Shown: piece after piece, positions 1 to 60,868 of the stretch
How positions within the stretch are numbered: the first letter of the stretch is position 1
How the letters are laid out: every line of letters begins with the position of its first letter
From: a virus
Reading direction: 5' to 3' (one strand)
DNA length: 60,868 nucleotides
IMG/VR virus record: IMGVR_UViG_3300037584_005633
Coordinates: 1 to 60,868 of that record
Made by a program: the position numbers and the translations under genes
The notes under the pieces: model-generated
Seen by the model: only the letters and a program-made list of their open reading frames with translations
Told to the model about the DNA's origin: nothing
The model's database searches: none

Positions 1-93
1 TGCTCGTCGCAATGGGTGTGTTCGCTTATACGGAGCTGACGGCGAGGTTGGTATCGTTAGAGACATCACGTGAATTATTTCAAAATGATTTGC
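1..93. repeat. Terminal direct repeat (left copy)
   Basis: Bases 1-93 are identical to 60776-60868. An exact end-to-end repeat of this length is most simply the overlap of a circularised assembly of a circularly permuted or otherwise closed phage genome. A true short terminal repeat is the alternative. The unit genome is then 60,775 bp. Confidence 0.95.
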
Positions 94-308
94 TTAAAAA
101 AAGTGAACAAGTGCCGGTCGATCAAGAGCAGATATTTTTAATCGAGGATCTTTATAAGTCGGTCGAGAAGATGGAAGAAACTCAAGAGATGAACATGACT
201 AACAAAGTTAATATAGAATTTTTAAGAGAACAACTAGATAAAGCATTAGTTGATATTGAAGTATTAAAAGATAAGGTAAGACAGAATGGCAACGGGTCGA
301 GTCACTAA
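1..308 (+). CDS. Membrane-anchored coiled-coil protein, C-terminal part (gene starts at 60700)
   Basis: This is the 3' part of a gene that crosses the circle junction. Its start is the ATG at 60700, which overlaps the stop of the gene before it. The joined protein is about 127 residues: a short polar N-terminus, one membrane segment (near VASLIVLVAMGVFAY), then a long charged helical region with heptad-like spacing. A short tail after the anchor and a position just upstream of the M15 peptidase suggest a lysis-associated membrane protein (spanin- or holin-accessory-like). No diagnostic motif proves this. Confidence 0.7.
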   Translation, partial: LVAMGVFAYTELTARLVSLETSRELFQNDLLKKSEQVPVDQEQIFLIEDLYKSVEKMEETQEMNMTNKVNIEFLREQLDKALVDIEVLKDKVRQNGNGSSH

Positions 309-456
309 AAAAATATTAGATCACATAGCACAAATAAACAAAGATAATAAAGCTATGAGTCTAGCTAAAGAATTAAAAAAAGAAGTTGAAATTGGCAAGC
401 ATGGTACGCAAAAATATGTTGTCAAAGAAGGTGAAAACAAAGGTAAGATACTATGA
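286..456 (+). CDS. Small charged hypothetical protein (56 aa)
   Basis: The ATG at 286 lies inside the end of the preceding gene and the stop overlaps the next start as ATGA, so it sits in a tightly coupled operon. The protein is Lys/Glu-rich and probably helical (KKILDHIAQINKDNKAMSL). I do not recognise the family. The coupling on both sides is the main evidence that it is real. Confidence 0.65.
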   Translation: MATGRVTKKILDHIAQINKDNKAMSLAKELKKEVEIGKHGTQKYVVKEGENKGKIL

Positions 457-671
457 CAGAGATGGTAATAGCTTTACTTATGATAATCAACGGAGAGATC
501 AAGGAGGCACGTATCCAGACGTCAATGTCTGAATGTCTTAAAGGGGCACGTGTAGCAAAGCGTCAGTTAAAACCAAATGGCAAAGTTAAGTATCAGTGTA
601 TAAAATCAATGGCAGAATTAGAGTCAAATATTGACGGTAGTAAATCTATTAAAAAACTTATATTGGAGTAA
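453..671 (+). CDS. Small hypothetical protein with hydrophobic N-terminus (72 aa)
   Basis: The start overlaps the previous stop (ATGA). A hydrophobic N-terminal stretch (MVIALLMIING) is followed by a basic region with two cysteines about 22 residues apart. The overall design resembles the minus-strand gene at 38387-38617: hydrophobic start, two or more Cys, basic helix. Small secreted or membrane-associated phage proteins often look like this. Function unknown. Confidence 0.65.
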   Translation: MTEMVIALLMIINGEIKEARIQTSMSECLKGARVAKRQLKPNGKVKYQCIKSMAELESNIDGSKSIKKLILE

Positions 672-673
672 TT

Positions 674-1150
674 ATGGAATTAACACGAAATTTTAGTTTA
701 CAAGAATTAATTAAATCAGATACAGCAATCCGTTTGGATATTAATAATAATCCCAATTCAGGTCAGATAGAAAAATTAAAAGCGCTATGTGAAAATATTT
801 TACAACCGGTACGTGACCACTTCGGCAGAGTAAAAGTAACTAGCGGATTCCGTAGCGAACAGCTGTGTTTAAAAATAGGTAGCTCTGTAAATTCACAGCA
901 TGCTAAAGCAGAGGCCGCAGACTTCGAATGTATGGGTACAGACAATGCTGAATTAGCTGACTGGATTAATCAAAACCTAGACTATGATCAATTGATATTG
1001 GAGTTCTATACTCCTGGTGAGCCTAACAGCGGATGGATACATTGTAGCTACACACCTGATCAACCAAGAAAACAGTTCTTGCATGCTTTTAAATCTGAGG
1101 GTAAAACTAAATATAAACCAATAATAGGAAAAGCAAAGGATTTAATTTAA
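674..1150 (+). CDS. Peptidase M15-type endolysin
   Basis: A 158-residue protein with the layout of the peptidase M15_3 (D-Ala-D-Ala carboxypeptidase/L-Ala-D-Glu endopeptidase) family used by phages as peptidoglycan hydrolases. Visible motifs are TSGFRS (about residues 56-61), SQHAKAEAADFE giving zinc ligands H76 and D83, and WIHCSY with H123. GGAG precedes the ATG. There is no signal peptide, so release would depend on a holin-type neighbour. It is the lysis enzyme of this phage by content and position. Confidence 0.88.
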   Translation: MELTRNFSLQELIKSDTAIRLDINNNPNSGQIEKLKALCENILQPVRDHFGRVKVTSGFRSEQLCLKIGSSVNSQHAKAEAADFECMGTDNAELADWINQNLDYDQLILEFYTPGEPNSGWIHCSYTPDQPRKQFLHAFKSEGKTKYKPIIGKAKDLI

Positions 1151-1287
1151 TGGCAATAACAAGATCACAAATGACTAAACAAGTTGAAGGTCAATTAAGA
1201 GGCGCTAAAGATAAGAAAAAAGAAAAAAAGAAATTGTATACAAAAAAAGATAAAAAAAATCCATTGAGTAAAACTTTTACTGCTTAA
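1150..1287 (+). CDS. Lys-rich small protein (45 aa)
   Basis: The ATG overlaps the endolysin stop (TAATG). After a polar N-terminus the protein is dominated by Lys with alternating Asp/Glu (KDKKKEKKK). Very basic and probably disordered. The coupled start is the main support. Function unknown. Confidence 0.55.
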   Translation: MAITRSQMTKQVEGQLRGAKDKKKEKKKLYTKKDKKNPLSKTFTA

Positions 1288-1299
1288 TATGGATTTAAC

Positions 1300-1791
1300 A
1301 TGCTTCAAGTAATTGACAATTTTATAGAAAAACCTAAATGGAATCAATTTAGAAACATTCTAACTAGTAGTAATATAAATTGGTTTTACCAAAAACACAT
1401 GGTGCAGAGTGGTAAAAATCCTGATAATCCTTACTTTGCCCATATTTTTTTTCATAAAAATACAATTAATTCTCCTTTTTATGATCCTTTTATAGTAGAG
1501 TGTTTAGAAAGATTAAAAGTTAAAGCAACTATCAGTGTGAGAGCTAACATGAATTTAAGAACTGGTGAAAGATACTATTCTAATTGGCATACTGATAATA
1601 AATTACAAGGTGCCACCACTGCAGTTCTTTATGTTAATTCAAATGATGGTGGTACAGAATTTAAAGATACTAATGAATTTGTTCAATCGGAAGAAAACAG
1701 AATAGTAATATTTCCAAGCGAAACGCAACACAGAGTAAAAACTCAACTTTCAACACCAAACAGGATAGTCATAAATTTCAATTATTTTTAA
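1300..1791 (+). CDS. 2OG-Fe(II) oxygenase-like protein, cassette A gene 1
   Basis: A 163-residue single-domain protein. The 2-oxoglutarate/Fe(II) dioxygenase facial triad is visible: H97-x-D99 in WHTD, H144 in TQHRV, and the 2OG-binding Arg R155 in NRIVINF. Such enzymes hydroxylate proteins, small molecules or nucleobases; the substrate cannot be read from sequence. It is a clear paralogue of 10841-11326, with shared NWFYQ/PWFYQ, AHIFFHKN/AHLFYKDN and FYD blocks. The stop overlaps the next start, so all four cassette genes are coupled. Confidence 0.85.
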   Translation: MLQVIDNFIEKPKWNQFRNILTSSNINWFYQKHMVQSGKNPDNPYFAHIFFHKNTINSPFYDPFIVECLERLKVKATISVRANMNLRTGERYYSNWHTDNKLQGATTAVLYVNSNDGGTEFKDTNEFVQSEENRIVIFPSETQHRVKTQLSTPNRIVINFNYF

Positions 1792-2258
1792 TGTCTGACA
1801 TAGTTTGCATAAATGATTGGTTAGATGATGATTACATAAAATATTTACATTATAAAATACTTTATAATTATCCCCATTATTATGGTGAAAAATCTATTAT
1901 ATCAGATCCGAAACATAAAGAATTTTACAGATCAGATTTAAAAAAAGAAGATCTTGAGTTTTTACATTTTAAATTAATTAAATCCTTTAAAAAAAATATT
2001 AGAGTGATTGAGGCCTATGCAAATATACAACACTCTGACATGAATGGTTCATGGCACCAAGATAATGGGACAACAACATATCTACTTATGGTTTCAGATA
2101 CGTTACGAAAAGGAGAGGGTTGTTTAGAAATCAAAGATAAAAAAATAAATTTTATCCAAAATCAACTTATAGCTTTTCCATCAGAATTATCACATAGAGG
2201 ATTAACTTCAGATTCAACTTTACCAAGAATATCAATAGCTTTTAAAACTGATGAATGA
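1791..2258 (+). CDS. 2OG-Fe(II) oxygenase-like protein, cassette A gene 2
   Basis: 155 residues with H89-x-D91 (SWHQD), H135 (LSHRG) and R146 (LPRISIAF), the expected iron and 2-oxoglutarate ligands. It looks like a diverged relative of the previous gene, with the same length class and a short beta-core. The start overlaps the previous stop and the end overlaps the next gene by 8 bases. Probably an active dioxygenase; substrate unknown. Confidence 0.82.
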   Translation: MSDIVCINDWLDDDYIKYLHYKILYNYPHYYGEKSIISDPKHKEFYRSDLKKEDLEFLHFKLIKSFKKNIRVIEAYANIQHSDMNGSWHQDNGTTTYLLMVSDTLRKGEGCLEIKDKKINFIQNQLIAFPSELSHRGLTSDSTLPRISIAFKTDE

Positions 2259-2817
2259 AATAATTAATATTTTTAGCACTCCTATTTATATTAAAAAATT
2301 AAATATAAATTTAAATAAATTAAAATTGTTTGCAGAAAATATAGAAAGAAAAAATAACAAAAGAGTAATATCTAATGAAGGTGGTTTTCAATCAAACGAC
2401 TTAGATAACAAACAGGAAGAAGTTCAAGAATTAATTGAAGAGTTAAATAAGAATGTAGAAATATTTAAAAAAGTTTTCAATATTGAAAATATAAAACTTG
2501 ATAATCTATGGGCTAACATAAATTACTATGGAAATTATAACACACTCCATTGTCACATTGATTCTCTCATATCTGGTGTTTTTTATGTACAAACAAAAAA
2601 AGATTCTGGTGCAATTGAGTTTGTAAATGATTTTGAAACCATTGAATATCATTTACAAAAAATCAAAGATAAAGAATATAATATATATAATTCTTCTAAG
2701 TATTTTGTTGTTCCTGAAGATAATCTATTGATTTTGTTTCCAAGTTGGTTAAAACATAGAGTAAAACCAAATTTAACAGAGGATAAAAGAATGTCTTTTT
2801 CTTTTAATTATAATTAA
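2251..2817 (+). CDS. 2OG-Fe(II) oxygenase (2OG-FeII_Oxy_5-like), cassette A gene 3
   Basis: 188 residues of the type recognised by N-Y-x-x-G-x-x-N-x-x-H-x-H followed by SGVFY. Here NINYYGNYNTLHCHID leads into LISGVFYVQ. Ligands are H102-x-D104, H169 (KHRV) and R180. This family is common in marine phages, and its substrate is undefined. Paralogue of 11982-12488, where the metal-ligand Asp is changed. Confidence 0.85.
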   Translation: MNEIINIFSTPIYIKKLNINLNKLKLFAENIERKNNKRVISNEGGFQSNDLDNKQEEVQELIEELNKNVEIFKKVFNIENIKLDNLWANINYYGNYNTLHCHIDSLISGVFYVQTKKDSGAIEFVNDFETIEYHLQKIKDKEYNIYNSSKYFVVPEDNLLILFPSWLKHRVKPNLTEDKRMSFSFNYN

Positions 2818-3359
2818 TGTCTTTCACTTATTGGTATTGGAATAAAATAATATCGCCACCAGATATAATAAAACTTAATCAAAAAATTAATCTTTATGTT
2901 GAGGATTGTGAAGATAAAAGTGCAGCCAACACAACTAAAATTACAAATGTAAAAACAATTCAATTAGGTCACATTTGGGAAGAAATAAAACCATGCATCA
3001 ACGCAGCTATTACTGTTAACTCTTTTAACTTTGGTATGGATATTTTTGAAATTACGCCTAACGAATTTGCAACTCTAAATGATTATGATGGTTCTGAAAA
3101 AGGAGAGTATGATTGGCATATAGATGGTGAAAGAGATAAGCCATTTGATTTAAAACTTACTTTTATTATTAATCTTTCTGAAACAAATTATGAGGGAGGA
3201 GAGTTTCAACTGATACATCAAAAAAATAAGATAACTGAATTCTCACAAGGTGGTGACGCAATTTTATTTAAATCTTATCATCCACATAAGGTAAAGCCAG
3301 TTACTTACGGATCGAGAAGAACTTTGGTAATATTTTTTAGAGGACCAAGATTAAGATGA
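2817..3359 (+). CDS. PKHD-type 2OG-Fe(II) hydroxylase, cassette A gene 4
   Basis: 180 residues with the prolyl 4-hydroxylase/PiuC-like core: WHIDGE (H101, D103), YEGGEFQL, GGDAILFKSYHPHKVKPV (H157) and R168. It starts at the previous stop (TAATG). The GGxF strand and PHxVxPV block are typical of the PKHD group, which acts on prolyl, lysyl or small-molecule substrates. Paralogue of 11323-11985. Confidence 0.87.
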   Translation: MSFTYWYWNKIISPPDIIKLNQKINLYVEDCEDKSAANTTKITNVKTIQLGHIWEEIKPCINAAITVNSFNFGMDIFEITPNEFATLNDYDGSEKGEYDWHIDGERDKPFDLKLTFIINLSETNYEGGEFQLIHQKNKITEFSQGGDAILFKSYHPHKVKPVTYGSRRTLVIFFRGPRLR

Positions 3360-3496
3360 AAAATAAAGAAAAAAAGAGAAATCTCTTTGCTAAAATGCTA
3401 TGGGTGGGAAGTTTACTGTTCAAGCAAAAGGTGGTAAAATCTAAGAAGTTGTACAACCGAAAAAGGCTTAAACACTATGACAAAACTATGTGCTAG
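3356..3496 (+). CDS. Small basic protein (46 aa)
   Basis: ATG overlaps the preceding stop (ATGA), and the end overlaps the next gene by 20 bases. Sequence is Lys/Arg-rich with FKQKVVKSKKLYNRKR, a motif I associate with a recurrent family of tiny phage proteins in this genomic position. Positive charge suggests nucleic-acid contact or packaging with DNA, but this is inference. Confidence 0.6.
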   Translation: MKNKEKKRNLFAKMLWVGSLLFKQKVVKSKKLYNRKRLKHYDKTMC

Positions 3497-3827
3497 AGGC
3501 AAAGCGGCCGCTAAAAGAAAATTCAAAGTTTATCCCAGTGCATATGCTAATGCATACGCTAGCAAAATTTGTGCGGGTAAAATAAAAGATCCGTCAGGAA
3601 CAAAGAGAAAAGATTGGGGACCTAAAAAAGCAAACAAAGGTGCAGAAATAAAAATTAAAGAAGTGGCAAAAGGTTTACACAAAGCATCCGCACTACATAA
3701 GAAACAAGCTAAATCATTAGATTCAGTTACAAATGCTTATATGGGCAAATTTATAAAACATGACTCAGGTGATATCAATTTATCAAACGAGGCTTCTGTA
3801 GATTATTACGGTGATTTATTAAAATGA
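3477..3827 (+). CDS. Small basic virion-associated-type protein (116 aa)
   Basis: Basic, Ala/Lys-rich protein with AAAKRKFKVYPSAYANAYAS followed by a cysteine (KICAGK). This YPSAYAN signature recurs in small basic proteins of many marine and giant-capsid phages. It probably binds DNA or a structural partner, but no activity is known to me. The C-terminal SVDYYGDLLK resembles the tail of other fibre-region proteins here. Coupled to the next gene (ATGA). Confidence 0.72.
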   Translation: MTKLCARGKAAAKRKFKVYPSAYANAYASKICAGKIKDPSGTKRKDWGPKKANKGAEIKIKEVAKGLHKASALHKKQAKSLDSVTNAYMGKFIKHDSGDINLSNEASVDYYGDLLK

Positions 3828-4222
3828 GTGAACGAGGCACTTGTTGGGAAGGGTATGTCCAAAAGGGCATGAAGAAAAAAGGAAATCGTATGGTTCCTAA
3901 TTGCGTTCCAGCAGGTGGTATGAAAAGTGGAGGACTTAAAAAATGGTTTTCAGAGAAATGGGTAGATATTGGAAGCAAACGAAAAGATGGTTCGTACGCA
4001 CCTTGTGGTCGTTCAAAATTAGCATCGGACAAAAAACGGAAGTATCCAAAGTGCGTCCCTGCTGCAAAAGCGGCAAGAATGACAGACTCACAGAAGCAGA
4101 GTGCCGTTGCGAGGAAAAGAAGTAGAGCTCAAGGAGTTGGAGGTAAACCTACAAATGTTAAAACTTTTGCATCTAAAGGTGCGTTTACTAAATTATACTA
4201 TGGTGGTATGATAGATACATAA
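3824..4222 (+). CDS. DUF5872-like small basic protein (132 aa)
   Basis: Contains CWEGYVQKGMKKKGNRMVPN, then KRKDGSYAPCGRSK and KKRKYPKCVPAAKAARMT with paired cysteines. This looks like the DUF5872-type basic Cys/Lys-rich family of phages. Start overlaps the previous stop. Expected to be a small nucleic-acid-binding or virion protein; function unestablished. Confidence 0.75.
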   Translation: MSERGTCWEGYVQKGMKKKGNRMVPNCVPAGGMKSGGLKKWFSEKWVDIGSKRKDGSYAPCGRSKLASDKKRKYPKCVPAAKAARMTDSQKQSAVARKRSRAQGVGGKPTNVKTFASKGAFTKLYYGGMIDT

Positions 4223-4383
4223 TGGAAGAAGCAACTGAATATAAAAAATATCTTGAAGCTCTCAGAAAAGCAACTGAGGAAGGAAAGAAGAATAAAAAAA
4301 ATAAACCAATCAAGCCAAAACAAATGTCTTGTGGAGGCATGGGTATAGCTGTTAAAGGCGGAAATTTTAAAGGAGTAATGTAA
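4222..4383 (+). CDS. Small Gly/Lys-rich protein (53 aa)
   Basis: ATG at 4222 immediately follows the previous stop (TAATG), and its TAA overlaps the next ATG. N-terminal half is a charged helix, C-terminal half is SCGGMGIAVKGGNFKGVM. The Lys-Gly-Gly ending resembles several other small proteins in this genome (49613, 52328). Function unknown. Confidence 0.6.
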   Translation: MEEATEYKKYLEALRKATEEGKKNKKNKPIKPKQMSCGGMGIAVKGGNFKGVM

Positions 4384-4709
4384 TGAAAAATGGAAGAATA
4401 AAAGTACACACTAAAATGGGTGGTGGAATGAATAATTACACGGGCGGTGACATGATTAGAGCCAGAGTCGGTAAATCAATTGAAAAGAAAAAAAGTAATT
4501 TAAATAAAAAAACACCTATAAAAGATTTTATAAAAAATACTCTTGAAGGAAAATACATGGATAATAATAGAGGCACAGCAGAACCTTTAGATATTTTAAA
4601 AAAACATAGAATAAGAAAAAAAGTTGCACTACCAAATGCAAAAACAGGTAAATTAATTGGTAAACAAAAAAATCTACCATTACATTTACAGAAAAAAATA
4701 TTAGCGTAA
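4383..4709 (+). CDS. Basic hypothetical protein (108 aa)
   Basis: Lys/Arg/Asn-rich (net strongly positive), beginning with KVHTKMGGGMNNYTGGDM. No recognised domain. It closes the block of small basic genes just before the head-tail adaptor. The coupling TAATG with the gene before supports translation. Confidence 0.6.
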   Translation: MKNGRIKVHTKMGGGMNNYTGGDMIRARVGKSIEKKKSNLNKKTPIKDFIKNTLEGKYMDNNRGTAEPLDILKKHRIRKKVALPNAKTGKLIGKQKNLPLHLQKKILA

Positions 4710-4716
4710 GGATGAA

Positions 4717-5388
4717 ATGGCTACATCAGGAACTACAAGTTTTAACATTACAATTGATGAAGTTATTGAAGAAGCTTACGAAAGATGTGGCGTAAGAACT
4801 AATTCTGGTAACGATATTAAATCAGCTAGAAGAAGTTTAAATCTATTATTTTCTGAGTGGGGTAACAGAGGTATTAACCTTTGGAAAGTAAAATCCAAAA
4901 CAGAAACTTTAGTAAATGGTTCTGTTACTTATAATACACCAAGTGATTGTAACGATGTCCTTGAAGCTGTAGTCACTACGTCTGGAGGGAATCAACAAAC
5001 TTTAACTAAAATTTCTAGATCTGAGTATATTGCTATTCCAAATAAAACACAGACAGGAACACCTTCTCAATATTACGTTGATAGACAATTAACACCAACA
5101 ATAAGTCTATATTTGGCTCCTGATACGAGTGCGGTTACTAATATATTTTATTATTATCTTGCAAGAATTGAAGATGTTGGAGCATACACTAATACTTCGG
5201 ATATGCCATTCAGATTTTTTCCATGCATGGTTTCAGGTTTAGCGTTTTATTTGTCACAAAAAATTGCACCAGATAGAATACAAGCATTAAAATTATTATA
5301 CGAGGATGAATTAAAAAGAGCGTTAGATGAAGATGGACAAAGGACATCTGTATACATCACACCTAATATTTATTATCCACAGGGTTAA
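4717..5388 (+). CDS. Head-tail adaptor (P22 gp4 / T7 gp11-like)
   Basis: 223 residues opening with a helical adaptor motif (TIDEVIEEAYERCGV, then SARRSLNLLFSEWGNRG) followed by a beta-rich middle and a C-terminal helix. This order matches the podovirus tail-tubular-A/gp4 adaptors that sit between portal and tail hub. GGATGAAATGG gives a modest ribosome site. Family placement is from recognition of the N-terminal helices, so moderately sure. Confidence 0.7.
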   Translation: MATSGTTSFNITIDEVIEEAYERCGVRTNSGNDIKSARRSLNLLFSEWGNRGINLWKVKSKTETLVNGSVTYNTPSDCNDVLEAVVTTSGGNQQTLTKISRSEYIAIPNKTQTGTPSQYYVDRQLTPTISLYLAPDTSAVTNIFYYYLARIEDVGAYTNTSDMPFRFFPCMVSGLAFYLSQKIAPDRIQALKLLYEDELKRALDEDGQRTSVYITPNIYYPQG

Positions 5389-5390
5389 CT

Positions 5391-5735
5391 ATGGCATATG
5401 CAAAAGGTAAATACGCAAAATCTATTTCCGACCGTTCTGGTCAAGAATTTCCTTATAGAGAAATGGTCAAAGAATGGAATGGCTCATTAGTTCATATATC
5501 AGAATTTGAAAAAAAACATCCACAACTAGATCCAAAACCTCACACTGCAGATCCTGAAGCCTTGTATAATGCAAGAATTCAAAGAGCTGCACCTGTAGTT
5601 GTTTATCTTGATTTACAATATTGGCCAGGTCAGTTTACATCTAATGGCATGCAACCATCTATTGACCCGTTAGAAGAAAATAAGAAGAGACAGGTGAATT
5701 CTTCATTAGGGAGTGTTACAATTCTTATATCATGA
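5391..5735 (+). CDS. Conserved structural-region protein (114 aa)
   Basis: Placed between two adaptor-like genes. Sequence has SGQEFPYREMVKEWNGSLVH and DPEALYNAR, blocks I have seen in conserved marine-phage proteins of the connector region. Likely a minor virion or connector protein. It overlaps the next start by four bases. Confidence 0.65.
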   Translation: MAYAKGKYAKSISDRSGQEFPYREMVKEWNGSLVHISEFEKKHPQLDPKPHTADPEALYNARIQRAAPVVVYLDLQYWPGQFTSNGMQPSIDPLEENKKRQVNSSLGSVTILIS

Positions 5736-6427
5736 CGTTTGCAGAATTAATTCAAAAGGTAAGAGATTACACAGAGGTTGATAGTTCAGTTTTAACTGAT
5801 TCTATTCTTGACTCTATGATCAAAGATGCAGAGTTAAGAATTTCAAGAGAAGTGGATGCAGACTACGAAAGACAGTATGTTACAAGTAATTTCAAACCTT
5901 CAAATAGATATTTAGAACTTCCTAATAATGCTGTTTTTCAAGGTAATACTTCAAGATTTAGTTTGTCTGTAAGGGCAGTAAAAGTTTTTAACACCAATAA
6001 CTCACCTACTACAACTGAAACTTTAATTAAAAGAGATGTTTCTTTTATAGATGAGTATAACTCAACAGAAGCTACAGGTGTCCCAAAATACTATTCTAAT
6101 TGGAAAGAAACCTATTTGATAGTAGCCCCTACACCAAACAGTGCATATAAAGTTGAGGTAGATTATGTAATGAACCCTGATCATTTGTCATCAACTAATA
6201 CTACGACATATTTGTCCAATAACTATCAAGATCTACTATTTGTAGCTACGATGATGAATGCTTATGAGTTTTTGAAAGGACCTATGGATATGTACAAACT
6301 ATACTCAGACAAGTATAATGTAGCTATACAGAGCTTTGCGTTAGAGCAAATGGGTGCTAGACGTAGAGACGAGTATACCGATGGTGTGCCAAGGGTTAAA
6401 ATTCCTTCACCATCACCAAATAATTAA
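5732..6427 (+). CDS. Second head-tail adaptor-like protein
   Basis: 231 residues. The N-terminus (MTFAELIQKVRDYTEVD, then ILDSMIKDAELRISREVDAD) is a typical helical adaptor start, followed by a beta-sandwich (YYSNWKETYLIVAPTP) and a C-terminal helix. Resembles the same gp4/gp11 adaptor group as 4717-5388, so the phage has two such genes flanking a small one. Confidence 0.7.
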   Translation: MTFAELIQKVRDYTEVDSSVLTDSILDSMIKDAELRISREVDADYERQYVTSNFKPSNRYLELPNNAVFQGNTSRFSLSVRAVKVFNTNNSPTTTETLIKRDVSFIDEYNSTEATGVPKYYSNWKETYLIVAPTPNSAYKVEVDYVMNPDHLSSTNTTTYLSNNYQDLLFVATMMNAYEFLKGPMDMYKLYSDKYNVAIQSFALEQMGARRRDEYTDGVPRVKIPSPSPNN

Positions 6428-6445
6428 TTATTAAGGAGAAATTTT

Positions 6446-6874
6446 ATGGCAATAACACAAGCAGTTTGTAATTCTTTTAAAAAAGAATTATTAGACGGTG
6501 TCCATGACCTAGATACAGGCGGGGACAATTTTAATTTAGCATTGTATACTAACTCAGCGACTTTAGGTGCAGCAACAACTTCATACACTACAGGTAACGA
6601 AGTTTCTGCTTCTGGTACGTATGTTGCTAAAGGTAAACAATTACAATCGCAACAAACATCATTATCATCTACAACAGCTATTGTAGATTTCGCAGACTTA
6701 TCTTTTACTGGAGTAACTTTAACTGCAAGAGGTGCTTTAATTTATAACTCAACTGACGCTAAAAAAGCAGTTTGTGTTTTAGATTTTGGCGCAGATAAAA
6801 CTGCAACATCAGGAACATTTACAATTCAATTTCCTAACTTTACCTCTACTGCTGCTATTTTAAGAATCGCATAA
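6446..6874 (+). CDS. Tail/virion structural protein (142 aa)
   Basis: Good Shine-Dalgarno (AAGGAGAAATTTT) before ATG. Ser/Thr-rich beta protein beginning AITQAVCNSFKKELLDGVHD and containing FNLALYTN, a signature of a common small phage structural protein found in tail-fibre clusters. No catalytic motif. Confidence 0.72.
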   Translation: MAITQAVCNSFKKELLDGVHDLDTGGDNFNLALYTNSATLGAATTSYTTGNEVSASGTYVAKGKQLQSQQTSLSSTTAIVDFADLSFTGVTLTARGALIYNSTDAKKAVCVLDFGADKTATSGTFTIQFPNFTSTAAILRIA

Positions 6875-6891
6875 TTTAGGAGCCCGTTGCT

Positions 6892-8358
6892 ATGGCAGAA
6901 CTTACTTACACAGTTACCGTAGCATCGGGTAACCTTTATGGCGGAGGAACAGGCAACGTCTTTTATTTGGACGGTGCTAGAAATTCTACAGGTCCAGGAA
7001 CTGTAAGCTGGGTTTCAGGTGCAACTTTACGTTTTGAACAAAGTGATGCATCTAATGACGGTCATCCATTAATTTTTTCAACAAACACTAGTACGTCTGG
7101 AATTATTTCTTCGGGAATAACTTATTATCTTGACGGAGCTAGCAACCAAGCAAACTACACAAACACAACTACATTCAATGCTGCTACTACAAGATACATT
7201 GAGGTAACACCATCTTCCGAAACAGATTTTTATTATTTGTGTTATATCCATGGAATTGGCATGGGAGGTGTTTTTGATATTACTCAAAATACATGGGGAG
7301 CAAAAACATGGGGATTTGGTACTTGGAATCTATTAGGGGATCAATCTGTTTCTGCAACTGGTGTAAACGTTACATCAGCAGTAAGTTCTGTTTCGTATTT
7401 TCCATCTGTTGGATGGGGTGCATTGACTTGGGGTTCTCAAGAATGGGGTGAATTTGAAAGTCCTGAAGCAGCTGTTACAGGTATCAGTATTGGTACATTT
7501 GCTATTGGAACTGAAAGCGTAACCGCAAACGCAAACATTATACCAACAGGCGCATCCATAACATCAGCTGTAGGAAACGAAGTTGCTGGAACAAGTGCCG
7601 AAGCTCCAGCCACAGGTCAAAGTATGACTTCGAGTAGAGGTACAGTATTTGCTGGAGAGCTTGTAACTGTTGAAGTTACATCTCCTTCAAATGATCCATG
7701 GGGTAATGAAGCATGGGGTAATGGATTATGGGGTATTGGTGACGGAATCTCATTAGTAAGTGGTGTCGAAGTTGGTATTGGAGAAGCAAATGTTTCTTTA
7801 ACAGGACAACAAATGTCTTCATCACTAGGAACTATTGGTCAAGCTTCTATTTATTCTTTATCAGGAACAAACGCAACAGCTTCTCAAGGAAGTGCTTTTG
7901 GTGGAGAACTTACAATTGTTGAAGTTACATCTCCTTCTAATGACCCTTGGGGAAATGACACATGGGGAAATAGCCTTTGGGGTAATGGTGATGGAAATAC
8001 TTTAATAACAGGTGTTGAAGTCATAATCCCATCAGTAGACACTATTACTACGGGACAAAGCTTAACTACAAATGTAAGTTCAGTAAGCGTAACAGCGGAC
8101 GCAAACACAGGTGCTTTAACGGGACTATCAACAACTTTCTCTTTAGGAACAGCTGTATTAGACGCAAATACTATAGCTTCTCCTTCAGGAATATCCCTAA
8201 CACCAACTCTTGCAAGTGTGGTAGCTGGAGCAAGTGCTGAAGCACCGGTAACAGGATTGCAAATCAACGGTTCTGTTGGTACAATTAACATAAATGCCTG
8301 GGCAGTAGTAGATCCAGATATAACTAACACTTGGACGGTTATTGACGAGGCAGCATAG
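6892..8358 (+). CDS. Tail fibre protein with cupredoxin-like N-terminus and WG repeats
   Basis: 488 residues. Residues about 1-130 look like a small cupredoxin: H58 in DGHPLIFS and C117-x2-H120-x3-M124 in LCYIHGIGM would form a type-1 copper-like site. The rest is a repetitive Gly/Ser/Thr beta fibre with WGNxxWGNxLWG motifs. Two near-copies of SPSNDPWGN modules at DNA 7678 and 7930 show internal duplication. Likely a host-contact fibre. Copper binding is inference; marine phage fibres with C-x2-H-x2-3-M ends are familiar to me but uncharacterised. Confidence 0.8.
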   Translation: MAELTYTVTVASGNLYGGGTGNVFYLDGARNSTGPGTVSWVSGATLRFEQSDASNDGHPLIFSTNTSTSGIISSGITYYLDGASNQANYTNTTTFNAATTRYIEVTPSSETDFYYLCYIHGIGMGGVFDITQNTWGAKTWGFGTWNLLGDQSVSATGVNVTSAVSSVSYFPSVGWGALTWGSQEWGEFESPEAAVTGISIGTFAIGTESVTANANIIPTGASITSAVGNEVAGTSAEAPATGQSMTSSRGTVFAGELVTVEVTSPSNDPWGNEAWGNGLWGIGDGISLVSGVEVGIGEANVSLTGQQMSSSLGTIGQASIYSLSGTNATASQGSAFGGELTIVEVTSPSNDPWGNDTWGNSLWGNGDGNTLITGVEVIIPSVDTITTGQSLTTNVSSVSVTADANTGALTGLSTTFSLGTAVLDANTIASPSGISLTPTLASVVAGASAEAPVTGLQINGSVGTININAWAVVDPDITNTWTVIDEAA

Positions 8359-8392
8359 ATAAACTATACTTTTTAAAAACAAGGATTAATAT

Positions 8393-9043
8393 ATGGCATC
8401 AAGTTATTCTACAGATTTGAAACTCGAATTAATGGTAACAGGGGAAAACTCTGGTACTTGGGGTGATAAAACTAATACAAATTTAAACTTAGTTCAACAA
8501 GCGATTGCTGGTTATGAAGCAGTTTCTATTGCAGGTGGCGCACAAACGACAGCATTAGCAATGACAAATGCAACTCTTTCAAATGCAAGAAACGCAGTAG
8601 TTGAATTAACAGGAACTATTACAGGTAACCAAATTGTAACAATTCCTAACAGCATTGAAAAAATATACATAGTCAAAAACACAACTTCTGGCGCGTACAC
8701 TGTTCAATTTAAAACAGTAAGTGGCACAGGACCAACTTTTGCTACCACTGATAAAGGTACAAAAATTCTTTACGCTGATGGCACTAATGTAACAGATTTA
8801 TTTTCAGAATTATCACAATTAAATTTGACTAATCAAAATGAAGTAAGATTCGAAGATTCCACTGGAGGAGAGTATGTAGGTTTGAAAGCACCTGCAACTG
8901 TGGGTTCTAGTTTTTCTTTGACCTTACCAACAGCAGATGGCTCAAGTGGTAATGGGTTAACAACAAATGGCGCAGGAGCGTTATCTTTTTCTGATGTAGC
9001 TTCAACAGGAAAAGCTATTGCAATGGCACTAGTTTTCGGATAA
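8393..9043 (+). CDS. Tail fibre protein (216 aa)
   Basis: The N-terminus SSYSTDLKLELMVTGENSGT followed by WGDKTNTNLNLVQQAIAGY is the hallmark start of a widespread phage tail-fibre family. The remainder is beta-rich with a C-terminal ALSFSDV repeat-like end. Positioned in the fibre block after a short leader with AAGGATTAATATATGG. Confidence 0.82.
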   Translation: MASSYSTDLKLELMVTGENSGTWGDKTNTNLNLVQQAIAGYEAVSIAGGAQTTALAMTNATLSNARNAVVELTGTITGNQIVTIPNSIEKIYIVKNTTSGAYTVQFKTVSGTGPTFATTDKGTKILYADGTNVTDLFSELSQLNLTNQNEVRFEDSTGGEYVGLKAPATVGSSFSLTLPTADGSSGNGLTTNGAGALSFSDVASTGKAIAMALVFG

Positions 9044-9067
9044 ATTATAATTAAGGAGATATAAAAA

Positions 9068-9433
9068 ATGGCAGCACCAAATCTAGTTAATGTTTCAACG
9101 ATTACAGCTAAGTCAGTTCAAGCAAACTTGTCGACTACTGTAACAACAGAAATTTTAGCAAACGCATCATCATCAAACAAAGTTTTTAAAATTAACAGTA
9201 TTATTATAGCTAACGTAGACGGCAGTAACTCTGCTGATGCGACTGTGGCTATTACAAAAAGTGGTGGATCACCAATTAAAATTGCAAGCACAATTGCTGT
9301 AGCAGCAGACTCAACTTTAATATTAATCGATAAAAATTCTTCTCTGTATTTAGAAGAAGGAGATAATATCGAAGCAGGAGCTAGTGCAGCTAGTGACTTG
9401 ACTATCACTATAAATTACGAAGAACTAAGTTAA
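9068..9433 (+). CDS. Small beta-rich virion protein (121 aa)
   Basis: Preceded by AAGGAGATATAAAAAATG. Thr/Ser/Ala/Ile-rich beta pattern with no charged catalytic motif. Similar in size and style to 16351-16701 and 59251-59571, all probably small decoration or fibre-associated proteins. Confidence 0.65.
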   Translation: MAAPNLVNVSTITAKSVQANLSTTVTTEILANASSSNKVFKINSIIIANVDGSNSADATVAITKSGGSPIKIASTIAVAADSTLILIDKNSSLYLEEGDNIEAGASAASDLTITINYEELS

Positions 9434-9448
9434 TAGGAGGTCTTAATA

Positions 9449-10288
9449 ATGGCACAAGGACAAGGTGGTATTATAGGCGCTTCAAACATTCCAGTTAATT
9501 CTGTAGCTGGATCACCTGCAGTTAATTCATTTACTTCAGGCGGAACTTATACTGCATCACCAGGCACTAAATTTGTAGAATATCTTATTGTCGGTGGTGG
9601 CGGTGGCGCAGCCCGAATTGGGGGCGGAGGAGCAGGAGGATATAGAACAAACTATCCATCTCCTGTAGCGAATGCTCAACCTGTATCAGGTGGATCAAGC
9701 TACCCTGTCTCAATTGGAGGCGGAGGCGGAGGTTTCTGCGGTGACTATCAACAAGCAAGCAACGGTGGTTCTTCAAGTGTATTTGGAATTACATCTGCTG
9801 GAGGCGGAGGCGGTGGCTCATGGAATGGCCAATCTGGACGACCTGGCGGATCAGGAGGCGGAGGTTCTCAATCTGGAAGCGGAGGACAAGGAAACGTACC
9901 ATCTGTAAATCCACCTCAGGGAAATCCTGGAGGAAATAGTGGTGACCGTGGAGGTGGCGGAGGCGCTAGCCAACCAGGAGCTTCTGCTGGAGGACAAGGT
10001 TCAGAAAATGCAATTTCATCACCTGGAAATTTTTACGCTGGAGGCGGAGGTGGCTCTGACGGAAATTATGCTGGAGGTACAGGAGGCGGAGGTGAAGGTT
10101 CACCTGGAGGCCAAAGTGGTAGTAACGGCAGAGGCGGAGGAGCAGGAGCGAATCACGGTGGCGGCACAAGAAGCGGAGGTTCGGGTGTTGTAATCGTAAG
10201 AGAACTAGATGCTTTTTCAGCTTCTGGTGTATGGCCAACTAAACAAGTCTTTGAAGCAATTAAAGATGGGAATTGGAAATCAGGATAA
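9449..10288 (+). CDS. Glycine-rich tail fibre protein
   Basis: 279 residues. After TFTSGGTYTASPGTKFVEYL comes the conserved start VEYLIVGGGGGA of the Gly-rich fibre domain, followed by about 170 residues of GGGG-S/A/N repeats, ending VVIVRELD. Polyglycine-II-type sandwiches of this kind form the receptor tips of other phage fibres. The tail WPTKQVFEAIKDGNW resembles chaperone-like ends of cyanophage fibres. Strong ribosome site (TAGGAGG). Confidence 0.85.
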   Translation: MAQGQGGIIGASNIPVNSVAGSPAVNSFTSGGTYTASPGTKFVEYLIVGGGGGAARIGGGGAGGYRTNYPSPVANAQPVSGGSSYPVSIGGGGGGFCGDYQQASNGGSSSVFGITSAGGGGGGSWNGQSGRPGGSGGGGSQSGSGGQGNVPSVNPPQGNPGGNSGDRGGGGGASQPGASAGGQGSENAISSPGNFYAGGGGGSDGNYAGGTGGGGEGSPGGQSGSNGRGGGAGANHGGGTRSGGSGVVIVRELDAFSASGVWPTKQVFEAIKDGNWKSG

Positions 10289-10803
10289 TGGCACATTTTG
10301 CACAAATTAATTCAGACGATAATATTGTAATAAAAGTAGTCGTAATGAACGATGCAGAATGCGCTGCTAATGGAGGAGTTGATTCTGATCAATGCGCAAC
10401 TTGGGTAAATTCTACTATTCCTGATGATGAATGGACTGCAGACACATATTATGATGGAAACTATCCTCAAAACACATATGTAAAAAGATGTGATCCCCAA
10501 ACTCAGTATAATGAACATGTTGATGGAGGTACGCCATTCAGAGGAAATTATCCTGCACATGGATTTTCTTACGATTCTGCAACAGATAAATTTATACCAC
10601 CAAAACTATATTCTAGTTGGGTGTTTAACACTAGTAGATGTGATTGGGAACCAAGTTTTGGTTTTCCAACAAGAAATCATGGTGAAAAAACACTGAATTG
10701 GACTTGGGATGATGATAATCAAAGATGGATTGGTCAAGATTTTGAAAATACTACATCTTTAGTTTGGAGTTCTACTTCCACTGCTTGGGAAATACCAAGT
10801 TAA
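10288..10803 (+). CDS. Fibre-associated protein (171 aa)
   Basis: I choose ATG 10288, which overlaps the previous stop (TAATG) and gives the family-like start AHFAQINSDDNIVIKVVVM. Cys- and Trp-containing beta protein (RCDWEPSFGFPTRN, LNWTWDDDNQRWIG). Proteins starting this way follow fibre genes in marine myo- and podophages. Role unproven. Confidence 0.75.
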   Translation: MAHFAQINSDDNIVIKVVVMNDAECAANGGVDSDQCATWVNSTIPDDEWTADTYYDGNYPQNTYVKRCDPQTQYNEHVDGGTPFRGNYPAHGFSYDSATDKFIPPKLYSSWVFNTSRCDWEPSFGFPTRNHGEKTLNWTWDDDNQRWIGQDFENTTSLVWSSTSTAWEIPS

Positions 10804-10819
10804 TTTGCCTTTTAATTAA

Positions 10820-10839
10820 AGTAAGTGTATAAACTTACT
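10820..10839. promoter_or_regulatory. Inverted repeat before oxygenase cassette B
   Basis: AGTAAGT (10820-10826) and ACTTACT (10833-10839) form a perfect 7-bp stem with a GTATAA loop, two bases before the ATG at 10841. No U-tract follows, so it is more likely an RNA hairpin or operator at the cassette start than a terminator. Confidence 0.4.
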
Positions 10840-10840
10840 C

Positions 10841-11326
10841 ATGTCAATTGAAGTCATAGAAGATTTTTTACCTCAAGACGCTTTTACAAATTTACAAAAA
10901 TTTGTAATGAATAATAGTTTTCCGTGGTTTTATCAAGACTTCGTGATTGATGAAAAAGATCCTTTAGATAATATTTTTTTAGCACATTTATTTTATAAAG
11001 ATAACAGACCCAATAGCGAATTTTATGACATGGTTTGTCAGCCTTTCTTAGATAGATTAAAACCTAAAGCAATAATAAGAATAAAAGCAAACTTATATTT
11101 AAATCAACAAAAAATAATTAAACACAGAATGCACACTGATTTTGAATATCCGCATAAAGGTGCACTCTTCTTTTTTAATACAAATAATGGAAAAACCATA
11201 ATTGAAGATCAAGAAATAGAGAGTAAACAAAATAATTTAGTTTTATTTGATTCTTCAAAACCTCATGCTAGTACAACATGTACAGACAAGAAAGCAAGAG
11301 TTACTTTGGTTTTTAATTATTTATGA
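10841..11326 (+). CDS. 2OG-Fe(II) oxygenase-like protein, cassette B gene 1
   Basis: 161 residues. Ligands: H98-x-D100 (RMHTD), H142 (KPHAS), R153 (ARVTLVFNY). Clear paralogue of 1300-1791 over its whole length. Last bases overlap the next start (ATGA). Substrate unknown. Confidence 0.84.
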   Translation: MSIEVIEDFLPQDAFTNLQKFVMNNSFPWFYQDFVIDEKDPLDNIFLAHLFYKDNRPNSEFYDMVCQPFLDRLKPKAIIRIKANLYLNQQKIIKHRMHTDFEYPHKGALFFFNTNNGKTIIEDQEIESKQNNLVLFDSSKPHASTTCTDKKARVTLVFNYL

Positions 11327-11985
11327 TCTTAAAAAATTATTATTGGGTTTTTGAAAAAGTTTTGTCTGAAGAGTTTTGTAACAAACTTATTACACACGGA
11401 AACAATTTAAGAGAACGCAAGGGCACAACAGGAGATGCCGATAAATACATTGAGGAACAGCTTGTAAATAGATTTGACGTTACAAAGAACCAATTGTTAA
11501 AAGAGTTTGAAGAAAAAACTAAAAAAAAGCGAGATTCAGATGTTGCTTGGATAGACGAAGAATGGCTTTATAAAGAGCTTTGGCCTTATGTAAATACAGC
11601 TAATAAAAATGCAGAATGGAACTTTGAAATAAATCATACTGAATCAGTGCAATTTACTAAATACAAAATAAATCAATTTTATAATTGGCATCCAGACTCT
11701 TTCGATGGGGCTTATGAAAATCCAAAACAGGAAAACTTTTATAAAAAAATAAGAAAATTATCTATGTGTGTTAATTTAAGTGACCCATGTGACTATCAAG
11801 GAGGTGAACTAGAGTTTCAATTTAGAAATAAAGATGATGCACTCATAGTTACAAAAGAGGATAGATTCAAACCAAAAGGAAGCGTAATTGTCTTTCCATC
11901 TTTTATTTGGCATAGAATAACACCAGTGACTCTAGGAACTCGATATTCTCTTGTCTCTTGGTTTTTAGGATACCCTTTCAAATGA
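11323..11985 (+). CDS. PKHD-type 2OG-Fe(II) hydroxylase, cassette B gene 2
   Basis: 220 residues with a longer helical N-terminus than 2817-3359. The core is WHPDSF (H123, D125), YQGGELEFQF, GSVIVFPSFIWHRITPV (H197) and R207 in GTRYSLVSW. Typical prolyl-hydroxylase/PiuC group. Paralogue of 2817-3359. Overlaps the next ORF by 4 bases. Confidence 0.88.
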   Translation: MILKNYYWVFEKVLSEEFCNKLITHGNNLRERKGTTGDADKYIEEQLVNRFDVTKNQLLKEFEEKTKKKRDSDVAWIDEEWLYKELWPYVNTANKNAEWNFEINHTESVQFTKYKINQFYNWHPDSFDGAYENPKQENFYKKIRKLSMCVNLSDPCDYQGGELEFQFRNKDDALIVTKEDRFKPKGSVIVFPSFIWHRITPVTLGTRYSLVSWFLGYPFK

Positions 11986-12488
11986 TGTACAGTCTTTTTC
12001 CAACGCCTGTGTTTCATGAGAATCATAAACATTTATGTGATAGATTTAACAGTTCACAAAATGATTTTAAAATTGTGTCAGACACTTTATTGGATAAAGG
12101 CTTTGAACTTATAAAAAGAATGGGTTTAAAAACAGATTATAATAATCTTAAAATAAAAGACATATGGTTAGAAACATTTAAAGAATATTCAAATCAAGAA
12201 TACCATGTTCATTATAATAGTTTAGTAAGTGGTTTTTTATTTTTGGAAGTAGGCAAAGATACATCTTTTCCTATTTTTTGTGATCCAAGATCTAACACAC
12301 TTTTATACAAAGATATAAATGAATTAGAAAATAAAGATGAAGTATCTGCTATGTCAGAGAGAGTAAATATTAAACCACAACAAGGTGATTTAATAATATT
12401 TCCATCATACTTACCACACATGTTTACTGTACAGAAAAATAATAATATTTTGAGATTTATACATTTTAACTTACATGACAAATTATAA
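11982..12488 (+). CDS. 2OG-FeII_Oxy_5-like protein with altered iron site, cassette B gene 3
   Basis: I choose ATG 11982, which overlaps the previous stop, giving a FPTPVFHE start typical of the family. Aligned with 2251-2817, EYHVHYNSLVSGF replaces LHCHIDSLISGV, so the metal-ligand Asp is Asn (H77-Y-N79). The distal H146 (LPHMF) and R158 remain. Either iron binding is weakened, or the enzyme has a different chemistry or a structural role. Confidence 0.78.
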   Translation: MMYSLFPTPVFHENHKHLCDRFNSSQNDFKIVSDTLLDKGFELIKRMGLKTDYNNLKIKDIWLETFKEYSNQEYHVHYNSLVSGFLFLEVGKDTSFPIFCDPRSNTLLYKDINELENKDEVSAMSERVNIKPQQGDLIIFPSYLPHMFTVQKNNNILRFIHFNLHDKL

Positions 12489-13095
12489 TTTTCATAAAGA
12501 TGGTTTTACAGTTATTAAGAGCGCTGTCTCTAAGGAGATTGCAGATTTTGCTTTAAGATGTTTATTGTTAAGAAGAAAGGTTACTGACCATATGTTTAAA
12601 ACAAATTACTTAAAAAAAGATAGTATAGATTTTGGAACATGGAATGATGCTCAAGTGCCTGGTACATTCTCAATTTATGCATCAATAGAAAATGAAGTTT
12701 TTTTAATAGAGCTTAAAAATATAATGGAAAAAATTACAAATAAAAAATTATATCCTACATACTCATACTCAAGAGTTTATGAAAATGGAGATGAATTAAA
12801 AAGACATACTGATAGGTTTAGTTGTGAAATATCAACTACACTTTATTTAGGAGGTGACCCATGGCCAATATATATAAGGAATGAGGATACAGATGTCGAA
12901 GTCAATTTAGAAGAAGGAGATATGTTAGTTTATAAAGGTAACATCTTAGAACATTGGAGAAACAAATTTCAAGGGGAACTATGTGGTCAAGTGTTTTTAC
13001 ATTATAATTCTGTAGATACCAAAAATGCAGAGTATAATAAATTTGACACTAGACCTTTTATAGGTTTACCTGTTTCTTTTAAAAATGAAAAATAA
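12475..13095 (+). CDS. 2OG-Fe(II) oxygenase-like protein, cassette B gene 4
   Basis: 206 residues opening FHKDGFTVIKSAVS, the start seen in phytanoyl-CoA-dioxygenase/prolyl-hydroxylase-like enzymes. Core: LKRHTDRFSCEISTTLYLGG (H111, D113), LEEGDMLVYKGNILEHWRN (H160). The usual distal Arg is not obvious (GQVFLHYN). Overlaps both neighbours. A different subfamily from the others in the cassettes. Confidence 0.8.
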   Translation: MTNYNFHKDGFTVIKSAVSKEIADFALRCLLLRRKVTDHMFKTNYLKKDSIDFGTWNDAQVPGTFSIYASIENEVFLIELKNIMEKITNKKLYPTYSYSRVYENGDELKRHTDRFSCEISTTLYLGGDPWPIYIRNEDTDVEVNLEEGDMLVYKGNILEHWRNKFQGELCGQVFLHYNSVDTKNAEYNKFDTRPFIGLPVSFKNEK

Positions 13096-13762
13096 TCTTA
13101 CAATTTATAGCAACATAATACCCATTGATATATTAAAAAATAATTTTTTAAGTTTTCCAAAAAATCTACCAAAATATTATAAAAATTTACCAAGACTTTT
13201 TAATCGCTCAGAGACGAGCACTACAATTAAAACTTGTCCTGGATTTGTAAACTATTTTAGAAAAGTGTTAGTTTTTACATCTCCTTTTGATATGGAGTTT
13301 CTAATATCTAATAATAAGTTAGAGCAGTGGGCAATGGGTAATGGCGATTTTAATAATCTTATGAGTGTGACAACTCATAGTAACTCACAGCTATTGGATT
13401 ATGTACAAAACGATAATTATCAATTTGTAATAAAGATATGTATGTTTAATTATATTCAATCAGATGCACCTTTATATTTTCACAATGCATCATGGGAGTT
13501 TAGAAATTGGGAATGTCTTCCTGGTGTAATACATCCTAAAGATATACCAACTGATTTAAATATGTTTCTACCTATAAGAAAAGAAACGGATAAGATAGTT
13601 ATTAAAAAGGACGAACCATTATTTTATATGTCTTTTGAAACACAAGATGATATTGAACTCCATTTTTCTGGTAAAAAGTTTGATCTGACAAGCCATACCA
13701 ATACTTTGAGCTATAAGTTTTCTATACTGAAAGATAGAATACTTGGTAAAAAAATAGTATAA
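13085..13762 (+). CDS. Conserved marine-phage hypothetical protein (225 aa)
   Basis: Contains CPGFVNYFRKVLVFTSPFD, later MFLPIRKETDKIVIKKDEP and LFYMSFET. This three-part layout matches an uncharacterised family I associate with marine cyanophages and pelagiphages, usually found near 2OG oxygenases. No HxD triad is visible, so I do not call it a dioxygenase. It starts inside the end of cassette B gene 4, so it is part of that operon. Confidence 0.65.
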   Translation: MKNNLTIYSNIIPIDILKNNFLSFPKNLPKYYKNLPRLFNRSETSTTIKTCPGFVNYFRKVLVFTSPFDMEFLISNNKLEQWAMGNGDFNNLMSVTTHSNSQLLDYVQNDNYQFVIKICMFNYIQSDAPLYFHNASWEFRNWECLPGVIHPKDIPTDLNMFLPIRKETDKIVIKKDEPLFYMSFETQDDIELHFSGKKFDLTSHTNTLSYKFSILKDRILGKKIV

Positions 13763-13770
13763 TAAGCCAT

Positions 13771-15690
13771 ATGCCATTAGCTAAAGTACCATTCGCAGCA
13801 GGTTTTAACAAACAAATCACAGCAACCCAGGCTCAAAATGTCTGGATTGATGGTGATAACGTGCGTTTTAGATACGGCATGCCTGAAAAAATAGGAGGAT
13901 GGAATCAATTAAATGCAAATGATTTAGTAGGTGTTGCTAGGCAAATGCACAATTGGTTTGATTTAGATGGTAGAAGGTACTCTGCAATTGGAACAAATAG
14001 AATTCTAGCTATTTATTATGATGAAATATTTTATGACATAACTCCGTTAGATTCAGTAAGAACACAAGCAAACTGTGACATCACCACTACTAATGGTAGT
14101 AACATAGTGACTATCACTACACCAGCTAATCATAATTTACAAATTACAGAACTTGTAGCATTTTCTGCTGCTACAGGATTATCAGGAACTAGTTTTACAT
14201 CTGCTAATTTTACCGATAATCTCTTTGAAGTTTTGACGGTTCCGTCACCAACTACTTTTACTATTCAAATGCCATCAAACGAATCGACAGGATCCGTTAC
14301 AAATAATGGATCTTTAACAATAACACCATACATTGATATTGGTAATTACATTCAACAGCCTGCTTATGGTTTTGGTACTGGTACTTGGGGTCTATCTACA
14401 TGGGGCACATCAAGAACATCTTCTAACTTAATTCTTGATCCAGGCCTGTGGTCATTGGACAATTATGGTCAAACACTAATAGCTACTGTTCATAACGGCC
14501 CAAGTTTTTCTTGGAATCCTGTTGCAGCAGATACAAATGCTCTTGCTACAAGAGCGGTAGCTTTATCTGGTAACCCTACAAAAAGTGTGGCTACCATTGT
14601 TTCTGACAGAGATAGGCACTTAGTTCATCTAGGCACAGAAACTACAATTGGAACCACTTCAACACAAGACAAAATGTTTATAAGATTTTCTGACCAAGAA
14701 GATTTAAATACATATGCACCTACTTCTACAAACACTGCAGGAACTTTTAGACTAGATAGCGGAAGTGAAATTATTGCAGCGGTGAAAGGTAAAGATTACA
14801 TTTTTATTCTTACGGATACAGCTGCATATATTATGCAATTTGTGGGCCCACCTTTTACATTTAGTATAAAACAAGTTGGAACTAACTGTGGTTGTTTGGG
14901 TCCGAATTCTGCAGTATATGTCAACGGAGCTGTATATTGGATAAGTGATGAGGGTGGCTTTTTTGTTTTTGATGGTACTGTAAAAGCCTTACCATGTTTA
15001 GTAGAAGACTTTGTTTTTACATCAAATGGAAATAATTTAGGATTAAATTTTTCTGCAGGCAAAATAACATTTGCTTCACACAATAGTTTGTTTAGTGAAA
15101 TAAACTGGTTTTATCCTAAAGCAGGTTCAAATAACATAGATAGGGTAGTAACCTATAATTATGACGAAAATGTATGGACTGTAGGAACTTTAGCTAGAAC
15201 AACTTACTTTGATCAAGGTGTATTTCCATTACCTTATGCAACAAGATTTTACACAACAGGAACAGGGACTTTTCCTACTGTACAAGGGATCACGAACCAA
15301 GGCGCCAGTAGATTGTATGAACATGAAAGTGGTTTAAACGAAGTTGATGCTAATGGGACTACCACTGCAATACAAGCCTTTATACAATCAGGAGATTTTG
15401 AATTAGACGTTGAAGGTAACGGTGAGTATTTTATTAAGATTAGAAGGTTTATTCCTGACTTTGGTATTCTATCGGGTCAAGCAAAGGTAACTTTAAATTT
15501 AAGAGCTTTTCCAAATGATACACAAGCATCTTCACCTTTAGGACCGTTCACAGTAACACCAACAACAAAACAAATTCATACACGTGCAAGGTCAAGATTA
15601 GCTAGTGTTAAGATTGAAAATGACGCTGTAGATCAAAATTGGAGATTAGGATTATTTAGATTCGACATTCAGCCTGACGGACGTAGATAA
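13771..15690 (+). CDS. Tail hub/nozzle protein (P22 gp10 / T7 gp12-like)
   Basis: 639 residues. The start (AKVPFAAGFNKQITATQAQN, then WIDGDNVRFRYGMPEKIGGW) is characteristic of the beta-propeller tail nozzle of short-tailed phages. Further repeated blades include RDRHLVHLG, IRFSDQEDLNTYAPT and NYDENVWTVG. It closes the portal-adaptor channel and stabilises packaged DNA. A very confident family call from the N-terminus. Confidence 0.88.
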   Translation: MPLAKVPFAAGFNKQITATQAQNVWIDGDNVRFRYGMPEKIGGWNQLNANDLVGVARQMHNWFDLDGRRYSAIGTNRILAIYYDEIFYDITPLDSVRTQANCDITTTNGSNIVTITTPANHNLQITELVAFSAATGLSGTSFTSANFTDNLFEVLTVPSPTTFTIQMPSNESTGSVTNNGSLTITPYIDIGNYIQQPAYGFGTGTWGLSTWGTSRTSSNLILDPGLWSLDNYGQTLIATVHNGPSFSWNPVAADTNALATRAVALSGNPTKSVATIVSDRDRHLVHLGTETTIGTTSTQDKMFIRFSDQEDLNTYAPTSTNTAGTFRLDSGSEIIAAVKGKDYIFILTDTAAYIMQFVGPPFTFSIKQVGTNCGCLGPNSAVYVNGAVYWISDEGGFFVFDGTVKALPCLVEDFVFTSNGNNLGLNFSAGKITFASHNSLFSEINWFYPKAGSNNIDRVVTYNYDENVWTVGTLARTTYFDQGVFPLPYATRFYTTGTGTFPTVQGITNQGASRLYEHESGLNEVDANGTTTAIQAFIQSGDFELDVEGNGEYFIKIRRFIPDFGILSGQAKVTLNLRAFPNDTQASSPLGPFTVTPTTKQIHTRARSRLASVKIENDAVDQNWRLGLFRFDIQPDGRR

Positions 15691-16202
15691 TGCAAGTAAA
15701 AGATATCTCTATTGAGTATTTTAAAAAGAAAATACCTTTTTCAAAAGACTATTTAGAATTTGTAAAAAACCAAAAGCTTAATAATCATGAGGCACAAAAC
15801 AATAATTATGATTATGACGAATCCAATAAAGAACTGTTGGATTTGACGCTTGAACAGCTTGATCCTTTTTTTAAAGAAGTAGGTGTTTATTTAGGTTATA
15901 AAAAATATGGTTTAGTAAAAGCTTGGATACAGCATTATGAGAAGGGTCATTTTCATGATCTGCACACCCACGAATCAATAAAAGATTTCTATTCTTTTTC
16001 TTATATAATCGATTGTACTGAGGATTCTTCTCACTTAAATTTATATAATCCAGGTTATCCCTATTTGAGTTATTATAAGAAAAAAATAAAACCTGAAGTA
16101 GGATTGTGTACATTGTTCCCTTGTTTTTTACCTCACTCGGTTGACCCAAATAAAGATAATGTTAGACTAATAGTAAGTGGTAATATTAAATGGCAAAAAT
16201 AA
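15690..16202 (+). CDS. Cupin/2OG-oxygenase-like protein (170 aa)
   Basis: The double-stranded beta-helix core reads KAWIQHYEKGHFHDLHTHES, then SFSYIIDC, FPCFLPHSVDP (H149) and R159. The HxD motif of dioxygenases is replaced by H92-T-H94-E95, so metal coordination may be cupin-like (HxH with E). Starts on the previous stop (TAATG). Function unknown; likely the ninth member of the oxygenase/cupin set in this genome. Confidence 0.72.
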   Translation: MQVKDISIEYFKKKIPFSKDYLEFVKNQKLNNHEAQNNNYDYDESNKELLDLTLEQLDPFFKEVGVYLGYKKYGLVKAWIQHYEKGHFHDLHTHESIKDFYSFSYIIDCTEDSSHLNLYNPGYPYLSYYKKKIKPEVGLCTLFPCFLPHSVDPNKDNVRLIVSGNIKWQK

Positions 16203-16354
16203 CAGCATACATACCAGAACCAAAAGATCAATATGATGTTTCTAATCAAAGACAAATATTAGAATCAGTTGATGTAATAAAACAACAACTTAATTTTTCA
16301 TATCAAAAAGACTTGAAAGATGAACAAGAAGCGTTTAATTATTTTATATCATGA
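16190..16354 (+). CDS. Small acidic-amphipathic protein (54 aa)
   Basis: ATG 16190 lies just inside the previous gene and the stop overlaps the next ATG (ATGA). The protein starts AKITAYIPEPKDQYDVSNQ and continues as an amphipathic helix. Coupling on both sides supports translation. Function unknown. Confidence 0.6.
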   Translation: MAKITAYIPEPKDQYDVSNQRQILESVDVIKQQLNFSYQKDLKDEQEAFNYFIS

Positions 16355-16701
16355 CAATTCAATATAAAAACCAAGGTTTTAAACAAGCCGATACAAATAA
16401 AGCTACAGTACTGACATGTCCGTCTGATGCTACAATTATTATAAAAAGTGTTTATTGTGCAAATAATGATGCCTCCTCGGCTATATTAGTAAATATGAAT
16501 TTAGTAGATTCTTCTGCTTCTAGCACTGAATATGAATTTTTCAGAGATGATGTTGCAGCCAAATCACAAATTAATGCCACCCCTCAAGGCTTAAACTTAG
16601 AATCAGGAGATGCAATAACAGTACAAGCGGCTACAGGGAGTAATAAAATTCAAGGTGCTGTGAGTTATGCATTAATAGATAGATCACAAGAAAATGGCTA
16701 A
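16351..16701 (+). CDS. Small beta-rich structural protein (116 aa)
   Basis: Beta-rich, Ser/Ala/Thr-rich protein (TNKATVLTCPSDATIIIKSV) of the same general style as 9068-9433. Probably a minor virion or fibre-associated protein. Coupled to genes on both sides. Confidence 0.62.
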   Translation: MTIQYKNQGFKQADTNKATVLTCPSDATIIIKSVYCANNDASSAILVNMNLVDSSASSTEYEFFRDDVAAKSQINATPQGLNLESGDAITVQAATGSNKIQGAVSYALIDRSQENG

Positions 16702-16822
16702 AGTAAAATTTCTTAATTTCACACCAAGACCAAAACCAAGAAAACGTCCGAGACGTCATACAAAAAGACTTAACAAAAATAAAAAAAGATGTTATAAGCG
16801 CTACAACCGTCAAGGAAGGTAG
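16694..16822 (+). CDS. Arg/Lys-rich miniprotein (42 aa)
   Basis: ATG at 16694 overlaps the previous gene. Almost half of the residues are Arg or Lys (PRPKPRKRPRRHTKRLNK), with one Cys. Strongly basic, likely nucleic-acid-binding and possibly packaged. Followed by GGAAGG before the next ATG. Confidence 0.55.
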   Translation: MAKVKFLNFTPRPKPRKRPRRHTKRLNKNKKRCYKRYNRQGR

Positions 16823-16824
16823 TA

Positions 16825-17046
16825 ATGACTAAAAAAACTGTTAATATTGGTGGACAAGAAGTTCCCGTAGTTAAAGCCACAGCAATTGAGGAAGTTCTTA
16901 ATAAAAGAACAGGAAAGAAATATGCTAATAAAGCTGATTTTGATAATGATGTTGCTAATCCCAATAGTGACACTACTAACGATGATTTACAAATCAATCA
17001 AAAAATAACAGTTGATTCTTTAGAAGTTTTTGGTAAAACCGAATAA
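16825..17046 (+). CDS. Hypothetical protein (73 aa)
   Basis: Good ribosome site (AAGGAAGGTAGTAATG). Contains NIGGQEVPVVKATAIEEVLN and an acidic C-terminal half. Its TAA overlaps the glycosyltransferase ATG. No domain recognised. Confidence 0.6.
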   Translation: MTKKTVNIGGQEVPVVKATAIEEVLNKRTGKKYANKADFDNDVANPNSDTTNDDLQINQKITVDSLEVFGKTE

Positions 17047-17984
17047 TGCAACCGTACGGTGGAACTGAAATTCAATTTGATTATTTAAAAAAATTTGTTG
17101 AGTATTCATTATTAGATTCTGTTCAAATAACTACATCTATTCCTGAAAAAGAACCTCTACATCCTGTAAAACCAAATATTCTTTGGTTAAAAAATTCTTA
17201 TGATCAACCTAACTTACATGCCTGGTTCAAAGATAAAAAAAATCATGACAAATATGATTGGTATGTGTTTAATAGTCATTGGAGCTTTGAAAAGTATAGA
17301 TATTTTTTTAAAATACCAGAAGACAAATGTACTGTAATTAAAAATGGAATTGATTACGATGAACTAAAATTAAAAACTGATTTTACTCCACAACCAAAAA
17401 TGAAGATGTGCTACATCTCTACACCATGGAGAGGTTTAGAAGTTGCCTTAGATGCAATGGAAGCAATAAAAGATCCTGATATATCTCTTGATGTATTTTC
17501 ATCTACAATTATCTATGGAAAAACTTTTTTTGAAAACAATGATGAGCCATACAAAGAACTTTATGAAAAGGCAAAAAGCTTATCAAATGTAAATTATATG
17601 GGCTATTGCCCTCACGACCAACTGTTAGGAAAATTAAAAGACTACCAAGTGAATTGTTTTCCTAGTATATGGGAAGAAACTTTTTGTATATCAGCAATGG
17701 AATCTTTGGCTGCTGGTCAATTGCTTATAACTACTGATCTTGGAGCTCTTCCAGAAACATGTGCTGAGTTTCCAGTTTACATACCGTATACGTCTAATAA
17801 AAAAAATTTAAAGGTACAATTAGCAGAAGCTATAATAGAAACAAAAGAAATACTAAAAAGAGATATTTCACAAGGTCTTAAATTTCAACAATTTTATTAT
17901 AAAAGGTTTTATGATTGGAAAATAATAGGGAACTTTTGGACTAATTTTTTAAAAGGAGCGTTAAGTGTCTACAGAAATAAATAA
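17046..17984 (+). CDS. GT4-like glycosyltransferase
   Basis: 312 residues with GT-B architecture: N-terminal YGGTEIQFDYL loop, a linker with CTVIKNGIDYDELK, then a C-terminal Rossmann half with CYISTPWRGLEVALDAME and the donor-site EX7E motif in EETFCISAMES followed by AAGQLLITTDLGALPE. Uses a nucleotide sugar to glycosylate an unknown acceptor. Coupled to the GT-A gene that follows. Together they could decorate virion proteins or alter host surface glycans. Confidence 0.85.
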   Translation: MQPYGGTEIQFDYLKKFVEYSLLDSVQITTSIPEKEPLHPVKPNILWLKNSYDQPNLHAWFKDKKNHDKYDWYVFNSHWSFEKYRYFFKIPEDKCTVIKNGIDYDELKLKTDFTPQPKMKMCYISTPWRGLEVALDAMEAIKDPDISLDVFSSTIIYGKTFFENNDEPYKELYEKAKSLSNVNYMGYCPHDQLLGKLKDYQVNCFPSIWEETFCISAMESLAAGQLLITTDLGALPETCAEFPVYIPYTSNKKNLKVQLAEAIIETKEILKRDISQGLKFQQFYYKRFYDWKIIGNFWTNFLKGALSVYRNK

Positions 17985-18723
17985 AAAAAGTTTAATGGTA
18001 TGCACGCCTATCCACTCTGAGGTGTCGATGCATTATATGAAAGCTTGTCTTGATTTACAAAAAGAATGTTTACTTAATAAGATAAAAGTTACATTTCAAT
18101 TAATGAAGTCTAGTTTAGTAACACAGGGAAGAAACTTATGTGTATCTGCTTTTTTACAATCAGATGCCACACATATGTTGTTTATAGATTCAGATATTGA
18201 TTTTACAACAAGATCTGCTCTTAGACTTTTTAAATGTGATCATGAAGTTTCTTTAGTGCCTTATCCAATGAAAACAATAAATGAAGCAAAATTTAGAAAA
18301 GATCAAGAAAAAAGACCTGATGATGACTCAAACACATACGGCTTAATTTATCCTGTAACATTTGGTGATGAAAATAAAATTGAACCAAAAGATGGTTTTG
18401 TCGAGGTAGTTAAGGGACCTACTGGTATGATGATGATACAGAGATCTGTTTTTGAAAAATTAATGAAAGAATACAATGAATTGAATATAATTCAACGTAC
18501 TATGGTTAATGGTGAGATGATAGAAAGACCATTTTATTACAATTTTTTCGATTCATACTACAGCCCAAAAACAAAAACATATACAGGAGAAGACTTTTAT
18601 TTCTGTAAGTTATGGACATCCATGGGAGGTAAAATACATGCTCTAATAGACGAGGATATATCACACGTTGGAGAGTATAAGTACACAGGTAAGATGTTCA
18701 ATGAATTCGTAAAAACAGCCTGA
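17965..18723 (+). CDS. GT-A (GT2-like) glycosyltransferase
   Basis: 252 residues. GTG start at 17965 with AAAGGAGCG upstream, inside the end of the GT4-like gene. Core features: QGRNLCVSAFLQSDATHMLF followed by the metal-binding DSD (FIDSDID), GPTGMMMIQR acceptor-side strand, and GEDFYFCKLW as the likely catalytic ED. Resembles marine phage/Anp1-like GT-A enzymes. Acceptor unknown. Confidence 0.83.
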   Translation: MSTEINKKSLMVCTPIHSEVSMHYMKACLDLQKECLLNKIKVTFQLMKSSLVTQGRNLCVSAFLQSDATHMLFIDSDIDFTTRSALRLFKCDHEVSLVPYPMKTINEAKFRKDQEKRPDDDSNTYGLIYPVTFGDENKIEPKDGFVEVVKGPTGMMMIQRSVFEKLMKEYNELNIIQRTMVNGEMIERPFYYNFFDSYYSPKTKTYTGEDFYFCKLWTSMGGKIHALIDEDISHVGEYKYTGKMFNEFVKTA

Positions 18724-18725
18724 TA

Positions 18726-18754
18726 TTGAAGAATAGCTTTATATAAGTTAAAAT
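18726..18754 (+). promoter_or_regulatory. Candidate sigma70 promoter before virion-ejection genes
   Basis: TTGAAG (18726-18731), 17-bp spacer, TAAAAT (18749-18754), in a 55-base gap before ATG 18779. It would drive the internal-virion-protein operon 18.8-26.4 kb. The leader would be about 18 bases with no clear Shine-Dalgarno. Based on consensus match only. Confidence 0.45.
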
Positions 18755-18778
18755 ACCATAATAACTAGTTAAAATATT

Positions 18779-19729
18779 ATGGATCCATTTACTATAGCAT
18801 TAGCAACCTTTGGCATACAAAAGCTAAGAGGTAAATCAACAAAACGATCACTAAGAGATGCAGCAATAGCAGGCGGTCTTGGTCAATTAGGAGGCATGGC
18901 TGGTATTGGTCCTTTTCAAGCTTTTGGTAGATCAAGTGCAATGCCTGCAATGTTTCAAGGTGGTAATTTTATAGGACAACCCTCAGCAGCACAGATAGCA
19001 AAATTAGGGACTGACGAACTTACTATAGGAGAACAACTTGCATCAACGCCTACGGGAAGTGGTTTGTCTAGAATACTTGGTAAGAAAGATTTAACAAACA
19101 AAATAACAGGTGAGGTCACAAGAGAGGGTTCTGGATTTTTAGGTTTATCTCCAGGTATGCAATTAGGTATAGGTGCAGCAGGATTAACAGCTCTTGGAGG
19201 TGAGGATGAACAACCTGAAATGCCTGAAGGTACTAGACCAGAAGATTATGAAGAGGCAAAAAAGAAAGCAGATGAACAGCTTGAAGGAATTCTAAATACA
19301 TATCAATATGACACTGCAGATGCAGGAAGTAACATGAGTCCTTACAACTATAATAATAATCCTTTATACACTTTTCACAAAGGTGGTATCGCAGAGGTAA
19401 GAAAATTTAATCAAGGTGGTATAAATTATTTACCATCAAAAACTGATCATAATGAAAAAGATATAAACAATTATGTAAGGGCTACAGGATATGTAGAAGA
19501 TGGTTCAGGTAATGGAGACAAAGACGAGGACACAATGTTAGCTCAATTAGCTGATGGTGAATTTGTTTCAAGAGCCGATGCAATATTGGGGGCAGGTATA
19601 ATGGAAGGTGCTAACCCAACAAGTTATAAAGACATGAGAAAAAAAGGAGCGGCTTTCTTTTATGGACAGCAAGCAAAGTTTAAACGAATATTCGATTTAC
19701 TAGATGCAGCCAGAAAAGAAAAAAATTAA
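18779..19729 (+). CDS. Virion-associated protein (316 aa)
   Basis: N-terminal hydrophobic Gly/Ala-rich region (AAIAGGLGQLGGMAGIG), then charged middle and a C-terminal block DEDTMLAQLADGEFVSRADA followed by ILGAG that recurs in podophage internal proteins of marine origin. Likely a minor virion or ejection-related protein. Overlaps the next gene by 26 bases. Confidence 0.65.
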   Translation: MDPFTIALATFGIQKLRGKSTKRSLRDAAIAGGLGQLGGMAGIGPFQAFGRSSAMPAMFQGGNFIGQPSAAQIAKLGTDELTIGEQLASTPTGSGLSRILGKKDLTNKITGEVTREGSGFLGLSPGMQLGIGAAGLTALGGEDEQPEMPEGTRPEDYEEAKKKADEQLEGILNTYQYDTADAGSNMSPYNYNNNPLYTFHKGGIAEVRKFNQGGINYLPSKTDHNEKDINNYVRATGYVEDGSGNGDKDEDTMLAQLADGEFVSRADAILGAGIMEGANPTSYKDMRKKGAAFFYGQQAKFKRIFDLLDAARKEKN

Positions 19730-20165
19730 AAAAGAGGTCGTTGTATTATACATCGAACCTAAAAAACTTGACGAATATTGGCCACTCGTTGAGTTCATGT
19801 TGAGAGAGGGTCTTAAATATGATGGTAACCCCATGAATATTGAAGATCTTCGTGAAGAGATTGAAAACGGATCCTTTCAATTGTTTACAATGTTTGGATC
19901 TGATGACGGAATAAAGTACAAAGTATTTGGTGTCTTTGTTACAAGAGTTATGGAGTTACCAAACTTTAAACAATGTGAAGTCATATTATTAAAAGGAGAA
20001 AAAAGAGAGCTATGGCAAGACGAGGTAGCAGAAACAATAGAGCATGTTGCATATCAAAACGATTGCAAACGAATAGCAGTGCATGCAAGACCTGGTTGGC
20101 AAAAGTTCTTAGAAGGTAAACAATGGAAAGTAAAACGTTATTTATATACAAAGGAGTTAAGTTAA
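19704..20165 (+). CDS. GNAT-like acetyltransferase-fold protein (153 aa)
   Basis: Order of elements fits a GNAT fold: N-terminal helix (YWPLVEFMLREGLKYDG), strands around FQLFTMFGSDDG and YKVFGVFVTRVMELP, then helix-strand CKRIAVHARPGWQKFL. The classic RxxGxG acetyl-CoA loop is not evident. A similar gene often sits in this virion-gene position in marine phages. The activity is uncertain. Confidence 0.55.
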   Translation: MQPEKKKIKKEVVVLYIEPKKLDEYWPLVEFMLREGLKYDGNPMNIEDLREEIENGSFQLFTMFGSDDGIKYKVFGVFVTRVMELPNFKQCEVILLKGEKRELWQDEVAETIEHVAYQNDCKRIAVHARPGWQKFLEGKQWKVKRYLYTKELS

Positions 20166-20166
20166 T

Positions 20167-21018
20167 ATGAGTTTCATCTTTGGAGGCGGAGGTGGTGGCG
20201 GAGGTGGCTCCACTTCAGGAACACAAGTATCGATAGCTAGAGAAGCACCAGAAGTAGAAAGCCGAAAACTCGCACTCTACGATCAGGCAGCAAAATTAGC
20301 TAAAGATCCTATAACAGGAGGCATTCCTGCTTTTCAAGTTGCAGGTCCTAGTGGATTAGAGCAAGCAGGATTTACTCAAGCAGGTACAACAGGCGTTGGA
20401 GGTGCAACAACTGCAGCAGGTATAGGTTCAGTACTTGGTTCTATGCAAGGTCCTAACATTGCACAATTTTTAAATCCATATCAATCATATGTGACTGATG
20501 AAATTGCTAGACAAGGTCAAATGGCACAAAATCAACTTGCAGCGAATGCGGTGCAAGCAGGAGCATTTGGGGGAGGAAGAGAAGGTATTCAACAAGCTGA
20601 ATTACAAAGAGCAACACAAGCAAACATTGGACAGTCATTAGCTTCAGGATTTCAAAATGCTGCAGGTTTGGCTGCTCAACAGCAAGGTATTCAACAAGCT
20701 GGTGGACAGCTTCTTGGTGCTTTAGGAGGTCAGCAACAAGCGATGCAACAAGCTGACATTGCAAGTTTATTACAAGCAGGTGGAGTTCAAAGACAATTAG
20801 GACAGCAAGCTTTAGATGCACAGAGACAAACTACCTTAGCAAGACAGTATGAACCATATCAAAGATTAGAATTCTTAAAAGGTATTATGACAAATTTACC
20901 GACATCACAATCTGCTGTCACAGCGACCACGGCACCAGGAGCTAACCCTATGGCACAAGCGGTAGGTACGGGTATTAGTGCGTACGCAGCTTATAACATG
21001 GGTCAAAGGAGGTTCTAG
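20167..21018 (+). CDS. Internal virion/ejection protein, Gly- and Gln/Ala-rich (283 aa)
   Basis: Begins SFIFGGGGGGGGGSTSG, then a long Ala/Gln-rich helical region (QNQLAANAVQAGAFGGGREG). Low-complexity, helical, and placed directly before two very large internal proteins, as in podovirus ejectosome operons. No enzymatic motif. Confidence 0.7.
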   Translation: MSFIFGGGGGGGGGSTSGTQVSIAREAPEVESRKLALYDQAAKLAKDPITGGIPAFQVAGPSGLEQAGFTQAGTTGVGGATTAAGIGSVLGSMQGPNIAQFLNPYQSYVTDEIARQGQMAQNQLAANAVQAGAFGGGREGIQQAELQRATQANIGQSLASGFQNAAGLAAQQQGIQQAGGQLLGALGGQQQAMQQADIASLLQAGGVQRQLGQQALDAQRQTTLARQYEPYQRLEFLKGIMTNLPTSQSAVTATTAPGANPMAQAVGTGISAYAAYNMGQRRF

Positions 21019-23162
21019 TGCCAGCTTTTATACCGTTGATAGGAATGCTTGGAAATCTAGGTCGTGCAGGACTTGGTGCATATAGAACAATGCGAGCCAT
21101 TAGAGCTGCAAGAGCAGCTAAAGGTATGCCTATGGGTTATCAAAGAATGCTTGGCTCACAAGGTGCAGGTTTAGGTAAAGGAACTTCTGGATCAGGATTA
21201 CAAGGTTTAGTGGCTAGAGGAGCTAAAAAAGCTCCAGGAACTTCTGGATCTTTAGAAGCAGGTACAGGTGTGCTTCTCGGTGGTGAAGGGGTTGGAGATA
21301 TTGTTCAAGGAACTAGAGAAGGCGATGTCGGTCAAACTCTTATGGGAATTGGTAGTCTTGCTTTTGGTGCACCTCTTGTTGGAAAAGGTTTAAGACTTGC
21401 AGGTTCACAAAGAACATTGAAAAGAAAATTTCCTGAAACATCAAAAGCTATGCAAACAACAGGTAAAGAATTTACTAAAAGAGTTCCAGGAGGATTAAAA
21501 GGAACAACAGGTGTTGGTCTTGCAGGTATAGGAGGTGGATTAGTGTTAGGTGATAAACCACCAGCAGTTGCAGAGGAAATAAAAAATAGTGATATGAATA
21601 GAATTATAAGTGACAAGCCTGTAGATCTTGTCATTAGTACAATTGAATCAGATAAGAAAAATCCAGAAATAGATACGACTACACCAGAATATAAAAAGTT
21701 AGCGACAGAGGCTTTGACAAAAGCCTATCAACAACAAGAAATTGAAGGTACAACCTCATCTGCTACAGCAGATAGAATTGCAGATGTTATGACATTTACT
21801 ACACCTGGCGGTACAAAAGTAAATAACACAGCTACGATGCCAAATAACAAAGATCCTGAAGCTAAAGATTTAGATGTTGATGACATAAATGATATTGCAA
21901 ACCGACAAAATGCACAGGGAGAAGGTGGTAAAGCTATAATAGATAATTTATCTGATGGTGCAGGCAGTGAAGAGGCTGCTCAATTCAATAGGTTTTACGA
22001 TAGAATTACAAATTTAACAGGCGGCAATGACCAAACAAATAATTTAATTTTATTTAAATTAGGAACAGGTTTGATGAAAGGCAGAACTTCACAAGGTGGC
22101 TTAAGAGGTTTTGTAGATGTACTTGGTCAAGCTGGATCCGACACAGCAGATCTTGCTATGGCATTGTTTCAAAAAGAAAAAGATAGAAGAAATGATTTAG
22201 CAGTTGCGTATTTAAAAGCAAAAGAAAAGAAAAAAACTGATGCAGCTTTAAAAGTGAAAAGTAGAAAAACAGTTGTAGTACAAGATCCGACATCACCTTT
22301 TGGTGCAAAAAGTGTTGAGGTTGGTGTCGACCAAAATGGTTTTGATGTAATGATTGTAGATGATGGTCAAGGTGGCACTACAGCTGTTCCAATGAAATAC
22401 ACAGAATATACAGAGGTAAATAAATCACCTGCAAGAATTGATAAAAGAAGAAAACAATTAGGAAGTATCAATGCAGGTTATCAAATGACACAAGAAATTT
22501 TAGCCTTACCAGAAGGAACGTTTGGTGCCGGTGGTAAGGTAAGGTTAGGATTTGAAAATTTAGTTGGTTCTCTTGAATCAATTGCAAACACTCTCAATAT
22601 AAGAAATATTGGAAGTTTTGATGAAGAAGTCGATGGTATAATTCTAAATGACTATATTGGAGGAAAAAAAATTGATGAACAGGGTAATGAAGTTGCACTT
22701 ACAGAAAAGGAAAGAGAAGATACAGCAAAACTACAAGCTGAATATAGAAAAGAAATTGGTACATTAAATAAAAATTTTAGACCTGATGATAAAGATTTAG
22801 CAAATATAACAAAAGCAAGATTGATTGAGATACGTATGAAATATATCCTTGCTAACGCCTTAAAAGATGAAGATAGATTGACGAGAGCGGACATTGAAGA
22901 TGCTGCACAAGCAACACAAACATTAGGATTAGGGATGTCGGATAGGGTAGTTAGAGGAGCATATGAAAGATTGGCAGAAAGATTCCAAGCTCAATTTAAA
23001 AGAGTTGGTAGAGATTTTATAGAATTAGGAGGAAGTGTTAATTATCTTAATTCATTTGAAGATATGCCTATCATTCGAGAATATCAAAAAAGTTTACAAA
23101 ACAAAATAATTAAACAAAATATTGCTGCCAACAATACGGCAATCCTTGGTACTATAAAATAA
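21018..23162 (+). CDS. Large internal virion protein (714 aa)
   Basis: GTG start at 21018 with a strong AAAGGAGG. The N-terminal 180 residues are Gly/Ala-rich and partly hydrophobic (IPLIGMLGNLGRAGLGAYRT), then a helical, charged body (ALFQKEKDRRNDLAVAYLKA). Size and order suggest an ejection protein that helps DNA pass the cell envelope. I see no lysozyme motif. Confidence 0.7.
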   Translation: MPAFIPLIGMLGNLGRAGLGAYRTMRAIRAARAAKGMPMGYQRMLGSQGAGLGKGTSGSGLQGLVARGAKKAPGTSGSLEAGTGVLLGGEGVGDIVQGTREGDVGQTLMGIGSLAFGAPLVGKGLRLAGSQRTLKRKFPETSKAMQTTGKEFTKRVPGGLKGTTGVGLAGIGGGLVLGDKPPAVAEEIKNSDMNRIISDKPVDLVISTIESDKKNPEIDTTTPEYKKLATEALTKAYQQQEIEGTTSSATADRIADVMTFTTPGGTKVNNTATMPNNKDPEAKDLDVDDINDIANRQNAQGEGGKAIIDNLSDGAGSEEAAQFNRFYDRITNLTGGNDQTNNLILFKLGTGLMKGRTSQGGLRGFVDVLGQAGSDTADLAMALFQKEKDRRNDLAVAYLKAKEKKKTDAALKVKSRKTVVVQDPTSPFGAKSVEVGVDQNGFDVMIVDDGQGGTTAVPMKYTEYTEVNKSPARIDKRRKQLGSINAGYQMTQEILALPEGTFGAGGKVRLGFENLVGSLESIANTLNIRNIGSFDEEVDGIILNDYIGGKKIDEQGNEVALTEKEREDTAKLQAEYRKEIGTLNKNFRPDDKDLANITKARLIEIRMKYILANALKDEDRLTRADIEDAAQATQTLGLGMSDRVVRGAYERLAERFQAQFKRVGRDFIELGGSVNYLNSFEDMPIIREYQKSLQNKIIKQNIAANNTAILGTIK

Positions 23163-26100
23163 TGGCTACTTTAAAAGAATTACAAACAAGATTAGATAAT
23201 AAAACATTTGATCCATCAACTTTAAATGACGAGCAAAAAATAGCGGTTGATATTGCTTTTGAATCTGGTCAATTAAAAGGATACAATTCTGTGTCTGAAG
23301 TAGAAAGAGAAAGAGATATTGGCGCAAAATTGATTGCAAAAGAAAAAGCTAAAAGAGATAGACCTTTTACCGTTGCTACACAAGGCATGATACCACTTAC
23401 AAAAGAAGGTGTAGAAAGATCTGATTTAGAATTAACAGGTGATGTTGCAGGTGCTGCATACGTGTATACAAAGGACATGCCAAAAATTGTTAACTCAATA
23501 ATAAGAGATCCTTCACAAGGTCTTGGAATAGATAAAATGAAAGCTGTTGAAGGTGATTTTAGGAAGTATGAAAGAGCATTACAAAAATTACCTTTTTTTA
23601 GAGGTATAAAAATTTTAAGAAAAACTGCAAGGGCAGTCGGTAAAGTAGCTGATGGTTTTAGAATGGCAGGTAGTGCACCATCGCAACTTTTAGTTACAGA
23701 AGCAAAAGCACAAGTCGCATCAGCAGCTGGTGCTGGAGCAGGTTCAATTTTATATGATGCTGCAAATGTTGCAACAGATGTTAATGTAGCAACTAATAGT
23801 GATTTATCAGAAATTTCAAATAACGATATAAAGAAACTGCCTTATGGACAACAAGTATTAGTGCATGCTGCAGAAGCATCGCGTAATGCATTTTATTTTA
23901 ACTTAGCGGGAACATCACTTGCACCAATTCTTAACGTTACAATGCGTGGTATGAAAGGATGGCTAGGTCTTGGAAGCCCAGAAACAAAAGCATTAGCAGA
24001 AGCAGCGGAACAAAAGGGTATTAAGTTATCTATTTCAACTTTAGCAGACTCAGGAACATTTGGTGGTAAAATTATTAGAGGGTTTGAAAAAGTTTTTGGT
24101 ATTATACCTTTAGTAAATATTTTTGCTAAAAGACAAAGAAAAGCTGTAGAAGAACAAACCTTTAGAGCAATGTTGGATAATGTAGTTGCAAAGGCTCCAT
24201 TGGAGGCAACAGGAATGTTGAATTTAAAATTTTTACCAACGATGCGAGAAAACTTTCAAAAGTATTTTGATATCATAAACAATCGATATAATTATGTAGA
24301 TACTATTGCTGAGAATTTAGGTAATCCGAAGTTTATACCTATGAAAGGTTTCAAAGAAACTGCAGAAAATATAATTAAAAAAATTGAAGATGGTAGTCTA
24401 GAGCCATTCATGGGTAAACAAACAGATTTACCTTATGGCCAAAGAGTTCCTAAGTATGAAGGTCAGTTTGATAAAGGATCACCTTTTGCAGATTCTTTAT
24501 TTAATTTTGCAAACAAAGGAAGAGCTATAGATGATTTTATTACACCAAAACAATATCAAACATTAATAAAAGATTTAGTCAGAGCGACAGAAGCAAGTAA
24601 ATTTACTGATATGAAAGATTTTTTCTTTGGTTTAAAAGCTTCGGCAGTCAATGATTTCAATAGAGTTGCATCTAAAGATAACATTCAAGCATATTTAAAT
24701 AGTACACCTTTTAAACAAGAGTATGATAGTATTTTACAATCGTCAGGAAGAGAGGCAGCAGATGAGTTCGCTGCTAAGATTACAAAAGGAATGGATGATT
24801 TCGGTAAAGAATTAGAGGGAGCGAATCAATTCTTTTCTACATCTGTTTCAGCTTTCAATAATCCTGTAGCAAGAAAGATAGCTAACTCAACACAAAATGT
24901 ATTTGCTAACAAAGCTGCATTGAATATGGAACCCTTCGGTAGACTTCAACCAGATAGAATGTGGGAAGATACTATTTCAAAAACATTTCAAGACCCAAGT
25001 GCGAGTAGTCTCAAACAACTAAAATTTATTTTAGGAGTAGATAATCCTCAAAGTAAATTAGGTAAAGAAGTTTATAACAGAGCAAGAACAAGATATTTCT
25101 TCGATGCTTTATTTAAATCTTATACAAAACAACCAATGATTAACGAAAAAACTATTGGTGACATTATGGATAAAGCAAGAGACATGGGAATCATTAATTA
25201 CAAAGGTAGAAAAGAAATATTCGATTCAGCAGGCACGACTGCATTAGAGGAGACAACAAGAATAGATCCAATCAAAGCAACAAGATATGGCCTAGGTGTA
25301 ACGGATGTGGCTGACATACAGAAACAAGCAAAGACTGCAGGTGAGTTTGATATATCTTTGTTTAAAAAGAATTTAGGTTTAGATAGACCTGGTATGTCAG
25401 AACAAGCTGCAAAGACTGCAGCGCGTGGTAAGTTTCAAGAAATGTTTGGTGGTGGTAAAGTTGGTAAAGATGCAGCTGACGATCTTTTGAAACTTGTAGA
25501 TATTATGGACGCTGAGTTTGGTAAATATATCTCAGACTCAAATTCATTTGTCATGAGAAGAATTATGCTTGGAGGAGTTGGTCAAACAGCCATTGGTGGT
25601 GCTGCACTTGCAGGCTTAGCACAGGGTGGTGTTGGTGCTGCTTTACCTTTAACACTTTTATTAGCTGGAGGTGGATACTTCTTAGCTAGTCCAAAGTCAC
25701 TTAAGTATATGCTTGATGTATACACAGACATGGAAAGATTAAACAAAGCAGGTAAAACGATGGATGTAAGAAATCCACCTAAGTCAATGGTTCGTCTATT
25801 AAATTGGGCTATGGATGAAGATAAAGACTTTCCTAGAATAGATCCTAAAAATATTGATTTTGAAGAAGTGACACAATATTTACTTAATAAAAATATTTTA
25901 GTTCCTGAGCTTGGTTTTACACCACAAGCAATCGATCCTAAACTTAGGGATCAATTTTATCCTGAATTAAAAGTTATAGATAAATCATCACAAGAAGATT
26001 TAGCTAAAGGTATAAACTATTTAGATGGTTCTAATAAAGGCTCTTCACAAGCTAATACAGTTGTTAATTACAATCCATCAGCTCCTGCATATTCAGAGTT

Positions 26101-26257
26101 TGTTGATCCAAGAAATTTACCGCAAAATACAACACCTGCAGCGCAAGCACCTGCAATACAAGCCCCTGCTTCACAAACTATAACTCCACAGAATTTTAAT
26201 ATGCTGTTTCCTAATGATCCATTAGGTGCAGCAATAGCGACAAGAGGAAATCAATAA
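23162..26257 (+). CDS. Very large internal virion protein (1031 aa)
   Basis: The longest gene in the genome. Mostly helical with several Gly/Ala-rich hydrophobic stretches (GGVGQTAIGGAALAGLAQGG followed by VGAALPLTLLL near residues 800-840), and a Pro/Ala/Gln-rich C-terminal linker (PAAQAPAIQAPASQ). The combination of membrane-active segments and size matches ejectosome core proteins of short-tailed phages (role analogous to T7 gp16). No peptidoglycan hydrolase motif identified. Confidence 0.7.
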   Translation: MATLKELQTRLDNKTFDPSTLNDEQKIAVDIAFESGQLKGYNSVSEVERERDIGAKLIAKEKAKRDRPFTVATQGMIPLTKEGVERSDLELTGDVAGAAYVYTKDMPKIVNSIIRDPSQGLGIDKMKAVEGDFRKYERALQKLPFFRGIKILRKTARAVGKVADGFRMAGSAPSQLLVTEAKAQVASAAGAGAGSILYDAANVATDVNVATNSDLSEISNNDIKKLPYGQQVLVHAAEASRNAFYFNLAGTSLAPILNVTMRGMKGWLGLGSPETKALAEAAEQKGIKLSISTLADSGTFGGKIIRGFEKVFGIIPLVNIFAKRQRKAVEEQTFRAMLDNVVAKAPLEATGMLNLKFLPTMRENFQKYFDIINNRYNYVDTIAENLGNPKFIPMKGFKETAENIIKKIEDGSLEPFMGKQTDLPYGQRVPKYEGQFDKGSPFADSLFNFANKGRAIDDFITPKQYQTLIKDLVRATEASKFTDMKDFFFGLKASAVNDFNRVASKDNIQAYLNSTPFKQEYDSILQSSGREAADEFAAKITKGMDDFGKELEGANQFFSTSVSAFNNPVARKIANSTQNVFANKAALNMEPFGRLQPDRMWEDTISKTFQDPSASSLKQLKFILGVDNPQSKLGKEVYNRARTRYFFDALFKSYTKQPMINEKTIGDIMDKARDMGIINYKGRKEIFDSAGTTALEETTRIDPIKATRYGLGVTDVADIQKQAKTAGEFDISLFKKNLGLDRPGMSEQAAKTAARGKFQEMFGGGKVGKDAADDLLKLVDIMDAEFGKYISDSNSFVMRRIMLGGVGQTAIGGAALAGLAQGGVGAALPLTLLLAGGGYFLASPKSLKYMLDVYTDMERLNKAGKTMDVRNPPKSMVRLLNWAMDEDKDFPRIDPKNIDFEEVTQYLLNKNILVPELGFTPQAIDPKLRDQFYPELKVIDKSSQEDLAKGINYLDGSNKGSSQANTVVNYNPSAPAYSEFVDPRNLPQNTTPAAQAPAIQAPASQTITPQNFNMLFPNDPLGAAIATRGNQ

Positions 26258-26433
26258 TGGCTAAAAAATCAGCATTACAAAAGATAGAACATCATGAAAA
26301 AATTTGCAGATACATGCAAAAACAAACATTTGATAGGATAGATAGAATGGAAGCACGAATCGCTAGAATGGAAAAGTTTATAGTAGGTGGACTGGGTGCA
26401 ATTCTTTTAGCTGTACTTTCTAATCATATGTAG
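26257..26433 (+). CDS. Coiled-coil plus C-terminal membrane anchor, holin-like (58 aa)
   Basis: ATG overlaps the previous stop (TAATG). Residues 1-40 form a charged amphipathic helix (FDRIDRMEARIARMEK), followed by one C-terminal membrane segment (IVGGLGAILLAVL). This coiled-coil/TM design is shared with XhlA-like holin accessory proteins, but in phages it also occurs in virion-linked membrane proteins. Confidence 0.65.
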   Translation: MAKKSALQKIEHHEKICRYMQKQTFDRIDRMEARIARMEKFIVGGLGAILLAVLSNHM

Positions 26434-26440
26434 TATAGAT

Positions 26441-26461
26441 CTCGGATGAAGATAATCCGAG
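26441..26461 (+). promoter_or_regulatory. Hairpin enclosing the exonuclease start codon
   Basis: CTCGGAT (26441-26447) pairs perfectly with ATCCGAG (26455-26461). The ATG at 26446 lies at the edge of the stem and loop, and there is no Shine-Dalgarno before it. This could make translation of the exonuclease structure-dependent. The downstream ORF in this frame begins here, so alternative starts would remove conserved-looking N-terminal residues. Confidence 0.5.
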
Positions 26462-27168
26462 AAGAAAACAAATTCACAATTACAGATTACAAATGGGATA
26501 ACAAATATTCTTATAGTAATTATTTTCGAGACGATGACCACGGACCACGAACCTACAAAGTAGGAGAGAAAAAGGTTCCTTCGGTAACAACAATACTTTC
26601 AGCTACACAAAGCCCAGAAAAGAAAGCAGGTCTTGATGCTTGGAGAGAAAGGGTTGGCCATCAAGAAGCTCAACGAATCATGAACCAAGCAGCCACAAGG
26701 GGTACAGAAATGCACTATGTACTAGAAAACTACATAAACGGCATAGGATACTTCAATTTATCTAAAGATGGTGCTCAGGCCAGGTTAATGGCTCATAGGG
26801 TCATAGAAGACGGCTTAGGCCCATTAAAGACTATATTTGGGAGTGAGGTAAACCTAGCATATGAAGATCAATGGGCAGGATCTACGGATCTAGTAGGTGT
26901 CTTTGATGGTAAACCTACAATAATTGACTTTAAACAATCAAATAAACCCAAGAGAGAAGAGTGGATAGAGGATTATTTTTACCAAATTGCAGCATATAGT
27001 TTAGCACATAAGAAGCAACATGGTGAGATCCTACAAGGATTTATTGCTATTTGTACAAAAGATCTATTGTTTCAAGGTTTTAAAATGGATCAATCTAAAC
27101 TATCAGAATATGAAGATAAATGGTTTAAAAAAGTTGATGAATACTATTCTACTTTAGCCACTGCTTAA
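26446..27168 (+). CDS. RecB/Cas4-like PD-(D/E)XK exonuclease
   Basis: 240 residues. The nuclease motifs are visible in order: RGTEMH (H90), a Glu in FGSEVNL (E134), GSTDLVG (D148), IIDFKQS (D161, K163) and the YFYQIAAYSLA motif (Q180, Y184). This is the RecB-family nuclease used by many phages for recombination or host DNA degradation. The 3' end overlaps the convergent SNF2 gene by 20 bases. Confidence 0.88.
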   Translation: MKIIREENKFTITDYKWDNKYSYSNYFRDDDHGPRTYKVGEKKVPSVTTILSATQSPEKKAGLDAWRERVGHQEAQRIMNQAATRGTEMHYVLENYINGIGYFNLSKDGAQARLMAHRVIEDGLGPLKTIFGSEVNLAYEDQWAGSTDLVGVFDGKPTIIDFKQSNKPKREEWIEDYFYQIAAYSLAHKKQHGEILQGFIAICTKDLLFQGFKMDQSKLSEYEDKWFKKVDEYYSTLATA

Positions 27169-28561
27169 CTTCTTCACCTAAGGTTTCTGCACTTAATTTT
27201 AATTTTTTATCTAGAGCTGAAACTATAAATTCATCAATGGTATTTTCTGTTATAAGATCAATGTAAGTTACATTTTTATCTTGACCAATTCTATGAGCTC
27301 TGTCTTCACTTTGTTCACGTACTTCCAAGTTGTACGAATTACTGAAATAAACCACATAAGAAGCAGCTGTAAGAGTAAGACCATAACCACCGGTGGAAGG
27401 ATTACCAACAAAAAAACGGCAGCTACTATCATTTTGAAAACGGGAGACAGCTTGTTGCCTATCTTCCGTTGAAACTTCCCCAAAAATCGAAACCACAGAG
27501 TCAGCACCATACTTCTCCTTAATTTTTTCAATAATAGTTTTTATGTTTTGTACATAATTAGCCCATATTATAAACTTACCCTCTGTCTCTTCCAATATCT
27601 CCATCAATTCTTTAAGCTTAGGACAATCGTCAAATACTTGAATTGTACCATCATCTGATTTAACAAACCCGTTTGTAACCTGGTGTAATCTTAATATTTC
27701 TGTGAGTTTATTAGCAAAAGTGACTTCATCTTGATTAATGATTGCGTAAGCAAATTTTTTTAATCTGTTATAGATTTCTGCCTGTTTGGCTGTAAGATTT
27801 ATTTTTCTCACAGTGTACAATTTATCAGGTAAATCTAAACAATCTTTTTTCTTAACTCTAAAAGAAAAACCTTTAAGCTTATGAGTAAGCTCATCTAGAT
27901 TTGTATAGTATTTAGGAAATAACATTTGTCTTCCGCCCATCTCAATCTGTTGCATTACTGCATATCTCGCTCTAAATGTAAAAAAAGAATCAAAGCCTAA
28001 AAGTTGTGGACTAAGGAATTCACATTGTGTATATAGATCTAATGGAGATTTTGTTATTGGGCTCCCTGTTAGGATTCTTCGGTAGTCTGCTAGTCTACCT
28101 AATTTACAAATGTTTCGTGTTCGTTTTGCTGATCTGTTTTTTATTGTTGTTGATTCGTCTAGTATCATTAGATGACGACAATCTTTTCTAGATAATAATA
28201 ATTTTAATTTATCTACACCAGACTTATGTGATAATGCTTCAACGTTTATAAGAAACCATTTTAAATGTCTTTCAGGATGTCTTTTATCCCCATAAACTTC
28301 CTTGTCTTTATGAACATGTACAACAGATCCAAAACTATGTTTGTCTATTTCACCAATCCAATTTCTATAAACTGAGTTAGGCGCTATAACAATAGCCCAA
28401 TCAATCCAAAAATTTTTAAACATATAGTTTGCATTGTCAATTGCAACTTTTGTTTTTCCTGTGCCCATCTCCATAAAGTATGCATAGCTTCTTTCTTTTG
28501 CACCTGCAGTTAAAGCATCACGTTGATGTTGGAAAGGTTTAGTTTTATAGTTGTATTTCAT
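27149..28561 (-). CDS. SNF2/DEAD-like helicase
   Basis: 470 residues on the minus strand. Q-like PFQHQRDAL, Walker A MGTGKTK (32-38), DEST box in LMILDESTTIKNRS, motif III TGSPI, then helicase C-terminal motifs (FIIWANYVQNIKTI, GNPSTGGYGLTLTAA) and arginine finger in SEDRAHRIGQ. A DNA translocase for replication, recombination or chromatin-like clearing. It is one of very few minus-strand genes and has its own promoter at 28.57 kb. Confidence 0.92.
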   Translation of the reverse strand: MKYNYKTKPFQHQRDALTAGAKERSYAYFMEMGTGKTKVAIDNANYMFKNFWIDWAIVIAPNSVYRNWIGEIDKHSFGSVVHVHKDKEVYGDKRHPERHLKWFLINVEALSHKSGVDKLKLLLSRKDCRHLMILDESTTIKNRSAKRTRNICKLGRLADYRRILTGSPITKSPLDLYTQCEFLSPQLLGFDSFFTFRARYAVMQQIEMGGRQMLFPKYYTNLDELTHKLKGFSFRVKKKDCLDLPDKLYTVRKINLTAKQAEIYNRLKKFAYAIINQDEVTFANKLTEILRLHQVTNGFVKSDDGTIQVFDDCPKLKELMEILEETEGKFIIWANYVQNIKTIIEKIKEKYGADSVVSIFGEVSTEDRQQAVSRFQNDSSCRFFVGNPSTGGYGLTLTAASYVVYFSNSYNLEVREQSEDRAHRIGQDKNVTYIDLITENTIDEFIVSALDKKLKLSAETLGEEVKQWLK

Positions 28562-28563
28562 TT

Positions 28564-28615
28564 TATCCCATCAATATATTTTTTTCTTGACTTAGTCAAA
28601 TTATTAATTTACACG
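28564..28615. promoter_or_regulatory. Divergent promoter/operator region
   Basis: A palindrome TTGACTTAGTCAA (28587-28599) supplies -35-like TTGACT boxes on both strands. Plus: TTGACT, 17 bp, TACACG (weak), then AAGGAGG and ATG 28634. Minus: TATATT (28578-28573) directly followed by GATGGGATA ending at 28564, then ATG 28561, so the SNF2 mRNA would have a leader of only a few bases. The minus -35 spacing is 15 bp if the palindrome arm is used. Confidence 0.6.
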
Positions 28616-28633
28616 GCAATCAAGGAGGTCGTT

Positions 28634-29179
28634 ATGGACTTAGAAGCACTGTCGAAAAATATAACAATCGACACCACAGCATCTCAAGAGATTGCTGAAC
28701 TTTGCAATAAGTTATTGGACATCCAGAAGGAAGTAACAACGTTAGAAGACCAGCTAAAAAAGAAAAAAGCAGAAGAGTTGAAACTTTCCGAATCGGATAT
28801 TCCAAACTTAATGCAGAAAACAGGTGTAAGTTTACTTAAGCTTACGGATGGTTCATCTGTAGAGATAAAACCATACTATGGCGCAAGGATACCTGCATCG
28901 AGAACTGACGAGGCTTTTGATTGGCTCCGTGATAATAATCATGGGGACTTAATTAAAAATAACGTAACTTTGACTTTTGGTAGAAATCAAGACAATGAAG
29001 CAAAATCAATTGTTGACGATTTAAGAAATAAAGGTCATAATGTTAAGCAAGCCGAAAAGGTAGAACCGATGACTCTTAAAGCTTTCGTAAGAGAGCAGAT
29101 TGAAAAAGGGAAAGACGTTCCTGCCGATTTATTCGGTGTTTATGTAGCAACAAGAACCAAGATCACAACGAAGGAGTGA
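28634..29179 (+). CDS. Conserved replication-operon protein (181 aa)
   Basis: I choose ATG 28634 because AAGGAGG lies 7 bases upstream. The N-terminal coiled coil (EIAELCNKLLDIQKEVTTLE) is followed by GVSLLKLTDGSSVEIKPYYG and DWLRDNNHGDLIKNNVTLTF. This layout is common in phage replication operons directly before an SSB-like gene. Biochemical role unknown to me. Confidence 0.75.
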   Translation: MDLEALSKNITIDTTASQEIAELCNKLLDIQKEVTTLEDQLKKKKAEELKLSESDIPNLMQKTGVSLLKLTDGSSVEIKPYYGARIPASRTDEAFDWLRDNNHGDLIKNNVTLTFGRNQDNEAKSIVDDLRNKGHNVKQAEKVEPMTLKAFVREQIEKGKDVPADLFGVYVATRTKITTKE

Positions 29180-29181
29180 CA

Positions 29182-30009
29182 ATGCAACAAGCAAAAGAAG
29201 CTGCCAAGGATGTAGCAGTTAAAAAAGAAGCATCCCTTCCATCTACTCTTAATTTGGAAGAGTCAGCAGGACAAGGACAAGAGTTCGTAACTGCTAGGGA
29301 TACTAAACTCCCTATCTTAAAAATCCTTTATAGCAATTCACCTGTACTTGACGAATCAGACGGTAAGTACATTGAATCTGCTAAACAAGGTGACATTTAC
29401 AATGAAACATCTGGTAACCTTTTCAAAGGTAAAGACGGATTAATTGTTGTGCCATGTTTATATATAAACACTTTCAATGAGTGGAAGGACAGAGGAGATA
29501 GCCCAGGTAGACCTGTGGGTATCCACACTGATCCAGCGATAATGTCTACTACTAATCGTGGGGACGATGGTAAGGACAGATTAGAGAATGGTAACTATGT
29601 AGAAGATACAGGAAATCATTTTGTCTATGTGCTTGATAAAGATTATGCGCCCTTGGAAACGGCACTGATCTCTATGAAATCTACTCAGAAGAAAAAGTCT
29701 AAGACTTGGAATTCTATGATGGCAAGTCGAAGACTTAAAGGGAAGAAGGGTTTCTTTACTCCGCCATCTTGGGCAACTGCCTATAGATTGCGAACCACTA
29801 AAGAAAGTAACTCACAAAACTCTTGGTACGGTTGGGTTGTTGAATTCGATAGGTACCTTGATGATCCAAAATTGTCGTCCACATTAGAAGCGACAAGAGG
29901 GTTTTATGAGACTGCAAAGAAAAGCGATATCTTTGGTAAGGTTAATTTTGGTGAAGAGGAATCTGCATCAGAAGCGAAGCAGATAAAAAATGATAGTACC
30001 CCCTTCTAA
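29182..30009 (+). CDS. Single-stranded DNA-binding-like protein
   Basis: ATG 29182 is set by AAGGAG five bases upstream (a GTG at 29176 is the alternative). 275 residues, beta-rich core with FFTPPSWATAYRLRTTKE and WYGWVVEFDRYL, and a C-terminus that ends acidic-Asp-Ser-Thr-Pro-Phe, closely like the DDIPF-type tip that SSB proteins use to recruit partners. Located between an accessory gene and primase. Good functional inference, no direct OB-fold proof. Confidence 0.68.
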   Translation: MQQAKEAAKDVAVKKEASLPSTLNLEESAGQGQEFVTARDTKLPILKILYSNSPVLDESDGKYIESAKQGDIYNETSGNLFKGKDGLIVVPCLYINTFNEWKDRGDSPGRPVGIHTDPAIMSTTNRGDDGKDRLENGNYVEDTGNHFVYVLDKDYAPLETALISMKSTQKKKSKTWNSMMASRRLKGKKGFFTPPSWATAYRLRTTKESNSQNSWYGWVVEFDRYLDDPKLSSTLEATRGFYETAKKSDIFGKVNFGEEESASEAKQIKNDSTPF

Positions 30010-31604
30010 TGCAAAAAGAGTTACTTCAATTATTTGAAGGTGACTCTTCCCAATACTTATCCATCTCTCTGACGGGGGAGATGGATGAGAGGGGTAAGAG
30101 AAAAGCTTCATACTCCACGATCCACGAACCAGTCACTGAGAAACTTTGGAAGAATCACGTTGATGGGAAGCACTTGATCGGTATTCGCCCTGAGAATGGT
30201 GACAAACTAAAATGGTCATGCATCGATATAGATCCAGCTAATTACAAACAATACACATCCAAAAAATACGTAGACATAATAAGAGATTTTGAACTACCAC
30301 TAGTGCCTGTTAAATCTAAATCTGGTGGTTTACATTTATTTATATTTTTTTCTGATTGGGCAAACAAAGATAAGGTCAAAGAAAAACTAGAAGAAATAAA
30401 CAAAGAATATTTTTTATCAAAAGAAGTGTTTCCATTAAATAAGGCTGTAGGTATGCCTTACTTTAATGCAAATGCAGCGGTTGAATATGCATTTGATGAT
30501 AACAATACACCACTAATGCTAGGTGGTTTTTTAGAATTAGCAAAAAAGAAAACATTAGATCCAAAAGAATTCCTTAAATACAAAGTAACAGAATACAACG
30601 CAGAAACTGATTGGAGAGACTACCCGCCTTGTGTACAAAAAGTTATACAAGAAGGTTGGACAGGAGACAGAAACAACATGCTATTCAATGTTTGTGTAAC
30701 AGAAATGAAAAAAGCAGAAGGCAATCTGACTGTGAAACAATTGAAAGACATAGCTTGGGATAGACAGAAAACTATTTTTGCGAATCACCCAAAAGGACCA
30801 CTCAAAAGAAATGAAAGTGATGGTACGGCACAATCAGTGCATACAAAAGGATATGAATATTTTTGTCCACCTAAGCATAATTTCGTAGCTTCTATATGTG
30901 ATAAAGAAACTTGTAAACTTAGAAAGCTTGGTATTGGTGTACAAGCACCAGATATTAAGAATGAATTTACAGGTTTGACATATACTGAAACAACAAAAGA
31001 AATTATTTATGAATGTACTTTTAGAGATAGACACATAAGTTTTAGACCTGAAGATACAAAAGACGAGAAGTCTTGGAGAGTTTGTTTAGCTAAATATAGA
31101 ATATTTTGGTTAACACTACCTAGACCAAAGAAGGGGCCAAGTCCATTCGAGCTGCTGATGAAACATTTACTTGAGTCAGCTGTTGAGAATACATCACTAA
31201 AATATGAGGATACGGTTGAAGAAGAGAAATACAATACTCTTAAAATATTTTTTGAAAGCACAATTGAACAAGATGATTTTACAAAATTAAAAGATGGGTA
31301 CACTGTTTTAGATAGTAAAGATAATATTTGTTACTTTAAAAGAAACACATTGTCTGATTTTCTTGATAAAAGAAAAACACCATTCAAGTCGGTAAACCAA
31401 GCTGTTCGACTTTTAGATTGTAAAAAGCATGATTTCTTTGAAGGTGAACGTAATGTATGGTATGTTACTATGCCTGAGTTCGTTAACCACCAAAAAATAA
31501 AACCAAAAACTAACACACAACAAGAACTTAGCGAGATGGATGATGAGTACCACAACAAATTTAGGACTCCAGAAACAAAAACAAATATACAGAAAGACAA
31601 TTAA
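30009..31604 (+). CDS. AEP-family (PrimPol-like) DNA primase
   Basis: 531 residues. Archaeo-eukaryotic primase signatures: CIDIDP (D73, D75) as the metal-binding DxD, then KSKSGGLHLFIF with the s-x-H histidine H109, and GMPYFN. A Cys cluster near CPPKHNFVASIC and CKLRKLGI may bind zinc. The C-terminal half is helical without a recognised helicase motif. The adjacent UvrD gene could supply unwinding. Overlaps the SSB-like stop. Confidence 0.82.
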   Translation: MQKELLQLFEGDSSQYLSISLTGEMDERGKRKASYSTIHEPVTEKLWKNHVDGKHLIGIRPENGDKLKWSCIDIDPANYKQYTSKKYVDIIRDFELPLVPVKSKSGGLHLFIFFSDWANKDKVKEKLEEINKEYFLSKEVFPLNKAVGMPYFNANAAVEYAFDDNNTPLMLGGFLELAKKKTLDPKEFLKYKVTEYNAETDWRDYPPCVQKVIQEGWTGDRNNMLFNVCVTEMKKAEGNLTVKQLKDIAWDRQKTIFANHPKGPLKRNESDGTAQSVHTKGYEYFCPPKHNFVASICDKETCKLRKLGIGVQAPDIKNEFTGLTYTETTKEIIYECTFRDRHISFRPEDTKDEKSWRVCLAKYRIFWLTLPRPKKGPSPFELLMKHLLESAVENTSLKYEDTVEEEKYNTLKIFFESTIEQDDFTKLKDGYTVLDSKDNICYFKRNTLSDFLDKRKTPFKSVNQAVRLLDCKKHDFFEGERNVWYVTMPEFVNHQKIKPKTNTQQELSEMDDEYHNKFRTPETKTNIQKDN

Positions 31605-33174
31605 GATCTTTGGTCCACCCGGTACAGGTAAGACTTGGACTCTTATTGAAAGAGTAGTAAAGCGACATTTAAAAAATGGTGTAGATCCAGAGAAGATAGC
31701 CTTCATATCATTTACAAATAAAGCAGTTGATACCGCAAAGATAAGAGCTCTGGAAGCTTTTCCACATCTTGATTCTAAATCGTTTAGTAGATTTAGAACT
31801 TTACATTCTTACTGCAGAAGATATTTTGAAGAAGAAATATTTGATACCAAAGATTGTATGATTGATTATGCACTTACAAATAATTTTGTAAAACGATCAG
31901 ACAATAGACTATCTCAAGATAACTTTACATATTCTGATTGGTCACTTGGTATTTATGATAAGGCTAGAAATTTGTTAGAAGATCCTGTGCTTGTTTTTAA
32001 AAGAGAAGCACAGAAGAAAGAATCACTTGATGTTTATGTTAGAAAGATAAGCACGTATGAGCATTATAAAACTTCAGGAGGGGAAAGATCTTTTCTAGAT
32101 TTTACTGACATGATTGAAAGAGCTTTACATGAAGTAGAATTTCCTGAGCTAGATGTTTTGATACTTGATGAGGCACAAGACTTTACACCGCTGCAATGGT
32201 CATTGATTTATAAAATGTCAGATAGAGTAAAAAGAATTTATCTTGCAGGTGACGATGACCAGGCCATATATCAATGGAATGGTGCTGATACAAAATACTT
32301 TACTAAATACTTTCCTGGTAGGAAAGTTGTATTACGTAAGACAAGAAGATTTGGAACTGCAATACATCAATTTTCACAAATAGTTAGAAAAGGTATTCTC
32401 GATAGTGTTGATAAGGAATTTGAACCACTTATAAAAGAAGGTCTTGTAAAAAGATATTTGAGTTTCAAGGAGATACCTTTTGAGAAGGATGAAGGTAAAT
32501 GGTTTTTATTAGGTAGGATACACACAACAGTCAATGAGCTCAAAGCACTAGCCAAAGATGCAGGAATCTATTTTGCAGATAATAAAGGTCAAAAATCTTT
32601 TGATCAAAACCAATGGTTAGCAATTAAAGCTTGGACTGCTATATCAAATGGCAGAGAGATAATGAAAAAAGAAGCTGAGGTTATGTATAAATTTATAAGA
32701 CAAGTTACAGATTCTGATTACAGGACACCAAAGTTTTGGAGTAATGAACCAGATTATAAGAGATACAATTTTACTGCATTGAAAGAATGGTGTGGTTTAG
32801 ACTTGCCTGATGAATCACAAAAGAAAGCATGGTGGTGGATCTTACGTAGAAACTTTAAACCAAGACAAGTAATTTATTTTTTAAGATTGTTAAAGAGATA
32901 CAAGCAAAGTAAGTTAGATGGAGCACCCAATGTAATTATAGATACAATACACTCTGTGAAAGGTGATGAAGCGAATCATGTATTGTTATATTCAAAAGCC
33001 AATTGGCCTTCTAGTTTTAGACATAAAAACAAAGATGAGAAATCAAATGAAAAGAAAGTTTGGTATACAGGTGTTACAAGAGCAAGAGATAGTTTGCATT
33101 TACTTAGTACAGATTACAAGTATAACTATCCTATTGGTCAAGATTACTTAGTTTATGTACAGGGAGAGAAATGA
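31540..33174 (+). CDS. UvrD/PcrA-like SF1A helicase
   Basis: 544 residues. Walker A GPPGTGKT (25-32), FTNKAVDTAKIRA (Ia), LDEAQDFTP (II), GDDDQAIYQWNGAD (III), TRRFG (IV), DTIHSVKGDEANHVLL (V) and WYTGVTRARDSLHLL (VI) are all present, so the 3'-5' helicase should be active. The first 65 bases overlap the primase end. Likely the replicative or recombination helicase of this phage. Confidence 0.93.
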   Translation: MMSTTTNLGLQKQKQIYRKTIKIFGPPGTGKTWTLIERVVKRHLKNGVDPEKIAFISFTNKAVDTAKIRALEAFPHLDSKSFSRFRTLHSYCRRYFEEEIFDTKDCMIDYALTNNFVKRSDNRLSQDNFTYSDWSLGIYDKARNLLEDPVLVFKREAQKKESLDVYVRKISTYEHYKTSGGERSFLDFTDMIERALHEVEFPELDVLILDEAQDFTPLQWSLIYKMSDRVKRIYLAGDDDQAIYQWNGADTKYFTKYFPGRKVVLRKTRRFGTAIHQFSQIVRKGILDSVDKEFEPLIKEGLVKRYLSFKEIPFEKDEGKWFLLGRIHTTVNELKALAKDAGIYFADNKGQKSFDQNQWLAIKAWTAISNGREIMKKEAEVMYKFIRQVTDSDYRTPKFWSNEPDYKRYNFTALKEWCGLDLPDESQKKAWWWILRRNFKPRQVIYFLRLLKRYKQSKLDGAPNVIIDTIHSVKGDEANHVLLYSKANWPSSFRHKNKDEKSNEKKVWYTGVTRARDSLHLLSTDYKYNYPIGQDYLVYVQGEK

Positions 33175-34169
33175 ACCATTTAGATTTATTTAGTGGCATT
33201 GGTGGTTTCAGCTTAGCCTTAGAAAAAGTTGGTTTTAAAACTATAGCTTTTTGTGAAAACGATCCTTATTGTAGATTGTTGCTGCAAAAGCATTGGAAAG
33301 GAGTTACAATACATAATGATATTAAAAAATTGGAAGCGAAGGACATTAAAGAACCAATTGACATCCTCACAGGTGGCTTTCCTTGCCAACCGTACAGTGT
33401 TGCAGGCAAGCAAAAAGGGACTGATGACAACAGATATCTCTGGCCAGATATGTTTAGAGTCATTAAAGAAGTCAAACCCACCTTCATTATTGCAGAAAAT
33501 GTGCGAGGAATTATTAACATCCAAGACGGCATGGTATTCGAAACAGTGTGCTCTGACTTGGAAGCTGAAGGTTTCGAAATCCAGACGTTTGTTATTCCAG
33601 CTGCAGGCGTCAACGCTCCACACAAAAGAGAAAGAGTCTGGATTGTGGGCTACTCCAAACACAATGGATCACTTGCCTCCAAGATCAAAAGAAGGAACAA
33701 TAAAATTGATGACAGGACAGCGGAAGGGCAGAACACGTCCATCGAACCTGAGAGAACAAGTGGATCCAGAGACAATGAGATTGTGGAGAACTCCAGACGC
33801 GAACTGCATGAGAGGTCCAGCATCCGAGAAAAGAATGAAGATGAAATTGGAAAAGAGAATGCCAATCAGTTTGAACGATCAAGTAGCAAATCCACATCTG
33901 ATGTGGCCAACACCAAGGGCGAACAAAGTGACACCAATAATTACAGACAAGAATCGGGAGAAGTTAGCGAACAGGAACAAATCGAATCTAGAAGAGGTCG
34001 TAGCTGGACATTGCGGGAGGCAAGTTGGAGCTCTGAACCCAATGTGGGTAGAGTGGCTAATGGGATACCCGGCAGGGCATACAGACTTAGAGGATTGGGA
34101 AACGCTGTCGTCCCAAAAATCCCTGAAGAAATAGGAAAGGCAATATGGAAAGTACTGAACCAAAATTAA
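33171..34169 (+). CDS. DNA (cytosine-5) methyltransferase
   Basis: 332 residues. Motif I DLFSGIGGFSLALEKVGF, IV GGFPCQPYS with catalytic C72, VI ENV (109-111), VIII KRERVWIV (about 152-159), and C-terminal IX/X EPNVGRVANG to LGNAVVP (310-315). The stretch between VIII and IX (about 163-285) is hydrophilic and low-complexity, unlike a normal target-recognition domain, and coincides with strong coding in the +1 frame (see 33253-34134). Start overlaps the helicase stop. It may protect phage DNA from restriction. Confidence 0.9.
   Translation: MNHLDLFSGIGGFSLALEKVGFKTIAFCENDPYCRLLLQKHWKGVTIHNDIKKLEAKDIKEPIDILTGGFPCQPYSVAGKQKGTDDNRYLWPDMFRVIKEVKPTFIIAENVRGIINIQDGMVFETVCSDLEAEGFEIQTFVIPAAGVNAPHKRERVWIVGYSKHNGSLASKIKRRNNKIDDRTAEGQNTSIEPERTSGSRDNEIVENSRRELHERSSIREKNEDEIGKENANQFERSSSKSTSDVANTKGEQSDTNNYRQESGEVSEQEQIESRRGRSWTLREASWSSEPNVGRVANGIPGRAYRLRGLGNAVVPKIPEEIGKAIWKVLNQN
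33253..34134 (+). CDS. Overprinted +1-frame ORF inside the methyltransferase gene
   Basis: 293 codons without a stop, fully inside the methyltransferase gene. From residue about 98 the sequence looks conserved in style: CALTWKLKVSKSRRLLFQL, then three W-x-T-P units (SGLWATPNTMDH, MRLWRTPDANC, LMWPTPRAN) and LNPMWVEWLMGYPAGHTDLE. I recall very similar blocks in proteins annotated as phage methyltransferase partners. The start is unclear (first possible is GTG 33253). It could be a separate protein or be reached by frameshifting. Confidence 0.55.
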   Translation: MKTILIVDCCCKSIGKELQYIMILKNWKRRTLKNQLTSSQVAFLANRTVLQASKKGLMTTDISGQICLESLKKSNPPSLLQKMCEELLTSKTAWYSKQCALTWKLKVSKSRRLLFQLQASTLHTKEKESGLWATPNTMDHLPPRSKEGTIKLMTGQRKGRTRPSNLREQVDPETMRLWRTPDANCMRGPASEKRMKMKLEKRMPISLNDQVANPHLMWPTPRANKVTPIITDKNREKLANRNKSNLEEVVAGHCGRQVGALNPMWVEWLMGYPAGHTDLEDWETLSSQKSLKK

Positions 34170-34954
34170 GAATACTATCTTTAGGCGCTGGCGTGCAGAG
34201 TTCAACAATGGCTTTGATGGCTGATGCAGGGGAGTTTGGTGATAAACCTGATGCAGCTGTATTTGCAGATACAGGTTGGGAACCAAAACCTGTAATGAAA
34301 CATTTAGAATATTTAAAAAATGTGATCAGTTACCCAATACACATTGTTAAGAAAGGTAATATTCAAGACGACATACTCACGGCTCTCGCACCAGGCGGAA
34401 ATCAATTCGCTTCCGCACCATTTTATACTTTAAATGAACAAGGTAAAAAAGGCATGGGTCGTAGGCAATGCACAAGAGAATATAAGATTACTCCAATTGC
34501 AAAAAAAATTAGAGAATTATGTGGATTAAAACCAAGACAAAGATTTCCAAAAACAGAACATGTAGAGGTTTGGGTTGGTATATCAACTGATGAGATCATG
34601 CGTATGAAACCATCAAGATTTTGGTGGCAAAAAAATAGATGGCCTTTGATTGAAAAAAAGATGTCTAGGCAGGATTGTTTAAAATGGTATGAAGGTAAGG
34701 GTTTTAAGATACCCGTGAAATCTGCGTGCATAGGTTGTCCGTTTCACGATGATAATTTCTGGATTGATATGAGAAATAACAGGCCTGAAGAATTTGCAAA
34801 TGCTGTAGAATTTGATAAAAGTATGCGTATGCATAATCCAAAAGTAAAAAATTATGTCCATAGATCATGTGTCCCCTTAGACGAGGTAAAGTTTAAGAAT
34901 GATGACGGGCCAGATCTATTTAACAATGAATGTGAGGGTATGTGCGGTGTTTAG
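34145..34954 (+). CDS. PAPS-reductase-like / adenine nucleotide alpha-hydrolase protein
   Basis: 269 residues. The ATP-pyrophosphatase loop SLGAGVQSST (12-21), FADTGWEP, and Cys-containing RRQCTREYKI and SACIGCPFHDDNFW are visible. This superfamily (PAPS reductase, DndC-like) activates substrates through adenylation and often works in sulfur transfer. Its start lies inside the methyltransferase end, so a joint role in DNA modification is possible but unproven. Confidence 0.78.
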   Translation: MESTEPKLRILSLGAGVQSSTMALMADAGEFGDKPDAAVFADTGWEPKPVMKHLEYLKNVISYPIHIVKKGNIQDDILTALAPGGNQFASAPFYTLNEQGKKGMGRRQCTREYKITPIAKKIRELCGLKPRQRFPKTEHVEVWVGISTDEIMRMKPSRFWWQKNRWPLIEKKMSRQDCLKWYEGKGFKIPVKSACIGCPFHDDNFWIDMRNNRPEEFANAVEFDKSMRMHNPKVKNYVHRSCVPLDEVKFKNDDGPDLFNNECEGMCGV

Positions 34955-35150
34955 AAATGTAATCATACAAGCTCTTGAAGATAGATATAATGCTCAAATT
35001 TCTGAAGCTGAAGCAACATTAAAAATATATATGGAGAAACCTGTAGGTATAGGTGAGCATCCACAACATATTGATGAGTGCGATAAACTTATTGAAAAAA
35101 TATCTAGTGCTGAAGAGAAATTAGAAACATTACAAGCTTTTAAATTATGA
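34947..35150 (+). CDS. Small coiled-coil protein (67 aa)
   Basis: I prefer GTG 34947, with GAGGG about nine bases upstream and overlap with the previous stop. ATG 34926 is possible. Charged helix (YNAQISEAEATLKIYMEKP and IEKISSAEEKLETL). Function unknown. Confidence 0.55.
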   Translation: MFRNVIIQALEDRYNAQISEAEATLKIYMEKPVGIGEHPQHIDECDKLIEKISSAEEKLETLQAFKL

Positions 35151-35425
35151 GTGATAAAGAAATGTTTGAGGGCGCCTTTCCTCAAGATAAACAAATTGGT
35201 GGATCTCATTATAAAGACTTTCATATTCAACCTTATGAATTCATATCCAAAAATAACCTTTCTTTTTTTCAAGGCAACGTTATTAAATATGTGTGTAGAT
35301 ATTTAAATAAAAATGGTATCGAAGATCTAGATAAAATAATACATTATTGTGAATTAGAGAAGCTTAAAATGAAGGATATGAATGACAAACGTAATAAGAA
35401 AAGACATAACGGTAGCAAAACATAA
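35147..35425 (+). CDS. DUF3310 protein (T7 gp1.7-like)
   Basis: 92 residues with the full DUF3310 signature: KQIGGSHYKDFHIQPYEFIS, then FFQGNVIKYVCRYLNKNGIE and DLDKIIHYCELEK. Related to T7 gp1.7, a nucleotide kinase. In other phages it occurs fused to or near nucleotide metabolism genes. Directly before PolA here. Extra Lys/Arg-rich C-tail overlaps the next ORF. Confidence 0.86.
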   Translation: MSDKEMFEGAFPQDKQIGGSHYKDFHIQPYEFISKNNLSFFQGNVIKYVCRYLNKNGIEDLDKIIHYCELEKLKMKDMNDKRNKKRHNGSKT

Positions 35426-35582
35426 TTTTAGGTTAGAGATATATCCACAATTAGAAGGATGTGATGACGTTACGTTTGAAATTTATCCTGCAGATTATCA
35501 TGCAGCTCTTTATGCATTTAGTAATAAAGAAAAATTAAATAGATTAATTAGAGAAAAACATATATACGAACCAAAGAAATGA
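35382..35582 (+). CDS. Small hypothetical protein (66 aa)
   Basis: Overlaps the DUF3310 end by 44 bases and the PolA start by four (ATGA). Beta-alpha pattern (HNFRLEIYPQLEGCDDVTFE). Bridging position supports coupled translation. Not recognised. Confidence 0.6.
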   Translation: MTNVIRKDITVAKHNFRLEIYPQLEGCDDVTFEIYPADYHAALYAFSNKEKLNRLIREKHIYEPKK

Positions 35583-37450
35583 CAGGTTTACAATTTACAT
35601 TTAATTTTAAAAAACATATTTGGTCTTGTCCCTCAGAGTACAAAGATTTAAGTGCTTATGATGAAATAGCTATAGATTTAGAAACAAGAGATGATGGTAT
35701 TAATAATAAACTTGGTGCAGGTTGGGCAACTGGTAATGGTTATGTAATTGGATTTGCTGTAGCAGTAGAAGGTTGGCAAGGTTATTATCCATTCAATCAT
35801 TTGGGTGGAGGTAACATGATACCTGAGCAAGTAAAAAATTATATGAAAGAAGTATGTGGTTTACCTAGTAGAAAAATATTTCATAATGCACAATATGATG
35901 TTGGTTGGTTACAACAAATGGGTATACCTGTAAATGGTGAGATTGTTGATACCATGGTAGCTGCAGGTATCATAGATGAGAATAGATGGTCTTATAGTTT
36001 AAATGCATTAGCTAAAGATTATCTTGGTGAGCTAAAGTCCGAGCAAGATTTGAATGAAGCAGCTAAGGATCACGGTATTGATCCAAAGGCTGAGATGTGG
36101 AAGTTACCTGCGGAACATGTTGGTTTTTACGCTGAACAAGATGCACGACTTACGTACCTTTTATGGCAAAGGTTTAAACCAGAAATACATAATCAAAACT
36201 TAACTACAATATGGGAATTAGAAGCAAAGCTGTTACCAATATTATTAAAGATGCGTACTAAAGGTGTGCGGGTTGATGTAGAGAAGGCTCATCAACTAAA
36301 AAAAGAGTTCCAAGCTCAGGAGAAGAAGTATCTAACAAAAATAAAACAGCTAGCAGGCAAAGAAGTAGACATATGGGCAGCAAGACAAATAGGCGAAGCC
36401 TACGACAAGTTAGGGATAGATTATCCACGTACCGACAAAACTCATGAGCCATCGTTCACATCCAATTGGTTAGCTAATTCAAAACACGAAATATCAAAAT
36501 TTATAGCACAGGCTAGAGAGATCAACAAGTTTCATGGTACATTCCTGGACTCAATATTAAAATACGAACACAATGGGAGAATACATGGCGAGATCAATCA
36601 GTTACGTAGTGACAGTGGTGGGACTGTTAGCGGCCGTTTGTCTATGGCTAATCCTAATCTTCAACAGTTACCAGCACGTAACAAAGATTTTGGACCGAAA
36701 ATCAGAGGACTCTTCTTACCTGAAGAAGGATGTAGATGGGGAAGTTTTGACTATAGCCAACAAGAACCGCGAATGGTAGTACATTATGCAGCCTCTATAG
36801 GTGAAGGGTACGAAGGATCCAACGAGCTCGTAGAGGCGTACGCTAATTCAGAAACCGACTTTCACCAAACAGTAGCAGATCTAGCAGGAATAGAGCGTAA
36901 ACAAGCCAAAACAATAGGCTTAGGATTGATGTACGGAATGGGTAAAAATAAATTAGCCAACTCACTCGGATTGTCAACAGAAGAAGCGTCAGCATTAATA
37001 GCCCGGTATAATCGTAAAGTTCCATTTGTAAAACTTTTATCTGATAGATGTATGAAAAAAGCAAGTGATGAGGGTGTCATTAGAACAAAAAAAGGTAGAA
37101 AATGTAGATTTGAGATGTGGGAACCTAGGGATTTTGGCATACACCAAGCTGAAACATTTGAAAATGCATCGTCAAAATATGGTAGACAAAACATAAAAAG
37201 AGCATTTACATATAAAGCATTAAACAGATTAATACAGGGATCCGCAGCAGATCAAACAAAACAAGCAATTATAAGTTGTTATGAGGTAGGGTTTACACCT
37301 AAAATACAAATTCATGATGAATTATGCTTTGATATAAAATCTGACGATGATATAAAAGTGATCAAGGAAACTATGGAAACATGCATGGAATTTAAAGTAC
37401 CAAGTAAAGTAGACGTAGCGTTAGGAGATGACTTTGGACAAGCTTCATAA
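35579..37450 (+). CDS. polA: DNA polymerase I (family A) with 3'-5' exonuclease, Leu762 type
   Basis: 623 residues. Exonuclease motifs AIDLE (D33, E35), NAQYD (107) and YAEQDAR (188); polymerase motif A FDYSQQEPR (D391), B RKQAKTIGLGLMYG (440-453), C IHDE (D580). Aligning motif B with E. coli Pol I RRSAKAINFGLIYG puts Leu448 at position 762, instead of Phe or Tyr. No 5'-3' exonuclease domain. It is the replicative polymerase of this phage. Confidence 0.95.
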   Translation: MTGLQFTFNFKKHIWSCPSEYKDLSAYDEIAIDLETRDDGINNKLGAGWATGNGYVIGFAVAVEGWQGYYPFNHLGGGNMIPEQVKNYMKEVCGLPSRKIFHNAQYDVGWLQQMGIPVNGEIVDTMVAAGIIDENRWSYSLNALAKDYLGELKSEQDLNEAAKDHGIDPKAEMWKLPAEHVGFYAEQDARLTYLLWQRFKPEIHNQNLTTIWELEAKLLPILLKMRTKGVRVDVEKAHQLKKEFQAQEKKYLTKIKQLAGKEVDIWAARQIGEAYDKLGIDYPRTDKTHEPSFTSNWLANSKHEISKFIAQAREINKFHGTFLDSILKYEHNGRIHGEINQLRSDSGGTVSGRLSMANPNLQQLPARNKDFGPKIRGLFLPEEGCRWGSFDYSQQEPRMVVHYAASIGEGYEGSNELVEAYANSETDFHQTVADLAGIERKQAKTIGLGLMYGMGKNKLANSLGLSTEEASALIARYNRKVPFVKLLSDRCMKKASDEGVIRTKKGRKCRFEMWEPRDFGIHQAETFENASSKYGRQNIKRAFTYKALNRLIQGSAADQTKQAIISCYEVGFTPKIQIHDELCFDIKSDDDIKVIKETMETCMEFKVPSKVDVALGDDFGQAS

Positions 37451-37880
37451 AAACCAAGTAGCAGGTGTTGGCTTAGTGGCCTGGCCACTATACATGGTCT
37501 TCAAGGAAAGGTTAACACTAAAAAAATTTGACGATTTAAAAAACAAAGTACCTTTTTATCCAAACATACTAGCCAAAGATATTCAAAAAAATGGTTTATT
37601 ATGCCCAATGGTTTTGAACAACAAAAATCAAATTACAGATGGTGGTGACAGATTTGAAATTTTGAAAAAGGCTGACATCAATGGAAGTCTATTTTATGTA
37701 GCCAAAAGTAAAGAAGAAGAATTTTTTTTTAAAAAATTAAATGACTTAACTTGGGATGAACATCCTGATATGTCCAAATTAATGGAGAAGTTATGGCAAG
37801 GAAAAATGAAAAAATACACAGAGAAAGTTACTCATCTGTTCACAGAAAATGTGAAAACTGCGAATCTCAAGCAATCATAA
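37428..37880 (+). CDS. Hypothetical protein with ParB-like hint (150 aa)
   Basis: Overlaps the PolA end. FYPNILAKDIQKNGLLCPMVL and QITDGGDRFEILKK resemble the ParB/Srx fold (I-x-x-x-G-x-x-x-P-hydrophobic, then DG-x-R). ATG 37428 is close to AGGAG; a later start cannot be excluded. A DNA-linked role would fit its place after PolA but is not established. Confidence 0.55.
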   Translation: MTLDKLHKNQVAGVGLVAWPLYMVFKERLTLKKFDDLKNKVPFYPNILAKDIQKNGLLCPMVLNNKNQITDGGDRFEILKKADINGSLFYVAKSKEEEFFFKKLNDLTWDEHPDMSKLMEKLWQGKMKKYTEKVTHLFTENVKTANLKQS

Positions 37881-37969
37881 TAGAAAATAAAAAATACTAT
37901 TGTGCTCCTTGTGCCCTTAAAAAAGCGGGCATAAGACCCTTAACCAAATTAATGATTTATAAAAATTAA
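37793..37969 (+). CDS. CxxC zinc-ribbon miniprotein (58 aa)
   Basis: ATG 37793 (AATGGAGAAGTT upstream) lies within the end of the previous gene. Two CxxC knuckles, KCENCES and YCAPCALK, separated by 16 residues, predict a small zinc ribbon, with basic flanks. Such proteins usually contact DNA, RNA polymerase or a protein partner. Too short for usual ORF cut-offs. Confidence 0.68.
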   Translation: MARKNEKIHRESYSSVHRKCENCESQAIIIENKKYYCAPCALKKAGIRPLTKLMIYKN

Positions 37970-37982
37970 TTTAAACTAGTAT

Positions 37983-38168
37983 TTAACCAGTTTTTTTAAA
38001 CAATTGCTCAGCGTCTTTTACACTTTGCTCATTGATCTTAACTCTAAGACCTTTAATTTCAATATCGATCCACTTCATATCAGGGGTAACTCTGCCCTGT
38101 GCTAACGCTTGTGTTGCCCATTTGGACTCTAGCTGTAGCTTCTTCGATATTAACTCCTGTAGTGCCAT
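37983..38168 (-). CDS. Small hypothetical protein, minus strand (61 aa)
   Basis: MALQELISKKLQLESKWATQ is a charged helix followed by WIDIEIKGLRVKIN. Overlaps the end of 38080-38355 by 89 bases, so one of the two may be wrong or the overlap may be real coupling. It faces the plus-strand genes tail to tail. Confidence 0.5.
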   Translation of the reverse strand: MALQELISKKLQLESKWATQALAQGRVTPDMKWIDIEIKGLRVKINEQSVKDAEQLFKKTG

Positions 38169-38355
38169 TGTCTAGCTCCTCATAAGTTAAATGGTATCGT
38201 CTATGTCCTCGACCAAAACCATCTGGTTCAACAGAATATTGTTTGTTATACATATTCTGTACGAAGCCCTCTATCGCAGCCTTATCGTCAACAGCGTTTA
38301 CGACACTAGTAAAATATAGTCCAGCTGCATAACATTGAAAGCGATATTGCTTCAT
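38080..38355 (-). CDS. Small hypothetical protein, minus strand (91 aa)
   Basis: Beta-rich start KQYRFQCYAAGLYFTSVVNA and aromatic centre GRGHRRYHLTYEELDNG. The start codon is inside the palindrome ATAAGAT-A-ATCTTAT (38354-38368), a possible operator. Part of a small minus-strand block with 38387-38617. Function unknown. Confidence 0.6.
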   Translation of the reverse strand: MKQYRFQCYAAGLYFTSVVNAVDDKAAIEGFVQNMYNKQYSVEPDGFGRGHRRYHLTYEELDNGTTGVNIEEATARVQMGNTSVSTGQSYP

Positions 38356-38368
38356 AAGATAATCTTAT
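38354..38368. promoter_or_regulatory. Palindrome at minus-strand start codon
   Basis: ATAAGAT-A-ATCTTAT is a perfect 7-bp palindrome with one central base, overlapping the start codon of the minus gene that begins at 38355. Possible repressor site or RNA hairpin controlling it. Confidence 0.4.
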
Positions 38369-38386
38369 CAACTTTGAGGTGTAAAA

Positions 38387-38617
38387 TCAAGTGTTTTTCC
38401 TGTTCTTGTCAACTATGCAAGTAACATCAAGATAAGAAATATGGAAGCCTCTTGATGTCAAATTAAGCGCAATTTCATTGGCTTTTTCAACTTTTCGTTT
38501 TGCACATTGAGTTTCTGTATAAAAAACTATTGGGTTTTCATTTATATAAGCGCAGTGATTTGTTCCTGTTAGGGGATCAATTAAGCATAATAAACCCATT
38601 AAAAAAAATTCTGACAT
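38387..38617 (-). CDS. Small protein with hydrophobic start, Cys-containing (76 aa)
   Basis: MSEFFLMGLLCLIDPLTGTN is a signal-like or membrane start; then CAYINEN, QCAKRKVEKANEIALN and DVTCIVDKN give a total of four Cys. TATATT (38628-38623, minus) sits six bases before the ATG, implying an almost leaderless transcript. Resembles the design of 453-671. Confidence 0.65.
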   Translation of the reverse strand: MSEFFLMGLLCLIDPLTGTNHCAYINENPIVFYTETQCAKRKVEKANEIALNLTSRGFHISYLDVTCIVDKNRKNT

Positions 38618-38642
38618 AATTTAATATACCACAAATTTTCTC

Positions 38643-38680
38643 TTGACACAGATAAGACGATTTCCTATATTAATGGGATA
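38643..38680 (+). promoter_or_regulatory. Sigma70-like early promoter with ATGGGATA start element
   Basis: TTGACA (38643-38648), exact 17-bp spacer, TATATT (38666-38671), then A and ATGGGATA (38673-38680) across the expected start. GGAG and ATG 38691 follow. Nearly ideal consensus. The -10/start element matches those at 44967-44981 and 28578-28564 (minus). Confidence 0.8.
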
Positions 38681-38690
38681 GGAGAAAACA

Positions 38691-38888
38691 ATGAACTTAA
38701 AAAGCAAATCAAAACTATTTCACGCATTAGTCGAGAAAATAGATATAGCATTGGCAACCGAACACAATTTTGATCGTATTGCTGATAAACTTAAAAACTT
38801 ACATATCAAAGTAGGTGATGATTACATGAAACCATTACATACGGATTTATGTACTAAACTTGCAATCAATGAATTGGAGAGCAGATGA
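38691..38888 (+). CDS. Small early protein (65 aa)
   Basis: First gene after a strong promoter, with GGAGAAAACA before ATG. Helical, Lys/Leu-rich (KSKSKLFHALVEKIDIALAT). Stop overlaps the next start (ATGA). Function unknown; position suggests an early host-interaction or regulatory gene. Confidence 0.65.
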   Translation: MNLKSKSKLFHALVEKIDIALATEHNFDRIADKLKNLHIKVGDDYMKPLHTDLCTKLAINELESR

Positions 38889-38980
38889 GCTGGACACAGA
38901 TCGTAGTTGCTCTACTATTTTTTGCTCTTGTATTTCCAAAGATAACATTATTACTGGTGGGCTACATATGGCTTTTCTAA
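38885..38980 (+). CDS. Two-TM miniprotein with FPK turn (31 aa)
   Basis: ATG overlaps the preceding stop (ATGA). Almost entirely hydrophobic: TM1 IVVALLFFALV, turn FPK, TM2 ITLLLVGYIWLF, stop at 38978-38980. Length fits a membrane hairpin. The same design occurs at 43849-43965. Missed by usual length limits. Role unknown; candidates are membrane disturbance or protein regulation. Confidence 0.6.
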   Translation: MSWTQIVVALLFFALVFPKITLLLVGYIWLF

Positions 38981-39153
38981 ATTCTAATTGGAAAGATAAA
39001 CGTGTTGCAGCTATCAACAGAGTAAGTTTTAGGAGGGGTTGGAGTTCTAGTGAGAATAATCCATACTTCGATCAATACACAGTAATAATGGATCCAAAAA
39101 TAAAAACCAAAAAACAAATGAAAAAGGAGTTAAGGATACATGGATATAAATAA
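38968..39153 (+). CDS. Small basic protein (61 aa)
   Basis: I choose ATG 38968 with GGTGGG upstream. A longer reading of this frame would conflict with the 31-residue membrane gene. Basic with aromatic centre (RVSFRRGWSSSENNPYFDQY, then KTKKQMKKELRIHGYK). Coupled to the next ORF by overlap. Confidence 0.58.
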   Translation: MAFLNSNWKDKRVAAINRVSFRRGWSSSENNPYFDQYTVIMDPKIKTKKQMKKELRIHGYK

Positions 39154-39379
39154 ATTTAAATCTGTTGCCGTAAGAAAACCTGATTATGATCTATTACAAG
39201 GACTTTGTAATGCTAAGTTCAGATCACCAGCGTCAATGATATCAAAATTAGTCAATGAATATTGTGAGTTTCAAGCAGGTAAAAATAAAATGACTGTAGA
39301 ATCTTACAAACAAAAAATTTTAATTAATATAAAACCAACTAAACTAAAGAAAGCGAGGAACGGAAATGCCAGACGTTAA
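39140..39379 (+). CDS. Candidate ribbon-helix-helix DNA-binding protein (79 aa)
   Basis: FKSVAVRKPDYDLLQGLCNA, then RSPASMISKLVNEYCE, reads as strand-helix-helix typical of Arc/CopG-type regulators, followed by a basic tail. If right, it could regulate the early promoters with ATGGGATA elements. Short family with low sequence identity, so moderately sure. Confidence 0.55.
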   Translation: MDINKFKSVAVRKPDYDLLQGLCNAKFRSPASMISKLVNEYCEFQAGKNKMTVESYKQKILINIKPTKLKKARNGNARR

Positions 39380-39617
39380 CTATGATCCAATGAAAGATTT
39401 AGCTGATGCTTTTAATGGTGTGGATAATAACCTTGAGAATGAAATAACAAGACTGCGCGCAGCTAATAAAAAACTTCAGACAACTTTAAATCAAACGCAA
39501 AGAAATCTGAATGAATTGCAGAAAAATATAAACCTTACCTGTAGTAAAGTTCTAGATATTTTAAGAGATGGTCAAGAATATGGTCATATAGAAGATTATA
39601 CGGAGATAAAAAAATGA
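39366..39617 (+). CDS. Coiled-coil protein (83 aa)
   Basis: Long heptad-rich helix (LENEITRLRAANKKLQTTLN, then QRNLNELQKNINLTCSKVLD). Overlaps the stop of the preceding gene and the start of the next. Likely oligomerises; function unknown. Confidence 0.6.
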   Translation: MPDVNYDPMKDLADAFNGVDNNLENEITRLRAANKKLQTTLNQTQRNLNELQKNINLTCSKVLDILRDGQEYGHIEDYTEIKK

Positions 39618-39868
39618 TGTCCGATAAGGATTGTATAGATTTTAACAATTATCTTGATGATTTGAAGACAGGAGTTAGAGAAATAAAAGTAGATAATTAT
39701 ATTAGATACCATGTTCACTCTGTAAAAGGTGGCCATGATATTACTATCGTGACAGGCGATGAAAAAGATCTTAAAAATGTCGTAGCACAGAAGTTCATGT
39801 GTCGATGGCCTGTAGGTAGAAACCCAAGAACAAAACCCTTTACACATGCCAAAGAAAAAGATAAATAA
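39614..39868 (+). CDS. Small hypothetical protein (84 aa)
   Basis: Overlaps both neighbours. Mixed alpha/beta (DNYIRYHVHSVKGGHDITIV). C-terminus QKFMCRWPVGRNPRTKPF is basic. No family recognised. Confidence 0.55.
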   Translation: MMSDKDCIDFNNYLDDLKTGVREIKVDNYIRYHVHSVKGGHDITIVTGDEKDLKNVVAQKFMCRWPVGRNPRTKPFTHAKEKDK

Positions 39869-40106
39869 AAAGAATATGAAATTTAGTGAACCTTACAAGA
39901 TTTGTAGGAATTGCAACGGAAATGGATATGTAAGAATTATACCCTATTCTGAGACGCAAACCTGCAAAGAGTGTAAAGGAGCAGGTCACTTTGAGAATGA
40001 AAAAATAACCACGAACCAAGAACCAGCAATAGACAACGAGTTTTTATTTAAGCTGTTAGATCTAATTAAGGAGTTCATTCGTGGCAAAAAAAGAACAATC
40101 CACTAA
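39846..40106 (+). CDS. DnaJ-type zinc-finger protein (86 aa)
   Basis: Two CxxCxGxG-like knuckles: CRNCNGNGYV and CKECKGAGHF, as in the DnaJ zinc domain but without a J domain. A helical C-terminal tail (FLFKLLDLIKEFIRGKK) follows. May bind protein or nucleic acid; not a full chaperone. Coupled to both sides. Confidence 0.72.
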   Translation: MPKKKINKKNMKFSEPYKICRNCNGNGYVRIIPYSETQTCKECKGAGHFENEKITTNQEPAIDNEFLFKLLDLIKEFIRGKKRTIH

Positions 40107-40344
40107 TCAATTCTTAGAAGCACTTAAAATTCTAGCAAACAAACTAGATAAAAAACAGTACAATAAGGTAACTAGTATTATGTTTCGTCTGTATATGGGC
40201 GATAAGATTGGTTATCGAAGTACTTTTGATCCACAGGTCATGGCTGATATTAATGCTGTATGGCAATTTGGCAGAGAAAAAAAAGTAGAAAAGAAAGCTA
40301 AACTTTACAAATTAAAGATCATAAGGGGTGGAAAAAATGAGTAA
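40081..40344 (+). CDS. Small basic protein (87 aa)
   Basis: GTG start at 40081 with AAGGAG upstream. Helical, Lys-rich (FLEALKILANKLDKKQYN and KVEKKAKLYKLK). Not recognised. Overlaps the neighbours. Confidence 0.55.
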   Translation: MAKKEQSTNQFLEALKILANKLDKKQYNKVTSIMFRLYMGDKIGYRSTFDPQVMADINAVWQFGREKKVEKKAKLYKLKIIRGGKNE

Positions 40345-40543
40345 GAGTCGTTACACTATAGAGATGTCGTTAAAAGATCATTTAATACCAGATTCAGGAA
40401 AGTATGCTGGTGAGGATATTCATAAGGTCATTGATGATGTACATACTGATTATGAGGACTCAAAAAACAAAAGAAGAAATATAGAATTAACTATTTACTA
40501 TCGTGACTTACTCTCTTTCCTTATTAAAAATTATGGGCACTAG
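40337..40543 (+). CDS. Small hypothetical protein (68 aa)
   Basis: ATG 40337 is preferred because AAGGGGTGG lies upstream (GTG 40328 is the alternative). Acidic centre GEDIHKVIDDVHTDYEDSKN. Not recognised. Confidence 0.55.
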   Translation: MSKSRYTIEMSLKDHLIPDSGKYAGEDIHKVIDDVHTDYEDSKNKRRNIELTIYYRDLLSFLIKNYGH

Positions 40544-40964
40544 TATTGCTTCGCAGCTATTGCAATCAGATGTAAATCCAGACACTAAACTTTGGAGAGG
40601 CGTATTGTGTAATGCAATTGAGGACGCACAACAAAAATCACAAGAACGTAAACCCTCGATTTTTAAGTGTGATGCACACGAATGGATCATGAGTAATGTA
40701 ACTGACTTTCATCAAGTATGTTATTACGCAGGTTTTGAACCTGAAGTTGTAAAAGAAAAATATAAAGTTGCTATCATGAGAGGCGATATTCAATTCTCTC
40801 CACGCAATTTTGCTTGGAAAAAATATTCACAACAATTTACTAAATACAGAAAATGCAAGGATCCAGAATCAAAATCATACCATCGTAAACATCTAGAACA
40901 TTTAAGAAAATGTGTTGATTTGTGTACAACTGTTTTTATATCGAATTTAGTTACTTCCCTATAA
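40533..40964 (+). CDS. Conserved phage hypothetical protein (143 aa)
   Basis: Contains TKLWRGVLCNAIEDAQQKSQ and HEWIMSNVTDFHQVCYYAGF followed by EPEVVKE, a block I know from alphaproteobacterial phage genomes (LWRAVL...DA...F..VC..AGLDP). Start may be ATG 40533 or GTG 40503; neither has a clear ribosome site. Function unknown. Confidence 0.65.
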   Translation: MGTSIASQLLQSDVNPDTKLWRGVLCNAIEDAQQKSQERKPSIFKCDAHEWIMSNVTDFHQVCYYAGFEPEVVKEKYKVAIMRGDIQFSPRNFAWKKYSQQFTKYRKCKDPESKSYHRKHLEHLRKCVDLCTTVFISNLVTSL

Positions 40965-40969
40965 ACGAA

Positions 40970-41001
40970 AAGGGCCAGCACAGTCTCCCGGTCTGGCCCT
41001 T
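40970..41001 (+). terminator. GC-rich hairpin after early operon (no U-tract)
   Basis: AAGGGCCAG (40970-40978) and CTGGCCCTT (40993-41001) form a perfect 9-bp stem with a 14-base loop, right after the stop at 40964. No run of T follows, so it may terminate weakly, protect mRNA ends, or act with the other GGCCAGC copies at 43.0-44.0 kb. Confidence 0.5.
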
Positions 41002-41116
41002 CTCCAACTAACTTAGAAAGAAATAATTACGGAACGTAATTATAAAATCTTAGATAGTAGTTCTATTGAAATAAGTCAAGTCATTTTTCCTCCTATGTTA
41101 GATAAGGGAGCATAAT

Positions 41117-41197
41117 ATGAAAAACAAATCATACCTGGTCACAGTATCGTGGTGCGTCATTGATGTCAAAGTAATAATTACTTTAGAATCGTTCTAA
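41117..41197 (+). CDS. Possible 26-residue ORF
   Basis: AAGGGAGCATAAT precedes the ATG. The peptide KNKSYLVTVSWCVIDVKVII resembles the start of small phage proteins but ends early. Could be a remnant or a true miniprotein. Low confidence. Confidence 0.3.
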   Translation: MKNKSYLVTVSWCVIDVKVIITLESF

Positions 41198-41257
41198 ATT
41201 AGTATTTACCCACTGAACGGGATCGGTAGGTTAAAAAGCCAATAAACACGTGACACG

Positions 41258-41433
41258 CTCCTAGAACCAGCCATATACCCACTGCTTAGAAAAAAAATTT
41301 ATTATTTTTTTCTTAAAACTTAAGAAAATATCTAGGAGTCTAGGAATTTTAGTCTATTTACTTTGATACATAAGGGTTTTTTTACTCCTAGAACCAGTAA
41401 AAAAGCTAGGAGTACTCCTAGAAAAGCTAGGAA
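41258..41433. repeat. Iteron-like CTAGGA/TCCTAG cluster with 16-bp palindrome
   Basis: CTCCTAGAACCAG occurs at 41258-41270 and 41385-41397. CTAGGAGT occurs at 41332 and 41406, CTAGGA at 41340 and 41427, and ACTCCTAG at 41414. CTAGGAGTACTCCTAG (41406-41421) is a perfect 16-bp palindrome. At least seven half-sites in 176 bases, next to an AT-rich inverted repeat TTTTCTTAA-AAC-TTAAGAAAA (41308-41328). Candidate origin or operator array. Confidence 0.7.
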
Positions 41434-41514
41434 TATTCATTTCTCTTACGAGCAAGCTATACAAAAAAATTACAGGGTATTTTATTTTCTAAGGAAGAGG
41501 TATATAGTAATTTC

Positions 41515-42027
41515 ATGCCCAAGAAAGCAAATCAATTGAAGACAATATCTGAATTAACACCAAAACAACGTAAGTTTGTTGATATATATGTAGCAAACTA
41601 TGGCGAGATTTCGAAGGTTGAGGCAGCTAAACAAGCAGGCTTTACCTCAACTAACAAGTATGGTCCAACAGATCAGGCTAGTAGATTATTAAACCCTGAT
41701 AAAAACCCACATGTCGTAAGATACTATGAAAAACGTATGGCACAAGAATTAGAAAAGGAAGAAAAAGATAAACTCCTGTCGTATAAACATTATGCTCGAA
41801 TGAGAGACACATCAGAAAAAAAAGGCCAAATGACAGCTGCAATAACAGCTCAATTTAGAAGAGATCAAATGGCTGGTCATTTTGTAGATAGAAAAGAAAT
41901 TAGTCATATTGGATTAGAGGGTATGTCTAGAGAACAATTGGAGAAACGACTTGAGGAACTTGAAAATAAGATCGGAGACGCCAAAAACATCATTGACGTT
42001 ACGCCAGATCAAATTACTGAAAACTAA
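41515..42027 (+). CDS. terS: Terminase small subunit
   Basis: 170 residues. The N-terminal helix-turn-helix (LTPKQRKFVDIYVANYGEIS, then EAAKQAGF) and coiled C-terminal half (SREQLEKRLEELENKI) match TerS proteins. It recognises the packaging site and activates TerL. It is separated from TerL by about 3.8 kb of small genes and GC-rich segments, an unusual split. Confidence 0.82.
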   Translation: MPKKANQLKTISELTPKQRKFVDIYVANYGEISKVEAAKQAGFTSTNKYGPTDQASRLLNPDKNPHVVRYYEKRMAQELEKEEKDKLLSYKHYARMRDTSEKKGQMTAAITAQFRRDQMAGHFVDRKEISHIGLEGMSREQLEKRLEELENKIGDAKNIIDVTPDQITEN

Positions 42028-42043
42028 AGATTGGAAAGATTTC

Positions 42044-42072
42044 TTGACAGTCTTCAACGAAGTACATAATAG
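42044..42072 (+). promoter_or_regulatory. Candidate promoter after terS
   Basis: TTGACA (42044-42049), 17-bp spacer, TAATAG (42067-42072), 52 bases before ATG 42124. The -35 is ideal, the -10 poor. Confidence 0.45.
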
Positions 42073-42123
42073 TACTCTTGTGACATCCATAGGTGTTGTT
42101 TCAATTAAAACAAAGGATGATAA

Positions 42124-42456
42124 ATGAAAAGTAAAAGACTTTTGAAAAAAACAAAACACATTGATGTAAACATAAAATTCCCAAAAGAAAAAATAGAACA
42201 TTATCCTTTTGTAGAGGTGCATTGGTTGGATATCGTAGGTGAAACGGGTTGGCAAACTTTTGAACAGCTTAAGAAGTCACAACTTGGTAGAATGATTTCA
42301 CGAGGTTGGATGGTTTCACGTGCAAAAGGTGTTACTAGGATTTTTGCTGACTATGGACTCAAAGATGGAAGAGATGGAGATGAAGGTCATATTGAAACTA
42401 TTGGTGGCACTACTATTATTCCTAATTCAGTAATTACAAAGATCGTGAGATTATAA
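42124..42456 (+). CDS. Conserved hypothetical protein (110 aa)
   Basis: Contains FVEVHWLDIVGETGWQTFEQ, a motif typical of a short phage family of unknown role (V-x-W-x-D-x-x-G-x-x-G-W). Stop overlaps the next ATG (TAATG). Confidence 0.6.
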   Translation: MKSKRLLKKTKHIDVNIKFPKEKIEHYPFVEVHWLDIVGETGWQTFEQLKKSQLGRMISRGWMVSRAKGVTRIFADYGLKDGRDGDEGHIETIGGTTIIPNSVITKIVRL

Positions 42457-42668
42457 TGGATCTTATTTTGTTAAATGATGGCTTGTATCAACTTGTAGCT
42501 GTAACTCAAGAGATGATGAAAGGTATAGAGATTATGGCTGAAGTGGATTGTTTTGATTTATGCGATATTCTTAGATTACACCTTACTACATATTACGATG
42601 CACCCCATAATGTTCATGTTATGAATAATGGTACAGGAGACTTTTACGGCTGCATTTGCAATTCTTGA
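42456..42668 (+). CDS. Small hypothetical protein (70 aa)
   Basis: Acidic helix with several Cys (MAEVDCFDLCDILRLHLTTY, C-terminal FYGCICNS). Coupled to the previous gene. Function unknown. Confidence 0.5.
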   Translation: MDLILLNDGLYQLVAVTQEMMKGIEIMAEVDCFDLCDILRLHLTTYYDAPHNVHVMNNGTGDFYGCICNS

Positions 42669-42679
42669 CCGATTTAAAA

Positions 42680-43063
42680 ATGGCTCAAAGCAAAGAATCT
42701 AAGCTGTGGAATGACATTAAAAATTTAGATAGAGATTGGCATTTTACTCGCATAGAATCTAGCACAATTAATGGTATTCCCGATGTACATTGTGTCGTAA
42801 ACAAGCAAGTATTTTGGCTTGAACTCAAAGCGAACACCAGCAAGAATTGTGGCTTGTCAAAGTACCAAATCAATTGGCATATTAAATACTTGAAAGCAGG
42901 TGGTAAAGCGTATATCTTGAATAGGCCCCTCTTGCACGCGCCTATTGAACTTCTGGCCGTGTCCCGTGAATCCCGAATCCCCGTCATTATCCGCAAGTCC
43001 CACGACTTGAGGACCCTGGTTCAGGAGGCAGCTGGCCATCCTTCACCGGGATCTGGGGCGTGA
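42680..43063 (+). CDS. VRR-NUC/HJR-like nuclease domain protein
   Basis: ATG 42680 gives 127 residues (a TTG at 42656 is possible). Motifs of a PD-(D/E)XK nuclease: SSTINGIPDVHCVV, FWLELKANTSKNC, LSKYQINWHIKYLKAGGKAY. Typical of phage VRR-NUC genes used in replication or repair. Base composition changes inside the gene: the last third, from about 42925, is GC-rich, leading into the GC-rich segment. Confidence 0.75.
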   Translation: MAQSKESKLWNDIKNLDRDWHFTRIESSTINGIPDVHCVVNKQVFWLELKANTSKNCGLSKYQINWHIKYLKAGGKAYILNRPLLHAPIELLAVSRESRIPVIIRKSHDLRTLVQEAAGHPSPGSGA

Positions 43064-43341
43064 ACCCCGTCCCGTGAAGAAAGCCCGTAGTTGCTTGATT
43101 ATTTGATCTTGACAGGAGCTGGCCAGGCGAGCAGCTGGTAAACCTGAAGCCCGATGCCGTTGGAAACCCCATAGTTCCCTGCTTTTTTCAACTGCTCTGG
43201 GACCCAGATGCTGGCAGCAGGTAGCTCGTTTCCCACCCCCACGTCCCGAATGGATCAGGGGTTTGCTTTTGAACTCATAAAGCTCTGGCCAGCAACCAGC
43301 AGCGTAACTTGTGCTTCAGGAAAAGTTCTGAAAAATAGTTC

Positions 43342-43370
43342 TTGACATTTATCCCATGTAATCTTATGTA
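43342..43370 (+). promoter_or_regulatory. Sigma70-like promoter
   Basis: TTGACA (43342-43347), 17-bp spacer, TATGTA (43365-43370). The spacer includes TATCCCAT (43350-43357), the reverse complement of the ATGGGATA element seen at other early promoters, so the same regulator may bind here. Confidence 0.7.
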
Positions 43371-43377
43371 AGGTCTG

Positions 43378-43419
43378 CGCACGGCAATGGTGTTGAACTA
43401 ACCATTCAACTGCTGTGCG
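43378..43419 (+). ncRNA. Structured 5' leader hairpin
   Basis: CGCACGGCA (43378-43386) pairs with TGCTGTGCG (43411-43419), one G-U pair. After a 5-base bulge, GTTGAA (43392-43397) pairs with TTCAAC (43405-43410) around a 7-base loop. It begins about where transcription from 43342-43370 should start and ends 10 bases before AAAGGAG. Likely a 5' stabiliser or regulatory leader. Confidence 0.6.
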
Positions 43420-43441
43420 TTAACTAACAAAGGAGAAACAA

Positions 43442-43522
43442 ATGAATACAATAATACCTGAACTAATCTTTGCAGCCCTATGGTTTGCATTACTAACAGT
43501 GACGGGGGTGATCATATGGTAA
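43442..43522 (+). CDS. Single-TM miniprotein (26 aa)
   Basis: Strong ribosome site AAAGGAGAAACAA before ATG. The peptide is nearly all hydrophobic (ELIFAALWFALLTVTGVIIW ends it), one membrane span. Its stop overlaps the next start at 43516 (ATATGGTAA), indicating coupled translation. First gene after promoter and hairpin, so presumably highly expressed. Function unknown. Confidence 0.65.
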   Translation: MNTIIPELIFAALWFALLTVTGVIIW

Positions 43523-43848
43523 AGCACATTATGCGTGACCCACTAGAGTCAGAAGAAGCCAAATGGGAGGAGGAGAACAATGTGGCATGGTCCTGTCCCC
43601 ATCACGGTAGAGAAACTTATTTTAATATCAAGAAACTTGAGAGGTCGCGTAAGATGCGGGAGTACGTCTACGTGTGGTTTAAGGACAAAGAGTTCGGAGA
43701 TGAAAAGATGTGGGTGAGAATCACATCGGGTGATAGATCTCGTGGACAGGGAGTCTTAGACAATCAGCCAATTAAGCTTATGTTCATGAAGCTCGGTGAT
43801 ATCGTTAAGTTCAAGACTGACGATGATGGTATCACTTGGGGGAAGTAA
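43516..43848 (+). CDS. Hypothetical protein (110 aa)
   Basis: ATG 43516 chosen for GGGGGTG upstream. Sequence has NNVAWSCPHHGRETYFNIKK (a Cys-x-x-His-type patch) and REYVYVWFKDKEFGDEKMWV followed by RITSGD. Resembles small conserved phage proteins; role unknown. Stop TAA is directly followed by GTG of the next miniprotein. Confidence 0.65.
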   Translation: MVKHIMRDPLESEEAKWEEENNVAWSCPHHGRETYFNIKKLERSRKMREYVYVWFKDKEFGDEKMWVRITSGDRSRGQGVLDNQPIKLMFMKLGDIVKFKTDDDGITWGK

Positions 43849-43965
43849 GTGTTATGGATACTAGCCCTCGCAACACCGCTCATATTCTTTCCGAAACAAG
43901 CAGGATGGGTTTACATCCTGCTGCTGGCAGCTTTGATCCGAGGCTGCACTGGAATCTTTCACTAG
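43849..43965 (+). CDS. Two-TM miniprotein with FPK turn (38 aa)
   Basis: GTG start immediately after the previous stop (TAAGTG), with GGGGGAAG upstream. TM1 LWILALATPLIFF, turn PK, TM2 GWVYILLLAALI, then RGCTGIFH and stop at 43963-43965. The layout matches the 31-residue gene at 38885-38980. I prefer this reading to the polar out-of-frame ORF covering 43836-44126. Confidence 0.58.
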   Translation: MLWILALATPLIFFPKQAGWVYILLLAALIRGCTGIFH

Positions 43966-44102
43966 TCTGCCCCCACGCCCACGATCCCCGTGATGCTGGA
44001 GCTCTAGAAGAGACAGCTTCTGCCTGGCCAGCTGGGAACTGGCAGCTGGTAGAATGCACCGGTAAGTACGAGTTTGCAAGGGTTTCTGCCCCCACGCCCA
44101 CG
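43966..44102. repeat. 18-bp direct repeats (TCTGCCCCCACGCCCACG)
   Basis: Identical 18-mers at 43966-43983 and 44085-44102, flanking a GC-rich non-coding stretch with GGCCAGCTGG and GGCAGCTGG. A related CCCACCCCCACGTCCC lies near 43232. The gap 43966-44259 has no other supported gene. Confidence 0.7.
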
Positions 44103-44224
44103 CTGCATCAGCATCAGATTACCTGAATGTTAAGCTAAGGGTCCCAGCAGCCGTCAGGGAGATGCCGGTGGCGTAAAAAAGTTTTGGAATTTTTTAGTTG
44201 CAGGGAGTGATGGGATTTGATAAG

Positions 44225-44240
44225 AGTTAGCAAACTAACT
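44225..44240 (+). promoter_or_regulatory. Small leader hairpin before 44260
   Basis: AGTTAG-CAAA-CTAACT (44225-44240) is a 6-bp hairpin just before AAAAGGAGAAACAACTATG. The upstream sequence TTGCAG, 17 bp, TAAGAG is a weak promoter candidate. Layout mirrors the promoter-hairpin-SD arrangement at 43.4 kb. Confidence 0.4.
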
Positions 44241-44259
44241 AACAAAAGGAGAAACAACT

Positions 44260-44763
44260 ATGGGCTTTGATTTATATAGTCTAGGCAATCATAAAAATAA
44301 GAATGGCGAATACTTCCGAAATAATGTTTGGTGGTGGCGTCCCCTCGCTGACTTCGTATGCGAAAAAACAAACTGCATTGAAGAAGCTGACAAGAAGAGT
44401 TGGCAACACAATGACGGACACGAAGTTGATGAGGTACTAGCAAAACAAATCGCAACGCAATTAAAAGCGTTAATTAAAAGTGGCGAGGTGTCAAAGGCAA
44501 TAAAAGAAAACGAGGAAATGCAAGAAGAAGCTGAACGCAATAATAAATTTGTTCAACGTTGCCACGATATGTTAGCAAAGAAAGTTGAAAAGGAACAAGG
44601 TAAGACAAACCTTGCACCTGCTGACTATCCGAAAGACGATCACGATACTTGGGATTGGATACAATCTAAATATAATTATGGAAGTTCCTACCCTTTCACA
44701 ATGGAAAACGTAGAGGAGTTCATAAAGTTCTGCGAAGATTCACGAGGCTTTAGAATTTGCTGA
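44260..44763 (+). CDS. Conserved marine-phage hypothetical protein (167 aa)
   Basis: Starts GFDLYSLGNHKNKNGEYFRN, then NVWWWRPLADFV, followed by a helical region with NDGHEVDEVLAKQIA, and ends SYPFTMENVEEFIKFCEDSR, GFRIC. This N-terminal FRNNVWWWRPL and C-terminal ENVEEF block define a protein I have seen in many aquatic phages and bacteria. Function unknown. Strong ribosome site. Confidence 0.75.
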   Translation: MGFDLYSLGNHKNKNGEYFRNNVWWWRPLADFVCEKTNCIEEADKKSWQHNDGHEVDEVLAKQIATQLKALIKSGEVSKAIKENEEMQEEAERNNKFVQRCHDMLAKKVEKEQGKTNLAPADYPKDDHDTWDWIQSKYNYGSSYPFTMENVEEFIKFCEDSRGFRIC

Positions 44764-44774
44764 CAACCTGCGAA

Positions 44775-44821
44775 GCGTGGGCTAACGCCCACGCCCACGC
44801 CCACGCCCACGACAGCGTGGG
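44775..44821. repeat. Tandem CCCACG repeat with flanking hairpin arms
   Basis: GCGTGGGC (44775-44782) pairs with GCCCACGC (44787-44794) around TAAC. CCCACG repeats four times in tandem (44788-44811), then ACAG and CGTGGG (44816-44821), which can pair with the last repeat unit. Located right after the stop at 44763, so it may work as a terminator-like or slipped-hairpin element. Confidence 0.7.
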
Positions 44822-44885
44822 GTTGGATAAAGTAAGCTGTAGCTGCCCAGCACCAGTTACCAGTCGTGGAAGTTCGGACCAAACT

Positions 44886-44951
44886 ATGATGTTTTTATTT
44901 GTAATACTTATATTTATTTTTTTCTTTTTAATTAAATTAATTGTTGATTAA
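44886..44951 (+). CDS. Possible 21-residue single-TM ORF
   Basis: MMFLFVILIFIFFFLIKLIV is one hydrophobic span ending in Asp-stop, just downstream of the GC-rich element. The ribosome site is weak (TGGAAG), and AT-rich sequence produces such ORFs by chance, so confidence is low. Confidence 0.3.
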   Translation: MMFLFVILIFIFFFLIKLIVD

Positions 44952-44981
44952 TCTTTTTTTATTTCTTATATATATGGGATA
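44944..44981 (+). promoter_or_regulatory. Early promoter with ATGGGATA start element
   Basis: TTGATT (44944-44949), 17-bp spacer, TATATA (44967-44972), T, then ATGGGATA (44974-44981). Same arrangement as 38643-38680. Drives the 45010-45622 pair after GAAAGGAAAA. Confidence 0.7.
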
Positions 44982-45009
44982 ACAATTAACTTATGAAAGG
45001 AAAAATGTT

Positions 45010-45357
45010 ATGAGCAATCTAAAAAAAGTCGCAAGACTTATTAAGAAAGCTACAAAAAAAGAACAACAAGACATAGTGAATTATCACTATTCTGTTGAAC
45101 AAGTTAAGTCACAAAAGAAAGCAAATGACTTAATCAAACCATCTCATATTGAGTTGTTTGAAACTTTGAAAACAAATCTAATCATTATAAATAAAGTTGA
45201 TGATGTTGAGGGCTTTGCTCAATTAATCAAAAGAAAAATGAAAAGGTTTGATGTTGCTAAGTTCAAAGAAAAGCACCCAAAAATGTACGAGGAATTTTTG
45301 GTTGATATGGACACAACAGAAATTAAAATCAAAGTTCAAGAGAAAGGACAAAACTAA
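45010..45357 (+). CDS. Small basic hypothetical protein (115 aa)
   Basis: AAAGGAAAAATGTT precedes the ATG. Helical and Lys-rich (NLKKVARLIKKATKKEQQDI, FKEKHPKMYEEFLVDMD). Starts with the same MSNL as its neighbour. Not recognised. Confidence 0.6.
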   Translation: MSNLKKVARLIKKATKKEQQDIVNYHYSVEQVKSQKKANDLIKPSHIELFETLKTNLIIINKVDDVEGFAQLIKRKMKRFDVAKFKEKHPKMYEEFLVDMDTTEIKIKVQEKGQN

Positions 45358-45358
45358 T

Positions 45359-45622
45359 ATGAGTAATCTAATCAAAATGGTTAATCAAATAGTTGAGAAT
45401 AAAGCTAACTCAAATGAAGTTGAACAAGCGAGTACCAATTCAAGTTCAACAACATTGAATTATCAATTCATGTACAAACAATTAGAAAGTGCTGTTGAGG
45501 AAATTATTATTCAGTATCCTAATGACCCAATTGTAAATGAGTTGAAAGCAAAGTTAGTTAATAATCTAAAACCTATTTTAGAAATGATAACTAACGACCC
45601 AAATCAAAACTTTGACCAATAA
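45359..45622 (+). CDS. Hypothetical protein (87 aa)
   Basis: ATG 45359 overlaps the stop region of the previous gene and gives MSNLIKMVNQIVENK. Acidic and Asn-rich. Likely co-expressed with 45010-45357. Function unknown. Confidence 0.58.
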   Translation: MSNLIKMVNQIVENKANSNEVEQASTNSSSTTLNYQFMYKQLESAVEEIIIQYPNDPIVNELKAKLVNNLKPILEMITNDPNQNFDQ

Positions 45623-45630
45623 AGTTCTAA

Positions 45631-45656
45631 ACCTGTAACCCTTCGGGGTTACAGGT
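45631..45656 (+). terminator. UUCG-tetraloop hairpin
   Basis: ACCTGTAACCC (45631-45641), TTCG, GGGTTACAGGT (45646-45656): a perfect 11-bp stem with the extra-stable UUCG loop, 8 bases after the stop at 45622. No U-tract follows, so it may act with Rho or as an mRNA 3' stabiliser. Confidence 0.65.
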
Positions 45657-45853
45657 ACACTCTACCTTCACCACTATCACCACCTGCACCACCTTCGATA
45701 GAGGTACCAAATCTAGTTCCAATCTCAAACTAAAACACAAAATCTAGTTCCCACGTGCAACTTGTAGATGTAACTAGGCGCGCGGGCTAAAAACTCAGTT
45801 ACATAGATGTATAGAAATTTTAAACGATATGGATTATATTGAAAGGGGACCCA
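45657..45853. promoter_or_regulatory. Leader before large terminase
   Basis: No gene seen. AAATCTAGTTCC occurs twice (about 45709 and 45739). ATGTAACT (45768-45775) and AGTTACAT (45797-45804) form an 8-bp inverted repeat around GC-rich AGGCGCGCGGG, and TAGATGTA is repeated at its two ends. Possibly a packaging-recognition or promoter region for the late genes. No clear -35/-10 pair. Confidence 0.4.
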
Positions 45854-47329
45854 ATGCAAAAAGAATTACTGACTACTGACCAGCTAAGAATAGCTGTAGA
45901 GAAAAAATGGATTGAGCACATAAAGTTGTGCCAAGATAATTTTATATATTTTGTAAAAGAAGTATGGCCTGATTTTATATGTAGATTGGATCCTAATCCT
46001 AAAAAGTGGGGGCATCATCAACATATAGCTTCTGAGTTCACACAGATTTCAAAAGAAAAAAAAGGAAGGCTCATTATCAATATGCCTCCTAGACATACTA
46101 AATCAGAATTTGCTTCATTCTTATTTCCTGCATGGATGATAGGGAAGTACCCTGGATTAAAAATAATGCAAGTTTCTCACAATGCAGAGTTATCATCAAG
46201 GTTCGGATCTAAGGTTCGTAACTTAATGGAGCAGAGGGAGTATAAACAGATCTTTGGAGATGTTAAACTAAGAGAAGATAGTAAGGCTAAAGGACGTTGG
46301 GAGACTAATCATGGTGGCGAATATTATGCAGCGGGGGTAGGCGGTTCTATCACAGGACGAGGGGCGGACTTACTTATTATCGATGATCCACATACTGAGC
46401 AAGATGCTATGTCAGAATCAGCCATGGAGCGAGCATACGATTGGTATGTATCAGGACCAAGACAGCGTTTACAACCTGGTGGCTCGATAGTCGTGGTTAT
46501 GACTAGATGGGCAGAGGACGACCTGACTGGTAGATTAATCAAGGCTCAGAAAGAACCCAAAGCTGACAAATGGAATTTAATTTCTTTTCCTGCAATACTA
46601 GATTCAGGTAACCCTGTATGGCCTGAGTATTGGGAACTAGAAGAATTAGAAAAAGTAAAAGCATCACTTCCTATTCGTAATTGGTCTGCTCAATATATGC
46701 AGAACCCAACCTCAGAAGAAGGAGCAATTCTTAAAAGAGAATGGTGGTTACCTTGGGAGTCAGAGCATATACCAAAGTTACAACACGTTATTCAATCTTA
46801 TGATACAGCATTTAGTGCAAAAGAAACCGCAGACTATTCTGCCATTACAACTTGGGGTGTCTTCTTTCCAAAGGAAGATGGTAAACCTGCAATGATTCTA
46901 TTAGATGCATTGAAAGGTAAATTTGATTTTCCTGAGCTCAAGGCTGTAGCATTAGAACAATACAAATATTGGGAACCTGAAACAGTAATTATAGAAGCAA
47001 AAGCATCTGGAGAACCATTAACACAAGAATTTAGAAGAGTAGGCATACCTGTTACACCTTACGTTCCATCTCGTGGAAAAGATAAGCATTCAAGGGTAAA
47101 TGCGTGTGCTCCTGTATTTGAAAGTGGAGGTATTTATTATCCTGAAGGCGAAAGATTTGCAGAAGATGTAATTGAAGAATGTGCTGCGTTTCCTCACGGA
47201 GCTTACGATGACTTTGTCGACAGCACCACACAAGCCGTGTTAAGATACCGACAAGGTAGATTCATAGAAATGTTAGATGACTATGAAGAGGAAAGATATA
47301 ACATTCCGAAGGAGTATGTATATTATTAA
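45854..47329 (+). CDS. terL: Terminase large subunit
   Basis: 491 residues from ATG 45854 (GAAAGGGG upstream). ATPase: Walker A-like INMPPRHTKSEF (about 75-86), Walker B LLIIDDPH, coupling motif VVMTRWAEDD. Nuclease: SYDTAFSAKETADYSA, VIIEAKASGEPL and DDFVDSTTQAVLR supply three acidic residues. It is the packaging motor with resolvase-like nuclease. Stop overlaps the next start (TAATG). Confidence 0.95.
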   Translation: MQKELLTTDQLRIAVEKKWIEHIKLCQDNFIYFVKEVWPDFICRLDPNPKKWGHHQHIASEFTQISKEKKGRLIINMPPRHTKSEFASFLFPAWMIGKYPGLKIMQVSHNAELSSRFGSKVRNLMEQREYKQIFGDVKLREDSKAKGRWETNHGGEYYAAGVGGSITGRGADLLIIDDPHTEQDAMSESAMERAYDWYVSGPRQRLQPGGSIVVVMTRWAEDDLTGRLIKAQKEPKADKWNLISFPAILDSGNPVWPEYWELEELEKVKASLPIRNWSAQYMQNPTSEEGAILKREWWLPWESEHIPKLQHVIQSYDTAFSAKETADYSAITTWGVFFPKEDGKPAMILLDALKGKFDFPELKAVALEQYKYWEPETVIIEAKASGEPLTQEFRRVGIPVTPYVPSRGKDKHSRVNACAPVFESGGIYYPEGERFAEDVIEECAAFPHGAYDDFVDSTTQAVLRYRQGRFIEMLDDYEEERYNIPKEYVYY

Positions 47330-49575
47330 TGTCAGGATTAAAAGAATTAATGGAACAGGAAAGGCTTGAGGACGAGCCTACGTCTACAGTTCCTAAAGTC
47401 AAATCAGATTATACAGAACCTTACGAACCGTCAGCCATTAAAGGTTTAGCTGGGCTCGCGGTCGCTGGTGCGGGAGCCTTTGCTCTTAGAAACCCTATCG
47501 GTAGAGCCATTAGTAGAATTGCAAATCTTAGAACACCCAAGGCACCACTATCACGGAACACGAAGCCAGTTGTTGATGAAGTTGATGAGGTGTTAACAAT
47601 CGCTCCGACTAAAGTTGATAGAGGTAGAGCGGTAGCTAAATTATCTCAACAGGAACAAATACGACAAGAAGCAATTGAAAGATCTAATGAACTGAAAAAA
47701 ATTGCGTACATGAAACCCTTATCTCGTGGTGGTAAGACAAACAGAATTGGATCTTCACTTTGGGATTATATTGCAAGACACCCAATTGCAGGTGCAAGAA
47801 AACCAAGTGAGTGGATTAAAGATTTTAAATCTACAGGTCCTGGATCCTTTAAGACAGGTAATCCTGAATTTAAAAATATTTCACAAGCAGTAAAGAAAGA
47901 TGAGTTGTGGGATTCAAACATAGCTCAATTTGATAAACAAGGAAATCTTGTTGGTGGATTTTTAAAAGTTGCTCAAGAAAAAAATATTCCTCTTACAAAA
48001 ATGGATTTATTATACATCGTTGAGAAGTCACCTGTGAATAATCTTAAAACAAGAAAACTAAGAATGAATACTCAAATTGTTGATGAGGCAGAAGATTCTA
48101 TTGGTCAAATTAATTCTGCTCTTACAGACATTAGAAACAAGGTAGTAGCAATTCCTTCAAGAGGTAAGACTGAAGCTGAGATAGAAACTCTTGCGCAGCT
48201 TGTCAAAGATGCTACAGCAACACAAAAGTCCTTAAATAAAATAGGAGCTAGAATAAATAACAAACTTAGAGTTGTTGAAAGCGATGATATTGATGACTTC
48301 AATAACATATTCTCAGCTGACATACAGGCATTTCAAAACATTGCAGACAAAGCAAGAAACGCTGGTGTAGCAATTGATCCGAATGATGTAACAAGAATTG
48401 TTAATTTTGCTAAAGGTAAAGAATTAGAAATAGGAAGAAAAGTCGGTCTAATGAAAACTCAAGGGTTTACTCCTAAGTATGGAAGTTATGGTGAATATAG
48501 AATAAAAGGTGGAGATAAATATTTTGAAGATGTAGTTTACTATCCAAAACCATTACCAATGGGTCAAAGATTACCAAGTGGTTATAACAACCACTATTCT
48601 GGAATTCCAAATCAAGTTTATCATGTCAGAGGCAGTATTAGAACAGGTGGTACAAACCCAAATCAAAAAGTTATGATGATTGATGAGATACAATCTGACT
48701 ATGCGCAAAAATTAAGAAATATAGATCCTACAAGAATGAAAGTTAAAAATGCTTTTGGTGCTGAGATAGAATTTTTTTCATCTAACAGAAAACTAGAGAA
48801 GATTGTTGAGGATATGAAAATGATTGCACGTAAAGGTGTTAATACCACTTCTGATGATATGTTTAGATTTAACAAACTTAAAAATGATTTTAATGAACTA
48901 AAAAGAAATTCTTTAAACCTCTCCAATATTACAAAACAAGAAGCAGGAGAAGGAATTCCATTCTTACCTTTATATGGAAAAGAAAACTGGGGAACACACG
49001 CATTGAAAAACACAATCAAGAATGCAGCTGATGAAGGAGTTGATTGGGTAGCTATTGCACCTGTGGAAAGACTCCACCATGCAAAACGATCTAAATATAT
49101 AGGTGACATTGAATTCTATGGAACGAGAACAGGTAAAGCAGGATTTAAAAACTATAGTGCAAACTCTAAAGCTAGAGGCGACTCTGAGGTAAGAGTATCG
49201 ACTGACCCAAACAAAAAAGCTACATTACCATCGGCTATGGATAAGCTAGCAAGAGAATACAATTCAGAAGTTGGAACAATACAAATAGCTAAGTCTGATC
49301 CCAAAAAACCATATAAGATAGTTACAAATGTGGGCACAAATAAAAAATTTGGACTATCAAAAGAATCTGAGGGTACTGAACATGTGGTTGCTTTTAGAAC
49401 TGCTGATGAAGCAAAGGTATACCAAGATAGATATGGTGGAGATGTAGTAGAGATTTTAGAGGGAGATCCAAGATTATACTTTGAAGCTTATGCTATCAAA
49501 GTGAACCCAGAAATGGCAACAAAACCATTCAAAGCATACAACACGGGCGGTCTAGTCGTAGATATATTTGCATGA
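47329..49575 (+). CDS. Large virion-region protein with EIQSDY domain (748 aa)
   Basis: N-terminal segment with one hydrophobic stretch (GLAGLAVAGAGAFALRNPIG). Residues about 385-620 contain YGSYGEYRIKGGDKYFEDVV, MMIDEIQSDYAQKLR, and GVDWVAIAPVERLHHAKRSK, matching a domain repeated in large phage polyproteins (E-I-Q-S-D-W block). Located between TerL and portal. Probably packaged; enzymatic role unknown. Confidence 0.68.
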   Translation: MSGLKELMEQERLEDEPTSTVPKVKSDYTEPYEPSAIKGLAGLAVAGAGAFALRNPIGRAISRIANLRTPKAPLSRNTKPVVDEVDEVLTIAPTKVDRGRAVAKLSQQEQIRQEAIERSNELKKIAYMKPLSRGGKTNRIGSSLWDYIARHPIAGARKPSEWIKDFKSTGPGSFKTGNPEFKNISQAVKKDELWDSNIAQFDKQGNLVGGFLKVAQEKNIPLTKMDLLYIVEKSPVNNLKTRKLRMNTQIVDEAEDSIGQINSALTDIRNKVVAIPSRGKTEAEIETLAQLVKDATATQKSLNKIGARINNKLRVVESDDIDDFNNIFSADIQAFQNIADKARNAGVAIDPNDVTRIVNFAKGKELEIGRKVGLMKTQGFTPKYGSYGEYRIKGGDKYFEDVVYYPKPLPMGQRLPSGYNNHYSGIPNQVYHVRGSIRTGGTNPNQKVMMIDEIQSDYAQKLRNIDPTRMKVKNAFGAEIEFFSSNRKLEKIVEDMKMIARKGVNTTSDDMFRFNKLKNDFNELKRNSLNLSNITKQEAGEGIPFLPLYGKENWGTHALKNTIKNAADEGVDWVAIAPVERLHHAKRSKYIGDIEFYGTRTGKAGFKNYSANSKARGDSEVRVSTDPNKKATLPSAMDKLAREYNSEVGTIQIAKSDPKKPYKIVTNVGTNKKFGLSKESEGTEHVVAFRTADEAKVYQDRYGGDVVEILEGDPRLYFEAYAIKVNPEMATKPFKAYNTGGLVVDIFA

Positions 49576-49612
49576 TAATATAAATCTGTTATAACAATAG
49601 GAGATATATATC

Positions 49613-50005
49613 ATGGCAAGTAAAAAAATGAAAAAAGCCTTAGCGATAGGCCTTGGAGTTGGACTTGGTGCTAAATTTTTAGCAGGCAAGGCAAGAGCTG
49701 CAAGTATCGCTAACAACGAAGCCAAAGAATTTGGCTACGGTAAAATGAAAAAAAACTACATCACTAAAAAAGTAAAAAACAAAACATTTATGGGTAAAGT
49801 CAAAGACGCAGTAAATGTGTACAAAGAAAAAGGTTTGAACACAGGTCCAGGTATAAATGCAACATCTAAAAAGGGTGGAACATTAGCTGGAGACTATGGA
49901 ACAGCTTTTGATTACTTTGATATGAATACAGGTGGTCAAGCTACAAAGATGGTTAAAGCAAGAGGTGGAAAATTAGTCAATTTGAAACCAACTAAAATGT
50001 CATAA
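49613..50005 (+). CDS. Small basic structural-region protein (130 aa)
   Basis: AGGAGATATATATC precedes the ATG. Hydrophobic start AIGLGVGLGAKFLAG, then Lys-rich body and Gly-rich end (TGGQATKMVKARGGKLVNLK). The G-K-rich ending resembles 4222-4383 and 52328-53017. Just upstream of the portal. Confidence 0.62.
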   Translation: MASKKMKKALAIGLGVGLGAKFLAGKARAASIANNEAKEFGYGKMKKNYITKKVKNKTFMGKVKDAVNVYKEKGLNTGPGINATSKKGGTLAGDYGTAFDYFDMNTGGQATKMVKARGGKLVNLKPTKMS

Positions 50006-50007
50006 GG

Positions 50008-52344
50008 ATGGCTGAGGTAGACAAACAAAACGAAATTCCTGAAACAGAGGAAGCTGAAGAAGTTGACGTTGAAATAGAATCGGAACAGGAGACACCAGTA
50101 GAGGAACAACCTGAAGAAGATTTTTTTAAAAACTTAGCTGAAGATATGGATGTCCGTACACTTGGACGAATGTCTTCACAGCTTATATCTGATTATAAAA
50201 AGGATAAAGTTTCAAGAGCGGATTGGGAACAAGCTTACACCCAAGGTTTAGATTTACTTGGTTTCAAGTATGTGCAAAACACTAGACCTTTTCAGGGTGC
50301 AAGTGGTGTAACCCATCCGCTTCTATCTGAAGCTGTTACACAATTTCAAGCACAGGCATACAAAGAATTATTACCAAGCGATGGTCCTGTCAAAACACAA
50401 ATCGTTGGGGCACAGACAAGTGAAGTAGAAGATCAGGCAACTCGTGTAAAAGATTTCATGAACTATATGTTGATGGAAAAAATGGAAGAGTACACACCTG
50501 ACACTGATCAGTTATTATTTTATTTACCACTTGCAGGTTCTGCATTTAAAAAAATTTATTATGATGAAATAAAACAAAGAGCAGTTGCAAAGTTTGTACC
50601 TGCAGAAGATTTAGTCGTACCATATTATGCAACAGATTTAAAAGATTGTGAAAGAATTACTCACGTAGTTAAAATGTCAGAGAACGATGTTCTTAAACAA
50701 CAAAAAGCAGGATTCTATAGAGATGTAGAATTAATTGCCAAACAAGCAGAAAAAAGTCCAATACAAGATAAACTTAATGAATTAGAAGGTGTAAAACCTT
50801 CAGGTAACAAAGAATACCAATATAATATTTTAGAAATGCATGTTGATTGCAACTTAAATGAATTTGAAAAAGAAAATGCAGAGAAAGAAGTCAAACTTCC
50901 TTACATAATTTCAATCGATGAAGGTTCAGGTGAGATTTTATCTATTTACAGAAACTATAATCAAGATGATGATATGCAAGCAAGAAAAGAATACTTCGTT
51001 CATTATAAGTTTTTACCTGGTTTAGGTTTCTATGGTTTTGGTTTGATACATATGATTGGTGGATTATCTAGATCTGCAACACAAGCATTAAGACAATTGC
51101 TTGATGCAGGTACTTTAGCGAATTTACCCGCAGGATTTAAGTCCAGAGGTATAAGAATTCGTGATGATGATCAGCCTTTTCAACCTGGAGAGTTCAGAGA
51201 TGTGGACGCACCCGGTGGTAATATACGTGATCAGTTCCAAATTCTACCTTTTAAAGAGCCAAGTGCAACTTTATTTCAACTTTTAGGCTTTGTTGTACAA
51301 GCAGGACAACGTTTTGCAGCGATTGCAGACATGCAATTAGGTGAAGATGCACAAAATAGAGCTGTTGGAACTACAATTGCTCTCTTGGAGCGTGGCTCAA
51401 GGGTCATGAGTGCGATTCACAAGCGTTGTTACTATGCAATGAGACAAGAATTTAGACTTTTAGCGACTGTTTTTGCCGATTATCTACCACCTATCTATCC
51501 ATATGCAGTAACAAACGCAGATAGATTTGTAAAATTACAAGATTTTGACGATAGAGTAGATGTTATACCTGTTGCAGACCCAAATATCTTCTCAATGTCA
51601 CAAAGAGTGACGTTAGCAAACGAAAATTTGAAAATTGCAGCATCAAATCCACAAATGCACAACCTTAGAGAAGCTTACAGAAGAGTTTATGAAGCATTAG
51701 GTACAAAAAACATCGATGCAATATTAAAACCAGAGATTCAACCTACTCCAAAAGATCCTGCAACGGAAAATGCTGAAGCATTACAGATGAAAATACCAAA
51801 AGCGTTTCCTGAACAAGATCATCAAGCTCACATTGCAGCTCATAGAGCGTTTATGGCCACGAGAATGGTTCAAATCAATCCTATGGTTTACGCTTTGCTA
51901 CAAGGACACATATCAGAACACGTAGCATTACAAGCTCATGGTGAAATAGGTGACATGGTAGAAAATACAGCTGAATTAGCACAACAAGCACAAACTGATC
52001 CACAAGGATTTAAAATATTATTTGATAGTATGGTTGCAAAAAGGGTTGCTGAAATAACTATGCAACTAGCTCAAGAAGAAGCAGGAATGCAAAAACAAGA
52101 TCCTCTTGTTGCACTTAAACAAAGAGAATTAGATTTAAGGGCTATGGATATGCAAAGAAAAGCTCAAGAAACTATGATGGATCAAGATAGAAAAGCAGGT
52201 GAGTTTGAAGAAAGACTTGATTTTGATAAAATGAAACTTGAATCTGCTGAGGATCAAGCAGGAGAAAGAATTAGAATTGCTGAGGAGAAAATGGATATGA
52301 ATGCAGCAATACAACAGGAACGTAACAATGCGAAGAAAAATTAG
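50008..52344 (+). CDS. Portal protein
   Basis: 778 residues. Acidic N-terminus, then YVQNTRPFQGASGVTHPLLS and EAVTQFQAQAYKELLPSDGP, later GFGLIHMIGGLSRSATQALR and AVGTTIALLERGSRVMSAIH: characteristic blocks of large podovirus (P22-like) portals in marine phages. Long helical C-terminal barrel rich in Gln/Met. Dodecameric DNA gate and head-tail junction. Confidence 0.9.
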   Translation: MAEVDKQNEIPETEEAEEVDVEIESEQETPVEEQPEEDFFKNLAEDMDVRTLGRMSSQLISDYKKDKVSRADWEQAYTQGLDLLGFKYVQNTRPFQGASGVTHPLLSEAVTQFQAQAYKELLPSDGPVKTQIVGAQTSEVEDQATRVKDFMNYMLMEKMEEYTPDTDQLLFYLPLAGSAFKKIYYDEIKQRAVAKFVPAEDLVVPYYATDLKDCERITHVVKMSENDVLKQQKAGFYRDVELIAKQAEKSPIQDKLNELEGVKPSGNKEYQYNILEMHVDCNLNEFEKENAEKEVKLPYIISIDEGSGEILSIYRNYNQDDDMQARKEYFVHYKFLPGLGFYGFGLIHMIGGLSRSATQALRQLLDAGTLANLPAGFKSRGIRIRDDDQPFQPGEFRDVDAPGGNIRDQFQILPFKEPSATLFQLLGFVVQAGQRFAAIADMQLGEDAQNRAVGTTIALLERGSRVMSAIHKRCYYAMRQEFRLLATVFADYLPPIYPYAVTNADRFVKLQDFDDRVDVIPVADPNIFSMSQRVTLANENLKIAASNPQMHNLREAYRRVYEALGTKNIDAILKPEIQPTPKDPATENAEALQMKIPKAFPEQDHQAHIAAHRAFMATRMVQINPMVYALLQGHISEHVALQAHGEIGDMVENTAELAQQAQTDPQGFKILFDSMVAKRVAEITMQLAQEEAGMQKQDPLVALKQRELDLRAMDMQRKAQETMMDQDRKAGEFEERLDFDKMKLESAEDQAGERIRIAEEKMDMNAAIQQERNNAKKN

Positions 52345-53017
52345 AAAATTTCAAGGTGGAGGAATGGATGCCTCCAAATCAGACTTTAAAAGTCCGTCAA
52401 GCAAGGGCTCTGATCACTCACACTCAAGGTTTGAAACAGGCTCTGGATATTATGGAGAAACACCAACAAATACTGGTGGTGGCAAAGGCACTACTATAAC
52501 AAATAACCCACCTGTAAAAACCAAAAAGAATTTAGGTGTGAATGTAAATCCTGTTACAACTGTTTTAAATGTTGCAGGTAGTGTTGTAGGTAACATTCCT
52601 TTTCTTGGTTATGGTGTTGATCAATTAAATAAATTTTCAAAATATACTAAACAACAAACTGCGAAAGGCGAAACTTTATTTGGAAATCCAAAAAAAGGTA
52701 ATAAAGGAATGCCTCTCACTAGAGATTTTTATAGGACAGAAAATAAACCACTTGATGTAACGAGTGCAGAGGGTAAAAGTTATATGAAAGATGCGGGATT
52801 TTTAAAAGGCCCTCCTCAAAATACAGGTGGAGGTGATGGTATTGGAGAAACAAAAAAAGGCTTATGCCCTGACGGCACTAATCCTCCATGTAAAACTCCT
52901 ATTACTCAAATAAAACAACCTGTTTCAAAACCGAACCCTTTCTTAGCTGGTTTTAAAGCATATGACGATGGTGGTGAAGTTGTGATATCATCTAATGTAG
53001 ATAAGGATTTATTATGA
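52328..53017 (+). CDS. Gly/Lys-rich structural-region protein (229 aa)
   Basis: ATG 52328 lies inside the portal end and is preferred over earlier codons. Low-complexity Gly/Ser/Lys sequence with one hydrophobic stretch (VTTVLNVAGSVVGNIPFLGY) and an end DDGGEVVISSNVDKDLL. Overlaps the next ATG. Probably a minor virion protein. Confidence 0.55.
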   Translation: MRRKIRKFQGGGMDASKSDFKSPSSKGSDHSHSRFETGSGYYGETPTNTGGGKGTTITNNPPVKTKKNLGVNVNPVTTVLNVAGSVVGNIPFLGYGVDQLNKFSKYTKQQTAKGETLFGNPKKGNKGMPLTRDFYRTENKPLDVTSAEGKSYMKDAGFLKGPPQNTGGGDGIGETKKGLCPDGTNPPCKTPITQIKQPVSKPNPFLAGFKAYDDGGEVVISSNVDKDLL

Positions 53018-53190
53018 TTGGAAAAAAATCAGGAGCACCACCTAAAAAAGGACCTAACCCAAATATACCACCTATTAAATTTGGTGAGGGTGGAATGAAG
53101 TGTCCTCATAGAGAATCAACGAATAAAAATGTTTATCCTGGTAATAATAATATACAGGTCAAAGGTTTTAAATTTATAGGAGTAAGATAA
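53014..53190 (+). CDS. Pro/Lys-rich small protein (58 aa)
   Basis: ATG 53014 overlaps the previous stop (ATGA), and its stop overlaps the next ATG. Starts IGKKSGAPPKKGPNPNIPP, with one Cys. This KKGPxP pattern is a recurrent small phage protein near portals. Function unknown. Confidence 0.58.
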   Translation: MIGKKSGAPPKKGPNPNIPPIKFGEGGMKCPHRESTNKNVYPGNNNIQVKGFKFIGVR

Positions 53191-53336
53191 TGTTTACATG
53201 GATATTAGATTTTATTAGAACTCTTCTTTTTAAACCAAGAGTATATGAATCAAAAAAAATAACTTTAGATCCTTGTTGGAAACATATGGTTTTTAAAAAG
53301 GGTTGTCCAACATGTAGGAGTTTAAATGCCGAGTAG
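53190..53336 (+). CDS. Small Cys-containing protein (48 aa)
   Basis: TAATG coupled to the previous gene. Aromatic/hydrophobic N-terminus (FTWILDFIRTLLF), then basic region and DPCWKHMVFKKGCPTCRS, with CxxC. Could be membrane-peripheral. Not recognised. Confidence 0.55.
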   Translation: MFTWILDFIRTLLFKPRVYESKKITLDPCWKHMVFKKGCPTCRSLNAE

Positions 53337-53511
53337 AATATCACAATTATTGGTCTTGCTTGAAGAAGCAAAAGAAAAAGGCGATACAGATAAAGTAAAA
53401 GAAATAGAAAGCGATCTTTTCAAAGAAAGAAAAATGAAAGCTGGTGGAGAGGTCGAAGAAGGTGAAGTAGAATTAGTTAAAGGTGGCGGTTACACAAGCG
53501 ATCTTCTATAA
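53326..53511 (+). CDS. Small acidic coiled protein (61 aa)
   Basis: Overlaps the previous gene by 11 bases. Helical N-terminal (SQLLVLLEEAKEKGDTDKVK) and Glu/Gly-rich C-terminal. Stop directly abuts the homing-endonuclease-like ATG (TAAATG). Confidence 0.55.
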   Translation: MPSRISQLLVLLEEAKEKGDTDKVKEIESDLFKERKMKAGGEVEEGEVELVKGGGYTSDLL

Positions 53512-53991
53512 ATGTTTGAATTCTTATCTGACCGAGAAAAATTAATATTTTTATCAGGAATATTTGAGGGCGAAGGTTGTTTTGGCCATTATAGCAATGG
53601 TCGAAAGGAAAGACGCATTGAAATACAACTACAAATGACCGATCCTGATGTAGTAAACAAATTTTACCAATTTTTTGAAAAAGGTAGTATTTCCAAGAAA
53701 GAATTTACCAACCATTATAAAACACTATATCGCTGGAAGGTATCAGGGCTAGAGGCTTTAAAAATTCTACATAAAATGTTACCTTATTTTTGTAAAAGGA
53801 GAAAAGAAAATTACTATGGCATGGTTCAATCTATTAGGAATGGCAGTAAAGACGGGAGCGCATATATACTCGAACCGTCAAAAAACAAAACAAGCAATGT
53901 CAGACGCACAACTAATGCATGCACAGAAGATGGCAGCAGGGGAGGAAGCTTACCAGGGCAAACTTCTGGAAGCTCGGCAAAACGATTATAA
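53512..53991 (+). CDS. LAGLIDADG-type endonuclease-like ORF
   Basis: LIFLSGIFEGEGCFGHYSNG is a LAGLIDADG-helix-like motif (residues 11-30), followed by EIQLQMTDPDVVNKFYQFFE and WKVSGLEALKILHKMLPYF, the standard order of a single-motif homing nuclease. From about residue 102 the ORF runs through the start of 53816-54199 in another frame, giving a low-complexity tail, so its own stop was probably lost on insertion. Confidence 0.72.
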   Translation: MFEFLSDREKLIFLSGIFEGEGCFGHYSNGRKERRIEIQLQMTDPDVVNKFYQFFEKGSISKKEFTNHYKTLYRWKVSGLEALKILHKMLPYFCKRRKENYYGMVQSIRNGSKDGSAYILEPSKNKTSNVRRTTNACTEDGSRGGSLPGQTSGSSAKRL

Positions 53992-54199
53992 GGACGAATT
54001 TATTTTATTGATTTTGTCCGCGCCCGTGTTGGTGCTCGCTTGGGCAGTTCTAAGTGAAGACCCAACTGCTATGGATAAGGTAAAATTATTCTTTGAATAC
54101 TTCTCGCAGCTTCCGAGCTGGTTTACAAACCTTTGGATCCTTGTCGTTGCGAGCGTTTATGGGATAAAGGGCACTCAAATCTTCAAGGGTAAGAAGTAG
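53816..54199 (+). CDS. Membrane protein, holin-like (127 aa)
   Basis: Strong ribosome site AAAGGAGAAAAG lies inside the endonuclease ORF. N-terminal amphipathic region, then two membrane segments (FILLILSAPVLVLAWAVL and WFTNLWILVVASVYGI) with a KGTQIFKGKK tail. Length and topology match phage holin-family proteins common in marine phages, though it sits in the head region, not beside the lysin. Confidence 0.7.
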   Translation: MAWFNLLGMAVKTGAHIYSNRQKTKQAMSDAQLMHAQKMAAGEEAYQGKLLEARQNDYKDEFILLILSAPVLVLAWAVLSEDPTAMDKVKLFFEYFSQLPSWFTNLWILVVASVYGIKGTQIFKGKK

Positions 54200-54233
54200 T
54201 TGCATTCAATCATCATTTAGTTATAAGTAGCTT

Positions 54234-54821
54234 ATGTTAAGTGGAGATAGCTACGAATATGAATTACTTGAAAGATGGACTAAAGAATTTGATTGCCAAG
54301 GTTATAAATCATGTGAGATCGGAGTTAATAAGGGATATGGGTCTAAGGTTATTATGGACAATATCACTAATAATTATATCCATGTGGGTGTTGATCCTTA
54401 CGGTGATTTGAAATATCAACACTTCGACAAACAAAAAGATTATCAATGGAAAGGTTATGAAAGAGGAATAGCTCCTACTTATCCAGATACCTTAAGAGAT
54501 CAAATGCTTTATGATTTAATGCCATATCGTAAGCAGGGTAAATTTACTTTATGTAATATGACAGATATTGATTTTATGACAATATCAAAACATAAGGATT
54601 CTAAATTTGCTTTTGTATTTTTTGATGGGCCTCACATGACAAAAGACGTAATTACAGAAGCTGTTTGGTTTGCACAAAGAACAGCACCTATTACAAGATT
54701 TGTGTTTGATGATTACCCTATGTATGATATGAATTTAATAGCAAACATTATGAAGTATTACGGTTTTAAAGGGCTTGAAAAAGGTAAAAACAAAGTTTGT
54801 TTAGAAAAAAATGAATCTTGA
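54234..54821 (+). CDS. SAM-dependent methyltransferase (Methyltransf_24/TylF-like)
   Basis: 195 residues. Motif I CEIGVNKGYGSKVI (E28, G30, G34), GVDPYGDL acidic strand, and AFVFFDGPHMTKDVI with the DGxH metal-site block, then RFVFDDYPMYD. This group methylates small molecules, sugars or proteins. With two glycosyltransferases in the genome, a sugar O-methylation role is possible. The ribosome site is weak. Confidence 0.75.
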   Translation: MLSGDSYEYELLERWTKEFDCQGYKSCEIGVNKGYGSKVIMDNITNNYIHVGVDPYGDLKYQHFDKQKDYQWKGYERGIAPTYPDTLRDQMLYDLMPYRKQGKFTLCNMTDIDFMTISKHKDSKFAFVFFDGPHMTKDVITEAVWFAQRTAPITRFVFDDYPMYDMNLIANIMKYYGFKGLEKGKNKVCLEKNES

Positions 54822-55020
54822 TTTAGATACGTTAGCTCAAATAAAACATTACATAAATAAACAGATCACAAAGGTAAAAGAGGATCTGGTGTACCATGTA
54901 GACACAATCGACAACTTGCAGTATTCTAGGGGGAAACTCAGCGCATTAGAAACGCTGCTACAGGATCTAAAAGACCTGCAGAGAAACGAGGAGAATGTCG
55001 ATGACGATAATAACACCTGA
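54811..55020 (+). CDS. Small coiled-coil protein (69 aa)
   Basis: Overlaps the methyltransferase end. Helical, charged (DTLAQIKHYINKQITKVKED). Its end overlaps the co-chaperonin start. Function unknown. Confidence 0.6.
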   Translation: MNLDLDTLAQIKHYINKQITKVKEDLVYHVDTIDNLQYSRGKLSALETLLQDLKDLQRNEENVDDDNNT

Positions 55021-55456
55021 TCCCTCAATTGTCGGGATCAAGAAAACAAAGAATGGTGAGGCTGCACCAGATTCAAAAGAAACAGCCATACCTACAGATC
55101 CAGAGGGTATAAAAAAATATCTTAGCATCATTCCAAAACCTGTTGGATACAGACTTTTAGTAAGACCTTACGCAGGTCCGAAAAAAACTAAAGGGGGAAT
55201 TATTCTTACTGATACATCAAGTGAAACAATTCAAATGACGACCGTTGTTGGTTTAGTTGTAGAAATGGGTGATCTTTGTTATGCAGATAAAGAAAAATTT
55301 CCAAAAGGTCCTTGGTGCAAGAAGGGTCAATTCGTAATCTACGGTAGATATGCCGGTTCTAGATTCAAAACAAAATATGGTGAACATCGTATTTTGAACG
55401 ATGATGAAATCATCGCAACAATAGCAAAACCAGAAGATATTCTGCATTTATATTAA
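55001..55456 (+). CDS. GroES-like co-chaperonin
   Basis: ATG 55001 is preferred because GAGGAG is seven bases upstream (ATG 54995 is too close). 151 residues: GYRLLVRPYAGPKKTKGGII followed by LTDTSSE, then GLVVEMGDLCY and RFKTKYGEHRILNDDEIIAT match the Cpn10 barrel and mobile-loop layout. Likely assists capsid protein folding with host GroEL. Typical of marine phages, next to scaffold and capsid. Confidence 0.83.
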   Translation: MTIITPDPSIVGIKKTKNGEAAPDSKETAIPTDPEGIKKYLSIIPKPVGYRLLVRPYAGPKKTKGGIILTDTSSETIQMTTVVGLVVEMGDLCYADKEKFPKGPWCKKGQFVIYGRYAGSRFKTKYGEHRILNDDEIIATIAKPEDILHLY

Positions 55457-55468
55457 GGAGGACACATC

Positions 55469-56476
55469 ATGGCTGATGCACAAGAACAAGCAAAGATACA
55501 ACCTGAGGTTGAACTCGATTTAGACGATGTAAAAGAAACAGAAGTCAAAGTTGAGGAGAAACAAGAAGAATCAAAAGAACCAAATTTAAATTCTGGTGAA
55601 GTTGATTTAGGTTACACTACTTATGAAAAAGAAGATAAAGAAAAAATTGAAGTTGAACAAGTAGAGGAAAAACCTGAGGAACAAAAAGAAACTAAACTTG
55701 AAGAAAAAGATGATTTTGATGATTTATCAAAAGTATCTGATTCAGTTAAAAAAAGAATAGATAAACTTACAAGAAGATACAGAGAAGCTGAAAGAAGAGA
55801 AAAAGCTGCTTTGGATTTTGCAAAAGGTTTACAAAAAAAATATGATGATTCGGAGAGTAAATATGACTCTGCGGATGAGAAATATTTAAAAGAATTTGAT
55901 GCAAGGGTAGATGCTCAAAGAGAACAGGTAAAGAAGAAGCTCAAAGAAGCCATAGAGGCTAACGATGCTGAAGCAATCATGACAGCAAACGATGAGCTTA
56001 CGCAATTAACTGTTGAGAAAGAAAAAGCTAAAATCAAAATGGCTGATAGAGAAGCCAGATTGAAACAGCTTGAAGAGCAAAAAACTAGCGTCAAAGAAGA
56101 GCCAAAATACTCAGAACAAGATGTTGTCCCATCAGAGCCTAGTGTAAGGGCAAAAGATTGGGCATCAAAAAACACTTGGTTTGGTAACGATAAAATCATG
56201 ACCAACGCAGCAATGACTGTACACGAAGATCTAGTGGGTATGGGTGTTGATGTTGAAAGTGATGAGTATTATAATGAAATAGATAAACGAATGAAGGAAA
56301 ATTTTCCTCATCGTTTTTCAGTTTCAGAGCAACGTAGACCCGTCCAAAAAGTTGCTTCTGCTGGAAGAAATCAGCAGGGACGTAGATCTGTGAGACTCAC
56401 CAAATCACAGGTGGCTATTGCCAAAAAATTAGGGGTGCCACTAGAAGAATACGCTAAATTCGTGAAGGAGGTATAG
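55469..56476 (+). CDS. Capsid assembly scaffold protein
   Basis: 335 residues, AAGGAGG upstream. Very acidic, Glu/Lys-rich, long coiled-coil (KVSDSVKKRIDKLTRRYREA, EDIVKEK-type repeats), ending in a basic C-terminus (GRNQQGRRSVRLTKSQ). Position between chaperonin and capsid genes and the acidic/helical/basic-tail layout are typical of scaffolds. Confidence 0.8.
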   Translation: MADAQEQAKIQPEVELDLDDVKETEVKVEEKQEESKEPNLNSGEVDLGYTTYEKEDKEKIEVEQVEEKPEEQKETKLEEKDDFDDLSKVSDSVKKRIDKLTRRYREAERREKAALDFAKGLQKKYDDSESKYDSADEKYLKEFDARVDAQREQVKKKLKEAIEANDAEAIMTANDELTQLTVEKEKAKIKMADREARLKQLEEQKTSVKEEPKYSEQDVVPSEPSVRAKDWASKNTWFGNDKIMTNAAMTVHEDLVGMGVDVESDEYYNEIDKRMKENFPHRFSVSEQRRPVQKVASAGRNQQGRRSVRLTKSQVAIAKKLGVPLEEYAKFVKEV

Positions 56477-56477
56477 A

Positions 56478-56948
56478 ATGAGCGATAAAATAAATAGAAC
56501 TTCACGCGCATCTGAGGAAAAAAAAGAAATAAGAAATAAACCTTGGACGCCACCATCATCTCTGGATGCACCACCTGCGCCAGACGGTTTTGTTCATAGA
56601 TGGATAAGAACCGAAAGTATGGGTTTTCAGGATACTGCAAATGTATCTAAGAAAATGAGAGAAGGTTGGGAATTTGTGAGAGCCGAAGAAATTAAAAATA
56701 GATTAGGTGATCACTCTTATCCAGTCATTGCTCAGGGAACTTACGCAGGTTTGATCGGGGTTGCTGGCCTTGTGTTGGGAAGGATACCAATGGAGATCGC
56801 AAAAAGCCGTGCTGAGTATTTTAGACAAATTACTCAAGACAAAGTAGACTCGGTTGATAACGATGTACTAAAGGAACAACGACCGGAGATGCCGATGAAT
56901 ATTAGTCGACAATCTCGCGTAACTTTTGGTGGTGGAAACAAATCCTAA
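56478..56948 (+). CDS. Capsid-region structural protein (156 aa)
   Basis: Preceded by GGAGGTATAGA. Contains PAPDGFVHRWIRTESMGFQD and TANVSKKMREGWEFVRAEE, a conserved short phage protein between scaffold and capsid genes, also IPMEIAKSRAEYFR. Probably a minor capsid or assembly factor. Confidence 0.68.
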   Translation: MSDKINRTSRASEEKKEIRNKPWTPPSSLDAPPAPDGFVHRWIRTESMGFQDTANVSKKMREGWEFVRAEEIKNRLGDHSYPVIAQGTYAGLIGVAGLVLGRIPMEIAKSRAEYFRQITQDKVDSVDNDVLKEQRPEMPMNISRQSRVTFGGGNKS

Positions 56949-57003
56949 TAGTTTGGGAATATTCACTCCAAAGTAAAATAAACAATAAAAGGAGAAAACA
57001 ACT

Positions 57004-57582
57004 ATGGCTAATGTAGCTGAAAAATATGGTCTTAGACCAGTAAGAAAGTTAGATGGCTCTCCATTTATTAACGCACAAAACAGATACAGAATTGCAAGTA
57101 ACTACGGTACTGCAATTTTCCAAGGTGACTTGGTAAAACCTGTAACTGGTGGCGGAATCGAAAGAGCAGTTGCTGCTACTTCTGATAAAGTCATTGGCGT
57201 TTTTAACGGAGTGTTCTACACAGACCCTACTACTCAGAAGCCTACGTTTAAGAACCACTATCCTGGATCCGTTGTAGCGAGTGATATCGTTGCTAACGTA
57301 ATTGATGATCCAAATGTGGTCTATTCGATAGACTCTGACGGAGCGTTTGCAGTAGCAGACATCTTCAAAAACTTTGCAATAACAAACGTAACAGGAAACA
57401 CTTTAACAGGTATTTCTGAAGTTCAATTGGACTACAGTGTATCTGGTTTGACAACAAGTGGAACTGTTCTTCAAGCAATCGATATTTCGCAAGATACGCA
57501 AAATAGCGAAGCTGGAAGCGCGAATGTAGATGTGTTGGTTAGAATAAATAACCATTTCTACAGTCAAGGCACAGGCTTATAA
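57004..57582 (+). CDS. Head decoration/structural protein (192 aa)
   Basis: AAAGGAGAAAACAACT before ATG. Starts ANVAEKYGLRPVRKLDGSPF, then a beta-rich body. In marine podophages this protein lies immediately before the major capsid protein and is likely a decoration or capsid accessory protein. Confidence 0.72.
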   Translation: MANVAEKYGLRPVRKLDGSPFINAQNRYRIASNYGTAIFQGDLVKPVTGGGIERAVAATSDKVIGVFNGVFYTDPTTQKPTFKNHYPGSVVASDIVANVIDDPNVVYSIDSDGAFAVADIFKNFAITNVTGNTLTGISEVQLDYSVSGLTTSGTVLQAIDISQDTQNSEAGSANVDVLVRINNHFYSQGTGL

Positions 57583-57601
57583 TAATAGGAGATTATAAAT
57601 T

Positions 57602-58510
57602 ATGGCTATATCAAGATCACAACTAGTTAAAGAACTAGAGCCAGGTTTAAATGCACTATTTGGCCTGGAATACAACAGATACGACAATGAACACGCAGAG
57701 ATCTTCACTACTGAAACTTCAGACAGAGCGTTTGAAGAAGAAGTAATGTTATCTGGCTTCGGTACTGCAGCAACTAAAGCTGAAGGTGCTATGGTCACTA
57801 TGGATCAAGCGACTGAAGCGTACACATCAAGATACACTCACAACACTGTAGCATTAGGTTTTGCTATAACTGAGGAAGCTATCGAAGATAACTTGTACGA
57901 CAGATTAGCTGGCAGATACACAAGAGCTCTTGCAAGATCAATGGCGCAATCTAAACAAATAACAGCAGCGAACGTTCTAAACAACGGTTTCGACACAGCT
58001 AACGGTGGTGACGGAAAAGCACTTATGACTACTGATCACCCATTAGCGAACGGTGGAACATTCAGAAATGAATTGTCTACTGCTTCTGACTTGTCAGAAA
58101 CTTCACTAGAACAATCGTTAATCGATATTGCTGCGTTCGTAGACGAAAGAGGACTTAAGATCGCTCTACAAGGTAGAAAATTAATAATTCCAAAAGAATT
58201 ACAATTTACTGCTGAGAGAATCATGAGATCACCTCAAAGAGTCGGAACTGCAGATAACGATATCAACGCAATGGCAAACATGGGAATGATACCAGAAGGT
58301 TACAGAGTAAATCACTTCTTAACTGACACGGATGCATTCTTCATTATGACAGATGCACCTAACGGTCTAAAACACTTTGTAAGATCGCCAATTAAAACAG
58401 CGATTGAAGGTGATTTCGACACTGGAAACGTTAGATTCAAAGCTAGAGAAAGATACAGCTTCGGCTTCTCTGACCCTAGAGGAATCTTCGGATCTCCAGG
58501 TGCTGCGTAA
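57602..58510 (+). CDS. Major capsid protein
   Basis: 302 residues. AISRSQLVKELEPGLNALFG and ALGFAITEEAIEDNLYDRLA, then HPLANGGTFRNELSTASDLS, QLQGRKLIIPKELQFTAERI-like strand and C-terminal FKARERYSFGFSDPRGIFGS fit the Mu gpT/HK97-fold capsid proteins of marine podophages. GC at third positions is a little higher here, as is common for strongly expressed genes. Followed by the strong terminator. Confidence 0.9.
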   Translation: MAISRSQLVKELEPGLNALFGLEYNRYDNEHAEIFTTETSDRAFEEEVMLSGFGTAATKAEGAMVTMDQATEAYTSRYTHNTVALGFAITEEAIEDNLYDRLAGRYTRALARSMAQSKQITAANVLNNGFDTANGGDGKALMTTDHPLANGGTFRNELSTASDLSETSLEQSLIDIAAFVDERGLKIALQGRKLIIPKELQFTAERIMRSPQRVGTADNDINAMANMGMIPEGYRVNHFLTDTDAFFIMTDAPNGLKHFVRSPIKTAIEGDFDTGNVRFKARERYSFGFSDPRGIFGSPGAA

Positions 58511-58531
58511 TATCTAAGTACCTATCTATCT

Positions 58532-58564
58532 AAGGGGGCGGTGTTTTACATCGCCCCTTTTTTT
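58532..58564 (+). terminator. Intrinsic terminator after capsid gene
   Basis: GGGGCG (58535-58540) and CGCCCC (58552-58557) with extra A-U pairs, 11-base loop, then TTTTTTT. The best Rho-independent terminator in the genome, 22 bases after the capsid stop. Confidence 0.9.
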
Positions 58565-58593
58565 ATGTATAATATAAAAACCTAGAGTAACTA

Positions 58594-58634
58594 TTATGTC
58601 GACTGGCTAGGCAGACGGTATAGAGACGACATAA
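58594..58634 (+). promoter_or_regulatory. Leader inverted repeat after terminator
   Basis: TTATGTCG (58594-58601) and CGACATAA (58627-58634) form a perfect 8-bp stem around 25 bases that include GGCTAGGCAGACGG. It precedes AAAGGAG and ATG 58660. Could be a 5' leader structure. No clear promoter -35 before it; ATGTATAATAT at 58564 offers a -10. Confidence 0.45.
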
Positions 58635-58659
58635 CTAAAGCTATACAAAGGAGAAAATT

Positions 58660-59205
58660 ATGGCGAATACAACATTTTCGGGACCAGTACGATCGGAAAA
58701 CGGTTTTATTGGAGCAACGAAAAACTCAACAACTGGAGCTTTTACAAATAACTTCCAAATAGATTCATCTGGAAACTATGTAGGAACTCTTATGATTGGT
58801 CAAGGAACTGCTAACGTACCTTGTGCAGCAACTGCTGGAACAAACGAAGTTACATTTTCACAACCAGACAACTCAGTAATAACTTCAATTCAAATAGTTT
58901 GTACATCTGCACCAACTGTTGCATCAGGTGACATTGGTTTTAAAGTTGGAACAGCTACAGGTGGAGCACAATTAGTTGCTGCTATCACTGATCAAATTCT
59001 TGATGCTGGAACAACTGTACCTGCAGGTGCTCACTACCCTACAACTCTTTTAGATACGACTGGAAGCGATGCTTCTCCAGCTGCATCTCCAAGAGCAAAT
59101 GTAAGTGGTGCTGCAAGAAGTATTTTCTGTCAGATCACTACAACTACAACCGCATCTGCTGTTGGTAATTTTGCATTTATTATAAATTACAAACAATTTG
59201 CGTAA
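58660..59205 (+). CDS. Head/virion structural protein (181 aa)
   Basis: AAAGGAG upstream. Starts ANTTFSGPVRSENGFIGATK, typical of a small marine-phage virion protein, followed by beta-rich Thr/Ala sequence. Follows the capsid terminator with its own leader. Confidence 0.7.
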   Translation: MANTTFSGPVRSENGFIGATKNSTTGAFTNNFQIDSSGNYVGTLMIGQGTANVPCAATAGTNEVTFSQPDNSVITSIQIVCTSAPTVASGDIGFKVGTATGGAQLVAAITDQILDAGTTVPAGAHYPTTLLDTTGSDASPAASPRANVSGAARSIFCQITTTTTASAVGNFAFIINYKQFA

Positions 59206-59215
59206 TATTAAATTA

Positions 59216-59235
59216 GTGGCTCCTACGGGAGCCAC
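59216..59235 (+). terminator. UACG-tetraloop hairpin
   Basis: GTGGCTCC (59216-59223), TACG, GGAGCCAC (59228-59235): perfect 8-bp stem with a UNCG-type loop, between two virion genes. No U-tract; likely an mRNA stabiliser or processing element. Confidence 0.6.
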
Positions 59236-59250
59236 GTACTAGGAGAACAC

Positions 59251-59571
59251 ATGAGTTTTAAAAGTGATATACAAGCCACAAGATCTACTGCTGCGGCAGG
59301 AGCTACAGCTATTATTGAGCAACCTGTAAGACTAAGAGGAATTATAGTTGCATCAGATGGCACAGGAGCTGGAACTTTGGAACTTACAACTACATCAAAC
59401 TCTGGAACAACTTTGTTTCAAGCAGATGTACCATCTGGAGATGTTATTAATTTTAATTTTCCTGAAGATGGAATTCTTTTTCCAAAAGGACTTTTTTGTA
59501 AAACCAAAACTAAAGTGACTGCTTATACTTTGCTTACAGATAAATATTCAGGACCTGGATTAACAACGTAG
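59251..59571 (+). CDS. Small beta-rich virion protein (106 aa)
   Basis: AGGAGAACAC before ATG. Beta pattern IEQPVRLRGIIVASDGTGAG, style similar to 9068-9433. Likely decoration or fibre-associated. Confidence 0.62.
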   Translation: MSFKSDIQATRSTAAAGATAIIEQPVRLRGIIVASDGTGAGTLELTTTSNSGTTLFQADVPSGDVINFNFPEDGILFPKGLFCKTKTKVTAYTLLTDKYSGPGLTT

Positions 59572-59578
59572 GTTTTAA

Positions 59579-59899
59579 ATGGATTACTATGCTGACTTAG
59601 GTATAGAGATTGATGGTTTCGCTAAGGGCGGTATGCCTGCAAAGAATAAACGAAACTTTAGATCCACAAAATCAGGTGCAGGTATGACCGCTGCAGGAGT
59701 TCGTGCGTATAGACGAATGAATCCTGGTTCTAAACTTAAGACAGCAGTAACAGGTAAAGTTAAAAAAGGTTCAAAAGCTGCAAAAAGAAGAGCTTCTTAT
59801 TGTAGAAGATCAAAAGGACAAATGAAAATGCACAATATAAATTGTAGCAAAACTCCAGAGAAAAGAATTTGCGCTGCAAGAAGAAGATGGAAATGTTAG
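59579..59899 (+). CDS. DUF6321-like basic Cys protein (106 aa)
   Basis: Contains GAGMTAAGVRAYRRMNPGSK, then KAAKRRASYCRRSKGQMKMH and ICAARRRWKC, a layout typical of small basic phage proteins of the DUF6321 type. Probably DNA-binding and packaged. A short N-terminal DYYADLGIEIDGFAKGG region resembles other virion proteins here. Confidence 0.78.
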   Translation: MDYYADLGIEIDGFAKGGMPAKNKRNFRSTKSGAGMTAAGVRAYRRMNPGSKLKTAVTGKVKKGSKAAKRRASYCRRSKGQMKMHNINCSKTPEKRICAARRRWKC

Positions 59900-60030
59900 A
59901 ATTTTTAAAAAAAATACTTGGAATTAATAAATTAGAATATAAAATTAGATTGTTAGAAAGAAAAGAATATTGGAGGACAAAATATAAACATGGCATATCT
60001 GAACGCAAACTTACCTCCAATATACTGTAA
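59893..60030 (+). CDS. Small basic helical protein (45 aa)
   Basis: ATG 59893 overlaps the previous stop and the end overlaps 59990-60703 by 41 bases. LEFLKKILGINKLEYKIRLL is an amphipathic helix. Its sequence contains the ribosome site TGGAGG of the next gene. Moderate support. Confidence 0.5.
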   Translation: MLEFLKKILGINKLEYKIRLLERKEYWRTKYKHGISERKLTSNIL

Positions 60031-60703
60031 AGTTAGAAAGGAGTATCTTTATGATTTACAAAAACATCATGGCGAAAGTGAAGACTGTGTTGTCTTCGGT
60101 CTTACATCCATATCAGGACGTGCGATCTTATTTAATATCATGCTTCCAAACGGTGCATGCTTTTGGCGTTTACCTATATCAGCATTTTTTCAAAAAAATT
60201 TTGATAGATCCAATGTGCCAGATATGCAAACGAATGAATTGGAATTGTGGAATAGTTTTAGTTATTGGCCTGCTATTACTTGTTTTGATTGGCTGGATGG
60301 TGTGAACGGAAAATTTTTAGGTTTAGATAAAAAATTTTATCATGGAAAATATTTATTTACAATTGATTGGGCTCATCCAGACGTCAACATCTTGGATACT
60401 GAACATTCTGAAATACCTCAAGAACATAAGTGTGCGCATATATTGGCTCTTAATAACGGGAATTATGCAGCTCAGCCTAATAATCGTATTTTGTGGCACA
60501 TTAATAGTTATACTACTGATAACAGCTGGCCAGACTACAAAGTTCAAAACACATATTGGGACGCAGAGGATAATGACATGGTTACAGAAGATTCGGACAA
60601 AATGTTTTATGAAATGGAAAAAAAAGAACAAACCTTAAGTGAAATGTTAGAAGAAGGTTTTAAAAAAGAACAAGAAAGAGATGAGGATCAAACTTACGAA
60701 TGA
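59990..60703 (+). CDS. Conserved marine-phage hypothetical protein (237 aa)
   Basis: TTGGAGGACAAAATATAAAC precedes ATG. Starts AYLNANLPPIYCKVRKEYLY, with HHGESEDCVVFGLTSISGRA and WRLPISAFFQ, signature blocks of a widely conserved uncharacterised protein in aquatic phages. Acidic coiled C-terminus. Lies before the lysis genes, but function unknown. Confidence 0.72.
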   Translation: MAYLNANLPPIYCKVRKEYLYDLQKHHGESEDCVVFGLTSISGRAILFNIMLPNGACFWRLPISAFFQKNFDRSNVPDMQTNELELWNSFSYWPAITCFDWLDGVNGKFLGLDKKFYHGKYLFTIDWAHPDVNILDTEHSEIPQEHKCAHILALNNGNYAAQPNNRILWHINSYTTDNSWPDYKVQNTYWDAEDNDMVTEDSDKMFYEMEKKEQTLSEMLEEGFKKEQERDEDQTYE

Positions 60704-60868
60704 CCAATAAACCACTCAACATCGGAGAAGAGGCACGTGTACAGATGCCGATGAAAACGGTTGCTAGCCTGATCGTGCTCGTCGCAATGGGTGTGTTCGC
60801 TTATACGGAGCTGACGGCGAGGTTGGTATCGTTAGAGACATCACGTGAATTATTTCAAAATGATTTGC
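60700..60868 (+). CDS. Membrane-anchored coiled-coil protein, N-terminal part (continues at base 1)
   Basis: ATG 60700 overlaps the previous stop. Encodes TNKPLNIGEEARVQMPMKTV and a membrane span (ASLIVLVAMGVFAYTEL), then runs off the window. It joins the ORF at 12-308 through the 93-base repeat. Confidence 0.75.
   Translation, partial: MTNKPLNIGEEARVQMPMKTVASLIVLVAMGVFAYTELTARLVSLETSRELFQNDL
60776..60868. repeat. Terminal direct repeat (right copy)
   Basis: Identical to bases 1-93; see the left copy. Confidence 0.95.

Follow-up and report, generated by a model that had tools for sequence, protein, structure and literature searches.

A prolyl-4-hydroxylase-like protein among nine DSBH oxygenases of a pelagiphage and its putative role beside the tail genes

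The window analyzed here, i.e., the whole 60,868-nucleotide stretch of IMG/VR record IMGVR_UViG_3300037584_005633, belongs to an HTVC023P-type pelagiphage and encodes nine DSBH oxygenases, all of them small and dependent on Fe(II). Pelagiphages infect SAR11, the commonest bacteria of the ocean. Our main addition concerns two families among the nine. The PHROG 2954 protein 12475 (genes are named by their start positions; all features given here with coordinates lie on the + strand), whose family has been published as a "ferrochelatase" partner, is a prolyl-4-hydroxylase-like DSBH protein by its modeled fold, with putative prolyl 4-hydroxylase (P4H) activity, and PHROG 274 likewise is an oxygenase family.

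An ORF check of the window recovered, at the coordinates given, all nine reading frames that an earlier note on this DNA had listed. By PHROGs profile search, each matched oxygenase families with E values of 5e-17 to 3e-50, far above chance. The curated Pfam cut-off was passed by 1300, 2251, 2817, 11323 and 11982, with sub-threshold matches for 1791, 10841 and 15690 and none for 12475. Leaving its PHROG label aside, 12475 was placed in the Fe(II) DSBH superfamily by AlphaFold and Foldseek, and the others by Pfam and PHROG matches; all nine are members of DSBH Fe(II)-oxygenase families. Each of the nine was found again in independent contigs, and dN/dS values of 0.03-0.15 show purifying selection on all of them, the fibre gene and the neighboring gene c5 evolving faster. 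Nine such genes in 60 kb, regarded in the earlier note as unusual, is at the high end yet not unique. Three near relatives carry nine each and a 41 kb contig has eight in a contiguous run, with four in HTVC023P, four in 023Pt_psg01, three in HTVC027P and one in DSL-LC04; 24 were reported in cyanophage S-SCSM1, which has a larger genome (PMC9602691).

The 2-His-1-carboxylate motif HxD/E...H is found in the PHROG 61, 274 and 2954 genes, whereas the PF13759 genes have HxH...H instead. The earlier count of seven proteins with an intact HxD...H stands for 1300, 1791, 2817, 10841, 11323 and 12475, but not for 2251, which carries HxH...H. On the last core strand, the 2OG-binding position is Arg in 38/40 PHROG 61 and 26/26 PHROG 274 sequences, and Arg or Lys in 43/55 of PHROG 81.

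Cassette A (1300-3359) begins with a PHROG 274 oxygenase (1300..1791; PHROG 274 E 2e-38, PF13640 33.5 bits, over the cut-off) in which HxD...H...R is intact. It is followed by a divergent PHROG 274 relative with HxD...H...R (1791..2258; PHROG 274 E 5e-17), which clustered with L094 and an HTVC008M gene in the tree (support 100/99), then by a PHROG 81/PF13759 gene with HxH...H (2251..2817; PF13759 E 6e-23, TIGR02466 E 5e-31) and a PHROG 61/PKHD-type gene with HxD...H...R (2817..3359; PF13640 E 1e-12). The label "DNA endonuclease V" of PHROG 274 was rejected, since the only matches of note for 1300, 1791 and 10841 were of oxygenase type, with HxD...H...R conserved; the PHROG name is wrong.

The genes of cassette B (10841-13095) overlap within one operon. 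They comprise a PHROG 274 oxygenase (10841..11326; PHROG 274 E 1e-47; 30% identity to 1300), a PHROG 61/PKHD-type gene belonging to the core of a tail-linked pair (11323..11985; PF13640 E 5e-14, PHROG 61 E 2e-36), a PHROG 81/PF13759 gene with HxH...H (11982..12488; PF13759 E 3e-14) and the PHROG 2954 gene (12475..13095). The end of the cassette is overlapped by a PHROG 7084 protein (13085..13762), whose c32 relatives adjoin the 61-2954 pair in other contigs. A recurrent neighbor of this pair is c5 (10288..10803), a small phage-only protein of the tail-fibre region assigned to PHROG 7759.

The fold was needed to place 12475 because a sequence-only PDB search with PHROG 2954 returned weak matches alone (Tet-like dioxygenase, E 0.45) and profile-profile comparison with other oxygenase families was also weak. 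The PDB matches listed by Foldseek for its AlphaFold model (pLDDT 91.3) were DSBH enzymes, prolyl 4-hydroxylases first, with 4iw3, 4j25 and 6t8m the best; the top match was a Pseudomonas P4H solved together with EF-Tu. In the alignment, H111, D113 and H160 are invariant, as is Gln172 at the place expected for the 2OG-binding Arg. A ferrochelatase was rejected for PHROG 2954, given no Pfam match up to E 1 and no ferrochelatase among the 50 fold matches listed. The "ferrochelatase" reading of this partner gene feeds haem and iron arguments, and a hydroxylase is the better reading. A fusion of the 2954 and 61 genes was hinted at solely by match positions in PHROG 3531, with no direct example among the matches listed.

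The HxH...H family comprises 2251, 11982 and a lone gene, 15690 (15690..16202; PHROG 81 E 6e-26), which was aligned with HLHP/HIHP relatives. Across PF13759, HxH was present in 55/55 sequences and the distal His in 54/55, the supposed Asp position varying between N, D, G and S; in profile alignments, the second His of HxH falls on the canonical Asp position of other families. The change from Asp to Asn in 11982, previously seen as special, is a family variant and no loss, with N and D both occurring at this position in its own clade. The family motif, together with a dN/dS of 0.03-0.04, ruled out 11982 as an inactive enzyme. Similarly, 15690 is not the cupin-like HxHE oddity it was taken for: it matched PHROG 81, PF13759 and TIGR02466, with no cupin match in Pfam, PHROG or further profile-model searches.

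The earlier note had matched 1300/10841, 2251/11982 and 2817/11323 as paralogues from a module that was duplicated and then diverged. The paired genes do belong to the same families, three of which are common to both cassettes, but share just 27-30% identity. AU tests did not reject the sisterhood of 1300/10841 (p 0.12), but rejected that of 2817/11323 (p 0.0005) and of 2251/11982 (p 0.0002). Moreover, gene order is 274-274like-81-61 in A and 274-61-81-2954 in B, and cassette B is syntenic in HTVC023P and 023Pt_psg01, whereas cassette A is absent from the annotated relatives. A block duplication giving rise to one cassette from the other is thus highly improbable; cassette B is the older block and cassette A a separate gain of other sub-lineages.

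The gene map bore out the observation that many DSBH oxygenases adjoin tail genes, and the 61-2954 pair keeps its place in several unrelated phages. Among 81 PHROG 2954 loci, which were chosen by similarity and are not independent of one another, PHROG 61 lay ≤3 kb upstream in 77, c5 was the first non-oxygenase gene upstream in 30, and the tail-region genes c5 or c3 were the first other neighbor in 43. Podoviruses are among the phages with the pair next to tail-region genes, as are pelagimyophages and several cyanomyophages, examples being HTVC033P, HTVC008M, Mosig, S-SM2, S-CAM8, Bellamy and S-MS29. There are counter-examples, however: in Syn30, S-PM2, S-RIM32 and S-RIM50, PHROG 2954 is separated from the tail genes, and many cyanophage PHROG 61 relatives adjoin uvsW or uvsX. 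The c5 protein is a candidate substrate of the pair, although it also occurs in phages with no adjoining oxygenase; its model (pLDDT 93.8) had no PDB match in a structure search, matching only nameless phage proteins. A specific tie to glycosylation was not upheld, as the glycosyltransferase locus also occurs in HTVC023P and HTVC027P, there with different oxygenase sets.

Because the 61-2954 pair stands beside tail-region genes across phages, hydroxylation of tail proteins is the best reading, although a tentative one whose probability falls a little short of even; gene neighbors by themselves are no proof of substrate, and the timing, a protein as substrate, the residue and any further decoration are our inference. 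At the core of cassette B are PHROG 61, of PKHD type, and the P4H-like PHROG 2954 enzyme, joined by PHROG 81 and PHROG 274 enzymes. Most likely these would be expressed along with the tail genes and, prior to assembly, would hydroxylate side chains on proteins of the tail-fibre region, tuning the adhesin; in related phages some of the products may receive a further cap, and cassette A may act elsewhere. In favor of tail-protein hydroxylation are the linkage of the pair and its tail-region neighbors, the operon overlap and dN/dS values that are low against those of the fibre gene and c5. Also consistent with it are the PKHD/YbiX-like profile matches of 11323 and 2817 and the resemblance of the modeled 12475 fold to peptidyl-prolyl hydroxylases, one of which acts on EF-Tu. 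Against it stand the counter-examples above, the occurrence of c5 without an oxygenase and the Gln of PHROG 2954, which makes 2OG a putative cosubstrate there. It is possible, though doubtful, that unrelated marine phages have a tail-side decoration module in common, a transferable one whose PKHD-type and P4H-like hydroxylases, HxH PF13759 enzymes and, in some phages, halogenase or carbamoyltransferase chemically modify the proteins of the tail adhesin. If so, phages would enzymatically tailor their own receptor-binding apparatus. We found no report of hydroxylated phage tail proteins in the literature; the tail linkage predicts them, testably, in cultured HTVC023P, HTVC033P and HTVC008M.

The enzymes might instead tailor a small molecule or surface polysaccharide, a product derived from a sugar or amino acid being hydroxylated, halogenated and carbamoylated. 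Iyer and colleagues proposed this for jumbo cyanophages, and their published cyanophage cluster has the same chemistry (PMC7824862). A tryptophan-halogenase in 21/81 PHROG 2954 loci, a NodU-type carbamoyltransferase in 16/81 and a sulfotransferase in four agree with this, but neither the window nor its relatives of 60 kb have a halogenase, cassette B of the window has no NRPS, PKS or sugar-nucleotide pathway next to it, and the recurrent neighbors are tail-region genes; we consider it unlikely. Bacterial PPHD and ribosomal oxygenases modify EF-Tu and ribosomal proteins, and with a P4H solved with EF-Tu as the best fold match of 12475, the enzymes could be classic auxiliary metabolic genes that modify such host proteins or shift host 2-oxoglutarate, the latter having been proposed for cyanophages (PMC3037559). 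Draining 2OG, however, needs no nine diverse sequence-specific enzymes, and the tail-region linkage would be left unaccounted for, so that this too seems rather improbable. Finally, some oxygenases, cassette A above all, could act on nucleic acids in repair or DNA modification: 2817 clusters (100/99) with an HTVC008M gene situated among clamp-loader genes, there is a weak PF09859 match below the cut-off, and PHROG 61 relatives adjoin uvsW. Yet the best family models are of PKHD/P4H types and no AlkB or TET family match was obtained for any of the nine in Pfam and further profile-model searches, which makes such a role very unlikely.

With respect to known systems, 2251, 11982 and 15690 match PF13759/TIGR02466 (2OG-FeII_Oxy_5) and share HxH with the solved bacterial proteins 3bvc and 2rg4, from whose family the viral members differ in being short and merely 15-40% alike; no reaction of any member was known in the literature found. 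Both 11323 and 2817 match YbiX/PiuC-type models of PKHD-type hydroxylases, with HxD...H...R, but score far under the equivalog cut-offs. The cyanophage cluster of Iyer et al. 2021 (PMC7824862) contains the same enzyme classes as those beside PHROG 2954 in other contigs, whereas no halogenase or carbamoyltransferase was found with the cassettes of the window. With PPHD of Pseudomonas putida (4iw3, 4j25) and human PHD2, 12475 has in common the DSBH fold and HxD...H (best Foldseek matches E 4e-9, TM 0.60-0.68, at ~14% identity), differing in the Gln where their 2OG-binding Arg stands. Closest are the HTVC023P-type pelagiphages of Wittmers et al. 2022 (PMC9599517), the same phage group, with several non-orthologous oxygenase genes and a co-located PHROG 2954 gene; there the partner was read as a ferrochelatase and phylogeny was deemed unfeasible, whereas here the partner is, by its modeled fold, a P4H-like oxygenase, the cassettes were tested with trees and nine oxygenase genes stand in one genome.

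All nine ORFs of the earlier note, here assigned to DSBH Fe(II)-dependent oxygenase families, lie at the coordinates it gave. They form two runs, cassette A (1300-3359) and cassette B (10841-13095), with genes touching or overlapping by 1-14 bases, plus a single gene, 15690 (genes are named by start coordinate). By PHROG match, 1300, 1791 and 10841 belong to PHROG 274, 2251, 11982 and 15690 to PHROG 81, 2817 and 11323 to PHROG 61, and 12475 to PHROG 2954. Five ORFs scored above the Pfam cut-off and three were sub-threshold; 12475 had no Pfam match. All nine genes recur in independent contigs and, when the window was compared with two of these, each displayed purifying selection (dN/dS 0.03-0.15), with the Gly-rich fibre and c5, a neighbour-gene cluster of the tail-fibre region (10288-10803), evolving faster (0.23-0.31).

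PHROG 2954 is named ferrochelatase in the PHROG database, as is the gene in pelagiphage papers (PMC9599517, PMC11561400). The predicted structure of 12475 (pLDDT 91.3, pTM 0.88) best matched prolyl hydroxylases i.e., P. putida prolyl-4-hydroxylase, Dictyostelium PHD and human PHD2 (E 4e-9 to 1e-7), and no ferrochelatase was present among the 50 fold matches listed, so this label was rejected. H111, D113 and H160 of 12475 are invariant across 30 relatives, and PHROG 2954 has an invariant Gln172 at about the position of the 2OG-binding Arg in other families. Some annotators already use an oxygenase label for this gene (S-CREM1). The "DNA endonuclease V" label of PHROG 274 is also wrong, since its PF13640 match and HxD...H...R pattern mark these proteins as oxygenases.

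Among 55 representative PHROG 81 proteins, HxH was found in 55 and the distal His in 54. When their profile is aligned with that of either PHROG 61 or PHROG 274, the second His falls on the canonical Asp, and the alignment shows HxH also in bacterial relatives whose structures are solved (3bvc, 2rg4); a three-His metal site is predicted from sequence. The position previously read as Asp holds N in 18, D in 11, G in 10 and S in 5 of these proteins, and the supposed Asp-to-Asn change in 11982 falls away, given that both residues occur there inside its own clade.

Block duplication of the cassettes, also proposed previously, was contradicted by AU tests rejecting sisterhood of 2817/11323 (p 0.0005) and 2251/11982 (p 0.0002); 2251/15690 was rejected too (p 0.002). 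The 1300/10841 pairing was absent from the tree, yet not rejected (p 0.12). Paralogue pairs across cassettes share 27-30% identity. Within these trees, which have long branches and leave many forks unresolved, 11982 lies inside a 100/99 clade of tail-cassette partners, and 2817 clusters with an HTVC008M gene situated among clamp-loader genes. The cassette B order 274-61-81-2954 is shared by 023Pt_psg01 and, without 274, by HTVC023P. The best reading of cassette A is of a gene set acquired separately and at a later time.

The 60,868-base virus record is a relative of HTVC023P-type pelagiphages, since its terminase is 77% identical to that of HTVC023P and 62-63% to those of 023Pt_psg01 and HTVC027P. 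A SAR11 host fits, because two SAR11 (Pelagibacteraceae) assemblies hold 62 and 59.5 kb contigs (L207, L212) with PHROG 2954 relatives and the same neighbours, in a c5-c8-61-81-2954 block (c8 being another neighbour cluster). A search of 84,980 species genomes gave only 13 loci, many of them from short metagenome contigs, so the PHROG 2954 family looks phage-borne. The window also carries genes for a C-5 cytosine DNA methylase (33171-34169) and a LAGLIDADG endonuclease-like protein (53512-53991). An 18-nt repeat resembling TCTGCCCCCACGCCCACG occurs four times (43226, 43966, 44085, 44788) in two GC-rich stretches (42900-44200 and 44700-44900; up to 58% GC vs ~35% around), which have no match in Rfam.

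Of 81 PHROG 2954 loci, chosen by similarity to 12475 and so not independent, 77 carried a PHROG 61 gene on the same strand, no more than 3 kb upstream. The nearest upstream gene other than an oxygenase was c5 in 30, c3 (a tail-fibre type cluster including window 8393 and 9449) in 13 and a halogenase in 10. This 61/2954 pair adjoins tail-region genes in unrelated phages (HTVC033P, HTVC008M, Mosig, S-SM2, S-CAM8, Bellamy, S-MS29), with counter-cases in Syn30, S-PM2, S-RIM32 and S-RIM50. Tryptophan-halogenase was present in 21 loci and a NodU-type carbamoyltransferase in 16; neither the window nor its 60 kb relatives yielded a halogenase. In other marine viral contigs, both genes lie within oxygenase cassettes (L011:3602-5116, L032:2601-4070). 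PHROG 7084 proteins adjoin the pair in the window (13085-13762) and other contigs (L010:1342-2085). In 23 loci, a 169-aa c8 protein (L036:1764-2270; also HTVC023P gp64 and 023Pt_psg01) directly precedes PHROG 61; from its weak PHROG 81 match and distal His region, with no obvious HxD/HxH, it is possibly a degenerate oxygenase.

Families, fold, motifs, linkage and selection were observed or computed. The best-supported reading, which we hold tentatively, is that the 61/2954 pair would hydroxylate tail-region proteins with help from PHROG 81 and 274 enzymes; here we infer the timing, the substrate, the modified residue and any capping that might follow. That the enzymes instead tailor a metabolite or polysaccharide (after Iyer, PMC7824862) is unlikely, action on host proteins or the 2OG level slightly more so, and action on nucleic acids improbable. 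The glycosylation step suggested previously found no specific support: the glycosyltransferase locus in HTVC023P and HTVC027P accompanies different oxygenase sets and, of the two glycosyltransferases named at 17-18.7 kb, 17046 is a group 1 enzyme and 17965 lacks a Pfam match. The 54 kb gene, called TylF-like, encodes a Methyltransf_24 protein just over the cut-off.

Three earlier readings are corrected here (the ferrochelatase label, the motif now read as HxH, and the block duplication), and tail-linked hydroxylation is a lead that can be tested. Relatives searched, some of them fragments, possess 0 to 9 DSBH oxygenase genes: nine in three near relatives, eight, contiguous, in a 41 kb contig, four each in HTVC023P and 023Pt_psg01, three in HTVC027P and one in DSL-LC04. 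Multiple oxygenase genes have already been published for this phage group (PMC9599517), and S-SCSM1 has 24 (PMC9602691); the window is a real, somewhat rich case of this published kind.

Follow-up and report, generated by a model that had tools for sequence, protein, structure and literature searches.

A single stretch of phage DNA (33171-34169) encodes two proteins, a cytosine-5 DNA methyltransferase in frame 0, which we call alpha, and a second protein in the +1 frame, which we call beta. The window, i.e. the whole stretch of 60,868 nucleotides that was analysed, belongs to a tailed phage, as it carries terminase, portal, DNA polymerase and primase genes, and alpha is flanked by a helicase gene on one side and a PAPS-reductase-like gene on the other. 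From the sequence comparisons described below, beta appears to be a genuine second gene inside the alpha gene, most likely occupying 33424-34134 and encoding 236 aa (Table 1). Very probably, alpha and beta together make up a single cytosine-5 DNA methyltransferase in split form, which would methylate the phage genome at one target sequence for each cassette. The data show the overprinting, the frame-specific selection, the gene anatomy, the shuffling of cassettes and the homology with the recognition region found in single-chain enzymes; the translation start, the heterodimer, one target for each cassette and an anti-restriction role are inferred.

Table 1. Features of the nested alpha and beta genes in the window.
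Feature	Position	Strand	Basis or remark
Alpha, cytosine-5 DNA methyltransferase catalytic subunit, 332 aa	33171..34169	+	PF00145 1.5e-57; TIGR00675 1.2e-50
Alpha motifs I-VIII (PCQ catalytic loop, ENV, motif VIII HKRERV)	33171..33665	+	profile vs M.HhaI residues 13-171
AAGGGA, Shine-Dalgarno-like site for ATG 33424	33415..33420	+	
Beta, putative overprinted +1-frame target-recognition subunit, 236 aa	33424..34134	+	probable start; alternative ATG 33499
Beta N-terminal domain, TSGQ..CLES..LLTSKTAW..CALTWK...RLLFQL	33424..33645	+	double-coded with alpha motifs IV-VIII
Beta cassette 1, type T0, WATPNTMDHLPPRS...LREQVDPETMRL	33646..33783	+	T0 in 105/205 cassette-bearing betas
Alpha read-through linker, residues 171-312, predicted disordered	33681..34106	+	pLDDT <50; substitution pattern
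Beta cassette 2, type T1, WRTPDANCMRGPASEKRMKMKLEKRMPISLNDQVANPHLM	33784..33903	+	T1 in 90 loci
Beta cassette 3, type T4, WPTPRANKVTPIITDKNREKLANRNKSNLEEVVAGH...	33904..34032	+	T4 in 20 loci
Beta motif IX-like LNPMWVEWLMGYPAGHTDLE	34033..34092	+	double-coded with alpha residues up to motif X
Alpha motif X core GNAVVP	34098..34115	+	invariant G310, N311, P315 (alignment A4)

Open frames, frame-specific selection and the probable start of beta

The initial annotation described a 293-codon +1 frame (33253-34134) over the methyltransferase gene; the open reading frame and the peptides quoted from it are present, and its coexistence with alpha lies far beyond chance. When beta was held fixed and its codons were resampled from the phage's own usage, 12.4 frame-0 stops were expected over 33661-34016, yet none is observed, and not one of 20,000 simulated sequences lacked stops. 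Conversely, with alpha fixed, 5.9 stops were expected in the +1 frame over 33424-33660 and none is observed (p = 0.0003). Among 123 distinct loci, retrieved with either window protein, the phase is +1 without exception, and on complete contigs neither frame is interrupted. Forty-one distinct loci were fetched by the alpha protein only; both frames are open in 35 of the 35 that are complete, and in the other six at least one frame runs off the contig end. An intact frame 0 over a closed +1 frame, the outcome that the initial annotation had set against its own reading, was found in none of the relatives retrieved with the alpha protein.

Across the middle region of all loci, the alpha frame is open in 194 of 202 and the third sense frame in none, and the antisense frames are open in just 4-8, which led us to reject an antisense gene. 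In the main class (181 loci), 23,633 cassette codons contain no alpha-frame stop and the third frame has 1,750; since this class is itself defined by the openness of alpha, it is the unconditioned count over 202 loci that matters. Five AquI-like loci, in which alpha ends after motif VIII, have 40 alpha-frame stops in 589 cassette codons.

Selection was followed as parsimony changes per site at the first, second and third frame-0 codon positions on a tree of 53 sequences. Before 33424 these are 2.16/1.07/5.98, followed by 1.68/0.88/3.24 at 33424-33498 and 1.86/0.45/2.18 at 33499-33645; in the cassettes (33646-34017) they become 6.35/2.70/1.72, and at 34018-34134 they are 2.46/1.41/2.59. First positions are therefore the fastest and third positions the slowest in the middle region (788 vs 213 changes). 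Pairwise comparison with 52 relatives gives frame-0 third-position differences of 0.38 before 33290, 0.10-0.18 at 33411-33650 and 0.01-0.11 at 33651-33890, where frame-0 first positions, which are the third positions of the +1 frame, differ by 0.23-0.44. These regional patterns point to selection on frame 0 alone at first, on both frames at motifs IV-VIII and at IX/X, and on beta alone in the cassettes. The two measures agree with the earlier proposal that frame 0 is selected at the ends and +1 in the middle. Double coding, which had been placed at 33520-33660 and 34020-34130, does fall in about those places; the limits have moved, and by the substitution patterns it covers about 33424-33645 and 34018-34134. 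Purifying selection in both frames, together with the constant phase, identifies an overprinted same-strand gene pair.

The gene is probably shorter than the reading frame that had been taken for it, the first 57 codons (33253-33423) probably being non-coding. Before 33424, substitutions follow the pattern of alpha only, and this pattern shifts at about 33426, just after ATG 33424; about 30% of the complete relatives have a +1 frame that stays closed as far as alpha nucleotide 154, or farther. The more likely start of beta in this phage is ATG 33424 and the alternative is ATG 33499, which is made by the ENV codons and is found in most relatives; GTG 33253 is probably not the start. The codon equivalent to 33424 is ATG or GTG in 57 of 102 relatives and ACG in 25, with a Shine-Dalgarno-like motif of the AGGA/AAGG type upstream in 93. 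One universal start is not supported, since the start codon varies among these 102 relatives. The third codon positions of CAAAAAGG(G/A)AC (33410-33420 in the window, and equivalents) are conserved even where the beta start is ACG, and this stretch may have a role beyond Shine-Dalgarno pairing.

A catalytic chain, its probable partner and the cassette array

Motifs I, IV (PCQ), VI (ENV), VIII and X of C5 methyltransferases all lie in alpha. AF2 models alpha confidently at residues 1-170 and about 313-330 and leaves 171-312 disordered; the initial annotation had noted a low-complexity middle where a target-recognition domain should be. In a Foldseek search, the folded part matches M.HaeIII and M.HhaI at 1e-14. 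Since it is the folded part that matches these enzymes, and the alignment with M.HhaI covers residues 13-171 only, alpha comprises motifs I-VIII and X. No recognition domain was found in the alpha chain, whose residues 171-312 are disordered in the AF2 model and unconserved in frame 0; the protein sequence of this linker is not conserved, yet its frame stays free of stops. Nor was motif IX found in the alpha frame, a motif IX-like peptide being present only in the +1 frame. Alpha's motif X lies 3' of it and overlaps the beta tail.

The C-terminal peptide of beta, LNPxWVEWLMGYPxGxTDL, corresponds in position and form to motif IX, and L204, P206, V209, E210, M213 and G214 are invariant (alignment A3). 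The N-terminal 75 residues of beta are present in split forms of the enzyme and missing from fused forms, two of which (L269 and L274) match the beta profile only from position 117 onwards; this distribution suggests a domain that docks onto alpha. The +1 reading frame product matches PHROG 1008 ('DNA methyltransferase') at 2.5e-28 and gave no domain match in a Pfam search, and a profile search of the PDB with beta gave no match up to E = 10. The AF2 model of beta alone has a pLDDT of 50, too poor for a fold search.

Between these two parts lie the cassettes, numbering one to seven and usually two to four in each of 205 betas. Their median length is 40 aa, they start with [W/L/Y/F]xTP and end near L..xV, and they cluster into 41 types that have three or more members each and are arranged in many orders. 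The window carries the array T0-T1-T4, and close relatives carry T0-T1 or T0-T1-T5. The cassettes resemble one another more closely than do the cores in which they sit, as for T1 (95% vs 53% for alpha), and pairs with alpha identity below 55% can share cassettes at 83-95%. The cassettes thus appear to be exchangeable units that are gained, lost and swapped between phages, and their position points to a role in DNA recognition. Tandem exchangeable units of about 40 aa are those of multispecific phage C5 methyltransferases, and the shuffling of the arrays suggests that methylation is likewise multispecific; by analogy with SPbeta-type enzymes, each cassette would recognise one target sequence.

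With an xTP start and an L..xV end common to all of them, the cassettes could instead be structural repeats, or copies of one recognition domain, that confer one specificity and vary neutrally in number. This alternative, which bears on the multispecific part of our reading only, seems unlikely to us, given that different recurrent types occur inside one beta and recur across distant phages in different combinations, which is the pattern expected for distinct specificities. On balance, we lean towards a library of interchangeable cassettes in the second frame of a catalytic gene, each with one specificity; alpha would be reduced there to a stop-free linker whose length depends on the number of cassettes, and the beta docking domain, absent from single-chain enzymes, would have arisen by overprinting on motifs IV-VIII, the whole forming a large class in phages and prophages.

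Nested, fused and AquI-like relatives

The nested arrangement of the window was found in 193 distinct loci. Two loci with one frame (L269, L274) carry [W/L]PTP cassettes and a LNP..WxxxMG-type motif between motifs VIII and X, as does mycobacteriophage Babsiella gp54, also in one chain; a scan with the fused L274 protein gave no match but L274 itself. In a third arrangement (L207, L241, L267, L270, L271 and mycobacteriophage Bumblebee11, 75/74), alpha stops after motif VIII and a +1 beta holds the cassettes, IX and X. Because cassettes, motif IX and motif X are fused in the alpha frame of rare relatives, beta is best read as the missing target-recognition part, which bears out the earlier suggestion that the +1 product supplies target recognition. 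Beta was met only alongside alpha. More distant cytosine methyltransferases without beta exist, and the three that were read have an ordinary in-frame recognition region.

Beta has no solved homologue, no Pfam domain and a poor model, all of which would suit a separate overprinted protein that is not a recognition subunit, e.g. a regulator, a decoy or an unrelated anti-restriction protein. We consider such a role improbable, as the fused enzymes place cassettes and IX exactly between VIII and X in the alpha frame, alpha has no other recognition domain and beta is found only with alpha. Slightly less probable still is programmed +1 frameshifting, by which ribosomes translating alpha would shift into the cassette/IX frame and make one contiguous enzyme, with no separate beta. 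It would accommodate the conserved CAAAAAGG stretch where beta constraint begins, the motif X in the beta frame of AquI-like relatives, and two loci (L264 and L176) with the N-terminal motifs of alpha in frame with beta. A useful shift must, however, follow motif VIII (about 33665), and beta constraint begins 160-240 nt earlier; moreover, in the main class motif X is in the alpha frame past beta IX, with alpha stop-free through the cassettes, such that two opposite shifts would be required. Constraint on beta upstream of VIII and an open alpha frame with its own motif X lead us to reject frameshifting as the main reading, and of the two products first envisaged, an accessory protein or a frameshift product, a separate protein fits much better. 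That the +1 frame is open merely as a by-product of the hydrophilic, low-complexity alpha linker has a negligible chance of being right, given the codon resampling, the reversed substitution pattern, a third frame that is never open and at least 587 homologues.

In the split enzyme that we propose, alpha would provide the catalytic domain, with SAM binding, PCQ, ENV, motif VIII, a long disordered linker and motif X. Beta, made in the +1 frame by separate internal initiation, would be a small DNA-reading domain composed of the docking region, the array of ~40-aa cassettes and motif IX. Together, the two would form the active enzyme, methylate the phage genome at one target for each cassette and thereby protect it from host restriction. 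Every cassette gained, lost or swapped between phages would be open in both frames because alpha must be translated through to motif X.

A tblastn search with the +1 protein matched 65 annotated phage records, of which 54 are Paenibacillus phages; the others include Lacticaseibacillus, Escherichia phage N15, Microbacterium and a marine contig. In IMG/VR, at least 587 stretches with +1-frame homologues were found by a pattern scan. The tblastn check that had been proposed thus returned homologues at the protein level, in line with PHROG 1008, with the IMG/VR stretches and with the similar +1 peptides that the initial annotation had placed in phage proteins. Several Paenibacillus phage records have both frames annotated as methyltransferase, and the six E. 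coli prophage loci that were read (L281-L286) all have an unannotated +1 beta. Enterobacterial plasmid-prophages also encode relatives. A genome scan gave 320 relatives, the best 80 of which are from Bacillota, Bacteroidota, Synergistota, Treponema, Pseudomonadota and others, and pairs with cassette arrays occur in phages, prophages and bacterial MAGs.

Individual relatives depart from these arrangements. In four bacterial loci, three of them from Synergistaceae (L220, L222, L230 and L236), short in-frame insertions carrying stops (TAACTACAG, TGACTG, TGATGA and TAACTG) lie exactly at GGFPCQ of alpha, and both frames are kept downstream. Alpha would be truncated at PCQ, and the insertions may represent a homing scar, a bypass element or decay; selenocysteine at these stops was rejected, as the insertions are short and their stops differ. 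In another Synergistaceae locus (L176), an insertion resembling an HNH endonuclease lies immediately before the PCQ motif, around 1143-2774, and an out-of-frame scar at PCQ adjoins the insertion site of the other four. In Babsiella (L329, 1825-2329, partly annotated as gp55), LPTP-like cassettes are found also in the +1 frame of the fused methyltransferase, possibly a remnant of, or an intermediate between, the nested and fused forms. The beta frame extends about 390-510 nt past the alpha stop in L053, L054, L059 and L060; in the first two, the extra C-terminal stretch (FYRTPTAMDKGDNSFKYAAK...) looks as if a separate domain had been fused. Lastly, alpha of mycobacteriophage Seabastian (genes 75/76, L335) is two overlapping open reading frames near ENV, with beta +1 to the second, which could reflect an enzyme in three pieces, a site of frameshifting or decay.

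Significance and comparison with known systems

Most overprinted genes are short, confined to narrow taxonomic groups and of uncertain function. In the present case, a long overlap is conserved across phages of several bacterial phyla and a molecular role can be proposed for it, while the fused, AquI-like and nested arrangements serve as natural controls through which the origin of overlapping genes and the constraint on them can be measured directly. Our findings also suggest that many prophage annotations of 'DNA cytosine methyltransferase' lack the subunit that decides specificity, so that gene calls and methylome-to-gene assignments would be incomplete. If cassettes map one-to-one to sites, they would offer a naturally occurring set of interchangeable methylation specificities, as well as a record of the restriction systems that phages must evade.

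The beta chain of EcoHK31I is reportedly made from another reading frame of the alpha gene (Lee, Kam and Shaw, in 1995), and beta of the window likewise lies in an alternative frame within its alpha gene. M.EcoHK31I and M.AquI are natural two-chain C5 enzymes, the former with motifs I-VIII and X in alpha and motif IX in beta (PMC3404938). By description, M.EcoHK31I (YGGCCR) divides its motifs as the window does, and from its anatomy the window pair appears to be an M.EcoHK31I-like nested two-subunit enzyme, presumably a heterodimer. Neither this precedent nor the exchangeability of the cassettes figured in the initial annotation. The recognition domain of EcoHK31I has been placed in alpha (PMC3404938), whereas here the cassettes are in beta and alpha is disordered at that place. 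Cassette arrays are not described for EcoHK31I, whereas the window beta has one. EcoHK31I is also part of a restriction-modification system, whereas the loci whose neighbours were read are in phages, prophages and plasmids and have no adjacent restriction gene. We considered whether the N15-like E. coli matches are M.EcoHK31I itself; those examined are prophage genes.

M.AquI (CYCGRG) also consists of two polypeptides, with motifs I-VIII in alpha, and the relatives whose alpha stops after VIII, Bumblebee11 included, show the same division. Motif X on the beta chain, as in M.AquI, is thus a trait of few relatives, whereas the window and most relatives keep motif X in alpha, and their beta is nested, not downstream. 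As a two-chain C5 enzyme with a nested beta, the pair is of a kind already known. The multispecific C5 enzymes of the Bacillus phages SPR, phi3T, SPbeta and H2 are similar in being phage-borne, with tandem exchangeable units of ~40 aa between VIII and IX. They are single-chain enzymes, whereas the array of the window consists of xTP cassettes and is carried by a second, overprinted protein, the likeness being one of arrangement. Tandem units of multispecific Bacillus phage methyltransferases are mentioned in PMC8936443.

The same overlapping pair exists, as database annotation only, in PHROG 1008 and the 'DNA cytosine methyltransferase (x2)' of Paenibacillus larvae phages, and in Escherichia phage N15 gene 58, where beta is unannotated. 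The literature searched, with subscription papers mostly outside it and its silence therefore weak evidence, held no account of overprinted or overlapping phage C5 methyltransferases, nor a description of their prevalence in phages, prophages and MAGs, of recognition units borne by beta or of an overprinted, shuffled cassette array. Compared with these systems, what appears to be new is the placing of the recognition units in beta and their organisation as a shuffled cassette array overprinted on the catalytic gene.
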